From Pseudomonadota bacterium (lineage in GTDB: Bacteria > Desulfobacterota > Syntrophia > Syntrophales > UBA8958), in assembly GCA_030057915.1 (NCBI GenBank), contig JASGUC010000037.1:1-64000 (forward strand): a stretch of DNA of 64,000 nt. The letters run 5' to 3'. Position numbers and translations under genes: made by a program. Position 1 is the first letter of the stretch. Each line of letters begins with the position of its first letter. The notes beneath the pieces were generated by a model that ran no database searches, was not told the DNA's origin, and saw only the letters and a list, made by a program, of their open reading frames with translations. This document shows, piece after piece, positions 1-64,000 of the stretch.

Positions 1-157
1 TAAATATTTTGGTACTACAAACGGCTTTTTGGCCTCTGAGATATCGTAACCTATTGATATAACTAACTTCATATTTTCAAAAACTGCCAAATTACCACTT
101 TTTGAGGGGAAAAATCATGAACTTGGGCTAAGCGAGCGCTACGCTGCCGCGAAGGCG

Positions 158-859
158 TTGCGCTATCGAGGGTACACGACCGCACGTTCGGCGCTCGAGG
201 ACAGGATGAACCACGCAGAAGAAGACATATACGTGCAGTTAGAAGCAGCCGCAGCACTCGCGGCATATGACTGTCCCGAAGGATGGGCATTCATAGAAAA
301 CAAACTGCGGAGTGCAGTCGTGGATTTCCCTCTTGAGACTCAGTTAGAAACTGTGATTGTAGTCTCGGAAATTCCGAATCCCAGAAGCGAGAACCTGCTC
401 ATTGAGGTCTTGCGAGATGCGAGACGCAACGATGAACTCAGGGCGGGAGCAGCTTGGGCACTGGGACAGTTCGCCACCCGCACTGCGGCACGTGCTCTCG
501 CCGACACATTCAACTCAACTGCACTGGACGTGAAGACAGAGGCGGCTAGAGCGCTGCTCAAGATTACGGGGCCACAGGTTGACCATGTTGTTGACTTGCT
601 CAGGACCTGTGCGCCAGACCAGAGGGACGGCCTGTCATGGGTTCTTGCGCGGTCAGGCGGCTTTGATCCCGGCTCCCTGGTCACTGATGCGGATGATGAC
701 CTCAGACGATGGATCGGCTACATCGTAGGGTACGGCAAGAGCCGCTTTTCCAAGAGTGACGTGGATGCTATCTGCAAGACTGATCCGGAAGTCTACTTTG
801 CCGCCAGCGTTCTTTGGCAGCTTCTGGAGAGCTGGGTTGATGGGTTGACCGAGGTATAG
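158..859 (+). CDS. HEAT-repeat protein, N-terminus uncertain
   Basis: Alpha-helical repeat protein, probably a protein-binding scaffold. Repeats of the HEAT/PBS-lyase type are visible: pairs of helices with alternating Ala/Leu and spaced Arg/Glu (for example LEAAAALA, AGAAWALGQFA, TEAARALLKI). The only conventional start is a TTG at 158, but this falls inside a HEAT helix whose first half (LSERYAAAKAL) is encoded just upstream in the same frame. The frame stays open back to 50 and is then closed by TAA at 47-49, beyond which it is open again to the window edge. The real gene may therefore begin outside the window and carry a nonsense mutation, or start at a rare codon. The stop lies 2 bases before the methyltransferase start, so the two are probably co-transcribed; the function is likely tied to that enzyme. 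Family call firm, start and integrity unsure. Confidence 0.7.
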   Translation: MRYRGYTTARSALEDRMNHAEEDIYVQLEAAAALAAYDCPEGWAFIENKLRSAVVDFPLETQLETVIVVSEIPNPRSENLLIEVLRDARRNDELRAGAAWALGQFATRTAARALADTFNSTALDVKTEAARALLKITGPQVDHVVDLLRTCAPDQRDGLSWVLARSGGFDPGSLVTDADDDLRRWIGYIVGYGKSRFSKSDVDAICKTDPEVYFAASVLWQLLESWVDGLTEV

Positions 860-861
860 GA

Positions 862-1974
862 ATGCGAACCGCACCGCTATACGTAACACAATACGGACAT
901 GCTGTTGTTGGTGATGCACTAGAACTTCTAGGCGAGCTTGACGACGACAGTATTGATCTTGTAATGACCTCCCCACCATTTGCGCTGAGGCGCCAGAAGT
1001 CATACGGTAATGTTGAGGAAACAGAATACGTAGCATGGATTCTACCCTTTGGCAGAGAAGTGTTTAGAGTTCTAAAGAAGACCGGAAGCTTCGTTCTTGA
1101 TCTTGGCGGTGCTTATCGGGCAGGAGTTCCGTCACGATCTCTCTACAACTTTAGAGTTCTCCTGGCGCTCTGCGACGACATAGGATTTCATTTGGCTGAA
1201 GATTTCTATTGGTTCAATCCTGCTAAATTGCCATCACCCATTGAGTGGGTGAACAAGCGCAAGATTCGGGCAAAGGACTCTGTCAACACAATCTGGTGGT
1301 TCGGTAAGACAGACTGCCCGAAGGCGGATGTCAGAAATGTACTGACACCTTACTCCGAGCGGATGAAGAAGCTGATTAAGGATCCAGAGAGCTTCTACAA
1401 GCCAAAGAAGCGGCCGTCCGGACACGACATCAGCGCAGGTTTCGGCAAAGACAATGGCGGCGCCATACCGTCGAATATGCTGACAATTCCCAACACGGAC
1501 AGCAACTCCAGTTATCTCTGGCTCTGTAAGGAACTTGGGCTTCAACGTCATCCGGCGCGATTTCCGGCGGAAGTTCCTGCCTTCTTTATAAAAATGCTGA
1601 CCGATGACAATGACATAGTCTTGGATATCTTCGGTGGCTCTAACACTACTGGTTTTGCCGCCGAAGCCCTTGGGCGTAGGTGGCTGACTTTTGAACGCGA
1701 CAGAGACTATCTAGTCGCTTCTATCTTTCGCTTCATGGAGGGCTGGCCGTTGGAATCAGTACGTCAGACTCTTCGCAAACTCAATGACGGGACAGAGGCT
1801 GTGACTCTTGATAACGTGGTATGTACATTGGGGAAGACCAGTGGAGTCGGAATATCCCGTGATGACTTAGCGGTCGCTTCCGAACGCCCAAGACAAATGA
1901 CACTCCTTGAAGAACAGGCTGAATACAAGGCCCAACAAGGCAAATCCAGCGGGCGCGGTAAACCGCGCCGCTGA
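862..1974 (+). CDS. Site-specific DNA methyltransferase, beta-class (N4-cytosine-like)
   Basis: S-adenosylmethionine-dependent DNA base methyltransferase. Catalytic motif IV is TSPPF at residues 36-40; the SAM-binding motif DIFGGSNTTG lies near residue 255, followed by EALGRRW. Motif IV before motif I is the beta-class order. SPP rather than DPP at the active site is typical of N4-cytosine enzymes, though some N6-adenine enzymes share it. The middle third is the probable target-recognition region. At 370 residues it has the usual length for a type II enzyme. No cognate endonuclease gene is recognisable beside it, only the HEAT-repeat gene immediately upstream, so it may be solitary or half of a broken restriction-modification pair. 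The C-terminal 15 residues are basic. Confidence 0.88.
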   Translation: MRTAPLYVTQYGHAVVGDALELLGELDDDSIDLVMTSPPFALRRQKSYGNVEETEYVAWILPFGREVFRVLKKTGSFVLDLGGAYRAGVPSRSLYNFRVLLALCDDIGFHLAEDFYWFNPAKLPSPIEWVNKRKIRAKDSVNTIWWFGKTDCPKADVRNVLTPYSERMKKLIKDPESFYKPKKRPSGHDISAGFGKDNGGAIPSNMLTIPNTDSNSSYLWLCKELGLQRHPARFPAEVPAFFIKMLTDDNDIVLDIFGGSNTTGFAAEALGRRWLTFERDRDYLVASIFRFMEGWPLESVRQTLRKLNDGTEAVTLDNVVCTLGKTSGVGISRDDLAVASERPRQMTLLEEQAEYKAQQGKSSGRGKPRR

Positions 1975-2022
1975 TTTCGCCGTTGGGCGATGCAAGACTG
2001 TGCATAGAATTATACAGTAAAG

Positions 2023-2688
2023 GTGATGTATCGTATTTTTTATCTATGCGTCGCGGTTTGCGTGACTGTTTTGGGCAGCGGCTGGTGCCTCTGCTGCGCG
2101 GAAACACCGCTGCAGACACCTACGCTCTCAGATATCATTTTCATTGGTCTGCGGTCGATAAAGGAATTGGACCCGGCCCGCTACCCGAAGGAGGGTCGGC
2201 CTTGCCTCAAGAATTATCTCGCGGCCATTGCGCCGGATTCCTCCCTCTGGGTATTTGAACCGCCTTCCACGTCCGAAAAGGCAGCGCTTGTCAGGAGGAG
2301 GGTTCTGGGAGAACAAATGGTCGCCATACTCGGACGAGAGGTGCGCACTGAGGCGGAGGCTTTTGCGTATTCAGTACCGCTTGTAAGTGAGTGGGAGGGT
2401 ATGAGTGAGGGGCCCGTGCAGGAGGCAAACTTTGCAGACGATTGGTTGAGCAAACATCCCGGGACGCCTATCGCCCCGTTTCTCCACCTCTTCAAAGCGC
2501 ATCGGCTCAGAGTGGGATACGAGGCTGCACGGGCCAGGCACGAGAAAGATCTATGGCCGATCCTTGCAGGACGGTATCGGGAGGCAATGCACAAGGCCAG
2601 ATCGTCGCCCAACCCATTGATTCATTGCATAGCCGATGATCTGGAGAGACAACCATTTGTCTATCTGGAAGGTCAAGGGAGGCCCTGA
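2023..2688 (+). CDS. Hypothetical exported protein
   Basis: I do not recognise this family. The N-terminus is a clear signal sequence: a positive Arg, a hydrophobic stretch with several Cys residues and a likely cleavage site near residue 25. The remaining ~195 residues look globular and helical with no catalytic motif I can name. Start is GTG at 2023 or the adjacent ATG at 2026; a purine-rich AAAGG precedes it. The stop overlaps the neighbourhood of the next start (ATG 2690, one base further), so this gene and the Cys-rich exported gene behind it are almost surely one transcript. Confidence 0.6.
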   Translation: MMYRIFYLCVAVCVTVLGSGWCLCCAETPLQTPTLSDIIFIGLRSIKELDPARYPKEGRPCLKNYLAAIAPDSSLWVFEPPSTSEKAALVRRRVLGEQMVAILGREVRTEAEAFAYSVPLVSEWEGMSEGPVQEANFADDWLSKHPGTPIAPFLHLFKAHRLRVGYEAARARHEKDLWPILAGRYREAMHKARSSPNPLIHCIADDLERQPFVYLEGQGRP

Positions 2689-2689
2689 G

Positions 2690-3640
2690 ATGAAAAAATT
2701 GGCATTAGAGTTCGTGTTGATTGGCATAGGCTTTATTATATTCTCTTTTTCTGCCGGTGCCTGTTCCTGCGCGTGGCGAGGCCCGTTTCTTGTCGCAGCA
2801 AAGGATGCAGTGCTGATTGTTCAAGGGAAGATTACCCGCCATTACACTGGAAAATCGCCAGCCATGGGTGTTTACGTCTTGGAGGATCTAAAAGGGGGTG
2901 GGCTCGATTCCGGAATGGTCGTTCAGATGGGCGACGGGATGCACTGTCGTCCGACACTGGAAGGTTTTCCACCTGGCAGTGAATGGATCCTGGCGCTCAA
3001 TGGATCCGGGTCAAAGCCGGGAGAGGGTTGGGCGCTTTCACATTGCGGAGAGTATTGGCTCCGGGTGGAAAATGGCGAGGTCATCGGCAGCATCGATGGA
3101 ACACGAGCCCAGGTGAAACGGATGCCCCTGGAGGAATTCAAACGCAAGTTGCGCTATCCACGCTTTCATGAAACATTTACAGGACAGGTCTTCCAGGGCA
3201 AACGTATTTGCCGCCCGTTCGGGGACAATTTCTATCTCATCCTCGAACCCATGCAGCCAGATGGATGGGAGATTTTGGTAAAGGAGGTTGGCCGAGACGA
3301 AAATCTGGCGCGTCTGACCCCGCCGCTTCACTTTGTCCCCAATCCAAGATACATAAAAGGATGGCATCTTCTCGAAGATCCTTCCGGGTGTGCCACGCGG
3401 GAGTATGACGCTGATGCGGGTCCTGCCAACCCGAGGGAATTTATTTTTTCCCCTGAGGTGGGGGCACGGTTCGCCGGGCCTAATGCAGGACGCGCGGTAA
3501 CGCCTGAGGAAGTCGAAGAGATTCGGCGTTTCGGCCGGGGGTCGCTGACCATTAAGAAATTTAGGCTTCAGGCAAAGGCGGACGGCTGCCCAGGCATAGA
3601 ATGGATACGATTTTCCGTTCAGCTGGAAGGAGGTTATTGA
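2690..3640 (+). CDS. Exported protein with TIMP/netrin-like (NTR) N-terminus
   Basis: Begins with a strong signal peptide (MKKLALEF... followed by a hydrophobic core) and then CSCAW right after the predicted cleavage site. A mature N-terminal Cys-x-Cys followed by a beta-rich domain with 'VLIVQGKI' and 'VYVLEDLKGG' is the pattern of bacterial TIMP/NTR-like proteins; that part is family knowledge, and inhibition of metalloproteases is not shown. ATG 2690 is chosen over the upstream in-frame ATG 2636 because it starts the signal peptide and sits one base after the previous stop. The frame is closed by TGA at 3638-3640, but the next 22 codons remain open in the same frame and look coding, running directly into the membrane protein at 3707. 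A 115-bp piece of this gene (2961-3075) is duplicated at 4620-4734. Confidence 0.68.
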   Translation: MKKLALEFVLIGIGFIIFSFSAGACSCAWRGPFLVAAKDAVLIVQGKITRHYTGKSPAMGVYVLEDLKGGGLDSGMVVQMGDGMHCRPTLEGFPPGSEWILALNGSGSKPGEGWALSHCGEYWLRVENGEVIGSIDGTRAQVKRMPLEEFKRKLRYPRFHETFTGQVFQGKRICRPFGDNFYLILEPMQPDGWEILVKEVGRDENLARLTPPLHFVPNPRYIKGWHLLEDPSGCATREYDADAGPANPREFIFSPEVGARFAGPNAGRAVTPEEVEEIRRFGRGSLTIKKFRLQAKADGCPGIEWIRFSVQLEGGY

Positions 3641-3706
3641 TGGTTTAGCGAAAATGGAAGGACCTATTCGGTAAGCGCACACTTCAATGGGTATTGGCGG
3701 TTCGTA

Positions 3707-4090
3707 ATGAAAAAGAGAACAGGAGAAAAGGCAGGATGGATTGCCGGGTGGGTCGGGGGCTTCATTTGGATTCCTATCCTGGCTGGCCTCTTCTTTTATC
3801 GGCATGAGTTTGGACAGGGTATTGTTGGTGTAGTATTGTACGCGGTTCATGTTGCCTTAGCGCTGTACTATGCGCCATGGCGGCATCCTTCAACGCCCTA
3901 TTGGAAGCTCATGCTCCCACCTTATTGCCTATTTTTCATCGCCATCGCGTGGGCAGTATGGTCGTTCGGCGGACTGGAGGCTCTCGGGTTCAACTGGCTG
4001 AATCTGCTTTGGCTCGTACCTGTTCTGAGTCCGTTCGGATTTTTAGGCAACAACAGATGGGAGCGATTCGGCGCCCAAGCAGGTAAATGA
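3707..4090 (+). CDS. Small integral membrane protein, unknown function
   Basis: 127 residues with about four hydrophobic segments rich in Trp, Gly and Phe, and a basic start (MKKRTGEK). The hydrophobic spans lie roughly at residues 10-30, 37-55, 66-87 and 93-115. The family is not recognisable from sequence alone. It is in the same reading frame as the exported protein upstream and separated from it only by one TGA and 22 coding-like codons, so it may be a separate co-transcribed protein or the C-terminal membrane part of a longer ancestral protein. The 3' end abuts the remnant of a nucleotidyltransferase gene. Confidence 0.55.
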   Translation: MKKRTGEKAGWIAGWVGGFIWIPILAGLFFYRHEFGQGIVGVVLYAVHVALALYYAPWRHPSTPYWKLMLPPYCLFFIAIAWAVWSFGGLEALGFNWLNLLWLVPVLSPFGFLGNNRWERFGAQAGK

Positions 4091-4253
4091 TCAGGCCATC
4101 GTCGCGGATATCGACGACATCATCTACCGCATCAACCTCGACTATGACGTGTTCATATCTGCCGTGATATTTGGAAAAGATGAAATCGAAGAAGGTCCCA
4201 TGTCGGAAGCGTCGATATACAAGGCCATCCAGCGGGAGGGAGTGCCGATATGA
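4089..4253 (+). pseudogene. C-terminal remnant of MNT-type nucleotidyltransferase
   Basis: The frame reads ...DDIIYRINLDYDVFIS... and ends with GPMSEASIYKAIQREGVPI then TGA. This is the typical tail of MNT-family minimal nucleotidyltransferases of HEPN/MNT toxin-antitoxin pairs. The N-terminal two-thirds with the GSxxxG/DxD active site is missing, replaced by the membrane-protein gene. It overlaps the start of a HEPN remnant by ATGA, as in intact pairs. Confidence 0.72.
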
Positions 4254-4318
4254 GCGCGGACGAGAAGAAGTTCCTTGCCCTGCACCGATTGCGCCAGGTT
4301 TTATCTTGCAACAAATAA
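4250..4318 (+). pseudogene. N-terminal stub of HEPN-domain protein
   Basis: An ATG overlapping the stop of the nucleotidyltransferase remnant (ATGA) opens a frame of 22 codons beginning MSADEKKFLALHRLRQ, the kind of N-terminus seen in HEPN partners of MNT proteins. Homology stops after about 16 codons and the frame closes at TAA 4316. The rest of the gene has been replaced by unrelated repeat-bearing DNA. Identification rests mainly on context. Confidence 0.5.
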
Positions 4319-4387
4319 GCGAAAGGGTGATTGTGGGGGCATTTCGGCCGGCGCCGCGGGGGAAAATAGGGGGTGATTTTCGGAGGC

Positions 4388-4462
4388 AAAACTTTTTGAC
4401 CGTCGTCGATTCCACTTATAATTACAGGTACTTTACCTATGCCGGCGCGCCGGCATAGGTTC
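4388..4462 (-). repeat. Dispersed palindromic repeat, copy C (inverted, diverged)
   Basis: Contains the perfect 20-bp palindrome TATGCCGGCGCGCCGGCATA (4438-4457) and, on the minus strand, continues into GGTCAAAAAGTTTTGCC. The same palindrome-plus-tail arrangement occurs in direct orientation at 34057-34135 and 52836-52915. Between palindrome and tail this copy differs (AATTATAAGTGGAATCG instead of the A/B sequence), so it is an older or partial copy. The remaining bases of 4319-4619 hold no recognisable gene; there are long G and C runs near 4480-4500. Confidence 0.7.
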
Positions 4463-4619
4463 GCCGCGACGAGGGCTGGGCCCCCCCTCCCCTCCCCCCC
4501 TCCGGTCCGCTCAACGACGACAACTTTCTCTCGGGGCAGGGGCGATTGTCCGTGCCCGTTCAAGGAAGTATAAGGAGAGCTACAAGGGGGCTGCCGAATC
4601 GATGTTTTCGGGGGATATT

Positions 4620-4734
4620 AAGGTTTTCCACCTGGCACTGAATGGATCCTGGCGCTAAATGGATCCGGGTCAAAGCCGGGAGAGGGTTGGGCGCTTTCAC
4701 ATTGCGGAGAATATTGGCTCCGGGTGGAAAATGG
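4620..4734 (+). repeat. 115-bp duplicate of an internal piece of the TIMP-like gene
   Basis: Matches 2961-3075 over 115 bases with about three substitutions that I can see. It carries no start codon or signal sequence and is flanked by unrelated DNA, so it is a displaced gene fragment rather than a gene. The high similarity implies a recent duplication or gene-conversion event across the intervening 1.6 kb. Confidence 0.9.
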
Positions 4735-4885
4735 GCAACCGATCACGGAGTTCTAGGATGGCGGCCTCCCTGTCAATTCCGACGGTGGTTTTTTCTTTGG
4801 GGGGGAAGGCTATATTTGCCTTTGTGATTTCAAGCAAATGAGGGTAAGGGGATGAGGGCGATCAAAGGGAAAAGATACTGATGCC

Positions 4886-7800
4886 ATGAAGAATTTTGCC
4901 AAAAGCATTCTCAATTATTTTGCCGCCTTCACCGAAACACGGTTTCGCTTCGGCGGCAGGCTATCCTATGAATGGTCCAACGATGCCTTAACGCTCGACT
5001 TTTCCGTTTTCCCGGTCTTTCAGAAGAAACTCCTGACCTCCATTGCGCAGGGGGCGCCTTTTCGCTTTGAAATCCGCATGGGCGAATACATCGTCCGCTT
5101 GGATTCCGACGATTTCAAGCAGGCGCTGCTTTCGCGACTTGCCGAAGAGTTGAATATCGACTTTTTGGAGTCATGCATTGAACAATGTCGCACGCGGATC
5201 CGGGAAGCCGACCCGGATAAGGACCCCACCGAGGTCGAAAGCAGGGCGTTTACGGAAGGGCGCCGCGAGTACAATCTGGTCTTTCGCAAGAAGGCGCTGG
5301 AGTCGCTCACCAGCCTCCAGGATCAGATGATCGGAGCCCTCAAAAACGAATACGCCATCATGCATGTGCCGGTTTCCTCGTTCAATCCGCAGCGCGAGGT
5401 GCAGCGCCTCTTTGACGAGTTGCAAAAGTTGGCATCCGCCGCGGTCTCCCCGGTCGATTTTATTGAGGCCGTCACGGCATTTGTCGAGAATCAGTCCTTC
5501 AATCTCGTCATCTTCGATCTTCATGCCCTGCTCCGTCGGTATCTCCAGTTCGTGACCTCGCAATCGCTCTATGTCTTTTTCCACGAGATTTCCGGAAACG
5601 GCGGGAAGTATCCGCTTTTTACCGTGGAGGCGCATATCCAGGACGGCGATCAGGGCATCGTTGTGGAATCCCCGCGCGATGCGGTCATGCTGAACACCCC
5701 GGCCATCAACAGCTTTGAATTCGACACGATTCTCACAACCCCGCGAGCCGCGAAGCTGGAGGCGGCGGCCAGCGAGCTTTTGGCGATCGAGAAATTCCTC
5801 CAGGCCAAGTTTAACGTGACGGAAGGTTTCATATTCACGTCCCCCTTCCAGCCCCTCATTCGTGAAAATTTGCCCCAGGTGTCTTATCGTCTGGGCCTGC
5901 AGGCGGTTAAGGATGAAGACAGGCGAATTCTCGATTATTCGGAGTTGATCACTGGCCTCGATGACGGTGCGGGCCAAAAGTTCATAGACCTTGTGAAGCG
6001 CTATGTGGAGGGCACCGTCGAAAGCACGGACGACGAGGTCCGGAGGGCCTACACGGAAGCATTCCCCCGAAAATCCGCGGAACGACTGACATCAGCGGTT
6101 TTATCCGTTCCGATGAACCTCAACGAGCCGCAGAAAAAGATCCTGATGGCGGTTCAGAATCCGAAGAACCAGATTATCGTGGTTGACGGGCCGCCTGGCA
6201 CCGGCAAATCCTACACCATTGCGGCGATCGTCTATCTTGCCAATCAAATGAACAAGTCCGTCGTCATTTCGTCCCACAAAAAACAGGCCTTGGATGTCAT
6301 CGATGCCATGCTCACGGAACGATTCAAGGAGCTTCATCCCCGTTCCAAGCCCGCCGTCCTCCGTCTCGAAAAACCGGGAGGCCCAGCAACGCTCAACAGC
6401 ATGGATAACACGCTTTCCACTCAGGTCATCAATGGAGCGAGGAATCGCGCCCACGACATGAACCGGGAGGCGGTTGCAGAGGATAGGAGGAGCCTCCTCG
6501 GTCAAATAGATCAGGCCAATAGAGAATTTTGGGAGCACACAAGCGAGTATAAAGACACGGCGCGGAAGGTTCTCGCCCTGGCGCGGGAAGAAGAAGCCCT
6601 GTTTGGCGGCCATACTGTCGAGCCCATCCGTCTGCCTGCCGGAACGGCGATGCCCGTTGACCGTATCCGGCAGCTTGCGCAAGAGTTTCATGATAATCCC
6701 TTGTCGGTTTCCCTGGACGCCTTTTCGACCCTATTCGCCAGGCAGGGAGAGCTGCCGGAGGTCCTGGAAAAATGCAATCGATTAAACGAACTTAGCGCCT
6801 CCATGACCGCTGCGACAGTCGCTGGTGCATCCTCCGTTCCCAACTGCCTCGCTGATCTCGAGGCAGTCGTCCGCAAATTGGCGGCATGTCTGGAAGAGGA
6901 TGCGCCCATTGGTGGCATCGCCCTCGACGATGTTCGCCTCGATCCGCCCCATGACTTCGGAGCGCTTACATATCAGGACATTCTGGCGTTGAAATCAGAC
7001 CTGACGCTGCTGGTGGAACTATCGGCAAAACTTCTGGGGATGGGCCGTCTGCTGAAGGGCAAGGACATCAAGACGGTGCGGCAAAATATTGAGCATCGTC
7101 ACCCCGAAGCGCTTCTTCAAATCGATCGTGAGGGTGCAGAGTCATTCCTGGGGAAACTCCAGGCAACCGTCGATTACGTTGAGTCGGCGCGGGCGGCCTG
7201 TCCGGGCCTCCCGAGGGACTACATCCTTTCCGGCTTTCGACGCTGCCCTCCCGAATCTCTTTCGCAATGCCTCGCCCGCCTGGGGAGTCTCGAATTCAAA
7301 CCCGGCGCCGATGCCATCGCCGATCTCCTCGGTATGCCCTTTGCCCAGGCGAGTCTCGGTCAAATCCAGAAGGCCATCGCCCAGCTCAAACTGCTGAGGG
7401 AGTTTCGCGAACTCCGCGAAGACCTGGAGTTCTTTGCCGATCTCGTCAATGGGGAGACGCACGACCTTGCCGGGCTCTATGAAATCCTGAAAAAGGCCCG
7501 GGCGATCCTGGACAAGACAGAGCAGGACGATGTCGCGGCGCTCACCCTCTTGTTTCACCATTACGCGCCTGTCCTGGAGGCATTGGCTATCGACGCAAAC
7601 AACGTTGCGACGCTGGGGCGGCTGTTGATTCCGGCTGATCGTTCCGAGCACTTCTTCAGATATCTCTCGCTCCATACGGAACTTTCCTCGACACCGCTCG
7701 TCGCTCCGCCGAACCACGGGTTGCTTGCCGATTATTTCAACAAAACACAAAAACTGATCGAAAATACGGCCGACCTCCGCTTCGGCGGTCTCGTGAATCA

Positions 7801-9409
7801 CGCCGGTCATGTCCAGCAAATCCTGACCGCCATAACCGCCGGGCGCCGCATCTCACAGGAGCAGGCCCAGGTTTTGACCTCGCATCTTTCCTGCATCATC
7901 TCGGAGCCCGGTCTCATTGCCCAGTATTTTCCCATGGAGGCGGATATCATCGATCTGTTGATCATCGATGAAGCCTCCCAGGTTTCGATTGCCGAGTCCA
8001 TCTCGCTCATGCTGCGGGCTAGGCAGACCGTTGTTTTCGGCGACGAGCTGCAATATGGCGCGGTGAGCGCCGTCAATGTGTCGGAGCGTTATGCGGCGCA
8101 TTATTTCAAAAACATCCTCCGCGACTACGCCATCGACCGGAATCAGGCCATATCCGATGAAGAAAAAGAACGGCTTGCGCAGGAAGCGTCCCGGGAACTG
8201 ACAGAGGACGAGCAGGAGGCCTCCCGCTTCATTCCCATCACGCCCGGTACCCGGGAATGGCTCAAGACCTTCAGCATCCGGACCTCGACGCTTGCCTTTG
8301 CCAGGGCGCTAACGAACTATTCCGAGTCCCTCAACGTCCATTTCCGCAGCTTTCCGGAGATCATTAGTTTCTCGAATGAATACTTCTATAAGGAAAGCCA
8401 GATCGAACTCGTGCCCAACCGGATCCGAACCAAGCCCATCCGGGAAGTGCTGCGCTTCCTCAAGGTGGAAACCAAAGGCAACTCGGGCCGCAGGGTCAAC
8501 CTGGACGAAATCGAGGCCATCAAAAGCGACATAGAGAGTGTCATCGCTCAGGGCTACCGGGGGACCATCGGGGTGATCTGCTCTTTCCAGGATCAGAAAG
8601 ACCGCATGGAAGAGATCTTCCGGAAGGAAATGAGAATCCATCCCGACCTCGTGCGCAACCACCGCTTCACCGTCTGGTTCGTGGGCGACGTGCAGGGGGA
8701 AGAACGGGACATGATCTACTACTCATTCGTCGAGGATAAAGAACTCAATAATGGCAGCCTCCGGGACATCTATCCCATCATCGGGGGCGCGGCCGATAAC
8801 ATCCGCAGGCTCAAGATGCAGCGGTTAAACGTGGGATTCAGCCGGGCCAAGGATGTCATGGTCTTCGTCCACAGCATGCCGCTGACCGGCTACGCCGACA
8901 CCCGCCTGGGGGACGCCTTGCTCCATTACGAGAAGATGCTAAACACGGCTCACGACCAATACGTGACCGATGAAAGCGTCTTCGGTTCGCCCGCCGAAAA
9001 GGAACTCTACCGCCTTCTTCTGCAGACGAAGTTCTTTCAGACCCATCGGGATTCCCTGCGCCTCATCGCCCAGTTTGAAATCGGCAAGTATATCCGGGAG
9101 GAATACCATCGTTACATCCCGAAATACCGGGTCGATTTTCTCCTGACCAAATCGCGGGGCGGCAAGGAGAAGTCGCTTGTCCTGGAATACGACGGCGTGG
9201 AGTTCCACACCCGGGACCCGGAGATCGTGACGCGCCACAATTTCGATCAGGAATACCTTGAATACGATAAAGAGCGGCAGTTGGAGCTGGAGAGCTACGG
9301 GTATTCATTTTTGCGGATAAACAAGTATTCCCTGATTCCCACGCCAGAACTACCGACGCGCACCGACGTGCTGAACGCGTTGCTGGAAAGATGTTTTACA
9401 GAGATATGA
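4886..9409 (+). CDS. Large SF1 DNA/RNA helicase with C-terminal nuclease domain
   Basis: 1507 residues. The Walker A motif GPPGTGKS is at 435-442, Walker B-like DEAS near 1028, the QLxYG-type GDELQYG shortly after, and a late SF1 motif LNVGFSRAKD; these place it in the UvrD/Dna2/Upf1-like SF1 group. Between motifs Ia and II there is an insertion of about 500 residues, mostly helical. The last ~100 residues carry YRVDFLL...LVLEYDG..FH, a PD-(D/E)XK (DUF559/Vsr-like) nuclease pattern with the acidic residue near 1434. The first ~430 residues are not recognised. It lies 23 bp upstream of a Mod methyltransferase and in one operon with Mod and Res, so a role in restriction is likely. In architecture it resembles large helicase-nucleases found in defence islands; its exact role is inference. 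Confidence 0.85.
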   Translation: MKNFAKSILNYFAAFTETRFRFGGRLSYEWSNDALTLDFSVFPVFQKKLLTSIAQGAPFRFEIRMGEYIVRLDSDDFKQALLSRLAEELNIDFLESCIEQCRTRIREADPDKDPTEVESRAFTEGRREYNLVFRKKALESLTSLQDQMIGALKNEYAIMHVPVSSFNPQREVQRLFDELQKLASAAVSPVDFIEAVTAFVENQSFNLVIFDLHALLRRYLQFVTSQSLYVFFHEISGNGGKYPLFTVEAHIQDGDQGIVVESPRDAVMLNTPAINSFEFDTILTTPRAAKLEAAASELLAIEKFLQAKFNVTEGFIFTSPFQPLIRENLPQVSYRLGLQAVKDEDRRILDYSELITGLDDGAGQKFIDLVKRYVEGTVESTDDEVRRAYTEAFPRKSAERLTSAVLSVPMNLNEPQKKILMAVQNPKNQIIVVDGPPGTGKSYTIAAIVYLANQMNKSVVISSHKKQALDVIDAMLTERFKELHPRSKPAVLRLEKPGGPATLNSMDNTLSTQVINGARNRAHDMNREAVAEDRRSLLGQIDQANREFWEHTSEYKDTARKVLALAREEEALFGGHTVEPIRLPAGTAMPVDRIRQLAQEFHDNPLSVSLDAFSTLFARQGELPEVLEKCNRLNELSASMTAATVAGASSVPNCLADLEAVVRKLAACLEEDAPIGGIALDDVRLDPPHDFGALTYQDILALKSDLTLLVELSAKLLGMGRLLKGKDIKTVRQNIEHRHPEALLQIDREGAESFLGKLQATVDYVESARAACPGLPRDYILSGFRRCPPESLSQCLARLGSLEFKPGADAIADLLGMPFAQASLGQIQKAIAQLKLLREFRELREDLEFFADLVNGETHDLAGLYEILKKARAILDKTEQDDVAALTLLFHHYAPVLEALAIDANNVATLGRLLIPADRSEHFFRYLSLHTELSSTPLVAPPNHGLLADYFNKTQKLIENTADLRFGGLVNHAGHVQQILTAITAGRRISQEQAQVLTSHLSCIISEPGLIAQYFPMEADIIDLLIIDEASQVSIAESISLMLRARQTVVFGDELQYGAVSAVNVSERYAAHYFKNILRDYAIDRNQAISDEEKERLAQEASRELTEDEQEASRFIPITPGTREWLKTFSIRTSTLAFARALTNYSESLNVHFRSFPEIISFSNEYFYKESQIELVPNRIRTKPIREVLRFLKVETKGNSGRRVNLDEIEAIKSDIESVIAQGYRGTIGVICSFQDQKDRMEEIFRKEMRIHPDLVRNHRFTVWFVGDVQGEERDMIYYSFVEDKELNNGSLRDIYPIIGGAADNIRRLKMQRLNVGFSRAKDVMVFVHSMPLTGYADTRLGDALLHYEKMLNTAHDQYVTDESVFGSPAEKELYRLLLQTKFFQTHRDSLRLIAQFEIGKYIREEYHRYIPKYRVDFLLTKSRGGKEKSLVLEYDGVEFHTRDPEIVTRHNFDQEYLEYDKERQLELESYGYSFLRINKYSLIPTPELPTRTDVLNALLERCFTEI

Positions 9410-9426
9410 CGAGTCTATACACGTAA

Positions 9427-11574
<2,148 letters not shown>

Positions 11575-11589
11575 GACAGGATAAAACCG

Positions 11590-14430
11590 ATGCCCAACAA
11601 GCTTTCCCTCTCCGAACACACCCTCGACATCAACATGCGCAAGTGCGACGTGACGCGCTTCGATTTCTCGGAGGTCGAGGAGTACGTGCGGGCGCTCACC
11701 GGCGACAGGGAATACCAGTATGACGCTATAAAGCGTATACTCATCTACCTCTGGGGCGGAACGTACAAAAGCATTACCGACCTGGCACGCGAAAACTACC
11801 GGAAAAAATCCGCCATTCAGCAGCGTTTCCACAGCGAAGAGCATTTCCTGCGCCTGCTGCCGCTGCCCGACCGCCTCTCCGGCGTCTGCCACCTGGCCAC
11901 GGGAACGGGCAAATCCTACGTGATGTTTGCTGTTGCCTATCTTTCGATCCTTCTCGGCAAGGTTCGCCGGGTCATGGTTGTCGGTCCCTCATCGACGGTG
12001 ATCGAATCGGGTCTCCGGGAAAAATTCAACGAATATCTCTATGGAGAGAAAAGCGCCGAACTAAAGCCGTACCTACCTGAACAGTACCGCCACAAGGTGA
12101 TCAAGTTGCTGAAATGCAATGACGTCATCGAGGATGATTCCATCGTCATCGAGAACATCAACGCCATTTATACGAAGGATCGCAATTCCATCGGCGATAC
12201 GCTTTTCAGTCACAGCGGCGAGGTACTGGTGCTGAGCGACGAGGTCCATCACGCTTATTCCCATCTGACCTTCTCCGGAGAGGCTGTGGGGTATGACTTC
12301 ACGGCCGGGCGCGAAGGCCGGGGCGATGTGCTGGAGGAGCGCCTGTGGATGAAATACATACGGGAAGAGCCGCTGATCAAACGCCACATTGGATTTACCG
12401 GCACGCCATACAACGCCAACGAGTATTTCCCCGATGTGATCTGCAACTACTCGATCAAGGATGCCATCGACGAAAAGATCATCAAGCGGATCAACCCCAT
12501 CATCAAGACGGAAACGGATGAGGGCGACAGCGAACTGACCCGGACGCAGCGGTTCGAACAGATCATCGACACCCACGCCGACAACAAGAAGAAGTACAGT
12601 TATCCAGGCAAGGACGGCAAACCCAAGGTGAAGCCGATCACTATCTTCATCAATCCCACCCAGGCCGCCGCACAACGCAATACTGATGAATTTGTCAAAG
12701 TCCTGGCCGGTGTCCTGAAAAAGAAAGACCCGGCCTGCGGCGATCTGCCCCGATCCGCGCTGGAGCAGGTAGCGCGGGAAAAGGTGATTTGCGTGATCAG
12801 CAAGCTGGGGGAGGCGGAGTACAAGCAAAAGCTGGAGCAGGTGGAACAGGTCGATCCGGAAAAAGTGGGTGGCAAGGTGGAGTTCATCTTTGCCGTGAAC
12901 AAGCTGTCCGAAGGCTGGGATGTGGATAATGTCTTTCAAATCGTCCCGGCCGAGGAACGAGTCTTCAATTCAAAACTCCTGATCTCCCAGGTGCTCGGAC
13001 GCGGCTTGCGACTGCCCCGCAAGGTGAACCTTGGCGAGCTGCAACAGAACTACCCTGTCGTAACCGTCACCAACCATGACCGGTTTGCCAAGCACATCAC
13101 GGAACTTCTCGATGAGGTGACGGAGTGCGAGATGCGCCTCTCTTCTCATGTGCTGACCGATCCAAACCAAAAGCGCTGTGGCCATCATTTTTCCCTCTTC
13201 AACCTGAAGTATCTCCCGGCCATGCGGGTAGTAGAAAGGAGTCCCGAAGAAACGCAGAGGAATGGGATTCGCCGGGAGTTGATTCTCACGCCATCCGGCG
13301 AGCGGCTGAACGTGCGGGTGACCTACCTGAAGGGGACAAAGCGTTTCAAGCTGTCCAAGGATTTCTTCACGGTGGACCAGATCGTGCTCGATGTGGAGCG
13401 CCGCTTCAAGAATACCGTCTTCGAGAGCAGCCGCTTCGACTTCGGCGACGGCATTGTGTTGGACCAGGTTCCGGGTCGTGCTGAGATTGAAAGCATCATA
13501 ACCTCGGCCATGGCTAGGGCGGGGATAAAAGGGGATCGTCTATCCCTTGAGAACCGTCAACAGATCGACCTTTATTTCAATCAATTCCTGCCCAAGGGGA
13601 AGAAAAAGGTCATCCGGGAACGCATCGAAGGCGAAATCGAAGGCATCAACACGACGGATATGCAGCAATCCAGCGTGCGTGCGGGCAGCCTCGATCACGA
13701 CACATCCGTCTTTCTGTCCGAGGATTATGAAAATGAGCTGAATGAACAGAATCTGTTTATCCTCAAGGAGCTGACAGGGAGCAAAAAGCAACTGCCGCTG
13801 GAGGAAGCCTGGCTCACTGCTGGTGGCTTCAACGCGGAATATATTCGGCAAGTAGTGGCCTTCAAGCATCTTTACGCGGCCAATCCCTCTCTTTTTCGCA
13901 CGCCCCAGGACCTGGTCATCCTCAACCACCAGCCTGAGCGGCAATTCGTCTTCCGGCTGATCGAGGACGCGAAGTATGTCAACGCGTGGATCAAATCGCC
14001 GGACCGGGATTTCTACAGCATTGATTACGAATACTGGAAGGGCGGCAGGGACCGCGTCCGGAGGTCTTTCAATCCGGATTTCTTTATTCGGATAAAAATC
14101 CGTGACTGCCTGCTGCGGATTCCCAACGACGCGCCGGCGGTGAAACGGCTGAGGCATCTGGAAGAACAGGGGTTTGAGGAACTGATTCTGGTGGTTGAAA
14201 TCAAGAGCGATGATGACCAGAGCGATGAAATCCGGGCCAAGGAACAGTATGCCCGGGATCATTTCACGGCCCTGAACCAGCGCCTCCGGGTGGCGAACCC
14301 GGCGGATTTCCCCGAGCTGTTCCGGGCTGCCATTCAACAACAGTACATCTTCTACCTTTTACGCCCCGCCGATTACCCGCAATGGTTCGGGCACTTGAGA
14401 AGTGGGGCGTTTGTGTTTGATCTGCCTTGA
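11590..14430 (+). CDS. Type III-like restriction subunit (Res), DEAD/DEAH helicase-nuclease
   Basis: SF2 translocase: Walker A ATGTGKS at 103-109, DEVHH at 217-221, motif III FTGTPYN, and a helicase C-terminal half with KLSEGWDVDNV and QVLGRGLR (motifs V and VI). Near the C-terminus LVVEIKS (Glu870, Lys872) with an upstream NPDFFI gives a PD-(D/E)XK nuclease pattern. At 946 residues it has the size of type III Res subunits. Res normally needs Mod for site recognition, and mod lies immediately upstream. The gene is intact with no frameshift. The additional SF1 helicase-nuclease in the same operon is not part of classical type III systems. Confidence 0.9.
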   Translation: MPNKLSLSEHTLDINMRKCDVTRFDFSEVEEYVRALTGDREYQYDAIKRILIYLWGGTYKSITDLARENYRKKSAIQQRFHSEEHFLRLLPLPDRLSGVCHLATGTGKSYVMFAVAYLSILLGKVRRVMVVGPSSTVIESGLREKFNEYLYGEKSAELKPYLPEQYRHKVIKLLKCNDVIEDDSIVIENINAIYTKDRNSIGDTLFSHSGEVLVLSDEVHHAYSHLTFSGEAVGYDFTAGREGRGDVLEERLWMKYIREEPLIKRHIGFTGTPYNANEYFPDVICNYSIKDAIDEKIIKRINPIIKTETDEGDSELTRTQRFEQIIDTHADNKKKYSYPGKDGKPKVKPITIFINPTQAAAQRNTDEFVKVLAGVLKKKDPACGDLPRSALEQVAREKVICVISKLGEAEYKQKLEQVEQVDPEKVGGKVEFIFAVNKLSEGWDVDNVFQIVPAEERVFNSKLLISQVLGRGLRLPRKVNLGELQQNYPVVTVTNHDRFAKHITELLDEVTECEMRLSSHVLTDPNQKRCGHHFSLFNLKYLPAMRVVERSPEETQRNGIRRELILTPSGERLNVRVTYLKGTKRFKLSKDFFTVDQIVLDVERRFKNTVFESSRFDFGDGIVLDQVPGRAEIESIITSAMARAGIKGDRLSLENRQQIDLYFNQFLPKGKKKVIRERIEGEIEGINTTDMQQSSVRAGSLDHDTSVFLSEDYENELNEQNLFILKELTGSKKQLPLEEAWLTAGGFNAEYIRQVVAFKHLYAANPSLFRTPQDLVILNHQPERQFVFRLIEDAKYVNAWIKSPDRDFYSIDYEYWKGGRDRVRRSFNPDFFIRIKIRDCLLRIPNDAPAVKRLRHLEEQGFEELILVVEIKSDDDQSDEIRAKEQYARDHFTALNQRLRVANPADFPELFRAAIQQQYIFYLLRPADYPQWFGHLRSGAFVFDLP

Positions 14431-14817
14431 AGCAGGCGCCATGTCGCGGGGGAGACATCCGTTCCCCCAAACCGATAGGGTTAATATCGGTGAGATGGCC
14501 CCCCCTTCGTCGGCTGTAGATGCCCCCTTTGGATGTGGGAGGTTGTCGATGAGGCGCACTTATCCACTGATGGGTTATGGGATTCAGCCTGCTAATCGCT
14601 GAACTTGCTGACCTTGCCAGATGGATAAACTGATGTATAACCCCCACGGGCCATCGGTCGCTGCGCGATAAAACCGCGTCGCGCCTTATGCCGAGCGTTG
14701 GCGGTAAACTGAGGTTCATCTGAAATTTAGAACTTACAATGCCTATAAAGAATGGAGAATTAACGTGAGAGGCAAAAAGATTGTATATTCGTTAGGCGGA
14801 AGAGGAAAGAATAAGTA
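14431..14817. other. Intergenic, no gene recognised
   Basis: 387 bases with stops in all frames and no convincing homology. A short inverted repeat (GGGGGA / TCCCCC near 14450-14470) lies just after the Res stop but lacks a T-run, so I do not call it a terminator. The last 60 bases are A-rich and end with GAGGAAAGAATAAGTA before the Fic start, a good ribosome-binding region. Confidence 0.5.
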
Positions 14818-15855
14818 ATGATCGCTGACCGTTATCGGCCCCCTTATGAATTGACTCCCTCGATTCTTAGACTTGTGGGCGAGATCGGCGAATGGATCGG
14901 CCGCTATTCCGTGGCAGCCGATACGTCGCTTTCGCCGCGGCTGCGGCGAGGGAATCGCATCCGTACGATCCACGCTTCACTGGCCATCGAGAACAACACG
15001 TTGACCCTGGAACAGGTGACAGCGGTTATCGATGGGAAACGTGTCCTGGGTCTGCCTCGTGAAATTCAGGAGGTCCGAAACGCCTTTGCCGCCTACGAGA
15101 ATATCGACCGCTGGATGCCGACCTCCAGAACCGACTTGCTGGAGGCTCACGGGGTACTGATGGCCGGATTGGTGGATCGACCGGGGGAGTTTCGGAGCGG
15201 GGGAGTGGGCGTTTTCCACGGAGATCGTGTTGTGCACATGGCCCCTCCGGCCGAGCGGGTACCGATTCTGATGGCGGATTTGCTGACCTGGCTGGAGCGC
15301 ACGGACGAACACCCACTCGTTTCGAGTTGCGTTTTTCACTACGAGTTCGAGTTCATCCATCCCTTCTCCGATGGCAACGGCCGCCTGGGGCGCTTGTGGC
15401 AAACCCTGATCCTGAGTCGATGGAAACCGTTGTTGGCCTATTTGCCAGTGGAGACGGTCGTCCGGGATCGCCAAGAGGACTATTATCGCGTTCTCGCACA
15501 GGCCGACGAACGGGGTGACGCCACTCCCTTCGTGGAATTCATGCTCGAGGCGCTACGGTCGGCCATTGAAGAGGCGTTAACGAGCGACCATGTAAGCGAC
15601 CATGTAAGCGATCAAGTGGGCCGCCTGCTCGATGCGCTTCGTAACAAGGAACTGGGGACAGCCGGACTCATGGCTGGCCTGAATCTCGCCCATCGACCCA
15701 CGTTCCGCAAGAACTACCTGGAGCCGGCCCTCGCTGCCGGATTGATCGAGCGGACGCAACCGGAATCTCCCCGCAGTCCGACCCAGCGCTATCGTCTAAC
15801 TGAAAAGGGGCGAGCCGCCGTGGCCAGGAGAGATTCGGAGAGACAAAATGTCTGA
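14818..15855 (+). CDS. Fic family protein (AMPylase-type) with winged-helix C-terminus
   Basis: Fic enzymes transfer AMP or related groups to target proteins. The active-site motif HPFSDGNGR is at 181-189 with the catalytic His181. An N-terminal inhibitory helix motif SLAIENN is at 54-60, as in class II (self-inhibited) Fic proteins. The C-terminal ~90 residues look like a winged helix (TAGLMAGLNLAHRPTFRKNYL) preceded by a short tandem repeat SDHVSDHVSDQV, common in this subfamily. ATG 14818 follows a strong Shine-Dalgarno. It stands alone between the restriction operon and a trpA fragment. All key residues are present, so it should be active; the target is unknown. Confidence 0.92.
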   Translation: MIADRYRPPYELTPSILRLVGEIGEWIGRYSVAADTSLSPRLRRGNRIRTIHASLAIENNTLTLEQVTAVIDGKRVLGLPREIQEVRNAFAAYENIDRWMPTSRTDLLEAHGVLMAGLVDRPGEFRSGGVGVFHGDRVVHMAPPAERVPILMADLLTWLERTDEHPLVSSCVFHYEFEFIHPFSDGNGRLGRLWQTLILSRWKPLLAYLPVETVVRDRQEDYYRVLAQADERGDATPFVEFMLEALRSAIEEALTSDHVSDHVSDQVGRLLDALRNKELGTAGLMAGLNLAHRPTFRKNYLEPALAAGLIERTQPESPRSPTQRYRLTEKGRAAVARRDSERQNV

Positions 15856-15908
15856 AACGCCCGCCGCCTGGTCGATTCGGCTCGTGGAAATGATAACCGA
15901 AAATTGAC

Positions 15909-16061
15909 ACTAAACCTGAACAGGCGCATGAAATCGGTCGGTTTGCCGACGACATCCTCATCGGCAACGCCGTTGTCAAACTGATTGATGAAAATAAAAA
16001 CAATCCGGAGCTGCCGAAAGTTGTTTCCGGTTATGTCCGGGAAATAAAGCAGGCGTTGTAG
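15909..16061 (+). pseudogene. trpA: 3' fragment of tryptophan synthase alpha gene
   Basis: Fifty codons reading TKPEQAHEIGRFADD... NAVVKLIDENKNN... VREIKQAL then TAG match the conserved C-terminal helix region of TrpA (pattern PEQA..IGRFADGVVVGSAIV.LI). The frame is closed by TAA at 15894, and the catalytic and barrel parts are absent. It is preceded by ATAACCGAAAATTGACAC, a sequence also found upstream of the two caspase genes and resembling an IS21-type end, so insertion-sequence activity probably cut the gene. Confidence 0.8.
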
Positions 16062-16120
16062 AAAGGGAGAACCCTGGTCATCTTGACGGCACGCTTTTGA
16101 AGTGAAGGCGCCTCGCTATA

Positions 16121-17890
16121 CTACTTTTCGGTTAGCTGTTTGTTTGAAAAACAGCAAAAATTATTCTTTCCGGAATTTTTGACGCTGTACATTGCTTCGT
16201 CGGCAAATGCCCGAAGCTGTTTCGCGTCAGAGGCGTGATCCGGGAAAATGCTGATTCCGATGCTGACCCCCACCGACAGTTGATTTTCCCCAAAGGGAAT
16301 TGTTGCCGAGATCGCGGCGATTAATCTCCTGGCTGTCTCCAACGCTATGGATACTTCCGGCAGTTCCGGAAGAATAACAAGAAATTCATCGCCTCCGATT
16401 CTGGAGGCCGTATCCGTTTTACGAATTGTTTTTACTATACGTTCGGAAATTTCCCGCAGAACGTGATCGCCGGCTTCATGGCCATAAACGTCATTAACGG
16501 GTTTGAAGCCATCCAAATCGAGAAACAGCACAGCCACTTTTTTCCCGCTCCGTTTGGCGGCCTCGATGGCCATGTCCAAACGGTCGCTCGCCAGACGATA
16601 CGTGGGAAGTCCGGTCAATTGATCGTGCAGAGCCCGATGTTCGGCTTCGCATTTGGCATCTTGCAATTCCTGAAGAGTGTGCTCGAGCAAATCGAGAGCC
16701 TGATTGACGTTAGCCAAATCGCTTTTCCCGGGCGGCAGCTCCTTGGGATGTTCTCCGCGCAGTTTACGTATCCGAATGATGATATTGCGAAGCGGAACAG
16801 CAAAACGCCTGATAAGAGTCCGGCGGATCAGAAAAAATATTACTATCACGGCAGCGAGACCGGCCAGGTTGGCCATCATTAGCAACAAAGCGCTGCGGAG
16901 TTGTCGTCTGGCGTAATTATTCGCATCACGATCAACCGCATCAGTCATTTCGACAATAGAATCAAGCGCTTTTACGGAAGAGGACAGATATGTATCGAGA
17001 GGCAGAGAAGGCTTTTGCCCCGTTCTGAGAGCCTCCCGATACTGATCTTCAAGGGGGCGCAGCCCTTTAAAGAATGATTCCTGGACAGCATTGAAGGAAA
17101 TATCAATTTCCTTATTGTTGAGAAGTCGGCCAGTGATTTCAATGTGACTCCATAATTGCTGCGACTGTCCAAGCAACAATTCTGATTCGTGCAGCGCCGC
17201 CTGATCCGGGATTTTCCCCGCGGATATTGTTGAAGATAACAGGCTTGATTCCGCTCCGACAACGTTGCGAAATTCCAGTGAGTGGATGCGCATGTTTGCG
17301 TAATGGCTGAATTTAGAATTGGCATCTTCTATTTGGGCAGAGGTGAACAGCATTAATTCGATGGCCTCTATCAGTCCATTGGCCGCCGCCAGCCAGGTTT
17401 GGGGTGAAACGGTTTTTCGCTCCGCCAGAGGCCGCTTCAGCTCCTCATCAATCTGGCGTCGCAAGTCCTGCACTTTAACCCAGGCGGCGTCTATCTTCGC
17501 TGTTTCTTCAGGAAATTCTTTTTGGGAAATTTGTATGACCTTGGTTAGCGCAAGATCGGCAAGCTTTCTTCTTCCGTCGATGAATTCCCTGTTTTTGGCG
17601 GACACGGGATCAGGATTACGCAAAACAACATTGGTTCTCCCGCGTTCGAAAGCAAAATTTTTAACAGTCGTTAAACTATATGTGGCAATTTCATTAATGG
17701 CAAAAATGTGCGATGCCTTTCGATAAGCATTAAAGCTGTAATATAAGCCGGGGATAGCCAGCGCCAATGTCACCAGCGTCATGAGGCTGAAAAGGACTAA
17801 AATCAGCCGACGTTCATTGAGTTTGGAGGCAATTGCATATTGAGAAAAAAATCTCCGCAGAATATTTCTGTTTTCTTTAGCGCTTTTCAT
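16121..17890 (-). CDS. Membrane-bound diguanylate cyclase (GGDEF)
   Basis: Makes cyclic di-GMP from two GTP. The GGDEF active-site motif is at about 499-503, preceded by an RKTD inhibitory I-site five residues before it, so product inhibition is expected; KxGKN follows near the C-terminus. Two transmembrane segments (about residues 26-50 and 330-355) flank a ~280-residue periplasmic, mostly helical sensor region rich in Gln and Glu, similar in character to four-helix chemoreceptor sensors. A short linker then leads to the cyclase. The start is taken at 17890 (MKSAKEN) rather than 17947, because the extra residues upstream are not membrane-protein-like. Base composition is more AT-rich than its neighbours. 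The sensed signal is unknown. Confidence 0.9.
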   Translation of the reverse strand: MKSAKENRNILRRFFSQYAIASKLNERRLILVLFSLMTLVTLALAIPGLYYSFNAYRKASHIFAINEIATYSLTTVKNFAFERGRTNVVLRNPDPVSAKNREFIDGRRKLADLALTKVIQISQKEFPEETAKIDAAWVKVQDLRRQIDEELKRPLAERKTVSPQTWLAAANGLIEAIELMLFTSAQIEDANSKFSHYANMRIHSLEFRNVVGAESSLLSSTISAGKIPDQAALHESELLLGQSQQLWSHIEITGRLLNNKEIDISFNAVQESFFKGLRPLEDQYREALRTGQKPSLPLDTYLSSSVKALDSIVEMTDAVDRDANNYARRQLRSALLLMMANLAGLAAVIVIFFLIRRTLIRRFAVPLRNIIIRIRKLRGEHPKELPPGKSDLANVNQALDLLEHTLQELQDAKCEAEHRALHDQLTGLPTYRLASDRLDMAIEAAKRSGKKVAVLFLDLDGFKPVNDVYGHEAGDHVLREISERIVKTIRKTDTASRIGGDEFLVILPELPEVSIALETARRLIAAISATIPFGENQLSVGVSIGISIFPDHASDAKQLRAFADEAMYSVKNSGKNNFCCFSNKQLTEK

Positions 17891-17933
17891 GTTTAAAAAT
17901 TTCTCGGATGGCCACTTGAAAATCCCCCTCCCT

Positions 17934-18430
17934 GAGCATGGCCACAAAAAGTGATGGAAAAAAGTTTAAAATGGACAAGGAAAGCGAGGGAAGAAGCAAG
18001 GAGTCCCTCGCGTTTCTTGTCCGATTCGTTGAAGGGACTCCTGCTTCCTCAGAAAGCACGTGTTAAGCTATCACAAGCGATCCTCAGAGGCAAATCTATT
18101 TTTATCTTTTTACACAGAATCGACGTCGATCTTGCCGAGAATACTCGTTTAAAGCGGTACCCTACTGTGGGGGGCTTCTGCATTACGCCACTGGACAGCG
18201 TCTCTTTCAGCAAAAGTGAAGTCGAGGAAATCGTCGTACAGGTGAGATTGTACCTATACAACCGGGGAAGTAATCATGGGGCTATGCGATGCACCATAAA
18301 CTGAAATCTCTGGGGATCTCACCACTGCCGTCCTTGTCTTCTATCGCTCGAATCCTGAGTCGCCGGAGTTTGACGAACACACGTACAGGTCATTACCCTT
18401 AATCTTCATCACTTTTTGTGGCCATGCTCA
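17934..18430. repeat. Perfect 23-bp inverted repeat flanking decayed DNA
   Basis: GAGCATGGCCACAAAAAGTGATG at 17934-17956 reappears as its exact reverse complement at 18408-18430. The ~450 bp inside include a decayed transposase piece. Such a long perfect inverted repeat could be the ends of a small non-autonomous element or the trace of an inversion or duplication event. No target-site duplication was obvious. (Arms given as positions; each arm is 23 bases.). Confidence 0.8.
18220..18390 (+). pseudogene. Fragment of IS481/IS3-like transposase N-terminus
   Basis: In one frame EEIVVQVRLYLYNRG.NHGA, then after a frameshift near 18290 HHKLKSLGISPLPSLSSIARILSRRSL. This is the DNA-binding helix-turn-helix region of IS481/integrase-type transposases (pattern LRREGI.PLPS.STI.RILRR). 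The catalytic DDE region is missing. The match is to a family pattern only, and the fragment is clearly dead. Confidence 0.55.
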
Positions 18431-18620
18431 CCAGGAAGTTTTCGATGATCTGTGAGGGGGAAAACTTAATATATAGCATCCTGCTGAAGGACAGAACCAT
18501 AAGGAAGCAGTATAGTGGTCTATCGCCGATTCTGCCGGCGTATGCCCAGTCCACCTGGGCTTCTTCCCCTGGGAGGGTTTGGATATGGAGAAAGGCCCTC
18601 CTTTGCGGTCTGATGTTTTT
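18399..18620 (-). pseudogene. istA: IS21-family istA transposase fragment
   Basis: Reads KNIRPQRRAFLHIQTLPGEEAQVDW and then YAGRIGDRPLYCFLMVLSFSR, the hallmark of the IstA catalytic domain start (PGEEAQVDW contains the first Asp of the DDE triad). Only about 70 residues remain. The 5' side is joined to an ATPase fragment at about 18620-18625 and the 3' side runs into the inverted-repeat arm at 18430, so both ends are truncated. Confidence 0.85.
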
Positions 18621-18624
18621 CAGA

Positions 18625-18774
18625 ATCCACAACTGCGACGCTATCAAAGTGTTTGCCCCCGAACTCTTTCAGCGAGTAGGTCTTCCCCACCTGACGAGCC
18701 CCGTGCAGGATCAGCGGTTTTCGCCGCCCGCTATCTTTCCACTGCTTGAGGTCTTCCTCGATGAATCGCCTCAT
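18625..18774 (-). pseudogene. N-terminal fragment of an AAA-type ATPase (DUF4143-like)
   Basis: Starts MRRFIEEDLKQWKDSG and includes the P-loop LHGARQVGKTY, then EFGGKHFDSVAVVD, after which homology stops and IS21 sequence begins. This is the usual N-terminus of the widespread ATP-binding protein family with a C-terminal DUF4143 domain (normally ~400 residues). About 50 residues survive. The chimera is a direct record of an IS21 insertion followed by deletion. Confidence 0.8.
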
Positions 18775-18884
18775 TTACTTCCCCAATCCCTTCCCTGATT
18801 TGTCTTTACACGGATGTTTTATCGGTTTCTTTTGCAAAGGAAAGGATATTGTTATGCACAGCCTGTTGTAACCGCACGTTCCGC

Positions 18885-18945
18885 TTACGGTTCTCCGAGG
18901 AAGACGAAGGCGGCCCAGTAGAAGGGGTTCGCCCAGCCGTAGCGC
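18885..18945 (-). pseudogene. Orphan C-terminal tail of a CHAT-domain protein
   Basis: On the minus strand the last codons read YGWANPFYWAAFVFLGEP then TAA. A closing 'HP(F/Y)YWA.F...G' is the diagnostic end of CHAT protease domains (compare HPYFWASFQLTGSAK in the intact CHAT protein at 34422-36704). Everything upstream of the tail is gone. The rest of 18775-19223 shows no gene, only AT-rich sequence before the next start. Confidence 0.65.
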
Positions 18946-19223
18946 CCCTAAAATGGCTCCATCATATTTGCCGGCTCGGTACTTTACAAATTTGGAAACC
19001 TATTTTACACGATAAATTTGTTCTTTGCGCGGCAATCTGATATTATATAAACGAAGAACTCAACGAACCCGCCGTTTTCGGCCTGTTTCGGATGGAACGA
19101 ATTTACCGTGCATGTTTTGCCTCGACTTGCAGGCATTTTCGTTTTCTGATAATGTGAAAGAACTCATAACGTAAAAGAAAACGACAAATAATAACCTGTT
19201 GGATAACAAGGAGGCAGGGCGGT

Positions 19224-19907
19224 ATGAATACACAGTTGACCAAAGAAGAAATCAGAGACATCGTCGTTTCCTCTCTTCCTGAATTGATGGAAAGCGATCT
19301 TACGATCCGCCACTTGATCCTGAAGATAACCAAGGATAAATATGCGGAACGTGAACAGACCGAAGATAGAATTGAGCGACTTCTGGCAGAGTTAAAAAAG
19401 GACAGGGAAGAACAGTCTAAAAAGTGGGATGAACAGGACAAAAAGTGGCATGAAAATCATCAGTTGCTTCTTGACCAGATGGCCGAGATTAAGTCCATGA
19501 AGAGCAGGCACGAATCCAGTATCGGCGCTTTGGGCGCCCGGTGGGGGCTTTATACGGAAGAATCGTTTCGTAGCGGCCTTGCAACCATTCTTCAGGATTC
19601 CTTCCAGGTAAAAGTTGAACGCTACCTTGATTACGACTATGACGGCAAGGTCTTCGGAAGACCGGAACAGATCGAGATGGACGTGATCATATCCAACGGC
19701 CGGCTCATTCTCGTGGAAATCAAATCATCCATGGACAAGGCACAGCTATACAGCTTTTGGCGAAAGGCTCAGTTTTACCAGGAAAAACACGAGCGTAAAG
19801 CGCACCGCCTGATTGTTATCGCACCGTGGGTGGATGAAAAGGCCCGCGCCGCCGCGGAAGAAATCGGCATCGAGATTTTTAGCCACGCCGATGAGGTGCA
19901 TGGGTAA
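19224..19907 (+). CDS. Coiled-coil PD-(D/E)XK nuclease-like protein (DUF3782 type)
   Basis: 227 residues. An N-terminal helical part is followed by a strongly charged coiled coil (about 40-98, many Lys/Glu/Gln) and a C-terminal nuclease-fold domain with EMD (151-153) and LVEIKS (Glu165, Lys167), the PD-(D/E)XK core. Such proteins are abundant in cyanobacteria and deltaproteobacteria, often in many copies; their function is not established. Start ATG 19224 is preceded by AAGGAGG at good spacing. It is intact, free-standing and surrounded by fragments of other genes. Confidence 0.8.
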   Translation: MNTQLTKEEIRDIVVSSLPELMESDLTIRHLILKITKDKYAEREQTEDRIERLLAELKKDREEQSKKWDEQDKKWHENHQLLLDQMAEIKSMKSRHESSIGALGARWGLYTEESFRSGLATILQDSFQVKVERYLDYDYDGKVFGRPEQIEMDVIISNGRLILVEIKSSMDKAQLYSFWRKAQFYQEKHERKAHRLIVIAPWVDEKARAAAEEIGIEIFSHADEVHG

Positions 19908-20129
19908 ATAAAACATATCCGGCCAGATCAATTATCAACCCGCTGCTTCCACAATTTGCACTTTGCCGCGTCGCTTTGACCCGTCAAACCGCCATGCCCA
20001 GCCACCTCTCTGCTCCGCTGCTTGGCCGTTACGCAATTCCGAAGCAAGCCTTTCCGCCGTCCCCGCGCAAGTCGATCTCCGGAACAGATTGATTTTACTA
20101 CCTTTCCTCAACCTGTGTTTCACGTCAAT

Positions 20130-20495
20130 CTATTTCCAGTTCCCCACAATGATGAAGGGGGCCCAGAAGTAGGGATGGGCAAAGGGGGCTTTGGGGCAGT
20201 TGCGAAGGTGGGGAGTGCAACCACCCTTTGTCTCCGGCTTTTCTGGCCGCGGCGACGGCGGCGCCTTTGCCGTTCTGATATCTATACCCAAATCACCCTT
20301 TGCCGCCCGCAATAGTCCCGCCTGAGCTTCCGTATAACGCCGATAACTCTCCTCATCCCATACACCTTCATGGCAGTTGACGCAGAATTCGCCTTTCATT
20401 TTATGGAGAGTCAACGAATGACCTCCAAACGAAAGTTTTTCGTCCCGCGTTCTTGCCTCCATCTCATCGTGGCCGCAATTCGGACATTTCACCAT
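20130..20495 (-). pseudogene. Chimera: MqsA/YgiT-type zinc-finger antitoxin N-terminus joined to a CHAT tail
   Basis: The first ~72 residues carry CPNCGHDEM and FCVNCHEGVWDEE, two CxxC knuckles of MqsA/YgiT-type antitoxins, then YRRYTEAQAGLLRAAKG, where the family normally leads into a helix-turn-helix. That HTH is missing. After a Pro/Lys-rich junction near 20280 the last ~20 residues are AHPYFWAPFIIVGNWK, the terminal signature of a CHAT protease domain. The open frame is therefore a fusion of two unrelated broken genes. No mqsR-like toxin is seen nearby. The region 19908-20129 holds nothing I recognise. Confidence 0.75.
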
Positions 20496-20518
20496 CTTGC
20501 CTCATTTTCCGTAACCGA

Positions 20519-21004
20519 TCACAGGGGTCTGTAGGCATGTGAGAAAAAGACAAACTCCATCCCCGTGACCGAGTCGGTGAAAGCGCCGGTCGCGGACGAG
20601 TCGGGGGCCGGAGGCGGCGCGGCAGGCGCTGACGGGGCTGCGGCGACGGGCGGCCCCGAAGCGGTAACATCCCAGGAGAGGTCGCCCTCGAAGCCCGCCG
20701 GAAAATCCTTCAGGATCTCCCAGACGATGCGCTTTCCCCGCCCCACGGCCACTTTCGTCCCGAAATCGCCCTTGAGGGTGAGCTTTCCCTCCTCGTACCG
20801 CTCCGCCCCGATCTGCAGGACGACCGTCGCCGCCGCCTGGCACTCCCCCAGCCTACCCATGAGGTCGAAATGGAGGACCACCTGCTCCCCCGTTTGCTGC
20901 ATCGTCAGGTTCTCCACCTCCGCCGCCGGGGCGAAAACCGGCAGGAGGAGGCCGGCGCAACAAATGACACATATCACCAATGTTAAGCAGATGGCCCTGT
21001 TCAC
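20519..21004 (-). pseudogene. 5' part of an exported SUMF1 (formylglycine-generating-type) protein
   Basis: Starts with GTG at 21004, overlapping the stop of the HEPN gene by GTGA, and opens with a signal peptide. A beta-rich domain follows with RIVWEILKDFPAGFEGDLSWDV, a pattern typical of deltaproteobacterial proteins in which this domain precedes an FGE-sulfatase (SUMF1) domain. A Pro/Ala-rich linker leads to TDSVTGMEFVFF, the very start of the SUMF1 domain, where the frame breaks off into SHAYRPL and a stop. The catalytic part is lost, so I regard it as a truncated gene. Confidence 0.7.
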
Positions 21005-21387
21005 GGCGCCAGTCCTAAATGTTCCCTCAATGCTGTCCTCACCTTCGTACATAAATCCAGGGCTTGACGTGCCAATTCCTTGTCTGCAGTTTCACCAGGA
21101 TAACGGAATTCAACAGCATACTGATTGAGAATCTGCAAATCTGAACGGAGAAATTCCAACATGGGATTGCCCAACAGCAGTTTATCGAGGAGTTAGGTTA
21201 AATGATGAATCCTTTCAAAAGGAATTTCCTGCTCTTGAAGACACGCCTTCAAATACTTCTCGATACACTGTTGGGCGTGAAAACAGCAGGCATCGTAATT
21301 TGGATCTTTCCGCGCCCGCAATTCCCTTCTTGCCGTGGCAAAATCACCTTCCCCTTTATCAATCCACTCTCTTGTTATCGGCTTCAT
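21001..21387 (-). pseudogene. HEPN-domain protein interrupted by an in-frame TAA
   Basis: ATG 21387 overlaps the end of the MNT gene. The protein reads MKPITREWIDKGEGDFATARRE, CCFHAQQCIEKYLKACL, then stops at TAA 21193-21195. The same frame continues past the stop with LLDKLLLGNP... QYAVEFRYPGETADKE... to a second stop at 21001-21003, giving exactly the C-terminal half of an MNT-associated HEPN protein. A single nonsense change has thus split an otherwise full-length gene. Either the gene is dead, or a truncated HEPN of ~64 residues is made. Confidence 0.8.
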
Positions 21388-21697
21388 ATAAAACAGCGCC
21401 CTTTGCATTGATTTCTTGAAAGAAAAAATCATTCATCGCCAATCTTCGTTGCACTTCCTCTGCAGAGCGCACAAGGATGTCCACCGGAAATTCGGGCCGT
21501 ATATGCTTAATTATTTCGATGGCTTTGGATACATTTCTACCGGAAACGGACGGCATGATCACTAAGAGATCGACATCGGAATTCTCTGATGCCTCACCAC
21601 TGGCATAGGAACCGAACAGGACGATGCGCACCGGATGAAAGCCAGCGACGATTTTGTCAGACATTTCAAGAATCTGTTTGAAAGAGGCTTTCTTCAT
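21359..21697 (-). CDS. MNT-type minimal nucleotidyltransferase
   Basis: 112 residues, the normal size. The polymerase-beta-like active site is LFGSYASG...NSDVDLLV (GS with two Asp), with a third acidic residue in FPVDILV. In HEPN/MNT modules this protein nucleotidylates (AMPylates) the HEPN toxin and thereby neutralises it. The HEPN partner follows with a 29-bp overlap but is interrupted by a stop codon, so this enzyme may now lack its natural substrate. Intact in sequence. Confidence 0.88.
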   Translation of the reverse strand: MKKASFKQILEMSDKIVAGFHPVRIVLFGSYASGEASENSDVDLLVIMPSVSGRNVSKAIEIIKHIRPEFPVDILVRSAEEVQRRLAMNDFFFQEINAKGAVLYEADNKRVD

Positions 21698-21712
21698 GCC
21701 GCATTCCTCAAA

Positions 21713-22060
21713 TCATCTTTTCCGGATAAACACAAAGTCCCCGCCGTCGTGGCCGCAGGCGCGGATGGTCTTGTATTCCGTGATCTGCTCGCTTCGCCCG
21801 GCGACGGCCTCGCGGATCTGGCCGGCAAAGAGTTCCTGAGCCGTGAAGGATTGCCGGAAAAAATCCCCAGTTCCAGGTAATCCCGCACCTGCTTGACGGT
21901 TTTGAATTTCCAGCCAATGTCATGAATCATATCTTCGGCCTTATCTTGGTCTTCGGTCGGCATATTCCGGAAAATCAGATAGGCAAATTTCTGCATAACT
22001 CCTCTGAAACGTTCCACTATTTTTGTCGTCAGTTCATCGGCGGATTTCGGCCCCGCTTTC
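21713..22060 (-). pseudogene. Remnant of a FlgT-like exported protein fused to an unknown tail
   Basis: The stretch GPKSADELTTKIVERFRG... DMIHDIGWKFKTVKQVRDYLEL closely parallels the C-terminal third of the intact gene at 25555-26691 (GPKSADDLTAKIVERF... DLGWKYKTVKQARDYLEI). Upstream it is cut at a 'CCGCTTTCGCGGGAATGACG' repeat (22053-22073). Downstream, near 21850, a frameshift leads into SFTAQELFAGQIREAV... GGDFVFIRKR and a stop at 21713; I do not recognise that tail. It is a dead paralogue fragment. Confidence 0.75.
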
Positions 22061-22230
22061 GCGGGAATGACGTTTTGGCGCGCTTTGTGTAATTTTGCAA
22101 AGGTCTCCTGTTTTCCACAGCCCACAGCCCGCCATTTCCCTCCATTTTAATGTAGTGCGGAGTTTACTCCTTTTATGTCGCACGATTTGATTTTAAATCA
22201 CCGTATCTGCCGGCCCGCACGGACAGCCTA

Positions 22231-22345
22231 CCTATAGCCTATAGCCCATTGCCCACAGCCTACCTATAGCCCACAGCCCACAGCCCGCCTATAGCCTATA
22301 GCCCATTGCCCACAGCCTACCTATAGCCTATAGCCTATTGCCCCC
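22231..22345. repeat. Tandem repeat of CCTATAGCC/CCCACAG units, 57-bp period
   Basis: Two near-exact copies of a block beginning CCTATAGCCTATAGCCCATT start at 22231 and 22288, with further partial units up to the stop codon of the caspase gene at 22346. Shorter CCCACAG units recur at 22115-22130. No coding capacity and no spacer-repeat structure. 22126-22230 holds nothing I recognise. Confidence 0.85.
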
Positions 22346-25222
22346 TTACGGCAACACCAGCGGGAAATCCATTCCCTGGAGGTTCTTCTGGGGGATTTGC
22401 TCGTAACCCCATTTCTTGTAAGTTAGAGCGGGCATGGTTTCTTCTACATAAGTCGCCAGACCGTTTACCGTTACCTTGCCTTCCCGGTCGCGGGCCGCGC
22501 CGTTGATGGCCTGCAGGAGTGTATAGGTGAAAACTCCGTGGCCTTCATAGCCTTCCAGGGCAGCCTGATCCTTACTGGAGGCCACCAGGGTCGAGCGCCC
22601 CGTCGCTTTTCCCAGACGGGCCACGGCCGTTTTCTCCACGATGTTACGGGAAGCCACCGCCTCGGCAAAAGAGCCGCTGTTGCAGGTGTCCAGTAGCAAG
22701 AGAGATTTCAACGCCTGGATATGCGTCAGGTTTTTCATCAGATCCTCTTTGGAGACTCCCTGTTTTGCAATCGCCTCCTCGCCGGTAAAGCGGAAATCGA
22801 CGGGAAGAAAATAGTAGTTGCCGTCCTTTTCGTAGGTTATTCCGTGGCCGGCCAGGAAAAGGATAAACACGTCTTCGCGTCTGGTTTGACGTCCCAGTTC
22901 CTCAAAAGCCAGCGCCAGCCCCGCACGGGTAGCCGCCTCGTCATAAACGGTTTTCACTGCAATTTTTCCAAAGATGCGCTTTGCTCCCTTTTGGATGCTC
23001 TTGACCAGCTCGTCTGCGTCAGCCCGGGGATATTTCAGGCGCAGGTCGCCGTCGCGGTATTTATTTACCGCCACTGCCAGTATGTAAAGGTCCGGCTTTT
23101 CCTTATAGCCGGAGTGGAAGGTCAGCCTGGCTTCCGCCCGGTTCGATTCGATACTGTTATCTTTGTTTCTGGCCATGAGGCCGATGATGTTTTCTCCTTC
23201 CGTCAGAGTCACTGTATGGCGGAAGCTTTTACAGGCCGGCTTTTTACCGCCGCCTGTTCCCTGGCTTACCAGCTTCAGGGTGCGGCCGTCCGGGTCAACG
23301 ATCACCGGCATGCCGTTTAAAAAGAGCGTCACATCCCCGATGCCGCCTCCCTGGTCGCAGATTTCTCCCTGAACGTCTATATCGCGCTTTTTTGCCGTCG
23401 CGGATGATGTGAAAAGCCGTGCGGCGGGCGGCAGCGTGTTTGCGGAAAGCAGCCTGCCGATATTGACCTTTTGGGCGTATTCGGAGATGTCTTTGCCCTC
23501 GAACTTGGCCAAAACCAGGTCGGGGCGGTAAAACTGATCGTAGAGTTTATCCACGCCGATAAACTCGGCCGCCCGGTCTTTTCCCCGGTTCAAGTGGTAG
23601 CCGATGAGTTCCGTCCCGCCTTCCGAGGCGTCAAAAAACCCCTCCGGTGTCCAGACCACCCAGCGCCTTCGATCCTTGTGGGGGAAGAAGGCCAAAAGCT
23701 CCCTGCCATCGCTTAGGCGATACCAGCGGATCGTGCCGTCACTAAAGGCGGCCACGGCCAGGCGACCGTCCCGGGAGATATTCACCGCCCAAGCCGCGCC
23801 GGGCACGGAGGTTCGCCATTTTTCATTGCCGCTACGGTCAAAATAGCGCAGCGACCAATCTGCTCCCAGCAAAAAGGCGTCCCGGGACGGGGAAATGGCG
23901 AGGCTGCGGGATCTTTCGTATTGCGCAAGCGCCAGCGCCCGGCCGTTAAGTTTGGGAGAGGTTGTATATTTCCAGTCCGTAACGGAAAGGCTCTTCGTAT
24001 CCGGGGGATAAAGGCCGGATGTCTCCCCGCCGGGGGAGAGTGTCCGGGTGGAAAGGTCAAAGGTGGCGGGGGATTTGCCCAACACTTCATATCCGAAGCT
24101 CACCTTTTTGCCGTCCGCCGAGAGACGGAAGCCTTCCCAATTACCCCGGTAATCCGCAATCTGTGCGCTTTGATAAAGGATCCGCCGGCCGTTTCTGTCC
24201 AGGACGCCAAAGGCGGGGTCATACGCGCCATAGACGACGCCGCCCGCGGCAAGGGGTAGGATGTGCATGATGGTCATGGGCGAGCCGGGTAGCTCCCGGC
24301 GCACCCCCCGGCCGTCGTTATCCCAGGAAAGAATGGGGCATTGGCCGCCTTTGTAATATATTCCCCCCGCATAGAGCCTGCCGTCGGGGGAAAAGGAGAC
24401 AAGGCCGAGATTGCCCTTATCCACGCCGGAGGTATCCGGGGAATAGAGGTGGGAGAGGTCGGCGGCGGAAAGGACATCCACGCGGGTGGAATCGGCAAAG
24501 CCCACGGCCAGCTTCTCTCCATCGGGGGAAAAGGAAAGGGAAAATGGTTCTTTTCCCCCCGGGGCCTTTTGTCTCGCGAGAAGCTTCAGGCCAGCCGCGC
24601 CGGGACGGTTATAGAGGCGGATATAGCCGTCCAAGGAGGCGGCGGCCAGACGGCCCCGACGGTCAAAAGCGACGGAGTAGGAGTTAGAGCCGTAATCCCT
24701 GTCCTCGCCCGCCAGCTTGCCATCGGCGGTGCGGAAGACCCGGATGCCGTTATCACCACCCAGAGCCGCCGCCAGGTAGCGCCCGTCGGGGGAAAAGGAA
24801 AGATGCAAGATACAGTTGGGGAGTCCCGTAATCCTGCGGGTCAACTCCCCCGTGGGGCGGTGGAAAAGGTAGATGGTGTCGTTTTCTTCCCATTTTCCTG
24901 TCCACCCTCCGCAGGCCACGGTCTGCCCGTCGGGGGAAATCGCCACGGCGTAAATCTTTCCTTCGTCTCCCTCGCCCATCGGGGGCCGCAGGACGGAAAG
25001 GAGCCGGCCGGTGGCGAGTTCCCACACCCGGACGCTCTTGTCGCTCGAGGCGGTGACGAGATACCGGTTGGCGTCATCCACGCCGATGCGCCCGATCTTC
25101 TCAGTGTGCATCCCCGTTTCGATTTTCAGGATCGGCTCCCTGGGCGGTTCCGCCGCCCTTCCCCAACCCACGCCGTTCACCATCGTCAACACGACCACCG
25201 CGCACAGTATCGCCCGCCACAT
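22346..25222 (-). CDS. Exported WD40-repeat caspase-like protease, paralogue A
   Basis: 958 residues. A signal peptide (MWRAILCAVVVL... GRAAEP) is followed by ~520 residues of WD40/beta-propeller repeats with recurring SFSPDG and AISPDG turns. A linker leads to a peptidase C14-like caspase domain: YILAVAVNKYRDGD start, catalytic His793 in LAGHG and Cys847 in LDTCNSGS. The C-terminus ends DFPLVLP. The start at 25222 is set by GGAGGTTCGATT before ATG and by the signal peptide. The propeller half and the upstream ~300 bp are nearly identical to those of paralogue B at 28577-31444, while the caspase halves are clearly different. Likely periplasmic or surface-exposed. Substrate unknown; the propeller presumably senses or docks a partner. 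It precedes nothing co-directional downstream except debris. Confidence 0.9.
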   Translation of the reverse strand: MWRAILCAVVVLTMVNGVGWGRAAEPPREPILKIETGMHTEKIGRIGVDDANRYLVTASSDKSVRVWELATGRLLSVLRPPMGEGDEGKIYAVAISPDGQTVACGGWTGKWEENDTIYLFHRPTGELTRRITGLPNCILHLSFSPDGRYLAAALGGDNGIRVFRTADGKLAGEDRDYGSNSYSVAFDRRGRLAAASLDGYIRLYNRPGAAGLKLLARQKAPGGKEPFSLSFSPDGEKLAVGFADSTRVDVLSAADLSHLYSPDTSGVDKGNLGLVSFSPDGRLYAGGIYYKGGQCPILSWDNDGRGVRRELPGSPMTIMHILPLAAGGVVYGAYDPAFGVLDRNGRRILYQSAQIADYRGNWEGFRLSADGKKVSFGYEVLGKSPATFDLSTRTLSPGGETSGLYPPDTKSLSVTDWKYTTSPKLNGRALALAQYERSRSLAISPSRDAFLLGADWSLRYFDRSGNEKWRTSVPGAAWAVNISRDGRLAVAAFSDGTIRWYRLSDGRELLAFFPHKDRRRWVVWTPEGFFDASEGGTELIGYHLNRGKDRAAEFIGVDKLYDQFYRPDLVLAKFEGKDISEYAQKVNIGRLLSANTLPPAARLFTSSATAKKRDIDVQGEICDQGGGIGDVTLFLNGMPVIVDPDGRTLKLVSQGTGGGKKPACKSFRHTVTLTEGENIIGLMARNKDNSIESNRAEARLTFHSGYKEKPDLYILAVAVNKYRDGDLRLKYPRADADELVKSIQKGAKRIFGKIAVKTVYDEAATRAGLALAFEELGRQTRREDVFILFLAGHGITYEKDGNYYFLPVDFRFTGEEAIAKQGVSKEDLMKNLTHIQALKSLLLLDTCNSGSFAEAVASRNIVEKTAVARLGKATGRSTLVASSKDQAALEGYEGHGVFTYTLLQAINGAARDREGKVTVNGLATYVEETMPALTYKKWGYEQIPQKNLQGMDFPLVLP

Positions 25223-25530
25223 AATCGAACCTCCTGCGATATTTTTCTTTTTCACATGTGCCACCCGCGCAAACAGCCACCGGGGATGTATTGCCCGCCC
25301 GGAGCGCCCATCTCTCCCGATGCCCCGCCCGAATCGGGATAACGATGGAAATGACAACCGAAAATTGACCACCTTTGATAACCCGATTTTGACCACTGAA
25401 AAACTCCACTCCCGCCTCGATATCGTCATTCCCGCGCAAGCAGGAATCCAGTGTTTTCAGATATTTTCTGGATGCCGGGTCGGGCCTGCCCCGTATCACG
25501 ATACGGGGCCCGGCATGACGTGGAAGACAG
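23651..25530. repeat. 1.9-kb duplicated block, copy 1 (promoter plus propeller of caspase A)
   Basis: Aligns with 29870-31755 in the same orientation. The left edge is sharp: both copies share CCAGACCACCCAGCGCC onward, while the sequences just before it differ. The right edge fades out within upstream DNA near 25530/31755. The block covers the upstream region, signal peptide and WD40 half but not the caspase half. Confidence 0.9.
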
Positions 25531-25554
25531 TTTTTCAAAGGTATCTATAGATGA
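25223..25554 (-). promoter_or_regulatory. Upstream region of caspase A with IS21-like end and palindromic repeat
   Basis: Nearly identical to 31445-31765 upstream of caspase B. It contains GACAACCGAAAATTGACCAC and CCCGATTTTGACCACTGAA (25354-25405), spaced like the multiple terminal repeats of IS21 elements, then a 'CATTCCCGCGCAAGCAGGAATCC' type repeat (25428-25450) and a hairpin-forming CCCCGTATCACGATACGGGG (25489-25508). No promoter could be named with confidence. Conservation between the paralogues suggests shared regulation or recent copying. Confidence 0.55.
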
Positions 25555-26691
25555 CTACTTCCCGCTCTCCCGGTCAAAGACGACCCGCTGCCCGATCGTG
25601 TCCACCGGCTCATAGGCCAGACCGGACTTCTCCAGGGACTTGCGCACCTTACGACGAATCGTGTTCATGTCGCCGTCGGTGAAGACCTCGATCTCCAGAT
25701 AATCGCGGGCCTGCTTGACAGTCTTGTACTTCCACCCGAGATCGTCCATGACGTCCTCGACCTTGTCCTGATGCCTCACGGGCATGTTCTTGAAAACCAG
25801 ATAAACGAAGTTTTGCCGCACCGTGCTGAAACGCTCGACTATCTTCGCCGTCAGATCATCGGCGCTTTTGGGACCCACGGACTGGACGATGCGCGTCATG
25901 GCCTCCTCGAAACCGCCGCTGCCGGTAACGACGTTTTCCGGATTGTTGATATTGCAGAAAAGCTCCCCCGTGGTCAGATCGTAAGATTTGAGAAGCACAT
26001 TCGCCCGGAGTTTCCCGTAGCCTTCATCCGTCCCCCGCTTCTGGGCGTCGAAGCTCACGATCACGACGGCGTCGGCCTGCTCCTGAGAAGCCAGGGCCAT
26101 GGCTGTCTTGTCGTCCCTGATCTCCAGGGCGGCCCGGCCGCGGATGCGGATCAACTGGTCGGGGAGGAAGACACGGAAACCGTGGCCGACAAGGCGATCT
26201 TCGATCAGGGACATCAGGTGCTTCACTGGCCTGGAATCGAGGGGCAGGTCGTCTTTCGCTTCCGTGGAATAGACGACCACGATGCGCCGCTGGCTGAACT
26301 TCGTCTCCTGGAAGACCTTCTTGGCCCGGGGGTCATTCATGTAGGCCTGAAAGGCGTCTTTCAGCTTGCCGTCGTCCACCGTCACCCTGGCCTTGATTTT
26401 ATAAGTTCCCTCGATGGGGTCCTTCCCCTCGCTGATAATGTCGTACTTCTTCACAACACCGGCGCTCGCGGAGGCGATATGGTCCGACGCGACCTTGAAG
26501 TCGCTGACCATCGTTTTGCTCTCCACATAGGTCCCCAGCGCCTGTTCGATGGCCATGCGCATGGCGTTATTGATCGCCTGCTGCTTGCTCGCCCCCTCGG
26601 ATACAACCGTTACCTCCGCGGCCCGGACAGTTGCCGCGCAAAGCAGGCAACAGACCGCGACCATCACTGATACCTTAAAACTCCTTTTCAT
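25555..26691 (-). CDS. Exported FlgT/LPP20-like protein
   Basis: 378 residues with a signal peptide (MKRSFKVSVMVAVCCLLCAATVRA). The N-terminal domain reads VVSEGASKQQAINNAMRMAIEQALGTYV...KYDIISEG, the pattern of the FlgT N-terminal/LPP20 fold, in which a short pre-domain with conserved 'A...A...A' helix is followed by a beta-sheet. A middle TolB-N-like part (RRIVVVYSTEAKDD... RLVGHGFRVFLPDQL) resembles domains found in periplasmic proteins that sense or assemble envelope structures. No flagellar genes are nearby, so a flagellar role is not implied. Start at 26691 rather than 26736 because it begins the signal peptide and follows AGGCGGATAATC. Downstream of the DUF4384 gene by 42 bp, so co-transcribed. 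A broken copy of its C-terminal part lies at 21713-22060. Confidence 0.75.
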   Translation of the reverse strand: MKRSFKVSVMVAVCCLLCAATVRAAEVTVVSEGASKQQAINNAMRMAIEQALGTYVESKTMVSDFKVASDHIASASAGVVKKYDIISEGKDPIEGTYKIKARVTVDDGKLKDAFQAYMNDPRAKKVFQETKFSQRRIVVVYSTEAKDDLPLDSRPVKHLMSLIEDRLVGHGFRVFLPDQLIRIRGRAALEIRDDKTAMALASQEQADAVVIVSFDAQKRGTDEGYGKLRANVLLKSYDLTTGELFCNINNPENVVTGSGGFEEAMTRIVQSVGPKSADDLTAKIVERFSTVRQNFVYLVFKNMPVRHQDKVEDVMDDLGWKYKTVKQARDYLEIEVFTDGDMNTIRRKVRKSLEKSGLAYEPVDTIGQRVVFDRESGK

Positions 26692-26732
26692 GATTATCCG
26701 CCTCCCTATTGTAATTGTACATGTCCTTGTCC

Positions 26733-28196
26733 TCATTTATCCCTGGTCTGGAGAAAAACTGTGTCCTCATATAGCGGCACGGCCACCGCCTTCGCCATGC
26801 CCCGGTAATAGTCAACAAGGTCGTCCTGGTTGATGCTGAGCTGGGTGGCCAGTTCCTCCTGTATCTTTTCCCGCTTCACCAGGCTCCGGGTATTCCCGGT
26901 GAAGCTCCGGGAGGCGACGGCACTGTCGATCCGGGGCAGCTTGAGGTCCCGTTCGCAGGCGAAGGCCTTGACCAGTTCGGCGCCATAAGGCGGCTCCACG
27001 ACTAGGGACCATGAGTCATTTGCAGATGGTATCGTATAGAGCAGGTTCGGTTGCAGAGGCTTCCCGGCCCCATGTATGTTCGGGTAGAGCAGGCCTACTT
27101 CGCCCTGGGCATTGATGTTGTAAATATAAACATAAAGAGGTTTGGCCACCATGACGTGGAACTGGACTTCTTCCCCCGCATAGTATTCCTGATGCTTGTC
27201 ACCCTTGCTGGTGCTGATCTTTATCATTCGTTCCCGACTTTCCTGGGCGGCATCGGCCTTTTCCGCAAGGCTCTTCAACTCGGGATTCTCCAGGTTCATG
27301 GTCACGAGATTCCTGTCGATCCGTTCATCGGCGGATGCCAGGACCTTCCCCTGGAGGTCCTTGATGGTCAGGGAGACATGGACGAATTTATTGTCGGACG
27401 AGTAAAATCCCTCGAAATAGGCATCGGCGCCCGTCAGGACGGCATCGCTCGCCTCCAGGCGCGAGACCTTGCCGGCCTGGACCTTGAGGGAACGAGTATT
27501 TCTCATACTCTGCATGACGGGCTTTTCTTCGAGAACTTCGGCCTGCCCCGATGTTGTAATGGCGCCCTTGACGCAGGAGGTCACATAACGGGAAAAATCA
27601 CTGGCGTAGCGGTAATTGGCCTCCACGACGGGGGACATAAATATCTTCTGGCCGCGGAGGTTCTGGGTCAGGTGCGCCGAGAGCTTCCTGAGTCTGCCCT
27701 CCAGATTTTCCGCAAAGGCGTCCGGAGGGAGGGCATCGAGGCGCAGGGACAGGCTGACGCTCTTGTAGCCGCCGGCGCTGGTGGCCTTGCGATACCTGAC
27801 AAAGACGCGGAGGTTGCTCTTGTCCTTCTGGTAGGAGATGGTCACGAAATAGTCGGCGTCCTTGATTTCATCGACAAGTTGAAAGCCCCCCTGGCTGAGC
27901 GCCGCCTCCATCTCGTTGCGCAGCAGGGAGGAAAGGTTTGATGTCTCGCCGGTGATGCCGTCCCGGATGAAGGCCTTGTCAACGTATAGCTTCTTTTCTC
28001 CCAACTGGGCCTTCAGCGCCCTTGACGCCTCGGCGGCAAGGGCGTCCAGACCGGCCGGCTCGTGGGCCCGGGGCGCCGCCCGGGCGGTGCTTGCAAAAAA
28101 GACGGTGAAGATGACGACGAGGGCGACAAGGGCGACGAGGGCGACGAGGGCGACGACAATCGAGGGCGTCGCCCCGGTTCGTTTGTTCAAAATCAT
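26733..28196 (-). CDS. Exported DUF4384-domain protein
   Basis: 487 residues. The signal/anchor region contains four exact Ala-Leu-Val triplets encoded by a 9-bp tandem repeat. A curli-assembly or TolB-N-like domain follows (AAEASRALKAQLGEKKLYVDKAFIRD... near 40-60; DADYFVTISYQKDK), then a second beta-rich part, and around 330-420 the DUF4384 signature YAGEEVQFHVMVAKPLYVYIYNINAQ ends with LLYPN. In many bacteria DUF4384 is found in or beside exported caspase and CHAT proteins, matching this neighbourhood. ATG 28196 is chosen because it follows CCAAGGAGACCGGAT. Function unknown; a periplasmic partner of the caspases is plausible. Confidence 0.78.
   Translation of the reverse strand: MILNKRTGATPSIVVALVALVALVALVVIFTVFFASTARAAPRAHEPAGLDALAAEASRALKAQLGEKKLYVDKAFIRDGITGETSNLSSLLRNEMEAALSQGGFQLVDEIKDADYFVTISYQKDKSNLRVFVRYRKATSAGGYKSVSLSLRLDALPPDAFAENLEGRLRKLSAHLTQNLRGQKIFMSPVVEANYRYASDFSRYVTSCVKGAITTSGQAEVLEEKPVMQSMRNTRSLKVQAGKVSRLEASDAVLTGADAYFEGFYSSDNKFVHVSLTIKDLQGKVLASADERIDRNLVTMNLENPELKSLAEKADAAQESRERMIKISTSKGDKHQEYYAGEEVQFHVMVAKPLYVYIYNINAQGEVGLLYPNIHGAGKPLQPNLLYTIPSANDSWSLVVEPPYGAELVKAFACERDLKLPRIDSAVASRSFTGNTRSLVKREKIQEELATQLSINQDDLVDYYRGMAKAVAVPLYEDTVFLQTRDK
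28116..28151. repeat. 9-bp tandem repeat (four units) inside a signal-peptide coding region
   Basis: Four units GACGAGGGC / GACAAGGGC / GACGAGGGC / GACGAGGGC in direct succession. On the coding (minus) strand each unit encodes Ala-Leu-Val, extending the hydrophobic core of the DUF4384 protein's signal peptide. Unit gain or loss would keep the frame but change the length of the hydrophobic segment. Confidence 0.9.
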
Positions 28197-28249
28197 ATCC
28201 GGTCTCCTTGGATCTGTCATTGCCGGGTACAAGCCCCGGCGGAGCTTAT

Positions 28250-28460
28250 TTTTCACCCGCACCAGCGGGAAGTCCGCCTCGATGCCGTTGCCGGGGGGCG
28301 TGAATGCGTTATTTCACCCGCACCAGCGGAAAGCCCTGTCATCGAGAATCCACGACAGGGAACTGCATTGCTACCGGAAAGGATACGGCGACCGTCCGGT
28401 GAAAAGGCCACTGAGTTGACGGCCACTGAGTTGACCCTGACTGAATGCCCTGATCGCACA
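28250..28460 (-). pseudogene. Fragments of WD40-caspase genes (propeller piece and two C-terminal tails)
   Basis: On the minus strand 28385-28459 reads GHSVRVNSVAVNSVAFSPDG and RRILSGS, a WD40 blade. At 28312-28337 and again at 28252-28275 the sequence encodes FPLVRVK, the closing residues expected of exported caspase proteins here (compare DFPLVLP and DFPIAVKR). So at least three scraps of related genes are stacked between the DUF4384 gene and caspase B. 28461-28576 shows no further recognisable piece. Confidence 0.65.
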
Positions 28461-28576
28461 TACGTTTCCGATGAAGAATGACTTTGTGCAACAATCCTCC
28501 GTGAATATCAAGTTCAAATACCTCTGCTTCGACCGTGTCAGCCCGCGGGGGGCCAGAATGTTCGCAACGTTGACAT

Positions 28577-31444
28577 TTATCGCTTCACCGCAATCGGAAA
28601 ATCGGGAATGGTCCGCGGCTTGGTGGTGGTTGGGGTCTGTTTGCCGCCGGTCAACTCCTTCACCCGCTCGGACAGATACAAATCCAGCATGTTGATCGTG
28701 ATGCTTCCCTTGCCATGATAATCCGCCCGGCCGCCGATGCCTTCCACCAGCGCTTTGGTGAAGGCCCCATTGCCCCAGGCCTTCTCTTCCAGAGAATATT
28801 GCCTGCCCGTGGAGGAGGCAAAGACCACCGCACCGTTTTCCGCGCTGGCCAGTTCATTGACCACGGCATTGATGTCCGCCGCCCCGCGTCTTGCTCCCAT
28901 CACATTGCCGGAATGGCACGTATCGACAAACAGAATCGCCTTTCCCGCCAGCGACGCCATCGTGTTTTTGATGTCGGAAAAAGCCACGCCTGTTCTTTTG
29001 AGTCTTTCCGGATTGGCATTGACCGGCAGATAATAATAAATCCCCGCCTGGTCGTTGACGCCGTGACCGGCCAGAAACACCACCGCAATATCCTTGCTGG
29101 TCGTCTCCTTTTGCAGCCAGTCCAGCCCGTCCAGAATATCGTCCTTTGTGGCCTGCCGGTCCGTTAAAATCCGTGCGGTCACCTCGCGGTAAAGGCCGCC
29201 CTTCTGACCGGTCATCGCCCGGGCAAAGTCGCGGGCATCCTTGGCGGCAAAAACAAGCTGCAAATCCGCTTCTTCATAGGCGCTGACCCCCACGGCCAGA
29301 ATGTAGAGTTTCGGTTTGATGACAAACTCCTCCTGTGTCGTCTTGCCTCGCCAATAGAGGCGAATCGTGGCAGGTTCGCTTGCGGCATTACGATTTTCCG
29401 CAATAACCGAGACCTCCGCATCCCGGGGCGGAATTGTTACCCTGATTCGCCTGGTATCTCCCGTGGGTTTGATAACCAGACCGCGCTCCGTGGCTACCGG
29501 CCGGCCATCCACCAATGTCCGGATGGCCGTCACCGGCGCGTCCGACGGGCTCCGCAGGGAAAGGTCAAGAGTCACCTCCGTTTGCGAGACCGCCGCGCCA
29601 TCGGCAGGCGAGAGGATGGTCACCACCGGAGGCAGAATGTCGGCAACGGCCTGCTCTGCCCGCCTGCGGCCGGATTCTTCATTGGCGAGCCGCAGCGCTT
29701 CCTCTTCATCCCCTGTTTCCAGAACTCTGGCAAGGACATCGGGGCGGTAATAGGTGGCCCGAAAGCGGGAAGCGGGAAAGAAATCCGCCGCCATGTCCTT
29801 GCCGCGGTTGAGATGCCAGCCGATGAGTTCCTCCGCGCCCGGTGAGGCATCGTAGTAGCCGGAAGGGCTCCAGACCACCCAGCGCCTTCGATCCTTGTGG
29901 GGGAAGAAGGCCAAAAGCTCCCTGCCATCGCTTAGGCGATACCAGCGGATGGTGCCGTCGCCAAAGGCGGCCACGGCCAGGCGGCCGTCTCGGGAGATAT
30001 TCACCGCCCAGGCCACGTCGGGCACGGAGGTTCGCCATTTTTCATTGCCGCTACGGTCAAAATAGCGCAGCGACCATTCCGTTCCCAGCAAAAAGGCGTC
30101 CCGAGAGGGGGAAATGGCGAGGCTACGAGCAACTTCGTATTGCTCAAGCGCCAGCGCCCGGCCGTTCAGTTGGGGGGAGGTTGTATATTTCCAGTCCGTG
30201 ACGGAAAGGCTATATGTATCCGGGGGATAAAGGCCGGATGTCTCCCCGCCGGGGGAGAGTGTCCGGGTGGAAAGGTCAAAGGTGGCGGGGGTTTTGCCCC
30301 ACCATTCATACCCGAAGCTCACCTTTTTACCGTCCGCCGAGAGGCGGAAGCCCTCCCAATTAGCCCGGTAATCCGCAATCTGGGCGCTTTGATAAAGTAT
30401 CCGCCGGCCGTTTCTGTCCAGGACGCCAAAGGCGGGATCTGCTGCGCCATAGACGACACCGCCCGCGGCAAGGGGCAGGATGTGCGTGATAGTGTCCGGT
30501 GAACCGGGCAGCTCCCGGCGCACCCCCCGGCCCTCGTTATCCCAGGAAAGAATGGGGCGTTGGCCCTCTTTGTAATATGTTCCCCCCGCATAGAGTCGGC
30601 CGTCGGGGGAAAAGGAGACGCTGCTGAGATCGCCGTTATCCACGCCCGAGGTATCCGGGGAATAGAGGGGGGAGAGGTCGGCGGCGGAAAGGACATCCAC
30701 GCGGGTGGAATCATTAAATCCCACGGCCAGCTTCTTTCCGTCGGGGGAAAAGGAAAGGGAGTATGGCTCTTTTCCCCCCGGGGCCTTTTGTCTCGCGAGA
30801 AGTTTCAGGCCACCCGCGCCGGGACGGTTATAGAGGCGGATATAACCGTCAAAGGAGGCGGCGGCCAGACGGCCCCGACGGTCAAAAGCGACGGAGTAGG
30901 AGTTAGAGCCGTAATCCCTGTCCTCGCCCACCGGCTTGCCATCGGCGGCGCGGAAGACCCGGATGCCGTTACGACCACCCAGAGCCGCCGCCAGATAGGC
31001 CCCGTCGGGGGAAAAGGAGAGGTGCAAGATGCAGTTGGGGAGTCCCGTAATCCTGCGGGTCAGCTCCCCCGTTGCGAGGTGGAAAAAATAAATGTAGGCA
31101 CTGCCTTCCCAATCCCAGCCTGTCCACCCTCCGCAGGCCACGGTCTGCCCGTCGGGGGAAATCGCCACGGCGTAAATCTTCCCTTCATTACCCTCGCCCA
31201 TCGGGGGCCGCAGGACGGAAAGGAGCCGGCCGGTGGCGAGTTCCCACACCCGGACGCTCTTGTCGTCCGAGGCGGTGACGAGATACCGGTTGGCGTCATC
31301 CACGCCGATGCGCCCGATCTTCGCCGTGTGCATCCCCGTTTCGATTTTCAGGATCGGCTCCCTGGGCGGCTCCGCCGCCCTTCCCCAATCCACCCCGATC
31401 ACCATCGTCAACACGACCACCGCGCACAGTATCGCCCGCCACAT
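28577..31444 (-). CDS. Exported WD40-repeat caspase-like protease, paralogue B
   Basis: 955 residues with the same plan as paralogue A: signal peptide, beta-propeller of WD40-type repeats to about residue 525, linker, peptidase C14 domain. Catalytic His794 is in LAGHGVND and Cys843 in VDTCHSGN. The first ~525 residues match paralogue A at roughly nine of ten positions by eye; beyond WVVW the two differ strongly. B has an Ig-like insert (VVTILSPADGAAVSQTEVTLDL) where A has a shorter one, and a different caspase. The C-terminus ends DFPIAVKR. One propeller segment differs sharply (TGWDWEGSAYIYFF in B against TGKWEENDTIYLF in A). Start 31444 is supported by GGAGGTTCGGGT before ATG. Likely periplasmic; substrate unknown. 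Confidence 0.9.
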   Translation of the reverse strand: MWRAILCAVVVLTMVIGVDWGRAAEPPREPILKIETGMHTAKIGRIGVDDANRYLVTASDDKSVRVWELATGRLLSVLRPPMGEGNEGKIYAVAISPDGQTVACGGWTGWDWEGSAYIYFFHLATGELTRRITGLPNCILHLSFSPDGAYLAAALGGRNGIRVFRAADGKPVGEDRDYGSNSYSVAFDRRGRLAAASFDGYIRLYNRPGAGGLKLLARQKAPGGKEPYSLSFSPDGKKLAVGFNDSTRVDVLSAADLSPLYSPDTSGVDNGDLSSVSFSPDGRLYAGGTYYKEGQRPILSWDNEGRGVRRELPGSPDTITHILPLAAGGVVYGAADPAFGVLDRNGRRILYQSAQIADYRANWEGFRLSADGKKVSFGYEWWGKTPATFDLSTRTLSPGGETSGLYPPDTYSLSVTDWKYTTSPQLNGRALALEQYEVARSLAISPSRDAFLLGTEWSLRYFDRSGNEKWRTSVPDVAWAVNISRDGRLAVAAFGDGTIRWYRLSDGRELLAFFPHKDRRRWVVWSPSGYYDASPGAEELIGWHLNRGKDMAADFFPASRFRATYYRPDVLARVLETGDEEEALRLANEESGRRRAEQAVADILPPVVTILSPADGAAVSQTEVTLDLSLRSPSDAPVTAIRTLVDGRPVATERGLVIKPTGDTRRIRVTIPPRDAEVSVIAENRNAASEPATIRLYWRGKTTQEEFVIKPKLYILAVGVSAYEEADLQLVFAAKDARDFARAMTGQKGGLYREVTARILTDRQATKDDILDGLDWLQKETTSKDIAVVFLAGHGVNDQAGIYYYLPVNANPERLKRTGVAFSDIKNTMASLAGKAILFVDTCHSGNVMGARRGAADINAVVNELASAENGAVVFASSTGRQYSLEEKAWGNGAFTKALVEGIGGRADYHGKGSITINMLDLYLSERVKELTGGKQTPTTTKPRTIPDFPIAVKR

Positions 31445-31755
31445 ACCCGAACCTCCCGCGATATTTTTCCTTTTCACATCTGCCGCCCGCGCAAACAGCC
31501 GCCGGGGATGTATTGCCCGCCCGGAGCGCCCGTCTCTCTCGATGCCCCACCCGAATCGGGATAACGATGGAAATGACAACCGAAAATCGACCACCTTTGA
31601 TAACCCGATTTTTACCACTGAAGAACTCCACTCCCGCCTCGATATTGTCATTCCCGCGAAAGGGGGAATTCTGTGTTTTCAGATGTTTTCTGGATGCCGG
31701 GTCGGGCCTGCCCCGTAGCGCGATACGGGGCCCGGCATGACGTGCGAGACAGTTT
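29870..31755. repeat. 1.9-kb duplicated block, copy 2 (promoter plus propeller of caspase B)
   Basis: Partner of the block at 23651-25530, offset about 6.22 kb. Only small indels separate the copies, including one in the variable propeller segment around 31075-31130. Contains the same palindromic and IS21-like motifs upstream of the gene. Confidence 0.9.
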
Positions 31756-31775
31756 TCAGAGGTCCCGCTATGAGA

Positions 31776-32873
31776 TTACTTTATGTTTTCGCAAAGGATC
31801 GGCGTTGGATCTCCGGCGCCGTCAAAACGTGTTTTCTGATAACGACCTCCCACATAGTCTTGCTGGAAGGTGATCAGGTTCCAAATGCGGCACGCCCCTC
31901 CGGCATCCTTGATAGCGGCGGCAGCGCGAATATAGCGATGCAAGATCACCCCCGTGAGGGCATGGCGCCGGACCGTCCAGTCGGGATCGATGATGACGAG
32001 GCGGAGAATCTGCCCCTTCATGCGGTCTTTGAACGTCCGGGAGGATTTCAAGACGGCGATCATCTCAGCTTCCAGCTTCCTGTCGTTCATTGCCGCCTTG
32101 GGCATTTCAGCATTGGCCGTGGCCTGTGCGACCTCGGCTTTACGGTAATCCTCGGCAAGAGAGGCAAGCTTGGCGAAATCGGTCCCTTCGATGTTGAAGT
32201 TCCCGGTTGCCGCTTCTTTGTAATTGATCTTCACTTTGAAGATGATTGTGTGACGTCCTGTTTCCAACTTCGCGAGGCTATCCGCGATCTTCACTGGACC
32301 ATCGCTCTTTGTCCCAAACTTCTTATATGCCATTTCCGGTGTGCTGTAGGATTTCATTCCGTCGGCCAGAGGCAGAATCTCAAAGGGCAGGACATCCTTG
32401 TCTAAAATGCCGCCAGTAAGGTTGACGGCGCTGAAGCCGATGAACTGCTCTCTTGGCTTCTGGTAATCATACAGGGGTTTCTGAGCTTTCCAAAAACTGA
32501 TCTCGACATAGACCTTTTTTGCCCGCTGGTCATCATTTAGGACTCGAATGCTCTTACCCAGGCAGGCCGCTGCGTAGATCGGGTCGCCGACCTTGAATTC
32601 GTCCGTCAATTGGGTTGGATTGCCCGGGTCAATGGGCGCCTTTGAAAAAATAATATTGCCCGCCGCCGGACCGCGAACTGCTGGCGTCGCTGTGCGCACC
32701 GTATCGCCGGTCTGGCTCTTCGCCTTGCTGGACGTGTCTTCGACCTGGGTTTTGACAGCGTCTTTCAGCGTGCTCGTCAGGCTATCGAATGGTCCGGCCC
32801 AGGAATTCCCCCATCCAAAAGCCATAACCAAAACCATACACCACAATACCACTGCGAACCTCTTTCGTTTCAT
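31776..32873 (-). CDS. Hypothetical exported protein
   Basis: 365 residues; family not recognised. A signal peptide (MKRKRFAVVLWCMVLVMAFGWG, cleavage near SWA) is followed by a Thr/Lys-rich linker and a domain with VGDPIYAAACLGKSI and RHTIIFKVKINYKEA that looks beta-rich. The C-terminal ~120 residues contain VIIDPDWTVRRHALTGVILHRYI and end in a Cys-containing tail. ATG 32873 is preferred over 32879 because AAGGAGGATGGCT gives it proper Shine-Dalgarno spacing. It follows caspase B's upstream region in the same orientation, so it could be transcribed together with it, about 330 bp ahead. Confidence 0.6.
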   Translation of the reverse strand: MKRKRFAVVLWCMVLVMAFGWGNSWAGPFDSLTSTLKDAVKTQVEDTSSKAKSQTGDTVRTATPAVRGPAAGNIIFSKAPIDPGNPTQLTDEFKVGDPIYAAACLGKSIRVLNDDQRAKKVYVEISFWKAQKPLYDYQKPREQFIGFSAVNLTGGILDKDVLPFEILPLADGMKSYSTPEMAYKKFGTKSDGPVKIADSLAKLETGRHTIIFKVKINYKEAATGNFNIEGTDFAKLASLAEDYRKAEVAQATANAEMPKAAMNDRKLEAEMIAVLKSSRTFKDRMKGQILRLVIIDPDWTVRRHALTGVILHRYIRAAAAIKDAGGACRIWNLITFQQDYVGGRYQKTRFDGAGDPTPILCENIK

Positions 32874-33006
32874 AGCCATCCTCCTTATTTAATAGTGATG
32901 TTGGATTATATTGCGGAGCCATCATAGGATAGAAAGAATTTCCCACAAAACCTTAATCAGTAGGAAAGCCTTGGCGCAGGGAGAAGATAGCAAAATTATC
33001 GGGATT

Positions 33007-33045
33007 ATGCACCCCCTTTGTTGCGGGCTGGATGTTCATAAAGAG
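33007..33045 (+). mobile_element. Tiny fragment of IS110-family transposase start
   Basis: ATG followed by HPLCCGLDVHKE. CGLDVHK is the start of IS110 transposases and contains the first Asp of their DEDD site. Homology ends after 13 codons. Very short, so only a moderate call. The rest of 32880-33250 shows no gene; 33180-33250 has a stretch (GGGGTAAAGGAATTGAT) shared with the istB fragment near 52500. Confidence 0.5.
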
Positions 33046-33255
33046 CGCCCCAACCCGCCGACTGGCGGGCCTGTATAAAAGAAGCAAGTCGAGTCCGCGC
33101 CATGAAACCGGGCCGAAAATGACAAAAACGTATCTAAAGAATCCAATTAGTTACGTGCGACTTACTTAGAAGGCGCTATCGGCCTTTGCTTTAGCAAATA
33201 GGCGCCACCCAAAGGGCTGATGATATCGCCGCAGGGGTAAAGGAATTGATGACCC

Positions 33256-33284
33256 TTGACACATGTAAACAAGTTGTTTATGGC
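33256..33284 (+). promoter_or_regulatory. Putative promoter of the higBA locus
   Basis: TTGACA at 33256-33261, a 17-bp spacer, and TATGGC at 33279-33284, 8 bases before the former higB start. The -35 is perfect, the -10 weak. The short palindrome ACATGT lies inside and could be part of the HigA operator. Confidence 0.45.
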
Positions 33285-33291
33285 ATAAATC

Positions 33292-33573
33292 ACGATTAAA
33301 TCGTTTTCGGATATCGAAACAGAACGGCTTTGTACGACTGGAAAATCCAAACGGTTTCCACCGGAAATTTTTGAAACGGGCTAAAAAGCGGTTGACACAA
33401 CTTGACGCAGCGACGGTTATCACCGATCTCCTTATGTCCCATCTAACCATTTAGAAGCGCTGAGGGGAAAACGCGCCGGGCAATGGAGTATCCGCATAAA
33501 CGATCAATGGCGCATTTGTTTTCGTTTTGAAAACGGGGAGGCTTACGATGTTGAAATTGTTGATTATCACTAA
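33292..33573 (+). pseudogene. higB: Decayed HigB-type toxin gene
   Basis: Three frames have to be joined to read the protein: IKSFSDIETERL... KSKRFPPEIFE, then RAKKRLTQLDAATVITDLL, then PSNHLEALRGKRAGQWSIR and NDQWRICFRFENGEAYDVEIVDYH with TAA at 33571-33573. This is a full-length HigB (RelE-fold mRNA endonuclease of toxin-antitoxin systems). The start codon position now reads ACG (33292) instead of ATG, and there are two frameshifts, near 33375 and 33440. The toxin is certainly dead. The antitoxin gene follows 12 bp later. Confidence 0.85.
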
Positions 33574-33585
33574 GGAGGTAAATCC

Positions 33586-33888
33586 ATGAATCCGAAAAAC
33601 GCTTTGCCTCCGGTCCATCCGGGGGAATTTCTCAAGGAGATACTTGGCGAATTGGGGATATCCCAAGCGGTATTTGCCCGCGCCATTGGCCTTTCGGCTA
33701 TGAGAATTTCCCATGTCGTAAAAGGTAAAAGACCCGTCACCGCAGAAATGGCCTTGCTATTTGGTAAGGCATTTGGACAAACACCACAATATTGGATGAA
33801 TCTGCAGGCGGCATACGACCTCAAGACAGCGGAAAAAGCCATCGGTCATAGAAGACTTTCACAAATTCAGGAACTTGCCCATGTATGA
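33586..33888 (+). CDS. higA: HigA-type antitoxin
   Basis: 100 residues with the family opening PPVHPGEFLKEIL and the helix-turn-helix ISQAVFARAIGLSAMRISHVV, followed by the typical WMNLQAAYDL. It binds its own operator and normally neutralises HigB. Strong Shine-Dalgarno AAGGAGG before ATG 33586. The cognate toxin upstream is destroyed, leaving an orphan regulator that may still act on its own promoter. Confidence 0.93.
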   Translation: MNPKNALPPVHPGEFLKEILGELGISQAVFARAIGLSAMRISHVVKGKRPVTAEMALLFGKAFGQTPQYWMNLQAAYDLKTAEKAIGHRRLSQIQELAHV

Positions 33889-33929
33889 ATAGAATCTGTA
33901 AGAACGAAAGTGCTGATCGATGCAACGAG

Positions 33930-34145
33930 AGTCGGGCATCCGCGCCGGGGGAGGGTCGAGCCAGGGCGGCGCGGGTTCCTGTCCGTCAGGATAGCTACGA
34001 GGCGCATGGGCGAGAGGGAGAGAAGGCCATGCGCCAGAGGCAAGCGTCCGGCAGCGATGCCGGCGCGCCGGCATAGGATAACATATAGATATTATAGGTA
34101 GAATCACCGAGGGTCAAAAAGTTTTGCCGGAGCGAAAAGTGCTCC
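33930..34145 (+). repeat. Dispersed repeat, copy A (~215 bp) with central palindrome
   Basis: Begins GTCGGGCATCCGCGCCGGGG, includes the 18-bp perfect palindrome ATGCCGGCGCGCCGGCAT at 34057-34074 and ends near GGTCAAAAAGTTTTGCCGG AGCG. Matches copy B (52711-52925) over its full length with few differences. An open frame (VPVRQDSYEAHGREGEKAM...GAPA) is kept in both copies, so part could once have been coding. Confidence 0.88.
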
Positions 34146-34296
34146 CGCCACTTGCGCATTCCCCACCAAATAGGCACCGCCGCGCCTGGTTTCGGTGAGA
34201 GATACCCCTTGACTTGAGAAACACGCGCTTCTATACTCCGAACCGTGCAAAGCAACGTCTTATCAATTCAATTCAATATCAATATCAAGGAAGGTT

Positions 34297-34405
34297 TCAG
34301 ACCGGAGAAGACATAGGCTACATGGCCTTGTTTCTCTGTTCCGATCTGGCAAGGAACAATACCTGTCAGGCGAGCAACGTCCGCGGCGGGATGCGGATGA
34401 ATTAG
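34297..34405 (+). pseudogene. 3' fragment of a short-chain dehydrogenase/reductase gene
   Basis: Reads GEDIGYMALFLCSDLARNNTCQ, then ASNVRGGMRMN and TAG. This is the conserved C-terminal end of SDR enzymes (pattern EDIA..ALFL.SD.ARNITGQ..NVDGGMRMN). The Rossmann fold and active site are absent, and two normally conserved residues (Gly of ITGQ, Asp of VDGG) are changed. Sits 16 bp before the CHAT lipoprotein gene. Confidence 0.8.
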
Positions 34406-34421
34406 GGAAAGGGAGAGCTTT

Positions 34422-36704
34422 ATGGCGTCGATAATCCGGCGATATGTTCTGGTTTCAGTCCTTTTTGCGGCGGTGTTACTCAGCGGTTGCGCCGCATCCT
34501 TCAACAGCCGGGGATTAAATCTGGTTGCCGAGGCGAATTATACGCAGGTGGTCAACGAATTTGAGCCGCGGGGCGGACAGTATGCCGGCCTTCCTTTTCA
34601 GGATTTAATCTACCTTTGCTCCGCTTACGGAGAACTTAAAAACTACAGTCGTCTTTTCCCGTGTCTGACCGCGGCGCAGGCCAAGATCGACGGGGGCGAT
34701 TTCATGGCCGACGCCTGGAACCATTCGGCGACGCCAGCGCGCCTGAAAGCCATCGCCCTGATCGAGCTGGGGCAGTATGAGGAAGCGGTCCGTGCCGCCG
34801 CGCAGGCCCAAAAAATTGTTGCCGACCATAAATTGACGCGATTTGAAGAGGTGAAAGTTCTGGAGGTTCTGGGCATGGCCTATGCCCTGGCCGGCAAGAC
34901 GGACCAGGCCATCGCCGCGGCCGATGCGCTCAAGGGATTGTATCTGGGCTATCCCTACATGCTGGTTGCGGATGACCGCAATATCGGGCTTGCCAAAATT
35001 TATCTCCTCCTCAAAAAATATCAGGACGCCATCAACGTCGTTTCTTACAAGTTTGAAGATTCCAGTTCATTCTTGAAGTCCTTTGCCGGATGGGATGTTT
35101 TCGTCAACAACAAACTGTCCTTTGAATTCATCAAAAACAAAAGCCTGCTGGAAGTGGGGCGCGTGTCCGAAGCCAAGCCGGGCTACGACGCGCTTTTGGC
35201 GTATCCCCATATTCAGGACCGCGGCGAAATGCACTGGATTCTGCTTTATGACCGGGGGCGAATGGCCGAGGGGGAAGGCAGCATCCGGGAGGCCATCGGC
35301 TTTTACGAAAAAGCGGTGGAGGTTATCGAAAAGCACCGCTCCACGATCAACGTCGAAGCCGGCAAAATTGGCTTTGTCGGGGACAAACAGGCCGTTTATC
35401 ACCGCCTCATCCGCGCGCTTTACGCCGAACGGCAATATGCCAGGGCATTTGAATACGTAGAGCGCTCCAAGTCCCGTGCACTGGTGGACCTTCTGGCGGG
35501 CAAACGGGATTTTGCCGTCAAAACGACCGGAGACGCCCGCAAGGCGCTAAACAGTCTGGCGCTGCAGGAAAAATCGGAAGAAGAAATACTGGCGCAGGAC
35601 TTTAAAGCGGACAAATCCCGGAGCCGGAGCATCGCCATCAAGGCCCGCGAGGACCTGCGGCGCGACGCGCCGGAGCTGGCTTCCCTTGTCGCGGTTGCGA
35701 CGACGCCCGCGGCGGCGATTCAGTCTCTTTTGGCACGCGAAGAAACCCTGGTGGAATATTATTACAGCGGCGATGACATGTATGCCTTTATCCTTTCGGG
35801 CGGCGGCCTGCAAAGCGTCAGGCTTCAGACGGCAGGGCTTTCCGACGAGGTGGCCGCTTTCCGTGCGGCACTGGAGAATCCCCGGTCGAAAAACATGCAG
35901 GCGTCGGCGGGTCGGCTTTACGTGCGGCTCATCAAACCTCTGGAGGGCGCCATTGCCGGGCGGGATGTGGTGATTGTCCCTCATGGACTGCTGCATTATA
36001 TTCCCTTTAACGCCCTGCACGACGGAAGAGGGTTTCTGATAGACCGCTGGAGAATTCGGATAATGCCCAGCGCCAGCGTCATGCGGTATCTGGTGGACAA
36101 GAAAAGCGACGCGCCGGGAGGCATTCTGGCGTTCGGCAATCCGGATTTGCGCAATCCCGAGCACGATCTCGCTTTTGCCCAGAAAGAGGCACAGGACGTG
36201 GCCAAAATCTGGCCGGGCTCGAAAGTTTATGTGCGCCATGCGGCGACGGAGGAGGCCTTCTATAGGAACGCTTCCGGATTCAATATGATTCACTTTGCCA
36301 CGCACGGCCGGTTTTCACCGGAAGCTCCCCTGCAATCGGCGCTCCTGCTGGCCCCTGATGCCAAATCCAGCGGTCTTCTGACGGTGGACAAACTCTACTC
36401 CATTCAGATCGGCGCCTCTCTGGTAACGCTGAGCGCGTGTGAAACGGGTTTGAGCCTGGTGGCCCAGGGGGATGACCTGGTGGGGTTGACAAGAGGGTTT
36501 CTGTATGCCGGGGCACGTTCCGTGGTCGCCAGCCTCTGGAAGGTGGATGACCTGGCCACGGCCCACCTGATGATGCAATTTTACCGGGGTTTACAGAAGA
36601 CGGACAAACTTGAAGCGTTGCGCGACGCTCAGTTGTACGCACGCAAGGAATATCCTCATCCCTACTTCTGGGCGTCATTTCAGCTAACCGGCAGCGCAAA
36701 ATAG
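34422..36704 (+). CDS. TPR-containing CHAT-domain lipoprotein (caspase-like protease)
   Basis: 760 residues. Lipobox LLSGC with Cys23 predicts a lipidated envelope protein. Residues ~40-400 form tetratricopeptide-like helical repeats. The C-terminal ~300 residues are a CHAT domain (caspase HetF-associated with TPRs): catalytic His in HFATHG (H628) and Cys in LSACETG (C673), closing with HPYFWASFQLTG. All expected residues are present. ATG 34422 is preceded by GGAAAGGGAGAGCTTT. Nearby exported caspases and DUF4384/FlgT-like proteins suggest related envelope functions. Orphan CHAT tails at 18885-18945 and 20130-20200 show that this family was once more numerous here. Confidence 0.92.
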   Translation: MASIIRRYVLVSVLFAAVLLSGCAASFNSRGLNLVAEANYTQVVNEFEPRGGQYAGLPFQDLIYLCSAYGELKNYSRLFPCLTAAQAKIDGGDFMADAWNHSATPARLKAIALIELGQYEEAVRAAAQAQKIVADHKLTRFEEVKVLEVLGMAYALAGKTDQAIAAADALKGLYLGYPYMLVADDRNIGLAKIYLLLKKYQDAINVVSYKFEDSSSFLKSFAGWDVFVNNKLSFEFIKNKSLLEVGRVSEAKPGYDALLAYPHIQDRGEMHWILLYDRGRMAEGEGSIREAIGFYEKAVEVIEKHRSTINVEAGKIGFVGDKQAVYHRLIRALYAERQYARAFEYVERSKSRALVDLLAGKRDFAVKTTGDARKALNSLALQEKSEEEILAQDFKADKSRSRSIAIKAREDLRRDAPELASLVAVATTPAAAIQSLLAREETLVEYYYSGDDMYAFILSGGGLQSVRLQTAGLSDEVAAFRAALENPRSKNMQASAGRLYVRLIKPLEGAIAGRDVVIVPHGLLHYIPFNALHDGRGFLIDRWRIRIMPSASVMRYLVDKKSDAPGGILAFGNPDLRNPEHDLAFAQKEAQDVAKIWPGSKVYVRHAATEEAFYRNASGFNMIHFATHGRFSPEAPLQSALLLAPDAKSSGLLTVDKLYSIQIGASLVTLSACETGLSLVAQGDDLVGLTRGFLYAGARSVVASLWKVDDLATAHLMMQFYRGLQKTDKLEALRDAQLYARKEYPHPYFWASFQLTGSAK

Positions 36705-36990
36705 GTAACCCTGGCATCATGCTGAAAAAAAACGGGGGCGGGAATCAGGCACCGCACGAGCGCAAACAGGGGAGGCTCAACTGCTGCCCCCCCCCCAATA
36801 TCCTTGCCGCTGCCTATCACCTGAGCGGACACCCCGGGGTAGCCGTCTCCGCATCCCTGGCATACAAAAACGTTCACCTACGCAGCCTTGCCGGAAGGAC
36901 GCCACAGTAAAGGCAAAACTTTGGACGCCCTGTTTTTCCCGGTATTGTTCTGGCACTCATCGATCTGCATCCCCTTTTGTCTTCCCGTGT
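36705..36990. other. Intergenic between convergent CHAT and BREX genes
   Basis: 286 bases between two converging genes. Contains a run of about ten C residues near 36787 and no recognisable gene or clear terminator. Confidence 0.5.
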
Positions 36991-39030
36991 CTATCCGGCA
37001 CCTTTGATCAGCGCCAACTCCAGCACCTTTTCGATACTCTCCACCGGCGACAATTTGACTGCCGCAAGCACATAAGCCGGCAGCCCTTGGGCTTCCTCGA
37101 GATTGTCGGCTGGTAAAAGCACCTCTTTGACGCCGGCATCGTAGGCCGCACGGACCTTCTGCTGGATGCCGCCGACCGGAAGCACCTTGCCCATTATCGT
37201 GATTTCACCGGTCATGGCGAGGTCGTTCCGAACGGGAATCTTTTTCAAGGCCGACACGATCCCGGTCACGATCGTGATGCCGGCAGACGGCCCTTCCTTC
37301 GGCACGCCCATAAAGGTCGCCAGGGCCGCAACATCATAGCTTTTGCGCCATTCAGCACTTATCCCGAGGTCTTCATGCCTTGCCCGGATATACTGGGCCG
37401 CCGCCTCGATGCTCTCCCGCATGACGCGCTGAATCGATCCCAGCGGCACAATACGCCCTGATCCTTTGGTCACCTGCATCTCGAAGTGCAGAATGCAGCC
37501 GTGGTCCCCTTCGACGGCCAACCCCACAACCTCGCCGATGGAAGGTTGAGCAGGAAGGACGACGCGCTGAACGCGTTTGCTGTCCGGAAGATCAGGGACA
37601 ACTTGCCTGCCCGACGGTTTCATCAGCGCTCCTAAAGAGATTCGGTCATATTCTCCAGGCGCAATCAAGTGAAGTTGATCGCGTACTCGCTGGCGCAGTT
37701 CACAGGACAAACTCAGGATGTCCTCAAGTTCCTCATCGGTAATCATGCCGTCTGGATGAAGCAGTTTAAGCAAAGCGGAGGTGGTTTTCATGACGGCGCG
37801 TTGATCCCGTCCGGAAACGCCGTGGGTTCTTCTCGCATGATCAACAACATCGAAACGGGGTCGCGCCGCACCGAGCAGGTCAATGCGGCGCAGCTCGTGC
37901 ATGATTTCGCAAAAGTAATCCGTAATAAATCCGTAGTCCCGCGAATAGCTGTCCGGTGCCAGCTTGGGAATTTCCCAGCCGGGGAGATAGGCATGAATGC
38001 GGTCCAGAAAGGCGATGACCTGCAGAAAATCCGGGAGCGGCTCAAAGAGGTGATAGTATTTCTCATGCGGGAGCTTGCCCTGGACGTCGAGATTGCCGAC
38101 AAAAACAAGACTGGCGAAGGCCAGGATTTCTTTCTTCCCCCTGCTGAATTTTGCATCCTGCATGTACCCTTGCATAATGCTTACGAAAGACCGGGGATCG
38201 GTAAAGTCGGTATTGGCAATTTCGTCAAAAACCACCGCGTCGCGGGTACCGACCTCTCCTATCCTGCCGGTATTTAGATTGATGAAAAGCTGGGCCGGGG
38301 TGGCCTTGCCGCCGGACAGGACATGGGCATAATAAGAAATATTCCGATAGAGATACGTTTTGCCCGTTTCCCGCGGTGCCAATTCCACCATATTGACGTT
38401 TGTTTCGACGAGGGGGATACAGCGGCAGAGATACAGGAGTTTCTGACGCCTGCTCATCGTGTCCGGCGCCAGGCCACAGGAATTGATCAGGATGTCTATC
38501 CATTCGTCAGTTGAAAACTCCTTACGCTTTTCGATGTATTCATCAAGGTTGATGACACTGACCTGGAACGGAGTGAATCCCGTGATCTTGAACGGCCTGA
38601 TTTTCTTATTGTGAATCTCGGTTTCGTCGTATGTCAGGTCGATGGTGCCCCACATCCCGCCGGAAAGGAGCATGGGATATTGACGAACGATGTTTTCCGG
38701 GATGTTCACAAAGTTCTCGTTGATGGCCGAAATGGAACCCCAGTACTTGTCTTCCGTCTCAACCAGCCGGGCTTCAAGACTTGCAATCACGGAATGGCGG
38801 CGGTTTTCACGGATGTAGTGCCTGATTTTCTCGGCTTCCGCTCCGTAAACAAAGGTCTCTTTCAGCCTCCTCACGACCTTTTCCATGTCCTCGTGGAAGG
38901 TCTCCTCCGCACAGTAGTTATCGATCAGGTACTCCAAGACGTAGCGGGGGAATTCGTCCACACCGGTATTGATCGTATGGGATTTGTTGACGACCTTCCC
39001 CTTGAAAACATCTTTCAGTTTCAGATTCAT
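36991..39030 (-). CDS. brxL: BREX Lon-protease-like protein BrxL
   Basis: 679 residues. The N-terminal half has an AAA+ core with a modified Walker A ([14 protein letters not shown]) and Walker B VVFDEIAN. The C-terminal half is a Lon-like domain with the Ser in EGPSAGIT and Lys in [10 protein letters not shown]; in studied BrxL proteins the complex acts as a DNA-binding hexamer in phage restriction. The last gene of the BREX operon, 7 bp behind pglZ. BrxL belongs to type 1 and type 4 BREX, while the methylase here is of type 3 style. Intact. Confidence 0.95.
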
Positions 39031-39037
39031 AGGTTTC

Positions 39038-41983
39038 TCATATCATATTTTTCGGGGTCAGACCCAGTATTTTCCCCAGATGAGCGGGCACTCGGCGCAC
39101 GATCTTTTCTGAGTTCAGCCGCAAGGAAAATCTTATTGTCCGTGCCTTTCTTACTGTGCGCTGCCCTTCCCGGTACGTGACGCTGATTCTCAGCGTTCTT
39201 TCCATGATGCCGATCTTCCGTTCATCATTGGAGGCGTCCGCCGCATCCGGTATAAAGCGGAAAACAACTTCCCCACCCGTGGCGGATACATACTGCACTT
39301 GATTCGGAATAGACGCCGACCCCTCCTTGTTCTGATAGACTGCCTGTACTTCAATCCGAATTTCCCGGTTTTTATGGGATTGTGTAAGCTGGACGGGCAT
39401 ACGGAACTCGGTCACTTCGCCTTCAATCAGCTCCGACGGTCCTGTAATCGCGCCAAGGGCAAGCAACCCCTCTTCCGGCGCTTTCACGCGCATGGCAAGC
39501 ATGGGCACCAGCATCTCCTGGATTGAGATCCCGCCATGAGAATAGGCGTCCGGGTTAAAGTTCGACTTCGGCCTGGCCAAGGCGTACCCTGTCCGGGGGA
39601 AGATGATTGATGTGTATTTCTTTTGCCAGGTACGATTTGCGGCCCGGTCATAAGCCTCGATGGAATCAGGCATCCGCAAATCAGAGACAGGGAACTCCCA
39701 AACGTTGTCGCGGACTTTACGGGAAGCGCCGACGCTTCCCAGTGCCTGCCGGAGCCATGCGTTGAGATAAAAGCAGTCCGTTGTCTCATTCAGCCAGGAC
39801 AAATCAATTTTGATCCGCTCGCGACCGATCGCACCGAATCCATGGTCGGCTACGACAAATACCTTGGTGTCAGGCGACAGGCCGCGGATGATGGCCATAA
39901 CCTCCGTATCGATGATGTCTTTGATATGCTGCTGATAAATAAAGGCAAGGGGCCTGCCGGGAATGCAGCGACCATCGGGCAGCGTCTTAACGGGTATCTT
40001 GTGGAGTTCCTTGTCACAGAGTTCAAAAATGAAAAATTCGCTGTTGCCTGCTCGATAACGGACCGTCTCTCCCGTTCCCAGACCCTCGGGAGCGACAACC
40101 TCGACCTCTCCCGTAAAGCCGAATTCGCGCTTCATGGCTTCTTTAAGCAGGACATCCTCGCCGCTTCTGGTGTCGAAAGCGTTGGGAAAAGCCCCGGCAA
40201 AAATCGCCTTTCTGCTGATATGCGTCTCTGTCGGCAAGAGGGAAACAGCCGGGTATTCCGCAATGATCTCCATGCGATCTTCAAAGATCGGCCTTACCAA
40301 TTCATCCCAAATATCGTACCGCATGCCGTCGAATACGAAAATCACGGCTTTCTCTTTTTGCGGATCCCAATGGGGCTTAAGACAACGGCGCAGGAACTGG
40401 CTCGTCAACCTCACTTCAGACGAATCTGACGCAACCCAGGTCCTGTATTTTGCCGCAACCAACTCCTGATAGCGGACATTCACTGCCGCGAGCGCTTTTT
40501 GCATCTCATCCCGCAGAGCGCTTACACATTGCCTGATGCGGTCTCGTGCGTCCAGAAAAGCGGGCGGCAGCTCGTTTTCAGGACGGGGGAGGAAATCGGC
40601 GCTGATGACCAGCCGTTCGAGGGCCGACAGATAATATTCAAAGCGGTTGACGCGACGGTCATTCCACAGGGTTCTGAACCATTCCAGGGACAACTCGGAT
40701 ACCGGTTTCACTGTGAGGCTTTTGATGGCGTCATCCAAAACATCCCGAATTTCTTGAATGGATATCGCCCGCCGATATGCGGCTTTCAGGTTTTCCCAGG
40801 CCGGAGAAGGCCGTTGCTCGATAAAAAGGCCTCTTTTGTCCTCCGGGGCGGCGAACAGGAAGTGTGCGACCTTTTCATGGGCGGCGCGTGGCACGCCACC
40901 GGACAGGAGATTGTCCAGGGCAACCAGAAGCGCCAGGGAGCGAAGCAAAATGGAATACCGTTCCTTTCCAATCACCTCGGCAAAACGGCCGTTTGCCGTT
41001 ATCCCCAGTTGGTCGAGAAGAATGAGGGTCAGCGCATCACTGGTCAGAGAGTCCTCCACCTCCTGCAGATCGCGGTGAGCCCTCTGGGAATCAATTGCCA
41101 CAAGCTCGGGAGCGGCTTCGCGAATCAGATCCGCATCCATTTCGCTGAAGGCCTTGAGGTCCGGGTCGATACCGGCAAGCAAGAGCTTCCAATGGTCAAC
41201 GTGCTGGATCAATATCGTCGAGAGATAAAAGGCCCTGACGATCAACTCAGGCGGCGAGTCGGCAAACCAGCGGAAGGGCGCCGGGGCGCTGCGCAGTTCA
41301 GCGCGGATAGAATGGGCAACCTCCGGGGCAAGCGTATCGAGTTCCTCCAGGGCCGGGTATCCGATAAGGCCGATGCGCCAGTAGCTTTTTGCCTCCGGCC
41401 GCTTGAAGGCGGCGTCGGGGACGCCCAAGGCGGAATAGGCGACAATCGTTTTGAAGTCGTGATCGGTAAATCGCGTCGGATGGGCAACGCGCAGGCTCGC
41501 ATGTGCTTTGAGAGCAGCGTCGATGCACCCTATAATGAGCCGTGCGAACCGTGGATCGTTGGATTCTTGAGGCCAGTGCGGATCACCTGTCTTTTCGATG
41601 AGGAACTGCCGTAAACTGATATCGATCCTCGCCGCTGCCGCCGTTTTGACAAGAATATCGGGATAGAAAGGCGGGGGAGCTTTCGACAATGTTGCCTGCG
41701 CCCTTCTTCGCGCCGGTGCGCGATCGATAAGCAGAAGCTTCTTGGCGTCCTTGGAAATAGCCGCCTTTTCAAAGAGTTCCCTGAAGACAAGATTCGTGGA
41801 TGCGATGATCACCGTGAATCCGTTCTCATTGGCAAACCGGTGGACGGCGCCGTCCGCTTCCGGAAGAAGTCGCAGCGAATCCTGGACAAGCAGGATCTGC
41901 TCATCCTTGAGCGCTTCCAACTTTTCAAGAACCCAGGAGGACAATGCAGAATGATGAGTGCAGAATGATGAAGTATCAGTCAT
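39038..41983 (-). CDS. pglZ: BREX alkaline-phosphatase-like protein PglZ
   Basis: 981 residues. Core signatures are [17 protein letters not shown], a metal-site region FDGMR, and [11 protein letters not shown], the alkaline-phosphatase superfamily pattern of PglZ. PglZ is the universal BREX marker and is needed for both methylation and exclusion. The first ~14 residues ([14 protein letters not shown]) are encoded by a TGCAGAATGATGA-type repeat that belongs to the flanks of the adjacent S23 gene; the ancestral start probably lay nearer [11 protein letters not shown]. Start ATG overlaps the S23 gene end. Confidence 0.94.
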
Positions 41984-42377
41984 TGTTCACCTTTTGGGAA
42001 CGAGCGGTTTTGATGCTTTTAACCATGATTGCCGTCAACTCATTGGTCTCTTTATAGAGGGGGCGCAACTTTTCAGCGGTTAGTATTTCGGAATCTTTTA
42101 ACAATTCGCTCCAATAAATTGTTTCTTCCAATTCTTTCAGACAGTCGCCAAGCTTAGCGGCAAATTCGTTTTTTGACCTTGCACGGAAAGCTTCTCGATA
42201 ATTCGCGCCTACAGAAGTACCTGATCGCAAAACCTGTTTTCCTATTACCTGGGCAACAGCCGTATCGGGCAACGCGGAATAAAGCCGAATGATCCGCAAG
42301 GCAAAAGACTTCGTTCTCTCCCTTAAATCTTTCTTCTTTTCCCTTTCACCATTCATCCTTCTGCATTCTTCCTTCAT
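41976..42377 (-). CDS. Four-helix bundle protein (S23/IVP type) within the BREX operon
   Basis: 133 residues with the family pattern FALRIIRLYSALP, QVLRSGTSVGANYREA and KLGDCLKELEETIYWSELL. These small proteins were first known from intervening sequences in 23S rRNA genes and are also found at many other chromosomal sites; their biochemical role is unknown. Start ATG 42377 overlaps the brxC stop (ATGA). The gene is bracketed by inverted TGCAGAATGATGA-like repeats (41941-41975 and 42350-42380), which suggests it arrived as a small cassette without breaking the operon. Confidence 0.9.
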   Translation of the reverse strand: MKEECRRMNGEREKKKDLRERTKSFALRIIRLYSALPDTAVAQVIGKQVLRSGTSVGANYREAFRARSKNEFAAKLGDCLKELEETIYWSELLKDSEILTAEKLRPLYKETNELTAIMVKSIKTARSQKVNND

Positions 42378-45300
42378 TCCAACTGGAGCATGGGCAGGGC
42401 GTCATCATCACCCTCTTGGGCGGTGAACTGCTTTTCCAGGAACCGGCCGAATTCCCCCGCCACGTCACCTATCTGATCCTTCTGGATAGTGCCGATTTTC
42501 GGTTTGAAATCGGCGATTCTTACCCTTTTCACAATAATTCGTTTGAGGTATCGGTTAATGGTATCCACGATGCCGGGAGTTTCCTGGACCGCCTTGACAA
42601 GATAAGCGCGCAATGCGTCCGTAGTCTGGCACGCCAGCAAACCGGCGATGGACGGCGCCGCCATTCCCTGCTCCAGTCGTTTTCGTACAGCGGGATTGAG
42701 AAACACCTCCATCTTCCGCCGGAAGGCATCATCGAGCAACTGACCGGCCTTTTTTGCCGCATTCTCAGCTTTCAGCGCGTAAGACGCCGCATTGGCGAAT
42801 GACAACCCACATTCATGCAACGGGCCCTGGCGCAGTTGTTCCTCGACAGACGATCGTGACGGGGATGGACACGCGAATATCTCGCCGTGCAACTGCGTGA
42901 TTTGTGCGATCAACTTATCGGTGTTCGCCGGTTGCAACGCCGTAATTGCCTCCAGCTCCCCAAGGGCCTTGATGTCATCGCCGGTGATCGTATCTTGAAT
43001 CTGTTTACGGTAGGCATCGATCCCGCTCACAACGGTTTCATGCATCGGCAGATAGACGGAAGAGTATTCGCGGATCATTGCCGCAATGGTGCCCGTTTCT
43101 CCTCCCGCCGCCGGAAAGTGACCCACTAGTTCCATTTTCAACTTGACGTCGGAGTCAATGTACTCCTTCAGGTTCAGGAGTTTGGCGCGGATGCCGTCAA
43201 TAGCCTGTCGTGCCTGGCCTAGCTCTCTCGCCTCCCCCAGGGTAACGGCGCAATAAGCATGGGCGCTCCTCATCTCGGGCTCGTATTCGAGAAAGCCCCG
43301 AACATCTCGATAGTTTTTCAGGCGATTGGCAAGGTCGTCAACCTCCGCCGGGGTTGCCTTGTTCGTGTCAAAGGCCTGGTAACGCATCGCCTCTTTCAGG
43401 GCGTAAAGGATGAGATGGATGTCATCGCCGCCTTCGACGTCAGCCGAGAAAAGTTTTACGACCTGCGCCAGCTCGACTTCATAGGGATTGGCCGTCTTCA
43501 AAACATCAAACAGACCTTGAGCGCGGTTTGCGGTTCGCGAAGACGAGTCCTTTTCCCACGCAAAAAGCTGCCGCAATCTGGTCCGATACTCCGTGATGAG
43601 GGCGTCATCCTGCGTGGGGGGGATCTCCGTGCCGAGGAGCTTCTCGGCATAGGGCCTCAGAACTTCCCAGTTTTCGGGTTTGGCAACCTTCTGTACCTCT
43701 CCCAAAGCATCCAGCACCTTGGTGGAGAATTCCACATCGGCGATATTTGAATAATCGAGCATGGGCAAGGGAAGACCGGCCTTCGCGCCTAAGGTAACCC
43801 GGATTCGGCCATCCCGGACCAGGCAAAGGAGATAGATCTGAACCATCCGCCGGGTAAGTCCATAGTCTTTCGGGCCCCCTATCCCCATGAAGTTCTTGTA
43901 AAGGGTATCCACCCTCATGGTTTGTCCGTCATCCGCCAATTTGTCAGCGATGAAGGTCCACATGTCCTGAACATAGGCGTTGCCTGAAACATCCAGCTCC
44001 TTTTCAGCGCTCTTTTTCATAATGTTCAGGCCGAAGCCGAAGTTCTGCGCGGCGCTGATATTCTGATTCGGCTTTGCTCCCTTGGGGATCCGACCGCTTT
44101 TGACGATGCCGTTGATCACTTTGACGCCTTCTTCCTTCCGGAATATAAACGGCGGATCAAACTTGATATCTCTGGATACATAAGCCGCCGTGAGCACTCG
44201 GTCCACCAGGGGCGTCAGAATGGCCCCCAGCTCTCCGGCGACGCGAAACTCCATCTGCGTGTTATTCAGCGCATCGACGCGGCCCCGGGCGTAACTGTTG
44301 TCCACAATCTTCACGATCCTGGCGAGATCGGTCTGCAGGGAATTGGCGACCCAGTTGATCACCGCGACAGCATCTTCGGTTTCCTTGCCCTGCCAGTCCG
44401 AGACAAGCTTGCGGTAAGCGGCAAAATCGATGAGGCGATCACGCTCCTCTTGAGTCAACTCCGCCGGAGTCCAGAGAATGGCGCGCGGGTCTTTGCGCCG
44501 TTCGATGAGCTTGAGCACGGACGCATCGGCAACATGGCGCGTTCCGACGTAAACGGCAAAATCATAATCCGACTGATCGCTATCAATGGAAGGCAATATC
44601 TGATTTTCGGAGAACATCCGTCCGAGATCGCGCATCCCCACACGACCGGCAATTTGCCGTCCCTGCCAGACAACCTCCAACTCTTGATCGCCGGTGTGTG
44701 CGGTGCCTCGAGCCTCCCAAGGCGCAACAAAAGGCGCAATGTTGCGGAAGATGGAGCGCACGCCACTGGAAAGATCGATGGTCATCTGGCGGGTACGAAC
44801 CGGCCACTCGTCGAGAGCCAGCAGATGACCCCAGGCTTCTTTTTGCATTGCCTCGTTGGCTTCCGCCTCGTCACGCGCCCTGACAAATTCGGCCCTGGGG
44901 TCCACACCGGTAAAGACGGGATCAAAACGGTATCTTGGCCGCCTGTCCTCATCGAAGGACTGGACGATCTGCCGCAGCTCCCTCTTGAGGTTTTCGGCGA
45001 TGGTTTCATAGTGCTGGTTGTTCTCGTCCGGATTGGCGTCGGCGTCCCGCTCGATCAGCACTGAATTGGCGATCTCTTCCGGTGTGATGCCCTGCTGACG
45101 GGTGCGGGCGATATGGAAGAGAAACAGGGTCTGAATGACCTTGACGCCCTTGTCGCGATACACCTTGAGGTAGCCCTTGGTCAGGCCGTCGAGCTGGCGC
45201 TTGCATGCCTCGTAAGCCCGGTATTCCGTCTCGCGTTTCGTTTTGATGGCTACCAGCCCCGCATGGACCCCGCTGGGGTCCTCTTCGTAGCGGACGGCCT

Positions 45301-46711
45301 CGTCAAAGAGTTCCCACAGACGAATGATTTCGCGGCCCTCCTGCTTGATCTGATGCTTGAGGGTCTGGTGCATGAAGTGGATGGCGGAGCGGGTCGTGGT
45401 CAGTTCATAGGTGATGGCCCGCAAGACCTCGATTGCGGGCTTGTGAAACGGGAAAAAGTGGCGGAAGTCCGCCTCGCCGATGCTGTTGGGCCAGGTGAAT
45501 CCCCGCTTGTAGTGGAGATAGTAATTGCTGATGGTTGCCGGGTCCTTGATCTCCCGCACGCGGGCGAGAACGATATCGTAATAATCCTTGTCCTCCTCCA
45601 GCAGTTTGACCAGCTTCAGCCGATCATCGGCGATGATATTTTTAACCCCCATCTTGCTCTCGATGGCCTGCTGGGCTGCACAAACCGTCCAGATGGGGAG
45701 ATTGTGGACCTTCGCGAGGCGGTTCGACAGCACGACGAGGGTCTTCTCATCTTCCGTCCGCTGGTCCTCGTCCCGGTTCTTCATAAACAGGGATACCTCA
45801 TCCAGCACCAAAAGAACGCCGCTGTAACCTTCGGCCAGGATGGTCTCCGTCAGGTGCTTGAGGATATCCTCCGTCTCAGCGGCGATCTGCGGATGAACCT
45901 TCAAATACTCGGTATAGAAACGCCAGAGTTTGTTGCCGCAGCTTCGCTTGTATTCCGGGGTCTTGTTCTGCTGGATCGTGCGGATGAAATCATCCGCTTC
46001 CACGAATTCATCCTCGTCAAAATACCGTGGGTCGCGCAGAAACTTTGCCAGGTCTTTCCGATACCGTTCCATATCCTCACTGACAAACCGGTCAGCCAGA
46101 ATCTCCACCGGATACAGGGAGAGGTTCTTTCCCAGCTCGATCTGGATCTGTTCCCTGGCTGCATCGAGGATGTATTCGGCAAGCCGTCGGCCCTTGTCGG
46201 ACACGCCGATTGCCCCGCCTCCGGCGCCCACCAGTGTCTTGACGATGACAAAAATCCCCTTCGTTCCCTTGCCGCTCTTTGCCTCGATTCCCTCCTCCCA
46301 GAAGCGGAAGAGAGACTCCCGCTTGCCGCGGCCCGATGACTCCTCTTTCTTCTTGACGATCTCCCAGGCCTCTTTCCGGCCCAATGCCAGCGAGGCAAGG
46401 AAGCAGAGTAGATGCGACTTGCCGGAGCCGAATTCGGCTTGAATCCAATATCCCTGCCCCACGGGATTGTCCCTACGTTCTGGCTTCCAGGGTGCGGCCA
46501 TGTTGCGCAAGACATCCGTAAGAAACGGCCGGACCGGATCGATCTGAAACTCTTCGATAGTCTGCAATTCAGGCCTGCGGGCCTTGCGGGCAGCCTCGGC
46601 ATTCGAGTCCGCCCAGACATGTTTTTCCAGGGAATAGACGGAAATAATCTTCTCCGGTACCGTGCAGATCTCGGCGAGGTTTTTTCTGCTGGTGAACAGG
46701 TCTTCAGCCAT
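42374..46711 (-). CDS. brxC: BREX P-loop ATPase BrxC
   Basis: 1445 residues, the usual ~1200-1450 size. Walker A AEFGSGKSH with Lys near 98, GVLLVLDEVSLFM as a Walker B-like strand around 300-310, and long helical C-terminal segments. BrxC is a required core component, thought to power the complex. ATG 46711 is used because GAGGAATTGTTT precedes it; a TTG six bases earlier is in frame. It follows the HEPN gene after 11 bp. Confidence 0.93.
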   Translation of the reverse strand: MAEDLFTSRKNLAEICTVPEKIISVYSLEKHVWADSNAEAARKARRPELQTIEEFQIDPVRPFLTDVLRNMAAPWKPERRDNPVGQGYWIQAEFGSGKSHLLCFLASLALGRKEAWEIVKKKEESSGRGKRESLFRFWEEGIEAKSGKGTKGIFVIVKTLVGAGGGAIGVSDKGRRLAEYILDAAREQIQIELGKNLSLYPVEILADRFVSEDMERYRKDLAKFLRDPRYFDEDEFVEADDFIRTIQQNKTPEYKRSCGNKLWRFYTEYLKVHPQIAAETEDILKHLTETILAEGYSGVLLVLDEVSLFMKNRDEDQRTEDEKTLVVLSNRLAKVHNLPIWTVCAAQQAIESKMGVKNIIADDRLKLVKLLEEDKDYYDIVLARVREIKDPATISNYYLHYKRGFTWPNSIGEADFRHFFPFHKPAIEVLRAITYELTTTRSAIHFMHQTLKHQIKQEGREIIRLWELFDEAVRYEEDPSGVHAGLVAIKTKRETEYRAYEACKRQLDGLTKGYLKVYRDKGVKVIQTLFLFHIARTRQQGITPEEIANSVLIERDADANPDENNQHYETIAENLKRELRQIVQSFDEDRRPRYRFDPVFTGVDPRAEFVRARDEAEANEAMQKEAWGHLLALDEWPVRTRQMTIDLSSGVRSIFRNIAPFVAPWEARGTAHTGDQELEVVWQGRQIAGRVGMRDLGRMFSENQILPSIDSDQSDYDFAVYVGTRHVADASVLKLIERRKDPRAILWTPAELTQEERDRLIDFAAYRKLVSDWQGKETEDAVAVINWVANSLQTDLARIVKIVDNSYARGRVDALNNTQMEFRVAGELGAILTPLVDRVLTAAYVSRDIKFDPPFIFRKEEGVKVINGIVKSGRIPKGAKPNQNISAAQNFGFGLNIMKKSAEKELDVSGNAYVQDMWTFIADKLADDGQTMRVDTLYKNFMGIGGPKDYGLTRRMVQIYLLCLVRDGRIRVTLGAKAGLPLPMLDYSNIADVEFSTKVLDALGEVQKVAKPENWEVLRPYAEKLLGTEIPPTQDDALITEYRTRLRQLFAWEKDSSSRTANRAQGLFDVLKTANPYEVELAQVVKLFSADVEGGDDIHLILYALKEAMRYQAFDTNKATPAEVDDLANRLKNYRDVRGFLEYEPEMRSAHAYCAVTLGEARELGQARQAIDGIRAKLLNLKEYIDSDVKLKMELVGHFPAAGGETGTIAAMIREYSSVYLPMHETVVSGIDAYRKQIQDTITGDDIKALGELEAITALQPANTDKLIAQITQLHGEIFACPSPSRSSVEEQLRQGPLHECGLSFANAASYALKAENAAKKAGQLLDDAFRRKMEVFLNPAVRKRLEQGMAAPSIAGLLACQTTDALRAYLVKAVQETPGIVDTINRYLKRIIVKRVRIADFKPKIGTIQKDQIGDVAGEFGRFLEKQFTAQEGDDDALPMLQLE

Positions 46712-46722
46712 AAACAATTCCT

Positions 46723-47106
46723 CTATTTAGTTGCGCTGACTATTTGCCAACATGCCCGGGCAACGGAAATCGCCTGCATAGCTTCATCTTTGTCGGGCAA
46801 TCCATCAGGTAGAGAGCCCGGCAATGCGTCCGGGTAACGCGTAGGGATGTAGTAGATATCAATCAGTTCGAGCTCCTCCCCGAGATCTCCAACACGGCCC
46901 GGCGGCAATAAGCCGAGCAGATCAACAATCGAATGCGTTCGGGGTGGCTTCTGATTCATATTCGCCAGTTCCGCTTTCAGGCATTTTTCAATGCACTGGT
47001 GGCTGTGGAAACAGACCTGGTTATAAATCCCTTCATGAAGGGCAAGCTCTGCCATCTGCAAATCCTGCTCCGCAAAATCCAGCCATCTTTTACCTGCCGT
47101 ATTCAT
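46723..47106 (-). CDS. HEPN-domain protein in BREX operon
   Basis: 127 residues: MNTAGKRWLDFAEQDLQMAE, CFHSHQCIEKCLKAEL and YIPTRYPDALPG are the conserved blocks of MNT-associated HEPN proteins. ATG 47106 overlaps the nucleotidyltransferase gene by 17 bp and starts the family's usual N-terminus (an in-frame start at 47193 lies inside that gene). I do not see a canonical Rx4-6H ribonuclease motif, so nuclease activity is uncertain. Probably the substrate of the MNT enzyme; in the BREX operon it may serve as a fail-safe toxin. Confidence 0.87.
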   Translation of the reverse strand: MNTAGKRWLDFAEQDLQMAELALHEGIYNQVCFHSHQCIEKCLKAELANMNQKPPRTHSIVDLLGLLPPGRVGDLGEELELIDIYYIPTRYPDALPGSLPDGLPDKDEAMQAISVARACWQIVSATK

Positions 47107-47467
47107 AAATAACTTCCCCTTTGGCGACAATTTCTTCCCGGAAAAAAGGCCGTTCAGCGCACAACCGGTCAAATTCTTCAGGTGTATAAACAATGATGTC
47201 TGTGCCTACTTTTGGCCGGAGCAGCTTTCGCACCTTCCGAAGCCGCTGGAAAAACGGCAAACCCGTCTTTTCAATCACAACAAGGTCAATGTCAGACCAT
47301 TCATGAACCCGCTTGCCCTCAACCAGCGTACCGAACAAGATAACCTTCTCAGGCGCGCCATGCTCTTTCAGCAATCGAATGTAGCGGGCCAGTTCTTGAT
47401 CCAGCAATTCTTTTCGTTTTGCCGAGGCTTGACTTGCGCTCACCGGTTCTCCATGTTTAGTTTCCAT
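47090..47467 (-). CDS. MNT-type nucleotidyltransferase in BREX operon
   Basis: 125 residues. Active site ILFGTLVEGKRVHEWSDIDL has the G(S/T)...DxD arrangement, and DIIVYTPEEF follows with the third acidic position. A helical N-terminal extension precedes the fold. By analogy with HEPN/MNT modules it modifies and silences the HEPN protein encoded next. It lies 82 bp after the methylase gene, and that gap holds only short direct repeats of CGGAAGGTACTCGG (47498-47530). Confidence 0.9.
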   Translation of the reverse strand: METKHGEPVSASQASAKRKELLDQELARYIRLLKEHGAPEKVILFGTLVEGKRVHEWSDIDLVVIEKTGLPFFQRLRKVRKLLRPKVGTDIIVYTPEEFDRLCAERPFFREEIVAKGEVIYEYGR

Positions 47468-47549
47468 CAGAAAATTCTCCTAATCACGAGACTCGGAAGG
47501 TACTCGGAAGCCGACAGTTTCCGAGTACCTTCCCGTGCAGCAAATTTCG

Positions 47550-50117
47550 TTATTTCTTCTTTTGCTTTTTGCCCGACTCCCGCGTCAGCATGCGCACGCA
47601 GACCTGGTAATCCTCTTCCACGTTGACCATCGCCTCCTCGGAAAGGTTGTCCGTATTGAGCCCGCCCTTCTCGTACAAGAGTTTGCCCTGTTCGTAGAGG
47701 CCAGAACGCTTGCAGTGGCGGATCCACTCGGCCAGGGTGGCGTCATTGGGCCGCTCATTATCAGGAATGATTACCCCTTGATCGAGCTGGGCGATGTAGC
47801 GCTTCACCCTCCGGCCCAGGCCCTTGACCCGGGCTTCACGCTTGGCCTTTTCCTCCTCCTCGGAGGCGGGAAGCCGCCAGGTGCCCTGTTCGGTCTTGTA
47901 GAAATAGTCCGGCAGGAAGTCGGCCAGTTGCCGCCGCGGCTTGTCCTTTACCGCGTAGATGTAATGCTCGAAGAGGTCGCTGTAGTGGACGCCCTCGTCG
48001 CCAGGATTCTTTTTGAGAAATTCTCTGATGGCCGCGCCGATCTTTTCAGCCGCCCCGTCTTCCCGGGCGTTTTCGGCGGCGTCAGCGATCACCAGTTCGG
48101 TCTCTTTGAGGTACCAGCGGCCAACTTCGTGGGTCCCGAAAAGATCGGGTTCTTCTTTTTCAAAGAGGTTTTTCATAACCGGCGTTTTTATTTCTTCGGC
48201 CACTGTGCGGAGGAGTTCATCAAAGTCATGGGCCTCCATTTGGCCACTGCGGACCATGCGGCTGACAACTTCGTCATAGATGCGGTCTTTGGTGCTGCCG
48301 GGGTGAGCGCCGAGGTAGTCGCGGATGATTTGGTGAACCTTTTCGTTGAAGGTGGCTTTGTCTTCGTTACCCGTAATTGCGATGGTCGCTGTTATCTCGC
48401 CCGGTTTGGGTTTGCGGAAGTTGATGACAAGGTCTCGTTTGTTGACTTTGTCAGCAACAGTTTGTTTCCAAGCTTTTTGTCCTGTTTCAATGAAAAGCGC
48501 TTCTTTCGACTTCTCAGGAATATATCCATGCTCTGCCATGATGTCTTGAAGAAGCTCCCAGGTTCCTTCGGAGGTGTCGTGGTAACAAAGAGAAATCCAG
48601 CGGCCGGGCTTCAGCACACGATAGCACTCCGCCATCACCCGGTACATCATGTTAGCCCAGTCGGTCTCGGATTTACCGCGTACCTCGTTCACAATGATCT
48701 CATCATCGTGCCAGTGTGTGTCGAATTGAAGCCACGCTTCCCATAAGAAATTGGACTCGCCGAATTGGACTTTCCAGGAATACGGAGGATCTGTAAAAAT
48801 GTAATCAACCGAATTATCCGGGATACCATTCAGAGATGTGGCATTGCTGGTTGAAACCATGATGGCTAGTTTTGGACAGGACGGTGCCCACAAATTGGCG
48901 GATCTTAACTGGACTTGGACCTTTTGTTCTATTAGAGTGTCAACAGCGACTTCACGATAAATTGGGGGAACATAATACACACCTTTTGAAGGACCGCCTC
49001 CCGCTTCACGCTCTTGGTACATGATTGATGCATTCCAGAGGGCACCTGAAAAAGCGAACAACAGTCGATCTCGCGCTTTGTCTGTCGATTTTATGGAGGA
49101 TAGGTACAAGGCCAATGCCCAGAGTGATCGCTTGGTATAGAAGTCGCAGGCGCGATTCACTCCGGCTAAATAAGGACGCCAAAGCAAACCCCAACGCTCC
49201 TGATCTTCGGGTGTGTTCATCATCCGATCAACAGGATACCAATACTGAATGGATTTTCGTTCTATCTCTTTGAGTCTACCAATATCATATGTTTCGAAAT
49301 ACTCTTTTTTCTTTTTATTTGAGTCATTGTATCGCCTTTCACCCCGGACTGGTTTACACCCGCTTTCGCAGAGGTAATTCACCAGTACAGGCATTGCGCC
49401 GAATTTTTTTGCCCGTGTGCTGATCTCCTCAACAATACCCCGCCTTTGGCAGTGGGGACAGGCGCTGATCTTCTTGGGCTTCCCCTGAGCCGTTTCCCCA
49501 TCAACTTCCACACAATCAAAAAGGGGGATTTTCTCCAGACAGCGCGGGCACTGAAAAACTTGGGAATAGACTGTATAGGCTGTTTTTGCCTTACCACCAC
49601 AGCGATCACAACGCGTTTCATAAAGCCATTCAATCTCTTTTTTTACCATCCGATTAAGTTCTTTGAATCCCTTTTGAAGCTCATCTACATCTACAGGCGT
49701 GCAGTAGTTCTTGGTAATGAAGGTCGCGGCGGGGGAGCGGTCGATTGCAATCGTCTTCCTGCCTTCCATAAGAGCGGCAAGGTTTGTGCCTCCCGATCCG
49801 CTGAAAGGATCGAGCACGAGGTCATTTGATTCAGTATAGTGGCGAATATATCGCGTGATCGCTGAGTATGGCTTCTTTGACCAATAGATATGCAGGTCGT
49901 TGATTGCATCTCTTCTATTGACTACAGATTGAGGTTCAGCAAAAGCGGGTACATCGTAGTCGTCCGTCTTCGGATCGTAGGGCCGTTCTTTGACATGCTG
50001 CTCCACGAACGCCCGGAGATTCGGGTTCGGCTTGTCCCCGGAATAGTACCCTTCCGGCATTTTGGGGATGTCCTTCTTGTAGAGGTCTCCCGTTTGTGTA
50101 ACGAGCTTCTTGGCCAT
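47550..50117 (-). CDS. pglX: BREX DNA methylase, DUF1156/PglXI-like
   Basis: 855 residues. SAM-binding motif DPFSGSGGT at 103-111, catalytic TDPPYSW (DPPY at 443-446), and between them four Cys pairs (C170/C173, C190/C193, C220/C223, C250/C254) that likely bind zinc. This split layout with an N-terminal SAM site and inserted zinc ribbons is that of DUF1156-type adenine methylases, the PglXI of type 3 BREX, not of the ~1200-residue PglX of type 1. It marks host DNA by N6-adenine methylation so that the BREX machinery spares it. The C-terminal ~350 residues are helical and not recognised. Confidence 0.85.
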   Translation of the reverse strand: MAKKLVTQTGDLYKKDIPKMPEGYYSGDKPNPNLRAFVEQHVKERPYDPKTDDYDVPAFAEPQSVVNRRDAINDLHIYWSKKPYSAITRYIRHYTESNDLVLDPFSGSGGTNLAALMEGRKTIAIDRSPAATFITKNYCTPVDVDELQKGFKELNRMVKKEIEWLYETRCDRCGGKAKTAYTVYSQVFQCPRCLEKIPLFDCVEVDGETAQGKPKKISACPHCQRRGIVEEISTRAKKFGAMPVLVNYLCESGCKPVRGERRYNDSNKKKKEYFETYDIGRLKEIERKSIQYWYPVDRMMNTPEDQERWGLLWRPYLAGVNRACDFYTKRSLWALALYLSSIKSTDKARDRLLFAFSGALWNASIMYQEREAGGGPSKGVYYVPPIYREVAVDTLIEQKVQVQLRSANLWAPSCPKLAIMVSTSNATSLNGIPDNSVDYIFTDPPYSWKVQFGESNFLWEAWLQFDTHWHDDEIIVNEVRGKSETDWANMMYRVMAECYRVLKPGRWISLCYHDTSEGTWELLQDIMAEHGYIPEKSKEALFIETGQKAWKQTVADKVNKRDLVINFRKPKPGEITATIAITGNEDKATFNEKVHQIIRDYLGAHPGSTKDRIYDEVVSRMVRSGQMEAHDFDELLRTVAEEIKTPVMKNLFEKEEPDLFGTHEVGRWYLKETELVIADAAENAREDGAAEKIGAAIREFLKKNPGDEGVHYSDLFEHYIYAVKDKPRRQLADFLPDYFYKTEQGTWRLPASEEEEKAKREARVKGLGRRVKRYIAQLDQGVIIPDNERPNDATLAEWIRHCKRSGLYEQGKLLYEKGGLNTDNLSEEAMVNVEEDYQVCVRMLTRESGKKQKKK

Positions 50118-50119
50118 GG

Positions 50120-50644
50120 CTATTCCCTAATCTCCCAGAGATGGTTATCGGCAATCAGGTTTGTGGGCAACGTGTATTCGCCCCCTTCCATTTCATGAAA
50201 CATGATGATCCGGCCCTTGGATCGCCGGCCCGGTAATAAGAGAAGCACTCGGTCTTCATCCGCCGCCATGGTCCGGAGCAGGTTCAGCTCGATGTGATAG
50301 GCAAAGAGCATCTCCAGACTCGATAGAACCAGAATGCCCTGGCCGCTAAGATTCGCCCGCAGGAACCGTTCGAAGGCCCGGGCGACGTGGGCTGCCGTAG
50401 GTTCCGGATATTTGGCCTCGTTTTCCGCAAGCTGCCTGAATTCATTGTCCGGTATGGCATCCAGGATGCCTTTGTTGACGTTGATGGGTTTGGGAAATGG
50501 TTCCCCGTCTGTCGTTCTGGCCTGGCGCAGTTTTTTGGCGAATCCATCAAGCTGAGCGTAGGCGCCCAGAACGCCATATAAATGCCGCCCGCCGGGCATG
50601 GTGAGCTTTTGCCGAAGGGCTTCAATGATCTCCGTACTCTTCAT
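50120..50644 (-). CDS. Small BREX protein in BrxF/BrxB position
   Basis: 174 residues; ATG 50644 overlaps the stop of the upstream gene (ATGA), so translation is probably coupled. Features are a conserved-looking core GILVLSSLEMLFAYHIELNLL, VLLLLPGRR and LPTNLIADNHLWEIRE. The closing part resembles small BREX proteins such as BrxF, but no P-loop is visible. Assignment rests on position between the BrxA-like gene and the methylase, so I leave the symbol empty. Confidence 0.6.
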   Translation of the reverse strand: MKSTEIIEALRQKLTMPGGRHLYGVLGAYAQLDGFAKKLRQARTTDGEPFPKPINVNKGILDAIPDNEFRQLAENEAKYPEPTAAHVARAFERFLRANLSGQGILVLSSLEMLFAYHIELNLLRTMAADEDRVLLLLPGRRSKGRIIMFHEMEGGEYTLPTNLIADNHLWEIRE

Positions 50645-51813
50645 TTTGCTTGCCCTTTCGTCTTTGTACTTTCCTCTTGGCATAGTTGCGAAACCAGTGA
50701 AGCAAGCGTGTGTCTTGTCGTAAATTGCCGGACATTGTCGATTTCCGATATCTTGCTGACAAGCCCCCGGTTGCGCAATTCATAGAGGGTATGCAGCAGC
50801 CTCTCCGGATTCCAAAGCATGGCCCGGATCATCCTGTTTTCCTCTAGTTTGCGGATTTCGTACATGCCCGGTTCGGGAAACTCGCTGTGCAGGACAAAGG
50901 CAAACGATAATACGGGTATATCCCGAAAGGCGAAGGTGATCTTCGAGCGATCGGCCTTGGCGATATTCGCCGCGGTGAGGGCGTCCACGATCGCCTTGGC
51001 GCTATCCACGATGCTGCGGGCTTCGGGAAATTTCTCCGTCAGATGATTTCGGATGATTTCCCGGCTTAAACGCCCGGCGCCGAGGTGGGGAAGGATAAGG
51101 TCCTCAATGATCTGCACTTCCAACGGCTCGGTTTGCAAGAAACGGTAGAAGCAAACATCCCGCAACTCCTGGGTGGTCGGAAATGCTTTGGCAAAAGAGC
51201 GCAAGGCACTGTCCGCATACCCGTCCGGAAACATCCTGCGAACAATGTAGTTGGCATAACGCTCACGTGTTTGTTCGGCGCTGAAATGAAGGTTGTTTCT
51301 GACGAAAGCCCTGATTTCGGTAAGGGATTCCGTATCAGGGAGGCCAGGCAGAATATCGATCGCCTCTTTAAGCATGGCCTTTCCGAACATGCCAGTGCCG
51401 CGCCGCTGAATTACTCTTCTTCCCTGAGGGGCTTTTATGATATCAGCAGGCTTGCCCGTCTTTTCAGGAACAGGCTCAAAAAGGGTTGCCTGGACCACAG
51501 GTTTGGGCGGTTCCTTGACAGACCGTTCGACGGCGTGCTGCCGGCGAATCCAGTCAACCAGTTTGAGGAGCACGGCGCTTCCTTCCTTGATGCCGTCAGA
51601 CTGCGTCAGCTTCTCTATGGGGGCTTCCAGCAGGTCGGTGAGGCTCCCGTATTCTTTCAGCAATTGTTCGGCAAGGGGCCGAAGATCCTTCTGTGGAATG
51701 GCATAGGTCAGTAGCAACTCGAGGATGGCTTCCTCCGTATGGGCGCCTTTATCGCCGCGGGCGAAACGTTCCCGCAATCGTTGTCGATGACCTTTACTTT
51801 CCATATCCGACAT
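50641..51813 (-). CDS. RadC N-terminal domain fused to BrxA/DUF1819-like protein
   Basis: 390 residues. Residues 1-90 (GHRQRLRERFARGD... EEAILELLLTYAI... LAEQLLKEYGSL) are the helix-hairpin-helix region that opens RadC/UPF0758 proteins; the JAB/MPN metalloprotease part of RadC is absent. After a linker, residues ~165-390 are helical with NNLHFSAEQTRERYANYIV and a winged-helix-like end (LHTLYELRNRGLVSKISEI), compatible with a DNA-binding BrxA (DUF1819) function. First gene of the surviving operon; its ATG follows the stop of an HTH remnant after one base. The fusion seems unusual; the BrxA relation is a guess from place and fold type. Confidence 0.6.
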   Translation of the reverse strand: MSDMESKGHRQRLRERFARGDKGAHTEEAILELLLTYAIPQKDLRPLAEQLLKEYGSLTDLLEAPIEKLTQSDGIKEGSAVLLKLVDWIRRQHAVERSVKEPPKPVVQATLFEPVPEKTGKPADIIKAPQGRRVIQRRGTGMFGKAMLKEAIDILPGLPDTESLTEIRAFVRNNLHFSAEQTRERYANYIVRRMFPDGYADSALRSFAKAFPTTQELRDVCFYRFLQTEPLEVQIIEDLILPHLGAGRLSREIIRNHLTEKFPEARSIVDSAKAIVDALTAANIAKADRSKITFAFRDIPVLSFAFVLHSEFPEPGMYEIRKLEENRMIRAMLWNPERLLHTLYELRNRGLVSKISEIDNVRQFTTRHTLASLVSQLCQEESTKTKGQAK

Positions 51814-51814
51814 C

Positions 51815-51965
51815 TTATTTCCGCCTGTCTCTTATTGGGATTGGGCCGCTATTTTTCTTTTCATTGGCCCCGCCTGATTTCACCCATTCGTCGATCTCGC
51901 CTTTCTTGAACTTCCCGAACCGTACTACTTTGTGTGCTGGCATGCTGTGTCTCTCAATCCACCGA
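51815..51965 (-). pseudogene. Truncated excisionase-type HTH gene at the BREX operon start
   Basis: The frame reads NDTVYRWIERHSMPAHKV, then RFGKFKKGEIDEWVKSGGA, ending with TAA at 51815-51817. That is the recognition-helix half of MerR/excisionase-type helix-turn-helix proteins, whose first half (usually ...L.ISKRTVYRW) is missing. It is joined at about 51960 to a Fic fragment. As it lies directly upstream of the BREX genes it was probably the operon's regulator. Confidence 0.75.
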
Positions 51966-52281
51966 TATACAGTGTCATTTCGACAACCCCCTCCACATGC
52001 CTATCAACATCCACAAGTCCGCCGATGTCAAGGCCCAGCCTGCGGGCGATGGAAGACCGAACCTGGTCCTTATCCAGCTTTTCACCTTCAATTTCGTTGG
52101 ATTTATGGACATCCTCAGTCAGTGTTTGCAGGACGGCTTCGTTACGCAGTGAAAAAGCTAAGTCCTCCATACGGCCGATGATCCGTCCCTGGCGATGGCG
52201 GACACCGGCAAGCTGCCCTGTCAACCGCTCGAGGTCCCAGGTCATCAGGGGCCAATCCTTTTTATGGTAGCTGAATTTCAT
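51965..52281 (-). pseudogene. N-terminal fragment of a Fic family (DUF4172-type) protein
   Basis: Starts MKFSYHKKDWPLMTWDLERL and continues VRHRQGRIIGRMEDL, VHKSNEIEGEKLD, RRLGLDIGGLV and RHVEGVVE, the conserved N-terminus of DUF4172-Fic proteins including the inhibitory SNEIEGE motif. The catalytic HPFxxGNGR part is absent. The frame then runs a few codons into HTH sequence in a different frame. It is a separate lineage from the intact Fic protein at 14818-15855. Confidence 0.85.
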
Positions 52282-52391
52282 GATTATCGGGTTGCGTATT
52301 CCGCTGATTCCGCCACTCAATTCCGGATGAATCCGCCACCCCTGGTCGGAGCGTAGCGACGCTGGTTTAGTTCTTTCTCATAGATGCTTTT

Positions 52392-52511
52392 TCAGGTCAA
52401 GCCCGCATATTTTTCCCTCATAGAGTCTCTCTTCATAGACATGTTGATTTTATGGGCATTATGGATCATCCGGTCGAGGATGACATCGGCGGGGTAAAGG
52501 AATTGATCACC
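52392..52511 (-). mobile_element. istB: istB (IS21 helper ATPase) C-terminal fragment
   Basis: Encodes GDQFLYPADVILDRMIHNAHKI then SMKRDSMREKYAGLT and TGA. DVILDRMIHNAHKI..... is the signature C-terminal end of IstB (..AILDRL.HNAHRI..). Only ~40 codons remain. With the istA fragment at 18399 and the IS21-like ends near 15890, 25360 and 31580 it shows past IS21 activity. The 52530-52710 stretch holds nothing I recognise. Confidence 0.75.
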
Positions 52512-52710
52512 TCCAATATGGCCGTTCTATTTGTCATCTTGAACATCCAGGATGGGAAAAGAATTTATAAAGTCTTGAAGCAGGACGGATCTGGATAATT
52601 TCATCCTTCGCCGTGCCTGCCCCAGGCCTGGGCGTCAAGGGCCACGGCCTGTCGGGCATCCGAGCTGGGAGATGGGCGGATTTTTTTAGCTTTTACATCT
52701 ATTATCCAAG

Positions 52711-52925
52711 TCGGGCATCCGCGCCGGGGGAGGGGCGAGCCATGACGGCGTCGGTTCCTGTCCGTCAGGATAGCTATGAGGCGCATGGGCGAGAGGGAGA
52801 GAAGGCCATGATCCAAAGGCAAGCGCCCGGCACCGATGCCGGCGCGCCGGCATAGGATAACATATAGATATTATAGGTAGAATCACCGAGGGTCAAAAAG
52901 TTTTGCCGGAGCGAAAAGGACTCCC
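52711..52925 (+). repeat. Dispersed repeat, copy B (~215 bp) with central palindrome
   Basis: Direct-orientation copy of the element at 33930-34145, with the 18-bp palindrome at 52836-52853 and the same A/T-rich arm (AACATATAGATATTATAGG) before the GGTCAAAAAGTTTTGCCGG end. The two copies bracket the CHAT gene and the entire BREX locus (about 18.8 kb apart). Confidence 0.88.
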
Positions 52926-53038
52926 GCCGTCACCTTTCGCCTTTTTGTCACCTGGAGCCAATTGGAATCATCAGGTGCGAATTTCGATTTTTTGACTTTT
53001 TACGATTGCGTCATTTTTCATGGTTCTTGAAATCGTAA

Positions 53039-53292
53039 CTAAGGCGTCGTCACAACCTCATATGGTAAAATCACATCCTCGCAACGGTCGCCGATTTCGG
53101 CGAGGCGGCGGAAAAAGGCGTCAAACGACAGGGCCTCCCCCAGCGGGAACAGATCGAGGATCGGGATAGCCTCCTTCCCGTCCCAGGCAATCACGAGGAG
53201 GGCCTCCGCGTCCCGGCCTCGCCGGCGCCGGCGGCCGCCGAGCAGAAGACCAAAAGGGAGAGCAAGGGGATGATAAGTCTATAGATGCCCAT
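53039..53292 (-). pseudogene. Small exported protein gene with a frameshift
   Basis: ATG at 53292 follows GCGGAGGAAAC, an excellent ribosome-binding site, and opens a signal peptide MGIYRLIIPLLSLLVF. After the GC-rich GEAGTRR region near 53210 the coding signal moves to another frame: ALLVIAWDGKEAIPILDLFP then LGEALSFDAFFRRLAEIGDR and TAG at 53039. The total length is not a multiple of three. Family unknown. 53300-53597 shows no gene. Confidence 0.55.
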
Positions 53293-53597
53293 GTTTCCTC
53301 CGCAAACGGGGACAATGACAGGGGGAGTTTTTTAAGGAAACGTCGATTTTTATCTTCGTGACTTGCTAACAGATAGCAAGGAACTTCTGGGGAGTCAATA
53401 ACTCTCAGGTTCTTGAAGGGGACGCCGGAGTGTGTTGCCTCCACTCCGGATAAAAAGAAGCCAAGTCAACGCGCCCCACGGAAAAATCAGCCGGTGTGGC
53501 CATCCGATCCAGAGATAACGTGATCGACTTATCTAACCTTCCATGTTACAGATGAATAACGTGTAAGCCATCACCAGGAAACGGCCCGGGTGTCCGA

Positions 53598-53768
53598 ATG
53601 AAACAGAATATCACCATTGCGATCGAAAAGGATTTGCCCAACGAGGGCAAGATTATTGCCGCCCAAAGGGGAATGTCTCTCCATAGGATGCCACACGAAG
53701 AACTGGAAAAAATCATTTGCCAGGCCAGAAACTACGCGGCGGCGAATCATTTGTCGGGGCTATTTTGA
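53598..53768 (+). CDS. Short RHH-type (VapB-like) antitoxin, toxin absent
   Basis: 56 residues: MKQNITIAIEKDLPNEGKII, AAQRGMSLHRMPHEELEKII, then a short tail. This is the pattern of ribbon-helix-helix antitoxins (usual form ..ITLAI.K.LL..AK..A..RG.S...L..E.L..). The helix-2 Ser/Met region is kept, but several usual residues differ and the C-terminal toxin-binding part is short. No PIN-domain toxin gene follows; the EcsC gene comes 47 bp later. Possibly truncated. Confidence 0.65.
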   Translation: MKQNITIAIEKDLPNEGKIIAAQRGMSLHRMPHEELEKIICQARNYAAANHLSGLF

Positions 53769-53815
53769 GCGGTTTGCATAACTTCCTTACCTGACGCCAA
53801 GGAGGAGTAAACAAA

Positions 53816-54595
53816 ATGGAGATGTCGCCGACGGATATAAAGCGCTTGAGACTTGCCAAGGAGCTGCTGGAAAATCCCGGACTCGCCGCCAGGCTTACCA
53901 ATGTAATTGGGATGCCCTTCGAGAAGGCCTTCGATTACCTGCCGGCAAGATGGACCGGCACGATTCAGGGGATCGCCCAAAAGGCCCTGAGGCAGGCCCT
54001 CGATGTGGCCGTGACGACCCTCGATCATAACGATCAGTCATCATCCCGCGACAGGCTCCATAAGTTTCTCGTGGCCACCTCCGGCGGGATCGGCGGCGCT
54101 TTCGGGCTCCCGGCCCTATCCATTGAACTGCCAGCGACCACCGTCATCATGTTTCGTTCCATTGCCGATATTGCCAGAAGCGAAGGCGAGAATATCCAGT
54201 TGCTCGAGACCAGGCTGGCCTGTCTCGAGGTCTTTGCCCTGGGAGGCAGCTCGGATATGGACAATGCGGCGGAGAGCGGGTATTTCGCCCTGAGGGCGAT
54301 CTTGAGCAAGCAAGTATCGGAGGCGTCCAAGTATATCGTCGAGAAAGGCGTCGTTGAGGAGGGCGCGCCCGTCCTGGTCAGGTTGATAGCCACCATTGCC
54401 TCCAGGTTCGGCGCCACCATATCCCAGAAAGCGGCGGCCTCGGCGGTTCCCGTGATTGGCGCCGTGGGCGGCGCGCTGATCAACTCCATCTTCATGGACC
54501 ACTTCCAGAACATGGCCAGGGGTCATTTCATCATGCGGCGCCTGGAGAGAAGGTATGGAATGGAGCATGTGCATGATAGGTATAGAACCTTGTGA
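53816..54595 (+). CDS. EcsC family protein
   Basis: 259 residues with the EcsC-family pattern: KALRQALDVAVTTLD, GGIGGAFGLPALSIELPATTVIMFRSIADIA and GAVGGALINSIFMDHFQNMARGHFIMRRLE. Two long hydrophobic glycine-rich helices suggest membrane association. EcsC proteins are widespread but poorly understood; EcsC was named from a Bacillus ABC-transporter operon not present here. ATG 53816 follows AAGGAGGAGTAAACAAA. A hairpin directly overlaps the stop codon region. Confidence 0.88.
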   Translation: MEMSPTDIKRLRLAKELLENPGLAARLTNVIGMPFEKAFDYLPARWTGTIQGIAQKALRQALDVAVTTLDHNDQSSSRDRLHKFLVATSGGIGGAFGLPALSIELPATTVIMFRSIADIARSEGENIQLLETRLACLEVFALGGSSDMDNAAESGYFALRAILSKQVSEASKYIVEKGVVEEGAPVLVRLIATIASRFGATISQKAAASAVPVIGAVGGALINSIFMDHFQNMARGHFIMRRLERRYGMEHVHDRYRTL

Positions 54596-54615
54596 GCCTC
54601 TCAAAATAGAGGCTC
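54594..54615 (+). terminator. Stem-loop after EcsC gene
   Basis: GAGCCTCT (54594-54601), loop CAAAAT, AGAGGCTC (54608-54615): a perfect 8-bp stem. No T-run follows, so it may be a processing or weak termination hairpin rather than a strong intrinsic terminator. Confidence 0.5.
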
Positions 54616-54623
54616 GATCATGT

Positions 54624-54715
54624 AAAGAGGGCTTGGCATAACCGCCATTTTTGTCATTTCGACCGTAAAGAGAGCTTTGGATAGCCGCCTTTTTTGTCAT
54701 TTCGACCGAAGGGAG
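54624..54715. repeat. Two tandem 'GTCATTTCGACCG' repeats
   Basis: GCCATTTTTGTCATTTCGACCG and, ~42 bases later, GCCTTTTTTGTCATTTCGACCG are followed each time by AAAG/AAGGGAG. The GTCATTTCGACCGAAGGGAG sequence is a common dispersed intergenic repeat in this kind of genome. (Described in pieces; the two units differ at a few positions.). Confidence 0.7.
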
Positions 54716-54804
54716 AAATCCCTATCCCGAATGCCATGAGGTAGGAGAAGCATGGTCGCAACGGGTCAAAGTGGTAAGAGCGGGGAGAGAATTTCAGGGC
54801 AAGC

Positions 54805-54838
54805 AAAAAGGGGTTACGTCGATAATCCGTAACCCCTT
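54805..54838 (-). terminator. Intrinsic terminator of tRNA-Pro
   Basis: On the minus strand AAGGGGTTACG (54838-54828), a 9-base loop, CGTAACCCCTT (54818-54808) and then a T-run. Eleven-base perfect stem starting 8 bases after the tRNA CCA end. A textbook Rho-independent terminator. Confidence 0.9.
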
Positions 54839-54846
54839 GATTTTCA

Positions 54847-54923
<77 letters not shown>

Positions 54924-54947
54924 ACCGACGGATGAGATTCGGCAGCC

Positions 54948-54976
54948 CTTTTATCACCGCGCACCGGCGCTGTCAA
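54948..54976 (-). promoter_or_regulatory. Promoter of tRNA-Pro
   Basis: On the minus strand TTGACA (54976-54971), a 17-bp spacer and TAAAAG (54953-54948), 25 bases before the tRNA. Perfect -35 and good spacing; a GC-rich stretch between -10 and the tRNA could be a discriminator for stringent control. Confidence 0.8.
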
Positions 54977-55158
54977 GCGCAATCGGCTTGCCTGCAGGGT
55001 GAATTTGTTCTCGATGTAAGTAGTTGATTTAAAATGATCTACTAAAACTGAGTTACGTTCTGTTTTCGGCCACTTAGAGATAGGACAAATATACCGTGGC
55101 CTGCCAGGAGGCGAAAATCTCTTGCTTTTTCACTCTTAAATTTTGTAGGATGCCTCCC

Positions 55159-55770
55159 ATGATCTCTCAGCGGAAAATAATCGCCTTGCCACCCGCCGCC
55201 TTTTTCATCGCCCTGGTGGCCCTGTCGCTCCTTGGCGCCCCTCCCGTGCGGGCGGATATCTACAAATATGTGGACAAGAATGGCACCATCCACCTGACCA
55301 ACGTGCCCACCAGCCCCCATTTCAATTATGTCCTGGTGTATCGGGAAAAGCGGGTCCTCTTCAACATCAAGGCGGAGGATGCCTCGAAATACGATGAGGT
55401 GATCACACAGACGGCGAAGAGGCACGATGTCGATCCGGCCCTGATCAAGGCGGTGATCAAGGCGGAATCCAATTTCAACCATCGGGCCGTATCTCCAAAA
55501 GGGGCCCGGGGATTGATGCAGCTTATGCCCTCCACCGCCCATGCCCTGCAGGTTCCCGATTCCTTTCATCCGGAAAGCAATGTCGAGGGGGGCGTCAAGT
55601 ATCTCCGTTATCTGATGGAGCTGTTCAGAAACGACCTTTCACTGGCCCTGGCGGCCTACAATGCGGGAGAGAACGCCGTCATCAAACACCGGGGCATCCC
55701 CCCGTACCGGGAAACCCAAAACTATGTCCAGCGCGTCCTGAGTCACTATCGCCAATACCGTGAACAGTGA
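55159..55770 (+). CDS. Lytic transglycosylase (SLT domain) with DUF4124 N-terminus
   Basis: 203 residues. Signal peptide, then a DUF4124 segment (ADIYKYVDKNGTIHLTNVP), then a goose-type/SLT transglycosylase domain: catalytic Glu in IKAVIKAESNFN, followed by GARGLMQLMPSTA and LALAAYNAGENAV. Cleaves peptidoglycan glycan strands in the periplasm. Start ATG 55159 is chosen; 55150 is also possible. The last 10 codons lie in the first unit of a 100-bp tandem duplication, so the gene's 3' end is repeated just downstream. Confidence 0.92.
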   Translation: MISQRKIIALPPAAFFIALVALSLLGAPPVRADIYKYVDKNGTIHLTNVPTSPHFNYVLVYREKRVLFNIKAEDASKYDEVITQTAKRHDVDPALIKAVIKAESNFNHRAVSPKGARGLMQLMPSTAHALQVPDSFHPESNVEGGVKYLRYLMELFRNDLSLALAAYNAGENAVIKHRGIPPYRETQNYVQRVLSHYRQYREQ

Positions 55771-55940
55771 CCATGTCGAGGTTCGCGGCCGTGGCATTCC
55801 GCAAGCGCCATGGTCCCGTCCCGCACACGGCGTCGTCGCCAGTCACTATCGTCAATACCGTGAACAGTGACCATGTCGAGGTTCGCGGCCGTGGCATTCC
55901 GCAAGCGCCATGGTCCCGTCCCGCGCACGGCGTCGTCGCC
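55741..55940. repeat. Tandem duplication, two 100-bp units
   Basis: 55741-55840 and 55841-55940 are nearly identical (visible differences CGCCAATAC/CGTCAATAC, CACACGG/CGCACGG, and the last base). The first unit contains the transglycosylase stop codon; the second carries a copy of the terminal codons without a gene. A recent slippage or unequal-exchange event. 55941-56003 carries no gene. Confidence 0.95.
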
Positions 55941-56003
55941 GGAAGGGCCGCGGCCTTCAAGTCAATTTCATCTCGTGCGATTTTGCGCGGATCGTCCCCG
56001 CCA

Positions 56004-56621
56004 TCAGCAAGGCCCCTCGCAAGTTAAATATCTCCTCAACTTCTCCAGGCGCTTTTCCTTGATGCCCTGCAGCGCCCGCAGGTCTTCGAGCTTCCGGATG
56101 CCGCCGGGTGAGGAGCGGCGCAGCTCCATGATCCTCCGGGCCGTTTTTTCCCCGATGCCGGGGATCATGGCCAGTTCCTCCCTGGTGGCGGTATTGATGT
56201 TTAGGGGCATACCCAGGGCCAGACGGGTTGCCCCCGCCATCCTTCCCACCTGGAGGCGGCGGTCGGCGTCGATCCGCACCGCGTCGCCGTTTCTCAAAAT
56301 ACGCCCAAGCTCGGTGGCGGGCGTCCGTGGGTCGAGATCGAGCCCCGCGATCCTCGTGAGCAGCTCGGAGAGGGTGGTGTTATCTTCCAGGCGATAGATC
56401 CCCGCGGCCCGGTCGGCGCCGGCGCCGGCGATCTCCACCGTCACCGGACCTTTCCGGGCGTCGCTCGCCGGGATGGCAAAGGTCTGGTCACCATCCCGCC
56501 CGTAAGCCCACAGACCCGCATAAATGCCCACGGTGGCGGCAAGGATCAGCAGCAGGCCCTGTCGTTGCCGGTCCCTGAGGTCCGCCCGGCAACGGTCATT
56601 TTCCCAATTCGAAGGCGTCAT
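56004..56621 (-). CDS. ComEA-type helix-hairpin-helix DNA-binding protein
   Basis: 205 residues. An N-terminal membrane anchor ([17 protein letters not shown]), a SLBB-like middle ([24 protein letters not shown]), and a C-terminal helix-hairpin-helix pair [17 protein letters not shown] and [18 protein letters not shown]. ComEA binds incoming DNA at the outer face of the inner membrane during natural transformation. Its start overlaps the lysC end by 26 bp, suggesting translational coupling. No other competence genes are in the window. Confidence 0.85.
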
Positions 56622-57810
56622 GAAGGACCATCACCGCCAATTCCGTGTATTTGGCTTTGACGACGCAGGAGATCTTGATTTCGGAGGTGCTGATCATCTC
56701 GATATTGATCCCCTCCTTGGCCAAGGTGGCGAACATCTTGGCCGCCACGCCGGAATGGCTCACCATGCCCACGCCGATAATGGAAACCTTGGCGACGCTG
56801 TCGTCTATCTCCACCCGCGCCGCCCCGATGTCATCGGCCGCCTCCCGGACGAGCACCGCGGCCTGTTTCACGTCCTTCCGGGATACCGTGAAGGTCAGAT
56901 CCGTAAAGCCATCGACGCTGGCGTTCTGGATGATCATGTCCACCATGATATTGTGCTCCGCCAAAGGGGTAAACAGGCGCGCCGCGATCCCGGGACGATC
57001 CGGAACATTGATTACGGTAACCTTTGCCTGGTCGCGATCATAGGTCACGCCGGACACCACTTCCTTTTCCATCTCCTTATCCTCCTTGGTCACCAGAGTT
57101 CCCCCTTCGTCCGAGAAAGAAGACTTGACATAAATGGGAACTTCATATTTCTTCGCCATTTCCACCGCCCGGGGTTGCAGGACCTTGGCGCCCGCCCGGG
57201 CCATTTCGAGCATTTCGTCATAAGAGACCCGGTCCAGACGCCGCGCCTTGTCGTAGAGATGGGGATCCGTCGTATATACCCCGTCCACGTCGGTGTATAT
57301 CTCGCAGATGTCCGCCCTCATTGCCGCCGCCAGGGCCACGGCGCTCGTATCCGACCCTCCGCGGCCCAGCGTGGTGATGTTGTTTTCCTCGTCAACCCCC
57401 TGGAAACCCGCCACCACCAGCACCGATCCCCGCTTCAGCTCCTCCTGGATCTTCCAGGTGTCCACGTTGACGATCCGGGCCTTTTGATACGCCCGGTCGG
57501 TAGTGATCCTTATCTGAAAGCCAAGATACGAACGGGCCTTGCAGCCCAGCCCGTTGAGGACCAAGGCCATCAGACTTACCGTTACCTGCTCGCCGGTGGC
57601 GATCAGCGCGTCGTATTCCCGCAAATCGGGCTCCGCCGCCGCCTGCTGGGCCAGATTTATCAACCTGTCCGTTTCCCCGGCCATGGCGGAGAGCACGACT
57701 ATCACATCATGGCCCGCCTGTTTTGTCTTGATAACCCTCCGGGCGACATTTTGGATGCGGTCCATATTCGCCACCGACGTGCCGCCGTACTTCTGCACCA
57801 CCAGCGCCAT
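56596..57810 (-). CDS. lysC: Aspartate kinase
   Basis: 404 residues. Starts [11 protein letters not shown], the kinase signature, with [13 protein letters not shown] in the active site and two C-terminal ACT domains ([36 protein letters not shown]) that bind lysine/threonine effectors. First step from aspartate to lysine, methionine and threonine, and diaminopimelate for the cell wall. Begins 3 bp after tsaE. Full length. Confidence 0.96.
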
Positions 57811-57813
57811 TGC

Positions 57814-58287
57814 TCAGCAACCTCCCTCTTTCCACAGGTTATTTATCTTCCCGATCAGTTCCTCGTTACCCACGAGGGTCAATTCCCGCTCATGTTCTCC
57901 TTGATAGACGAGATCAACAAACAGGGTCCCCGCTGGAAGCAGGGGCAGGACCCTTTCCGCCCATTCGATAACCGTCACTCCCTCTCCGTAAAAGTAATCC
58001 TCGTAGCCCATATCCTCCAGGTCGCTGGCCCCTTCGAGACGGTAGATGTCGAAATGGTAAAGGGGCAGCCGGCCGGGATATTCATTGATCAGGGTGAAGG
58101 TGGGACTGGTTATGGGATATGCCTCGGGTACGGCCAGCCCCCGGGCGATCCCCTGGGTGAGGCAGGTCTTCCCGGTCCCCAGTTCGCCGACCAGGGCGAT
58201 CACCTCCCCGGGCGACGCCGTCTCCCCGATGATCCTGCCGATCCTCAGGGTCTCTTCCGAACTCTTCGAGGCGATCACGATTCTCAT
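57814..58287 (-). CDS. tsaE: tRNA threonylcarbamoyladenosine ATPase TsaE
   Basis: 157 residues. Walker A GELGTGKT at 34-41, then ITSPTFTLINEYPG, HFDIYRLEG and VIEWAERV, all TsaE signatures. It works with TsaB/TsaD in t6A37 tRNA modification. ATG 58287 is chosen; the longer frame to 58365 would overlap acpS. In one operon with acpS and lysC. Confidence 0.95.
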   Translation of the reverse strand: MRIVIASKSSEETLRIGRIIGETASPGEVIALVGELGTGKTCLTQGIARGLAVPEAYPITSPTFTLINEYPGRLPLYHFDIYRLEGASDLEDMGYEDYFYGEGVTVIEWAERVLPLLPAGTLFVDLVYQGEHERELTLVGNEELIGKINNLWKEGGC

Positions 58288-58289
58288 TT

Positions 58290-58673
58290 TCAGGCCTGCG
58301 TCTCCATGATGACCATCGCCAGGGCCATTTCCCGGGTGTGGGTCAGGCTGAGATGGGTGCGGCAAATCGCCTTGTCTCTCACGATCCCTAGGCCGCGTCC
58401 GGAAAAGCGAAGTCGGGGGGAACCGGAATCGTCCCGCTCCACCCCCACCTCCCTCAAATCCAGCCCCCTGCCCAGTCCGAGGGCCAAGGCCTTCAGCGCC
58501 GCCTCCTTGGCGGCGAACCGGGCGGCGTAATGCATGGCCGGCAGGGCCCTGGCCTGACAGTAGGCTATTTCCTCGGGGGTATAGACCCGGGCGAGGAACC
58601 TGTGGCCCCAGCGCCCCAGAATCCGCTGCATCCTGGGCACCTCCACCAGGTCGATGCCGATCCCGACAATCAC
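58290..58673 (-). CDS. acpS: Holo-[acyl-carrier-protein] synthase
   Basis: 127 residues. IVGIGIDLVEVPRM with the metal-binding Asp8 and RFAAKEAALKALALG with the catalytic Glu, then LSLTHTREMALA. Transfers phosphopantetheine from CoA to acyl carrier protein. Overlaps the end of folP by 4 bp (ATGA-type), so co-translated. Confidence 0.96.
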   Translation of the reverse strand: MIVGIGIDLVEVPRMQRILGRWGHRFLARVYTPEEIAYCQARALPAMHYAARFAAKEAALKALALGLGRGLDLREVGVERDDSGSPRLRFSGRGLGIVRDKAICRTHLSLTHTREMALAMVIMETQA

Positions 58674-59878
58674 GATCTTCCCTCTCTTATGGCATCGGCG
58701 ACGGCCGCGGCCTTTTTCGCCGCCCGCGCCTCATGGACCCTTACCAACTGGGCGCCGTTGAGGATGCAGGCCGTTATCGCCGTTATGGTCTCCACGCCAA
58801 GGTCTTTCGGCGCCTCCCCGGCGATCCGGCCCAGAAAGGATTTTCGGGAGGGACCCATGAGGATGGGCCGGCCGAGGACCCGGCATTCCTTAAGTTCCCG
58901 GATCAGCCGTAGATTGTCGGCGAGATTTTTCCCGAAGCCCAGACCGGGATCGACGACGATCCGCTCCTCCGGGATGCCCCGGTTCCTGGCCTCCGCGATC
59001 CGCCCGGCGAGAAAGCCGACGATTTCTCCCCACAGCGACCGATAGGAAAGATCCCCCGTTTGCATGTCCCGGGGCGTCCCCCGCATGTGCATGAGGATGA
59101 GGGCGGCGCCGCTGTCCCTAACGATTTCGGGCATCCGTTCGTCGAACCTCAGGGCGCTGATGTCATTGACGATCTCCGCTCCCGCCGCGATCGCCTCTCG
59201 GGCCACCTCCGCCTTGGTCGTGTCGATGGAGATCGGGATATCGACCTGTTCCGCCACGGCGGCGATCACCGGGAGGACCCGGCTCATCTCCTCCTCCGGC
59301 GAGACCGGCAGGGCGCCCGGACGCGACGATTCCCCGCCGATGTCGAGGATATCGGCGCCTTCCGCCGCCAGTTGGAGGGCGTGATCCACGGCGCGCTGGC
59401 GGTCCAGGTATCTCCCCCCGTCGGAGAAGGAATCGGGCGTCACATTGACTATCCCCATGACCAGGGTCTTTCCCCCCAGGGCGATTTCCCGGCGGGCCGT
59501 GGCCAACCGCCAGGAATCGCGGTCGATGTTCGCGAGCAGTCCCCGCAGTCTCTCCGCCAGCGCCGGCAGGCCGAAAGGCTGAGCGGCGATCTTTACGGCG
59601 AACCTTCCTAACTGTTTCCTCGTGCCCATGAGGATTACGTCCGTGGCGGAAAGACGGCAGGACACCGCCCCCCGGGCCACGGCGGCGTCTCCGCCCACGG
59701 CAAGCATTTCCTGCTTGATGATGTTGGCCGCAGGGCACGCGACCCCTTCCAGGTGAATGTTGAGATGCCGCATCTTCGGCTGCATGGCCGCGATGCCCTG
59801 GGGATCGACACCGGCGTCCCGAAGCAGGGCCACGGTCTCGGCGGGGTGGGAGATTGCCAGGTCTCTTAAAAACCACAT
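58670..59878 (-). CDS. folP: Dihydropteroate synthase with N-terminal extension
   Basis: 402 residues, ~120 more than the classical enzyme. The catalytic barrel begins near 135 with VMGIVNVTPDSFSDGG, followed by DIGGESSRPG, ISIDTTKAEVA and DPGLGFGKN. Joins the pterin and p-aminobenzoate in folate synthesis. The extension (IKQEMLAVGGDAAVARG, LMGTRKQLGRF) is the type found in deltaproteobacterial and clostridial FolP. It starts 11 bp after ftsH. Confidence 0.94.
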   Translation of the reverse strand: MWFLRDLAISHPAETVALLRDAGVDPQGIAAMQPKMRHLNIHLEGVACPAANIIKQEMLAVGGDAAVARGAVSCRLSATDVILMGTRKQLGRFAVKIAAQPFGLPALAERLRGLLANIDRDSWRLATARREIALGGKTLVMGIVNVTPDSFSDGGRYLDRQRAVDHALQLAAEGADILDIGGESSRPGALPVSPEEEMSRVLPVIAAVAEQVDIPISIDTTKAEVAREAIAAGAEIVNDISALRFDERMPEIVRDSGAALILMHMRGTPRDMQTGDLSYRSLWGEIVGFLAGRIAEARNRGIPEERIVVDPGLGFGKNLADNLRLIRELKECRVLGRPILMGPSRKSFLGRIAGEAPKDLGVETITAITACILNGAQLVRVHEARAAKKAAAVADAIREGRS

Positions 59879-59889
59879 AGGGAGATCGT

Positions 59890-61710
<1,821 letters not shown>

Positions 61711-61791
61711 AAGGATCTCTCCCGCTGCCCGAATTCGCCGCTGAGGCGACGCCCCTCCCTTACAATAACCTCGTTCTCATTTCAACGGATA

Positions 61792-63294
61792 TTATGCCCG
61801 CCGCCGGTAGTCGATGCGCAAGATCCGTTTTGTTTCCGGAACGATTTTCATCTCTTCGTGAACGCACACGCCGGGGATCCAGGCGATCATGCCGGCGGCC
61901 ACGATAAGCGGCAGCCTCCGGCGCTCCCTCCTGCCGATCTTGCGGTCCACGAAGATGTCCTGCAGTTTCTTTTCCCCCGCCATCCCCAGGGGGCGCATGC
62001 GATCCCCGGGGCGAAGGTTGCGCACCGTCACCGAGGTTCCGGTCCGGTCGCCGTCGAGCCAGGCCGTTGCCGTAACCGGGGCGTCGATTTCCGGGAGAGG
62101 GTCGCCGTAATTCGCCCGGGCCGATGCCCCGGCCGACACGCCGTTCGGGGTCCAGGGCCGCCCCCGGGAAGCCGGACAGTCCCCCGCCCCTTCCCCGTGC
62201 GGGCCGGAAACGACCGGGCCGATCCGGAAGGTCAGGGTGTCCCCGGTTTCCATGATCGTCAGTTCGCCGGGTATGGCCGCCGCATAGGCAAAGACGGGAT
62301 CGTCCCCGGCGGTCTCCCGGCGGGCCAGGAGGAGCCGCCCGTAGTCCCGCCGCGCTTCCAGACCCCGGGGAAGGTGGAGACGTCCCGAGGGCCGGGGCGT
62401 ACGGGCAAGCTCCAGGACCGCCTGGACATGATTGAAGTAGATCCCCTGTCCCTCCGGGGCGAGACGCTCCAGCAGATGTTTCACCAGACGGCGGGAAAGG
62501 GCGGCCGGCAGCGCCTGGATTCTGTCCGCCTCGAGGGAGAAGCCCTCCGGGGCGGCGACGATGTTCCAGTCCTTCACCAGCCGTCGCACCCGTTCCTGGA
62601 AGAATTCGTCTTCTTCCCCGAGGAGGGCGGCGGTCCGGGCCAGGGCACGGTCCATGTTCCGGTTGTAGTCCCGCCGGAGCAGGGGCAGCAGCTCGTGGCG
62701 GATTCGGTTGCGCAGGTGACGAGGGTCGTCGTTGGATCGATCCGTGACCCAATCCAACCCCTCCTGGGCGAGGAAGGCCATGATCTCCCGGCGTTCGATG
62801 TGAAGCAGGGGACGGATAAAACGGCCGTTCCGCAGGGGGGTCATCCCCTTGAGCCCCTCCGAACCGCTCCCCCGGAAGAGATTCATCAGGACCGTCTCCG
62901 CCTGGTCCTGCCGGTGATGCCCCAGGGCGATGCGGTGGGCGCCCGTGGTCGCCGCCGTGTGTTCCAGGAATTCGTACCGTGCCAGACGGGCCATATCTTC
63001 CGTCGATCTTCCCGATCCCTTTTTCCGCGCCGGGATGTCCGCCCGTCCCACCGTCAACGGCGTCGTCCGGCGGGCGCACAGTTCCCGGACAAAGCCTTCC
63101 TCCACCTCCGCCTCCCCGCGGAGGCCGTGATTGAGATGAGCGGCGGCCACGGTTGCGTCGTATTCCCCGGCCAGTTTCAGCAGCGCCGCCAGGAGGGCCA
63201 CGGAATCCGGCCCCCCGGACAGGGCCACGAGAATCTTGTCGCCCCGGCCAATCAAGGCGAATTCTTCCACGGCCCGCCGCACCTTTTTCAACAT
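61792..63294 (-). CDS. tilS: tRNA(Ile)-lysidine synthase
   Basis: 500 residues. PP-loop ALSGGPDSVALL at 24-35, DPRHLRNRIRHELLPLL, and a C-terminal TilS domain (RPLGMAGEKKLQDIFVDRKI). Converts C34 of tRNA-Ile(CAU) to lysidine so it reads AUA; essential. The central segment (GPHGEGAGDCPASRGRPW) contains a GC-rich insertion. Confidence 0.94.
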   Translation of the reverse strand: MLKKVRRAVEEFALIGRGDKILVALSGGPDSVALLAALLKLAGEYDATVAAAHLNHGLRGEAEVEEGFVRELCARRTTPLTVGRADIPARKKGSGRSTEDMARLARYEFLEHTAATTGAHRIALGHHRQDQAETVLMNLFRGSGSEGLKGMTPLRNGRFIRPLLHIERREIMAFLAQEGLDWVTDRSNDDPRHLRNRIRHELLPLLRRDYNRNMDRALARTAALLGEEDEFFQERVRRLVKDWNIVAAPEGFSLEADRIQALPAALSRRLVKHLLERLAPEGQGIYFNHVQAVLELARTPRPSGRLHLPRGLEARRDYGRLLLARRETAGDDPVFAYAAAIPGELTIMETGDTLTFRIGPVVSGPHGEGAGDCPASRGRPWTPNGVSAGASARANYGDPLPEIDAPVTATAWLDGDRTGTSVTVRNLRPGDRMRPLGMAGEKKLQDIFVDRKIGRRERRRLPLIVAAGMIAWIPGVCVHEEMKIVPETKRILRIDYRRRA

Positions 63295-63321
63295 GGCGAA
63301 ACCGTTTCGGCGCAGGTCGTC

Positions 63322-63966
63322 TCAGTAAAATACATCCTTCAGTTCCGCCAGATTTTCGCAGGTCACATCGGGTTGCAGGTCAAGGAGGTGCCGCCGTTCC
63401 CCCAGGCCGTTGAGAAAGGCGCAACTCACTATCCCCGCATTCTTCGCCAGGAGGATGTCGTTGTGGCCGTCGCCGATGATCGCCGTTTTTTCCCGGTCGA
63501 TGCGGTACCGGGCGAGGTAATGTTCCACAAGGCGGGCGTCGGGTTTGAGGTAGGGATGGAAATCGCCGCCGATGATGTCCTCGAAGTGGGGGGCGATGCC
63601 GAGACTCTCGACGATTCTGACGGTAAAGTCGTGCTTTTTGTTGCTGATCACTACCTTCTTCTTCCCGGCAAAATGGATGAGACATTCCTCCACGCCGGGA
63701 TACAAGGCGGTTCTGTCCAGCAGATGCTCGCCGTAATAGCCGCGGAAGATGGTCAGCGCCTCCGCCAGGGCATAAAGACGATCCTCTCCCAGGGCCCTCC
63801 TGATAAGCTCCTGAACCCCGTCGCCCACATAGCTCATGATCCGCCGATACTCCAGCGGGGCCATGCCCAGCTTTTCCAGGGCATGGTTGACGGCGGCGGC
63901 GATATCCCCGCCCGTATCCGCCAGCGTGCCGTCGAGGTCGAAAATAAATAAATCAATTTTTATCAT
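63322..63966 (-). CDS. HAD-family phosphatase, phosphoglycolate phosphatase-like
   Basis: 214 residues. Motif I FDLDGTLAD with nucleophile Asp10, motif II VISNKK (Ser/Asn), motif III Lys near KPDARLVEHYL, motif IV IIGDGHND. The cap and size fit phosphoglycolate phosphatase (Gph) or a related nucleotidase, but the substrate cannot be read from sequence. First gene of the block within the window; 27 bp ahead of tilS. Confidence 0.88.
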   Translation of the reverse strand: MIKIDLFIFDLDGTLADTGGDIAAAVNHALEKLGMAPLEYRRIMSYVGDGVQELIRRALGEDRLYALAEALTIFRGYYGEHLLDRTALYPGVEECLIHFAGKKKVVISNKKHDFTVRIVESLGIAPHFEDIIGGDFHPYLKPDARLVEHYLARYRIDREKTAIIGDGHNDILLAKNAGIVSCAFLNGLGERRHLLDLQPDVTCENLAELKDVFY

Positions 63967-64000
63967 ATCTTATTCTTGTCACGGAAAATTCTCCTTGACT

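Follow-up and report, generated by a model that had tools for sequence, protein, structure and literature searches.

Gene organization and domain architecture

Two genes, A and B, encode predicted exported WD40-caspases on the minus strand of the window, i.e., the whole 64,000-nucleotide stretch of a draft-genome contig that was analyzed here (Table 1). The order of transcription is B, the gene for a DUF4384 protein, the gene for a LipL46-like protein, and A. Both twins follow the same plan: a signal peptide (identified by inspection rather than by a predictor), a WD40 region, a helical and Ig-like linker, and a C14 caspase. Matches to Peptidase_C14 scored 54.4 bits in A and 59.5 bits in B (Pfam cut-off of 21.4) and those to WD40 scored 82 to 83 bits. 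The NCBIfam model caspase_w_EACC1 (NF047832) gave 76.8 and 88.6 bits, below its curated cut-off of 140, and a Big_7 Ig match in the B linker was weak and also below cut-off. The putative catalytic His-Cys dyad is intact in both proteins (H793/C847 in A and H794/C843 in B) and conserved in every relative that spans the C14 domain. Neither protein had a Pfam match to a STAND/NB-ARC ATPase. The listed ORF starts (25429 in A and 31651 in B) lie too far upstream: homologues start close to the signal peptide, which makes the first ~69 ORF codons upstream DNA and places the likely ATG codons at 25222 and 31444.

AlphaFold models (mean pLDDT of 76 for A and 80 for B) place a seven-bladed propeller at approximately residues 37 to 345, followed by further blade-like strands to ~516, helices, a strand-rich linker, and a caspase region from ~713. 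Model residues 39 to 353 superpose on 7bie_A with a Z score of 37.4 and an rmsd of 1.8 over 283 residues. Fold searches were dominated by the propeller and added nothing on the caspase part, and a sequence search for solved structures found no match to either effector half.

Table 1. Positions of features at the locus of the twin WD40-caspase genes
Feature	Position	Strand	Remarks
Gene A	22346-25222	minus	ORF list; Pfam WD40 and Peptidase_C14; 958 aa from likely start MWRAIL
A-type effector half	22349-23650	minus	434 aa; H793 and C847 intact
Putative recombination junction in A	23644-23656	minus	Codons 523-527, RWVVW/TPE; informative-site flip
Shared 5′ half of A	23651-25542	minus	~92% nt identity to 29870-31763; ~320 bp upstream, signal peptide, and WD40
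Locally divergent blade loop in A	24840-24905 (approximate limits)	minus	Counterpart in B at about 31059-31127
LipL46-like protein, predicted exported	25555-26736	minus	NCBIfam LipL46 match weak, far below cut-off; between the twins
DUF4384 protein, predicted exported, candidate partner	26733-28262	minus	Pfam DUF4384, 69.7 bits; between the twins
Decayed WD40-caspase scraps	28250-28450	minus	WD40 blade piece (VNSVAFSPDGRRILSGS) and two caspase C-terminal scraps (FPLVRVK); frames read
Gene B	28577-31444	minus	ORF list; Pfam WD40 and Peptidase_C14; 955 aa, architecture as A
B-type effector half	28580-29869	minus	430 aa; H794 and C843 intact
Putative recombination junction in B	29863-29875	minus	RWVVW/SPS; informative-site flip, codons 523-527
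Shared 5′ half of B	29870-31763	minus	~92% nt identity to 23651-25542; same components as in A

Shared 5′ half and junction

The initial annotation described twin genes with near-identical upstream DNA, signal peptides, and WD40 propellers joined to strongly different caspase halves, and alignment of the two loci agrees on both counts. The common region spans ~1.9 kb. Self-BLAST returned it as a single block (23562-25542 versus 29781-31763; 90.8% identity over 1,984 bp), of which the ~90 bp at the effector end are weak, leaving the strong part that is listed in Table 1. Amino acid identity is 91% in the shared half and 29 to 30% in the effector half. Synonymous divergence is far from uniform along the genes: dS is 0.16 to 0.17 in the signal peptide and propeller and saturated (pS of 0.71 to 0.74) in the effector half. 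This pattern of similarity is far beyond chance. The 5′ noncoding DNA matches as closely as the coding portion, and protein-level selection alone therefore cannot account for the likeness. The 5′ end of the block coincides with the border of a palindromic, repeat-like sequence (a GTCATTCCCGC-type element). The shared upstream DNA suggests that A and B may be regulated together; a search for promoter-like matches placed none within it.

Homology ends as abruptly as had been claimed, with identity collapsing at RWVVW/(T/S)P, encoded by GGCGCTGGGTGGTCTGG (the reverse complement of the CCAGACCACCCAGCGCC given earlier). The position was located by comparing A and B with their homologues in two multi-contig draft genomes, G004, from the genus of the source genome and with a single such gene, and G130, placed in another family and represented by a 6.3-kb contig that ends within the effector. 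Up to codon 523, 85 of 93 informative sites group A with B and G004 with G130; from codon 527, 341 of 345 group A with G004 and B with G130, and sites of the third pattern are few. Placing the flip in this four-codon interval raises lnL by 172. The boundary thus lies in the same four codons in all four genes, at the conserved RWVxW. Codons at this motif are nearly identical across tail types (e.g., CGC TGG GTG GTC TGG and CGC TGG GTA CTC TGG) and may have supplied a natural short homology that caused exchange at this point.

Relatives carry either effector type

Among the genomes searched, 155 from the order and 395 from the phylum, the propeller family was present in 16 and 20, respectively, including the source genome. 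Identity and trees distinguish at least five types of tail, of which the B type is the commonest; the A type occurs in A, G004, and G125. The A effector shares 80% of its amino acids with that of G004, 75% with that of G125, and 29 to 30% with that of B. The B effector is 92% identical to that of G130 and 79 to 80% identical to those of G051. The heads of G004 and G130 are each 82% identical to A and 81% identical to B, and their tails differ in kind: that of G004 is 80% identical to A and 31% to B, and that of G130 is 92% identical to B and 28% to A.

The trees of the two halves disagree accordingly. In the propeller tree, (G075,((A,B),(G004,G130))), support is 99/98 for A with B, 99/97 for G004 with G130, and 98/96 for all four. 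In the effector tree, B joins G130 (100/100), with the two G051 genes next, and A joins G004 and G125 (99/99). In AU tests, the propeller data reject {B,G130} at P = 0.00016 and {A,G004} at P = 0.0003, and the effector data reject {A,B} at P = 1.6e-38. Each of the pairs {A,B} and {G004,G130} combines an A-type with a B-type tail, which requires a minimum of two head-tail exchanges in this clade. In a propeller tree of 30 rows, the A-type tail requires three separate changes, two of them inside {A,B,G004,G130}, and the outgroup of these four, G075, bears a B-type tail. One propeller clade therefore occurs with either effector type rather than in a constant propeller-caspase pairing. Together with the contrast in dS, this mosaicism sustains the original suggestion that domain swapping or gene conversion produced one head shared by different caspase halves.

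More distant pairs were considered as direct proof of swapping and set aside. Effector identity exceeds propeller identity between B and G051 (79 to 80% versus 54%) and between A and G125 (75% versus 59%), but both halves show saturation at synonymous sites; the contrast thus partly stems from faster protein evolution in the propeller, and the case rests on the trees and the close pairs. Synteny gave no further link: no gene of the window is conserved beside the homologues examined, except for divergent DUF4384 genes at L039 and L050.

Two other genomes deserve mention. A Magnetococcales genome holds two copies of the WD40 head with 94% propeller identity (L035:7959-9761 and L036:3979-5775), which stop ~55 to 60 residues past the junction with no caspase tail in frame. 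The Nitrospirae MAG that contains L033 (G534) has 14 caspase-like matches, several of them clustered on contig C39.

Origin of the twin genes

Genes A and B were very probably shaped by recombination, through gene conversion or a comparable unequal exchange. As tandem paralogues, they would have undergone an event whose tract extended over the upstream region, the signal peptide, and the WD40 region, ending at the conserved RWVxW strand that links the last blade to the effector half. The effector halves would be old, separate families with their nearest kin in other genomes. The outcome would be one exported sensor or scaffold head and one 5′ region serving two different caspases with intact dyads.

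Whole-gene duplication followed by very fast, positively selected divergence of the effector over a conserved propeller would also yield identical architectures and propellers that are 91% identical. We regard this as extremely improbable: kin of each effector type, 75 to 92% identical, exist elsewhere (G004, G125, G130, and G051), so both types predate the split of the twins' propellers; synonymous saturation is confined to the effector; and the AU test opposes uniting the A and B effectors. Misassembly is scarcely more credible. The source genome is a draft of 64 contigs, and repeats that are 92% identical may mislead assemblers, but the mis-joining of two genes with similar heads permutes tails and cannot create 92% identical heads beside distinct tails. 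Moreover, both copies lie within one 83-kb contig with different flanks, and one head with either tail recurs in G004 and G130. A more serious but still rather unlikely alternative is a single step in which a copy of the promoter, signal, and propeller was placed before a resident or acquired effector half. The single block with its sharp end at the junction and its 5′ end at the palindromic element would fit such a fusion, as would the kin of the B effector in other families. However, the examined relatives of either effector type already have a full-length WD40 head, so this scenario has to posit a headless recipient, and the local loop difference within the propeller (see below) suggests repeated conversion.

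If recombination between paralogues is accepted, copying probably ran from B to A, a direction that we hold with moderate confidence. The A-type tail would then have gained a B-type head in two separate events, one in the source genome and the other in the lineage of G004. The reverse, in which A's head overwrote a G130-like ancestral head of B, is unlikely, though it draws on a real imbalance: B and G130 are 92% identical in the effector and 81% in the propeller, their fourfold divergence is 83/248 in the head and 39/176 in the tail, and a change point in this pair was matched by 14 of 500 shuffles. Control pairs of the same type nevertheless show a similar difference in rate between head and tail (84/249 versus 52/198 for G033-G047, a slightly smaller contrast), and in G033-G047, G033-G082, and G047-G082, as in B-G130, the head is equally or more divergent than the tail. 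The A-G004 pair shows the opposite imbalance (85/181 in the tail and 80/248 in the head), a moderate contrast from a comparison of few genomes. This imbalance and the B-type tail of the outgroup G075 fit copying from B to A. The earlier idea of a sensor that is kept while its protease varies thus holds for the common head but probably not for the direction, as the 5′ half seems to have been copied onto an existing A-type effector gene.

Probable further conversion within the family

The blade singled out earlier as the exception within otherwise near-identical propellers is indeed more divergent, with a local dS of 0.35 (codons 151 to 225 of the long ORF). Its loop differs in both length and sequence (GWTGKWEENDTIYLF in A and GWTGWDWEGSAYIYFF in B). 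Loop types cut across the phylogeny: that of A resembles the first gene of G051, that of B resembles L033, L039, and L034, and G004 and G130 share a third form. The G051 pair is the reverse of A and B, with homogenized tails (37/230 fourfold sites) and divergent heads (82/205). Its change point lies near residue 670, ~100 codons past the junction, and the pair therefore shows conversion between copies rather than reuse of the junction. Such conversion seems to be habitual in this family, and its tracts do not always end at the junction.

On a broader and tentative reading, to which we give somewhat less than an even chance, the RWVxW/xPxG(Y/F)(Y/F) strand would be a recurrent exchange point, tolerated functionally, across the exported WD40-caspase family. 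Conversion between copies would maintain a common, locally variable sensor while at least five caspase types swap across lineages. If so, a single envelope signal could be coupled to various proteases.

Caspase remnants

Caspase tail fragments at 28250-28340 had been taken as a hint of a pool of spare cassettes. The fragments exist, but as two scraps (28250-28345) of ~10 codons each, with only 18 bp exactly common to both, beside a scrap of a WD40 blade; they are too short to act as a cassette store and are most simply read as the remains of another WD40-caspase gene. Nor did genome-wide searches favor a pool. Those with the C14 profile and the whole of B recovered nothing besides A, B, and a third WD40-caspase gene on contig C42, so that the genome has three C14 domains, all in long ORFs; the search with the A effector recovered only A and B and no orphan effector half.

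Comparison with known systems

The twins resemble WD40-associated metacaspases and orthocaspases (Peptidase C14) in having a C14 domain with an intact His-Cys dyad. WD40 is the commonest extra domain of bacterial metacaspases (73 sequences, 10.9%; PMC3501461). Within the passages searched in a limited literature, no twin genes with a homogenized head, different caspase tails, and a fixed recombination junction were described.

In polymorphic toxins, the C-terminal toxin domain is replaced by recombination while the N-terminal region stays constant (PMC3482391). The twins are similar in that an exported 5′ part is constant, a 3′ catalytic part is variable, and the junction is sharp; a C-terminal catalytic part appears exchanged under a constant N-terminal part. 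Unlike polymorphic toxins, they come without standalone cassettes, an identified immunity gene, or a known delivery domain, and their tails are variants of one enzyme class rather than unrelated toxins. The neighboring DUF4384 and LipL46-like genes match no known immunity family, although immunity genes are often uncatalogued. Because no cassettes were found, we do not class the twins as polymorphic toxins, though their evolution is similar.

Apaf-1-type assemblies also combine a propeller and a caspase in one pathway, and the modeled propeller aligns to those of Apaf-1, as it does to many other WD40 structures. The twins differ in lacking a STAND/NB-ARC ATPase, in carrying the caspase in the same chain, and in their predicted export. 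They share shuffled modules and high-identity regions between loci with DGR-diversified conflict sensors, some of which carry caspase-like effectors (PMC10907252). In those systems the sensor varies by targeted hypermutation, whereas the twins have a near-constant head and different tails.

The proposed mechanism is ordinary recombination, and its precision and repetition make the twins a neat example of a sensor refitted with proteases. Recombination, besides slow divergence, would then shape WD40-caspase proteases, and their annotation by overall similarity would mislead. The same head with different tails, together with relatives that have either tail, offers a ready-made experiment in which ligand binding is expected to follow the head and cleavage specificity the tail.

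Neighborhood and possible function

To our knowledge, the targets and triggers of bacterial caspase homologues are largely unknown. Genes for DUF4384 proteins lie next to the twins and also next to the homologues at L039 and L050, a hint that the DUF4384 protein may partner with WD40-caspases. One possible but doubtful role is that the common head binds a single envelope ligand or partner and thereby permits two caspases that differ in substrate range to act, perhaps together with the DUF4384 and LipL46-like proteins encoded between the twins. Any adaptive value of this diversification is likewise conjectural. A role in antiphage defense was considered and rejected, as PADLOC gave only a generic caspase model and, for A, one weak partial HEAT/ARM match. 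The neighbors of relatives that were examined are housekeeping or unassigned genes, with no BREX-like cluster seen among them.

Such a cluster lies near the twins (34422-50117). It comprises a TPR-CHAT protein (34422-36704), BrxL (36991-39030), a divergent PglZ (39038-41983), a DUF6079/BrxC-like protein (42374-46717), and a PglXI-like methyltransferase (47550-50117). It is flanked by a 220-bp direct repeat with 94% identity (33930-34149 and 52709-52928), shorter inverted relatives of which occur at 4385-4460. Short tandem-like repeats (ACAGCCTACCTATAGCC...) directly follow the 3′ end of A (22223-22336). Farther downstream of A, a degenerate piece (21694-22125) matches the LipL46-like gene in its 3′ part (25694-25876), with 70% identity across 184 bp, which suggests an older duplication of that gene.
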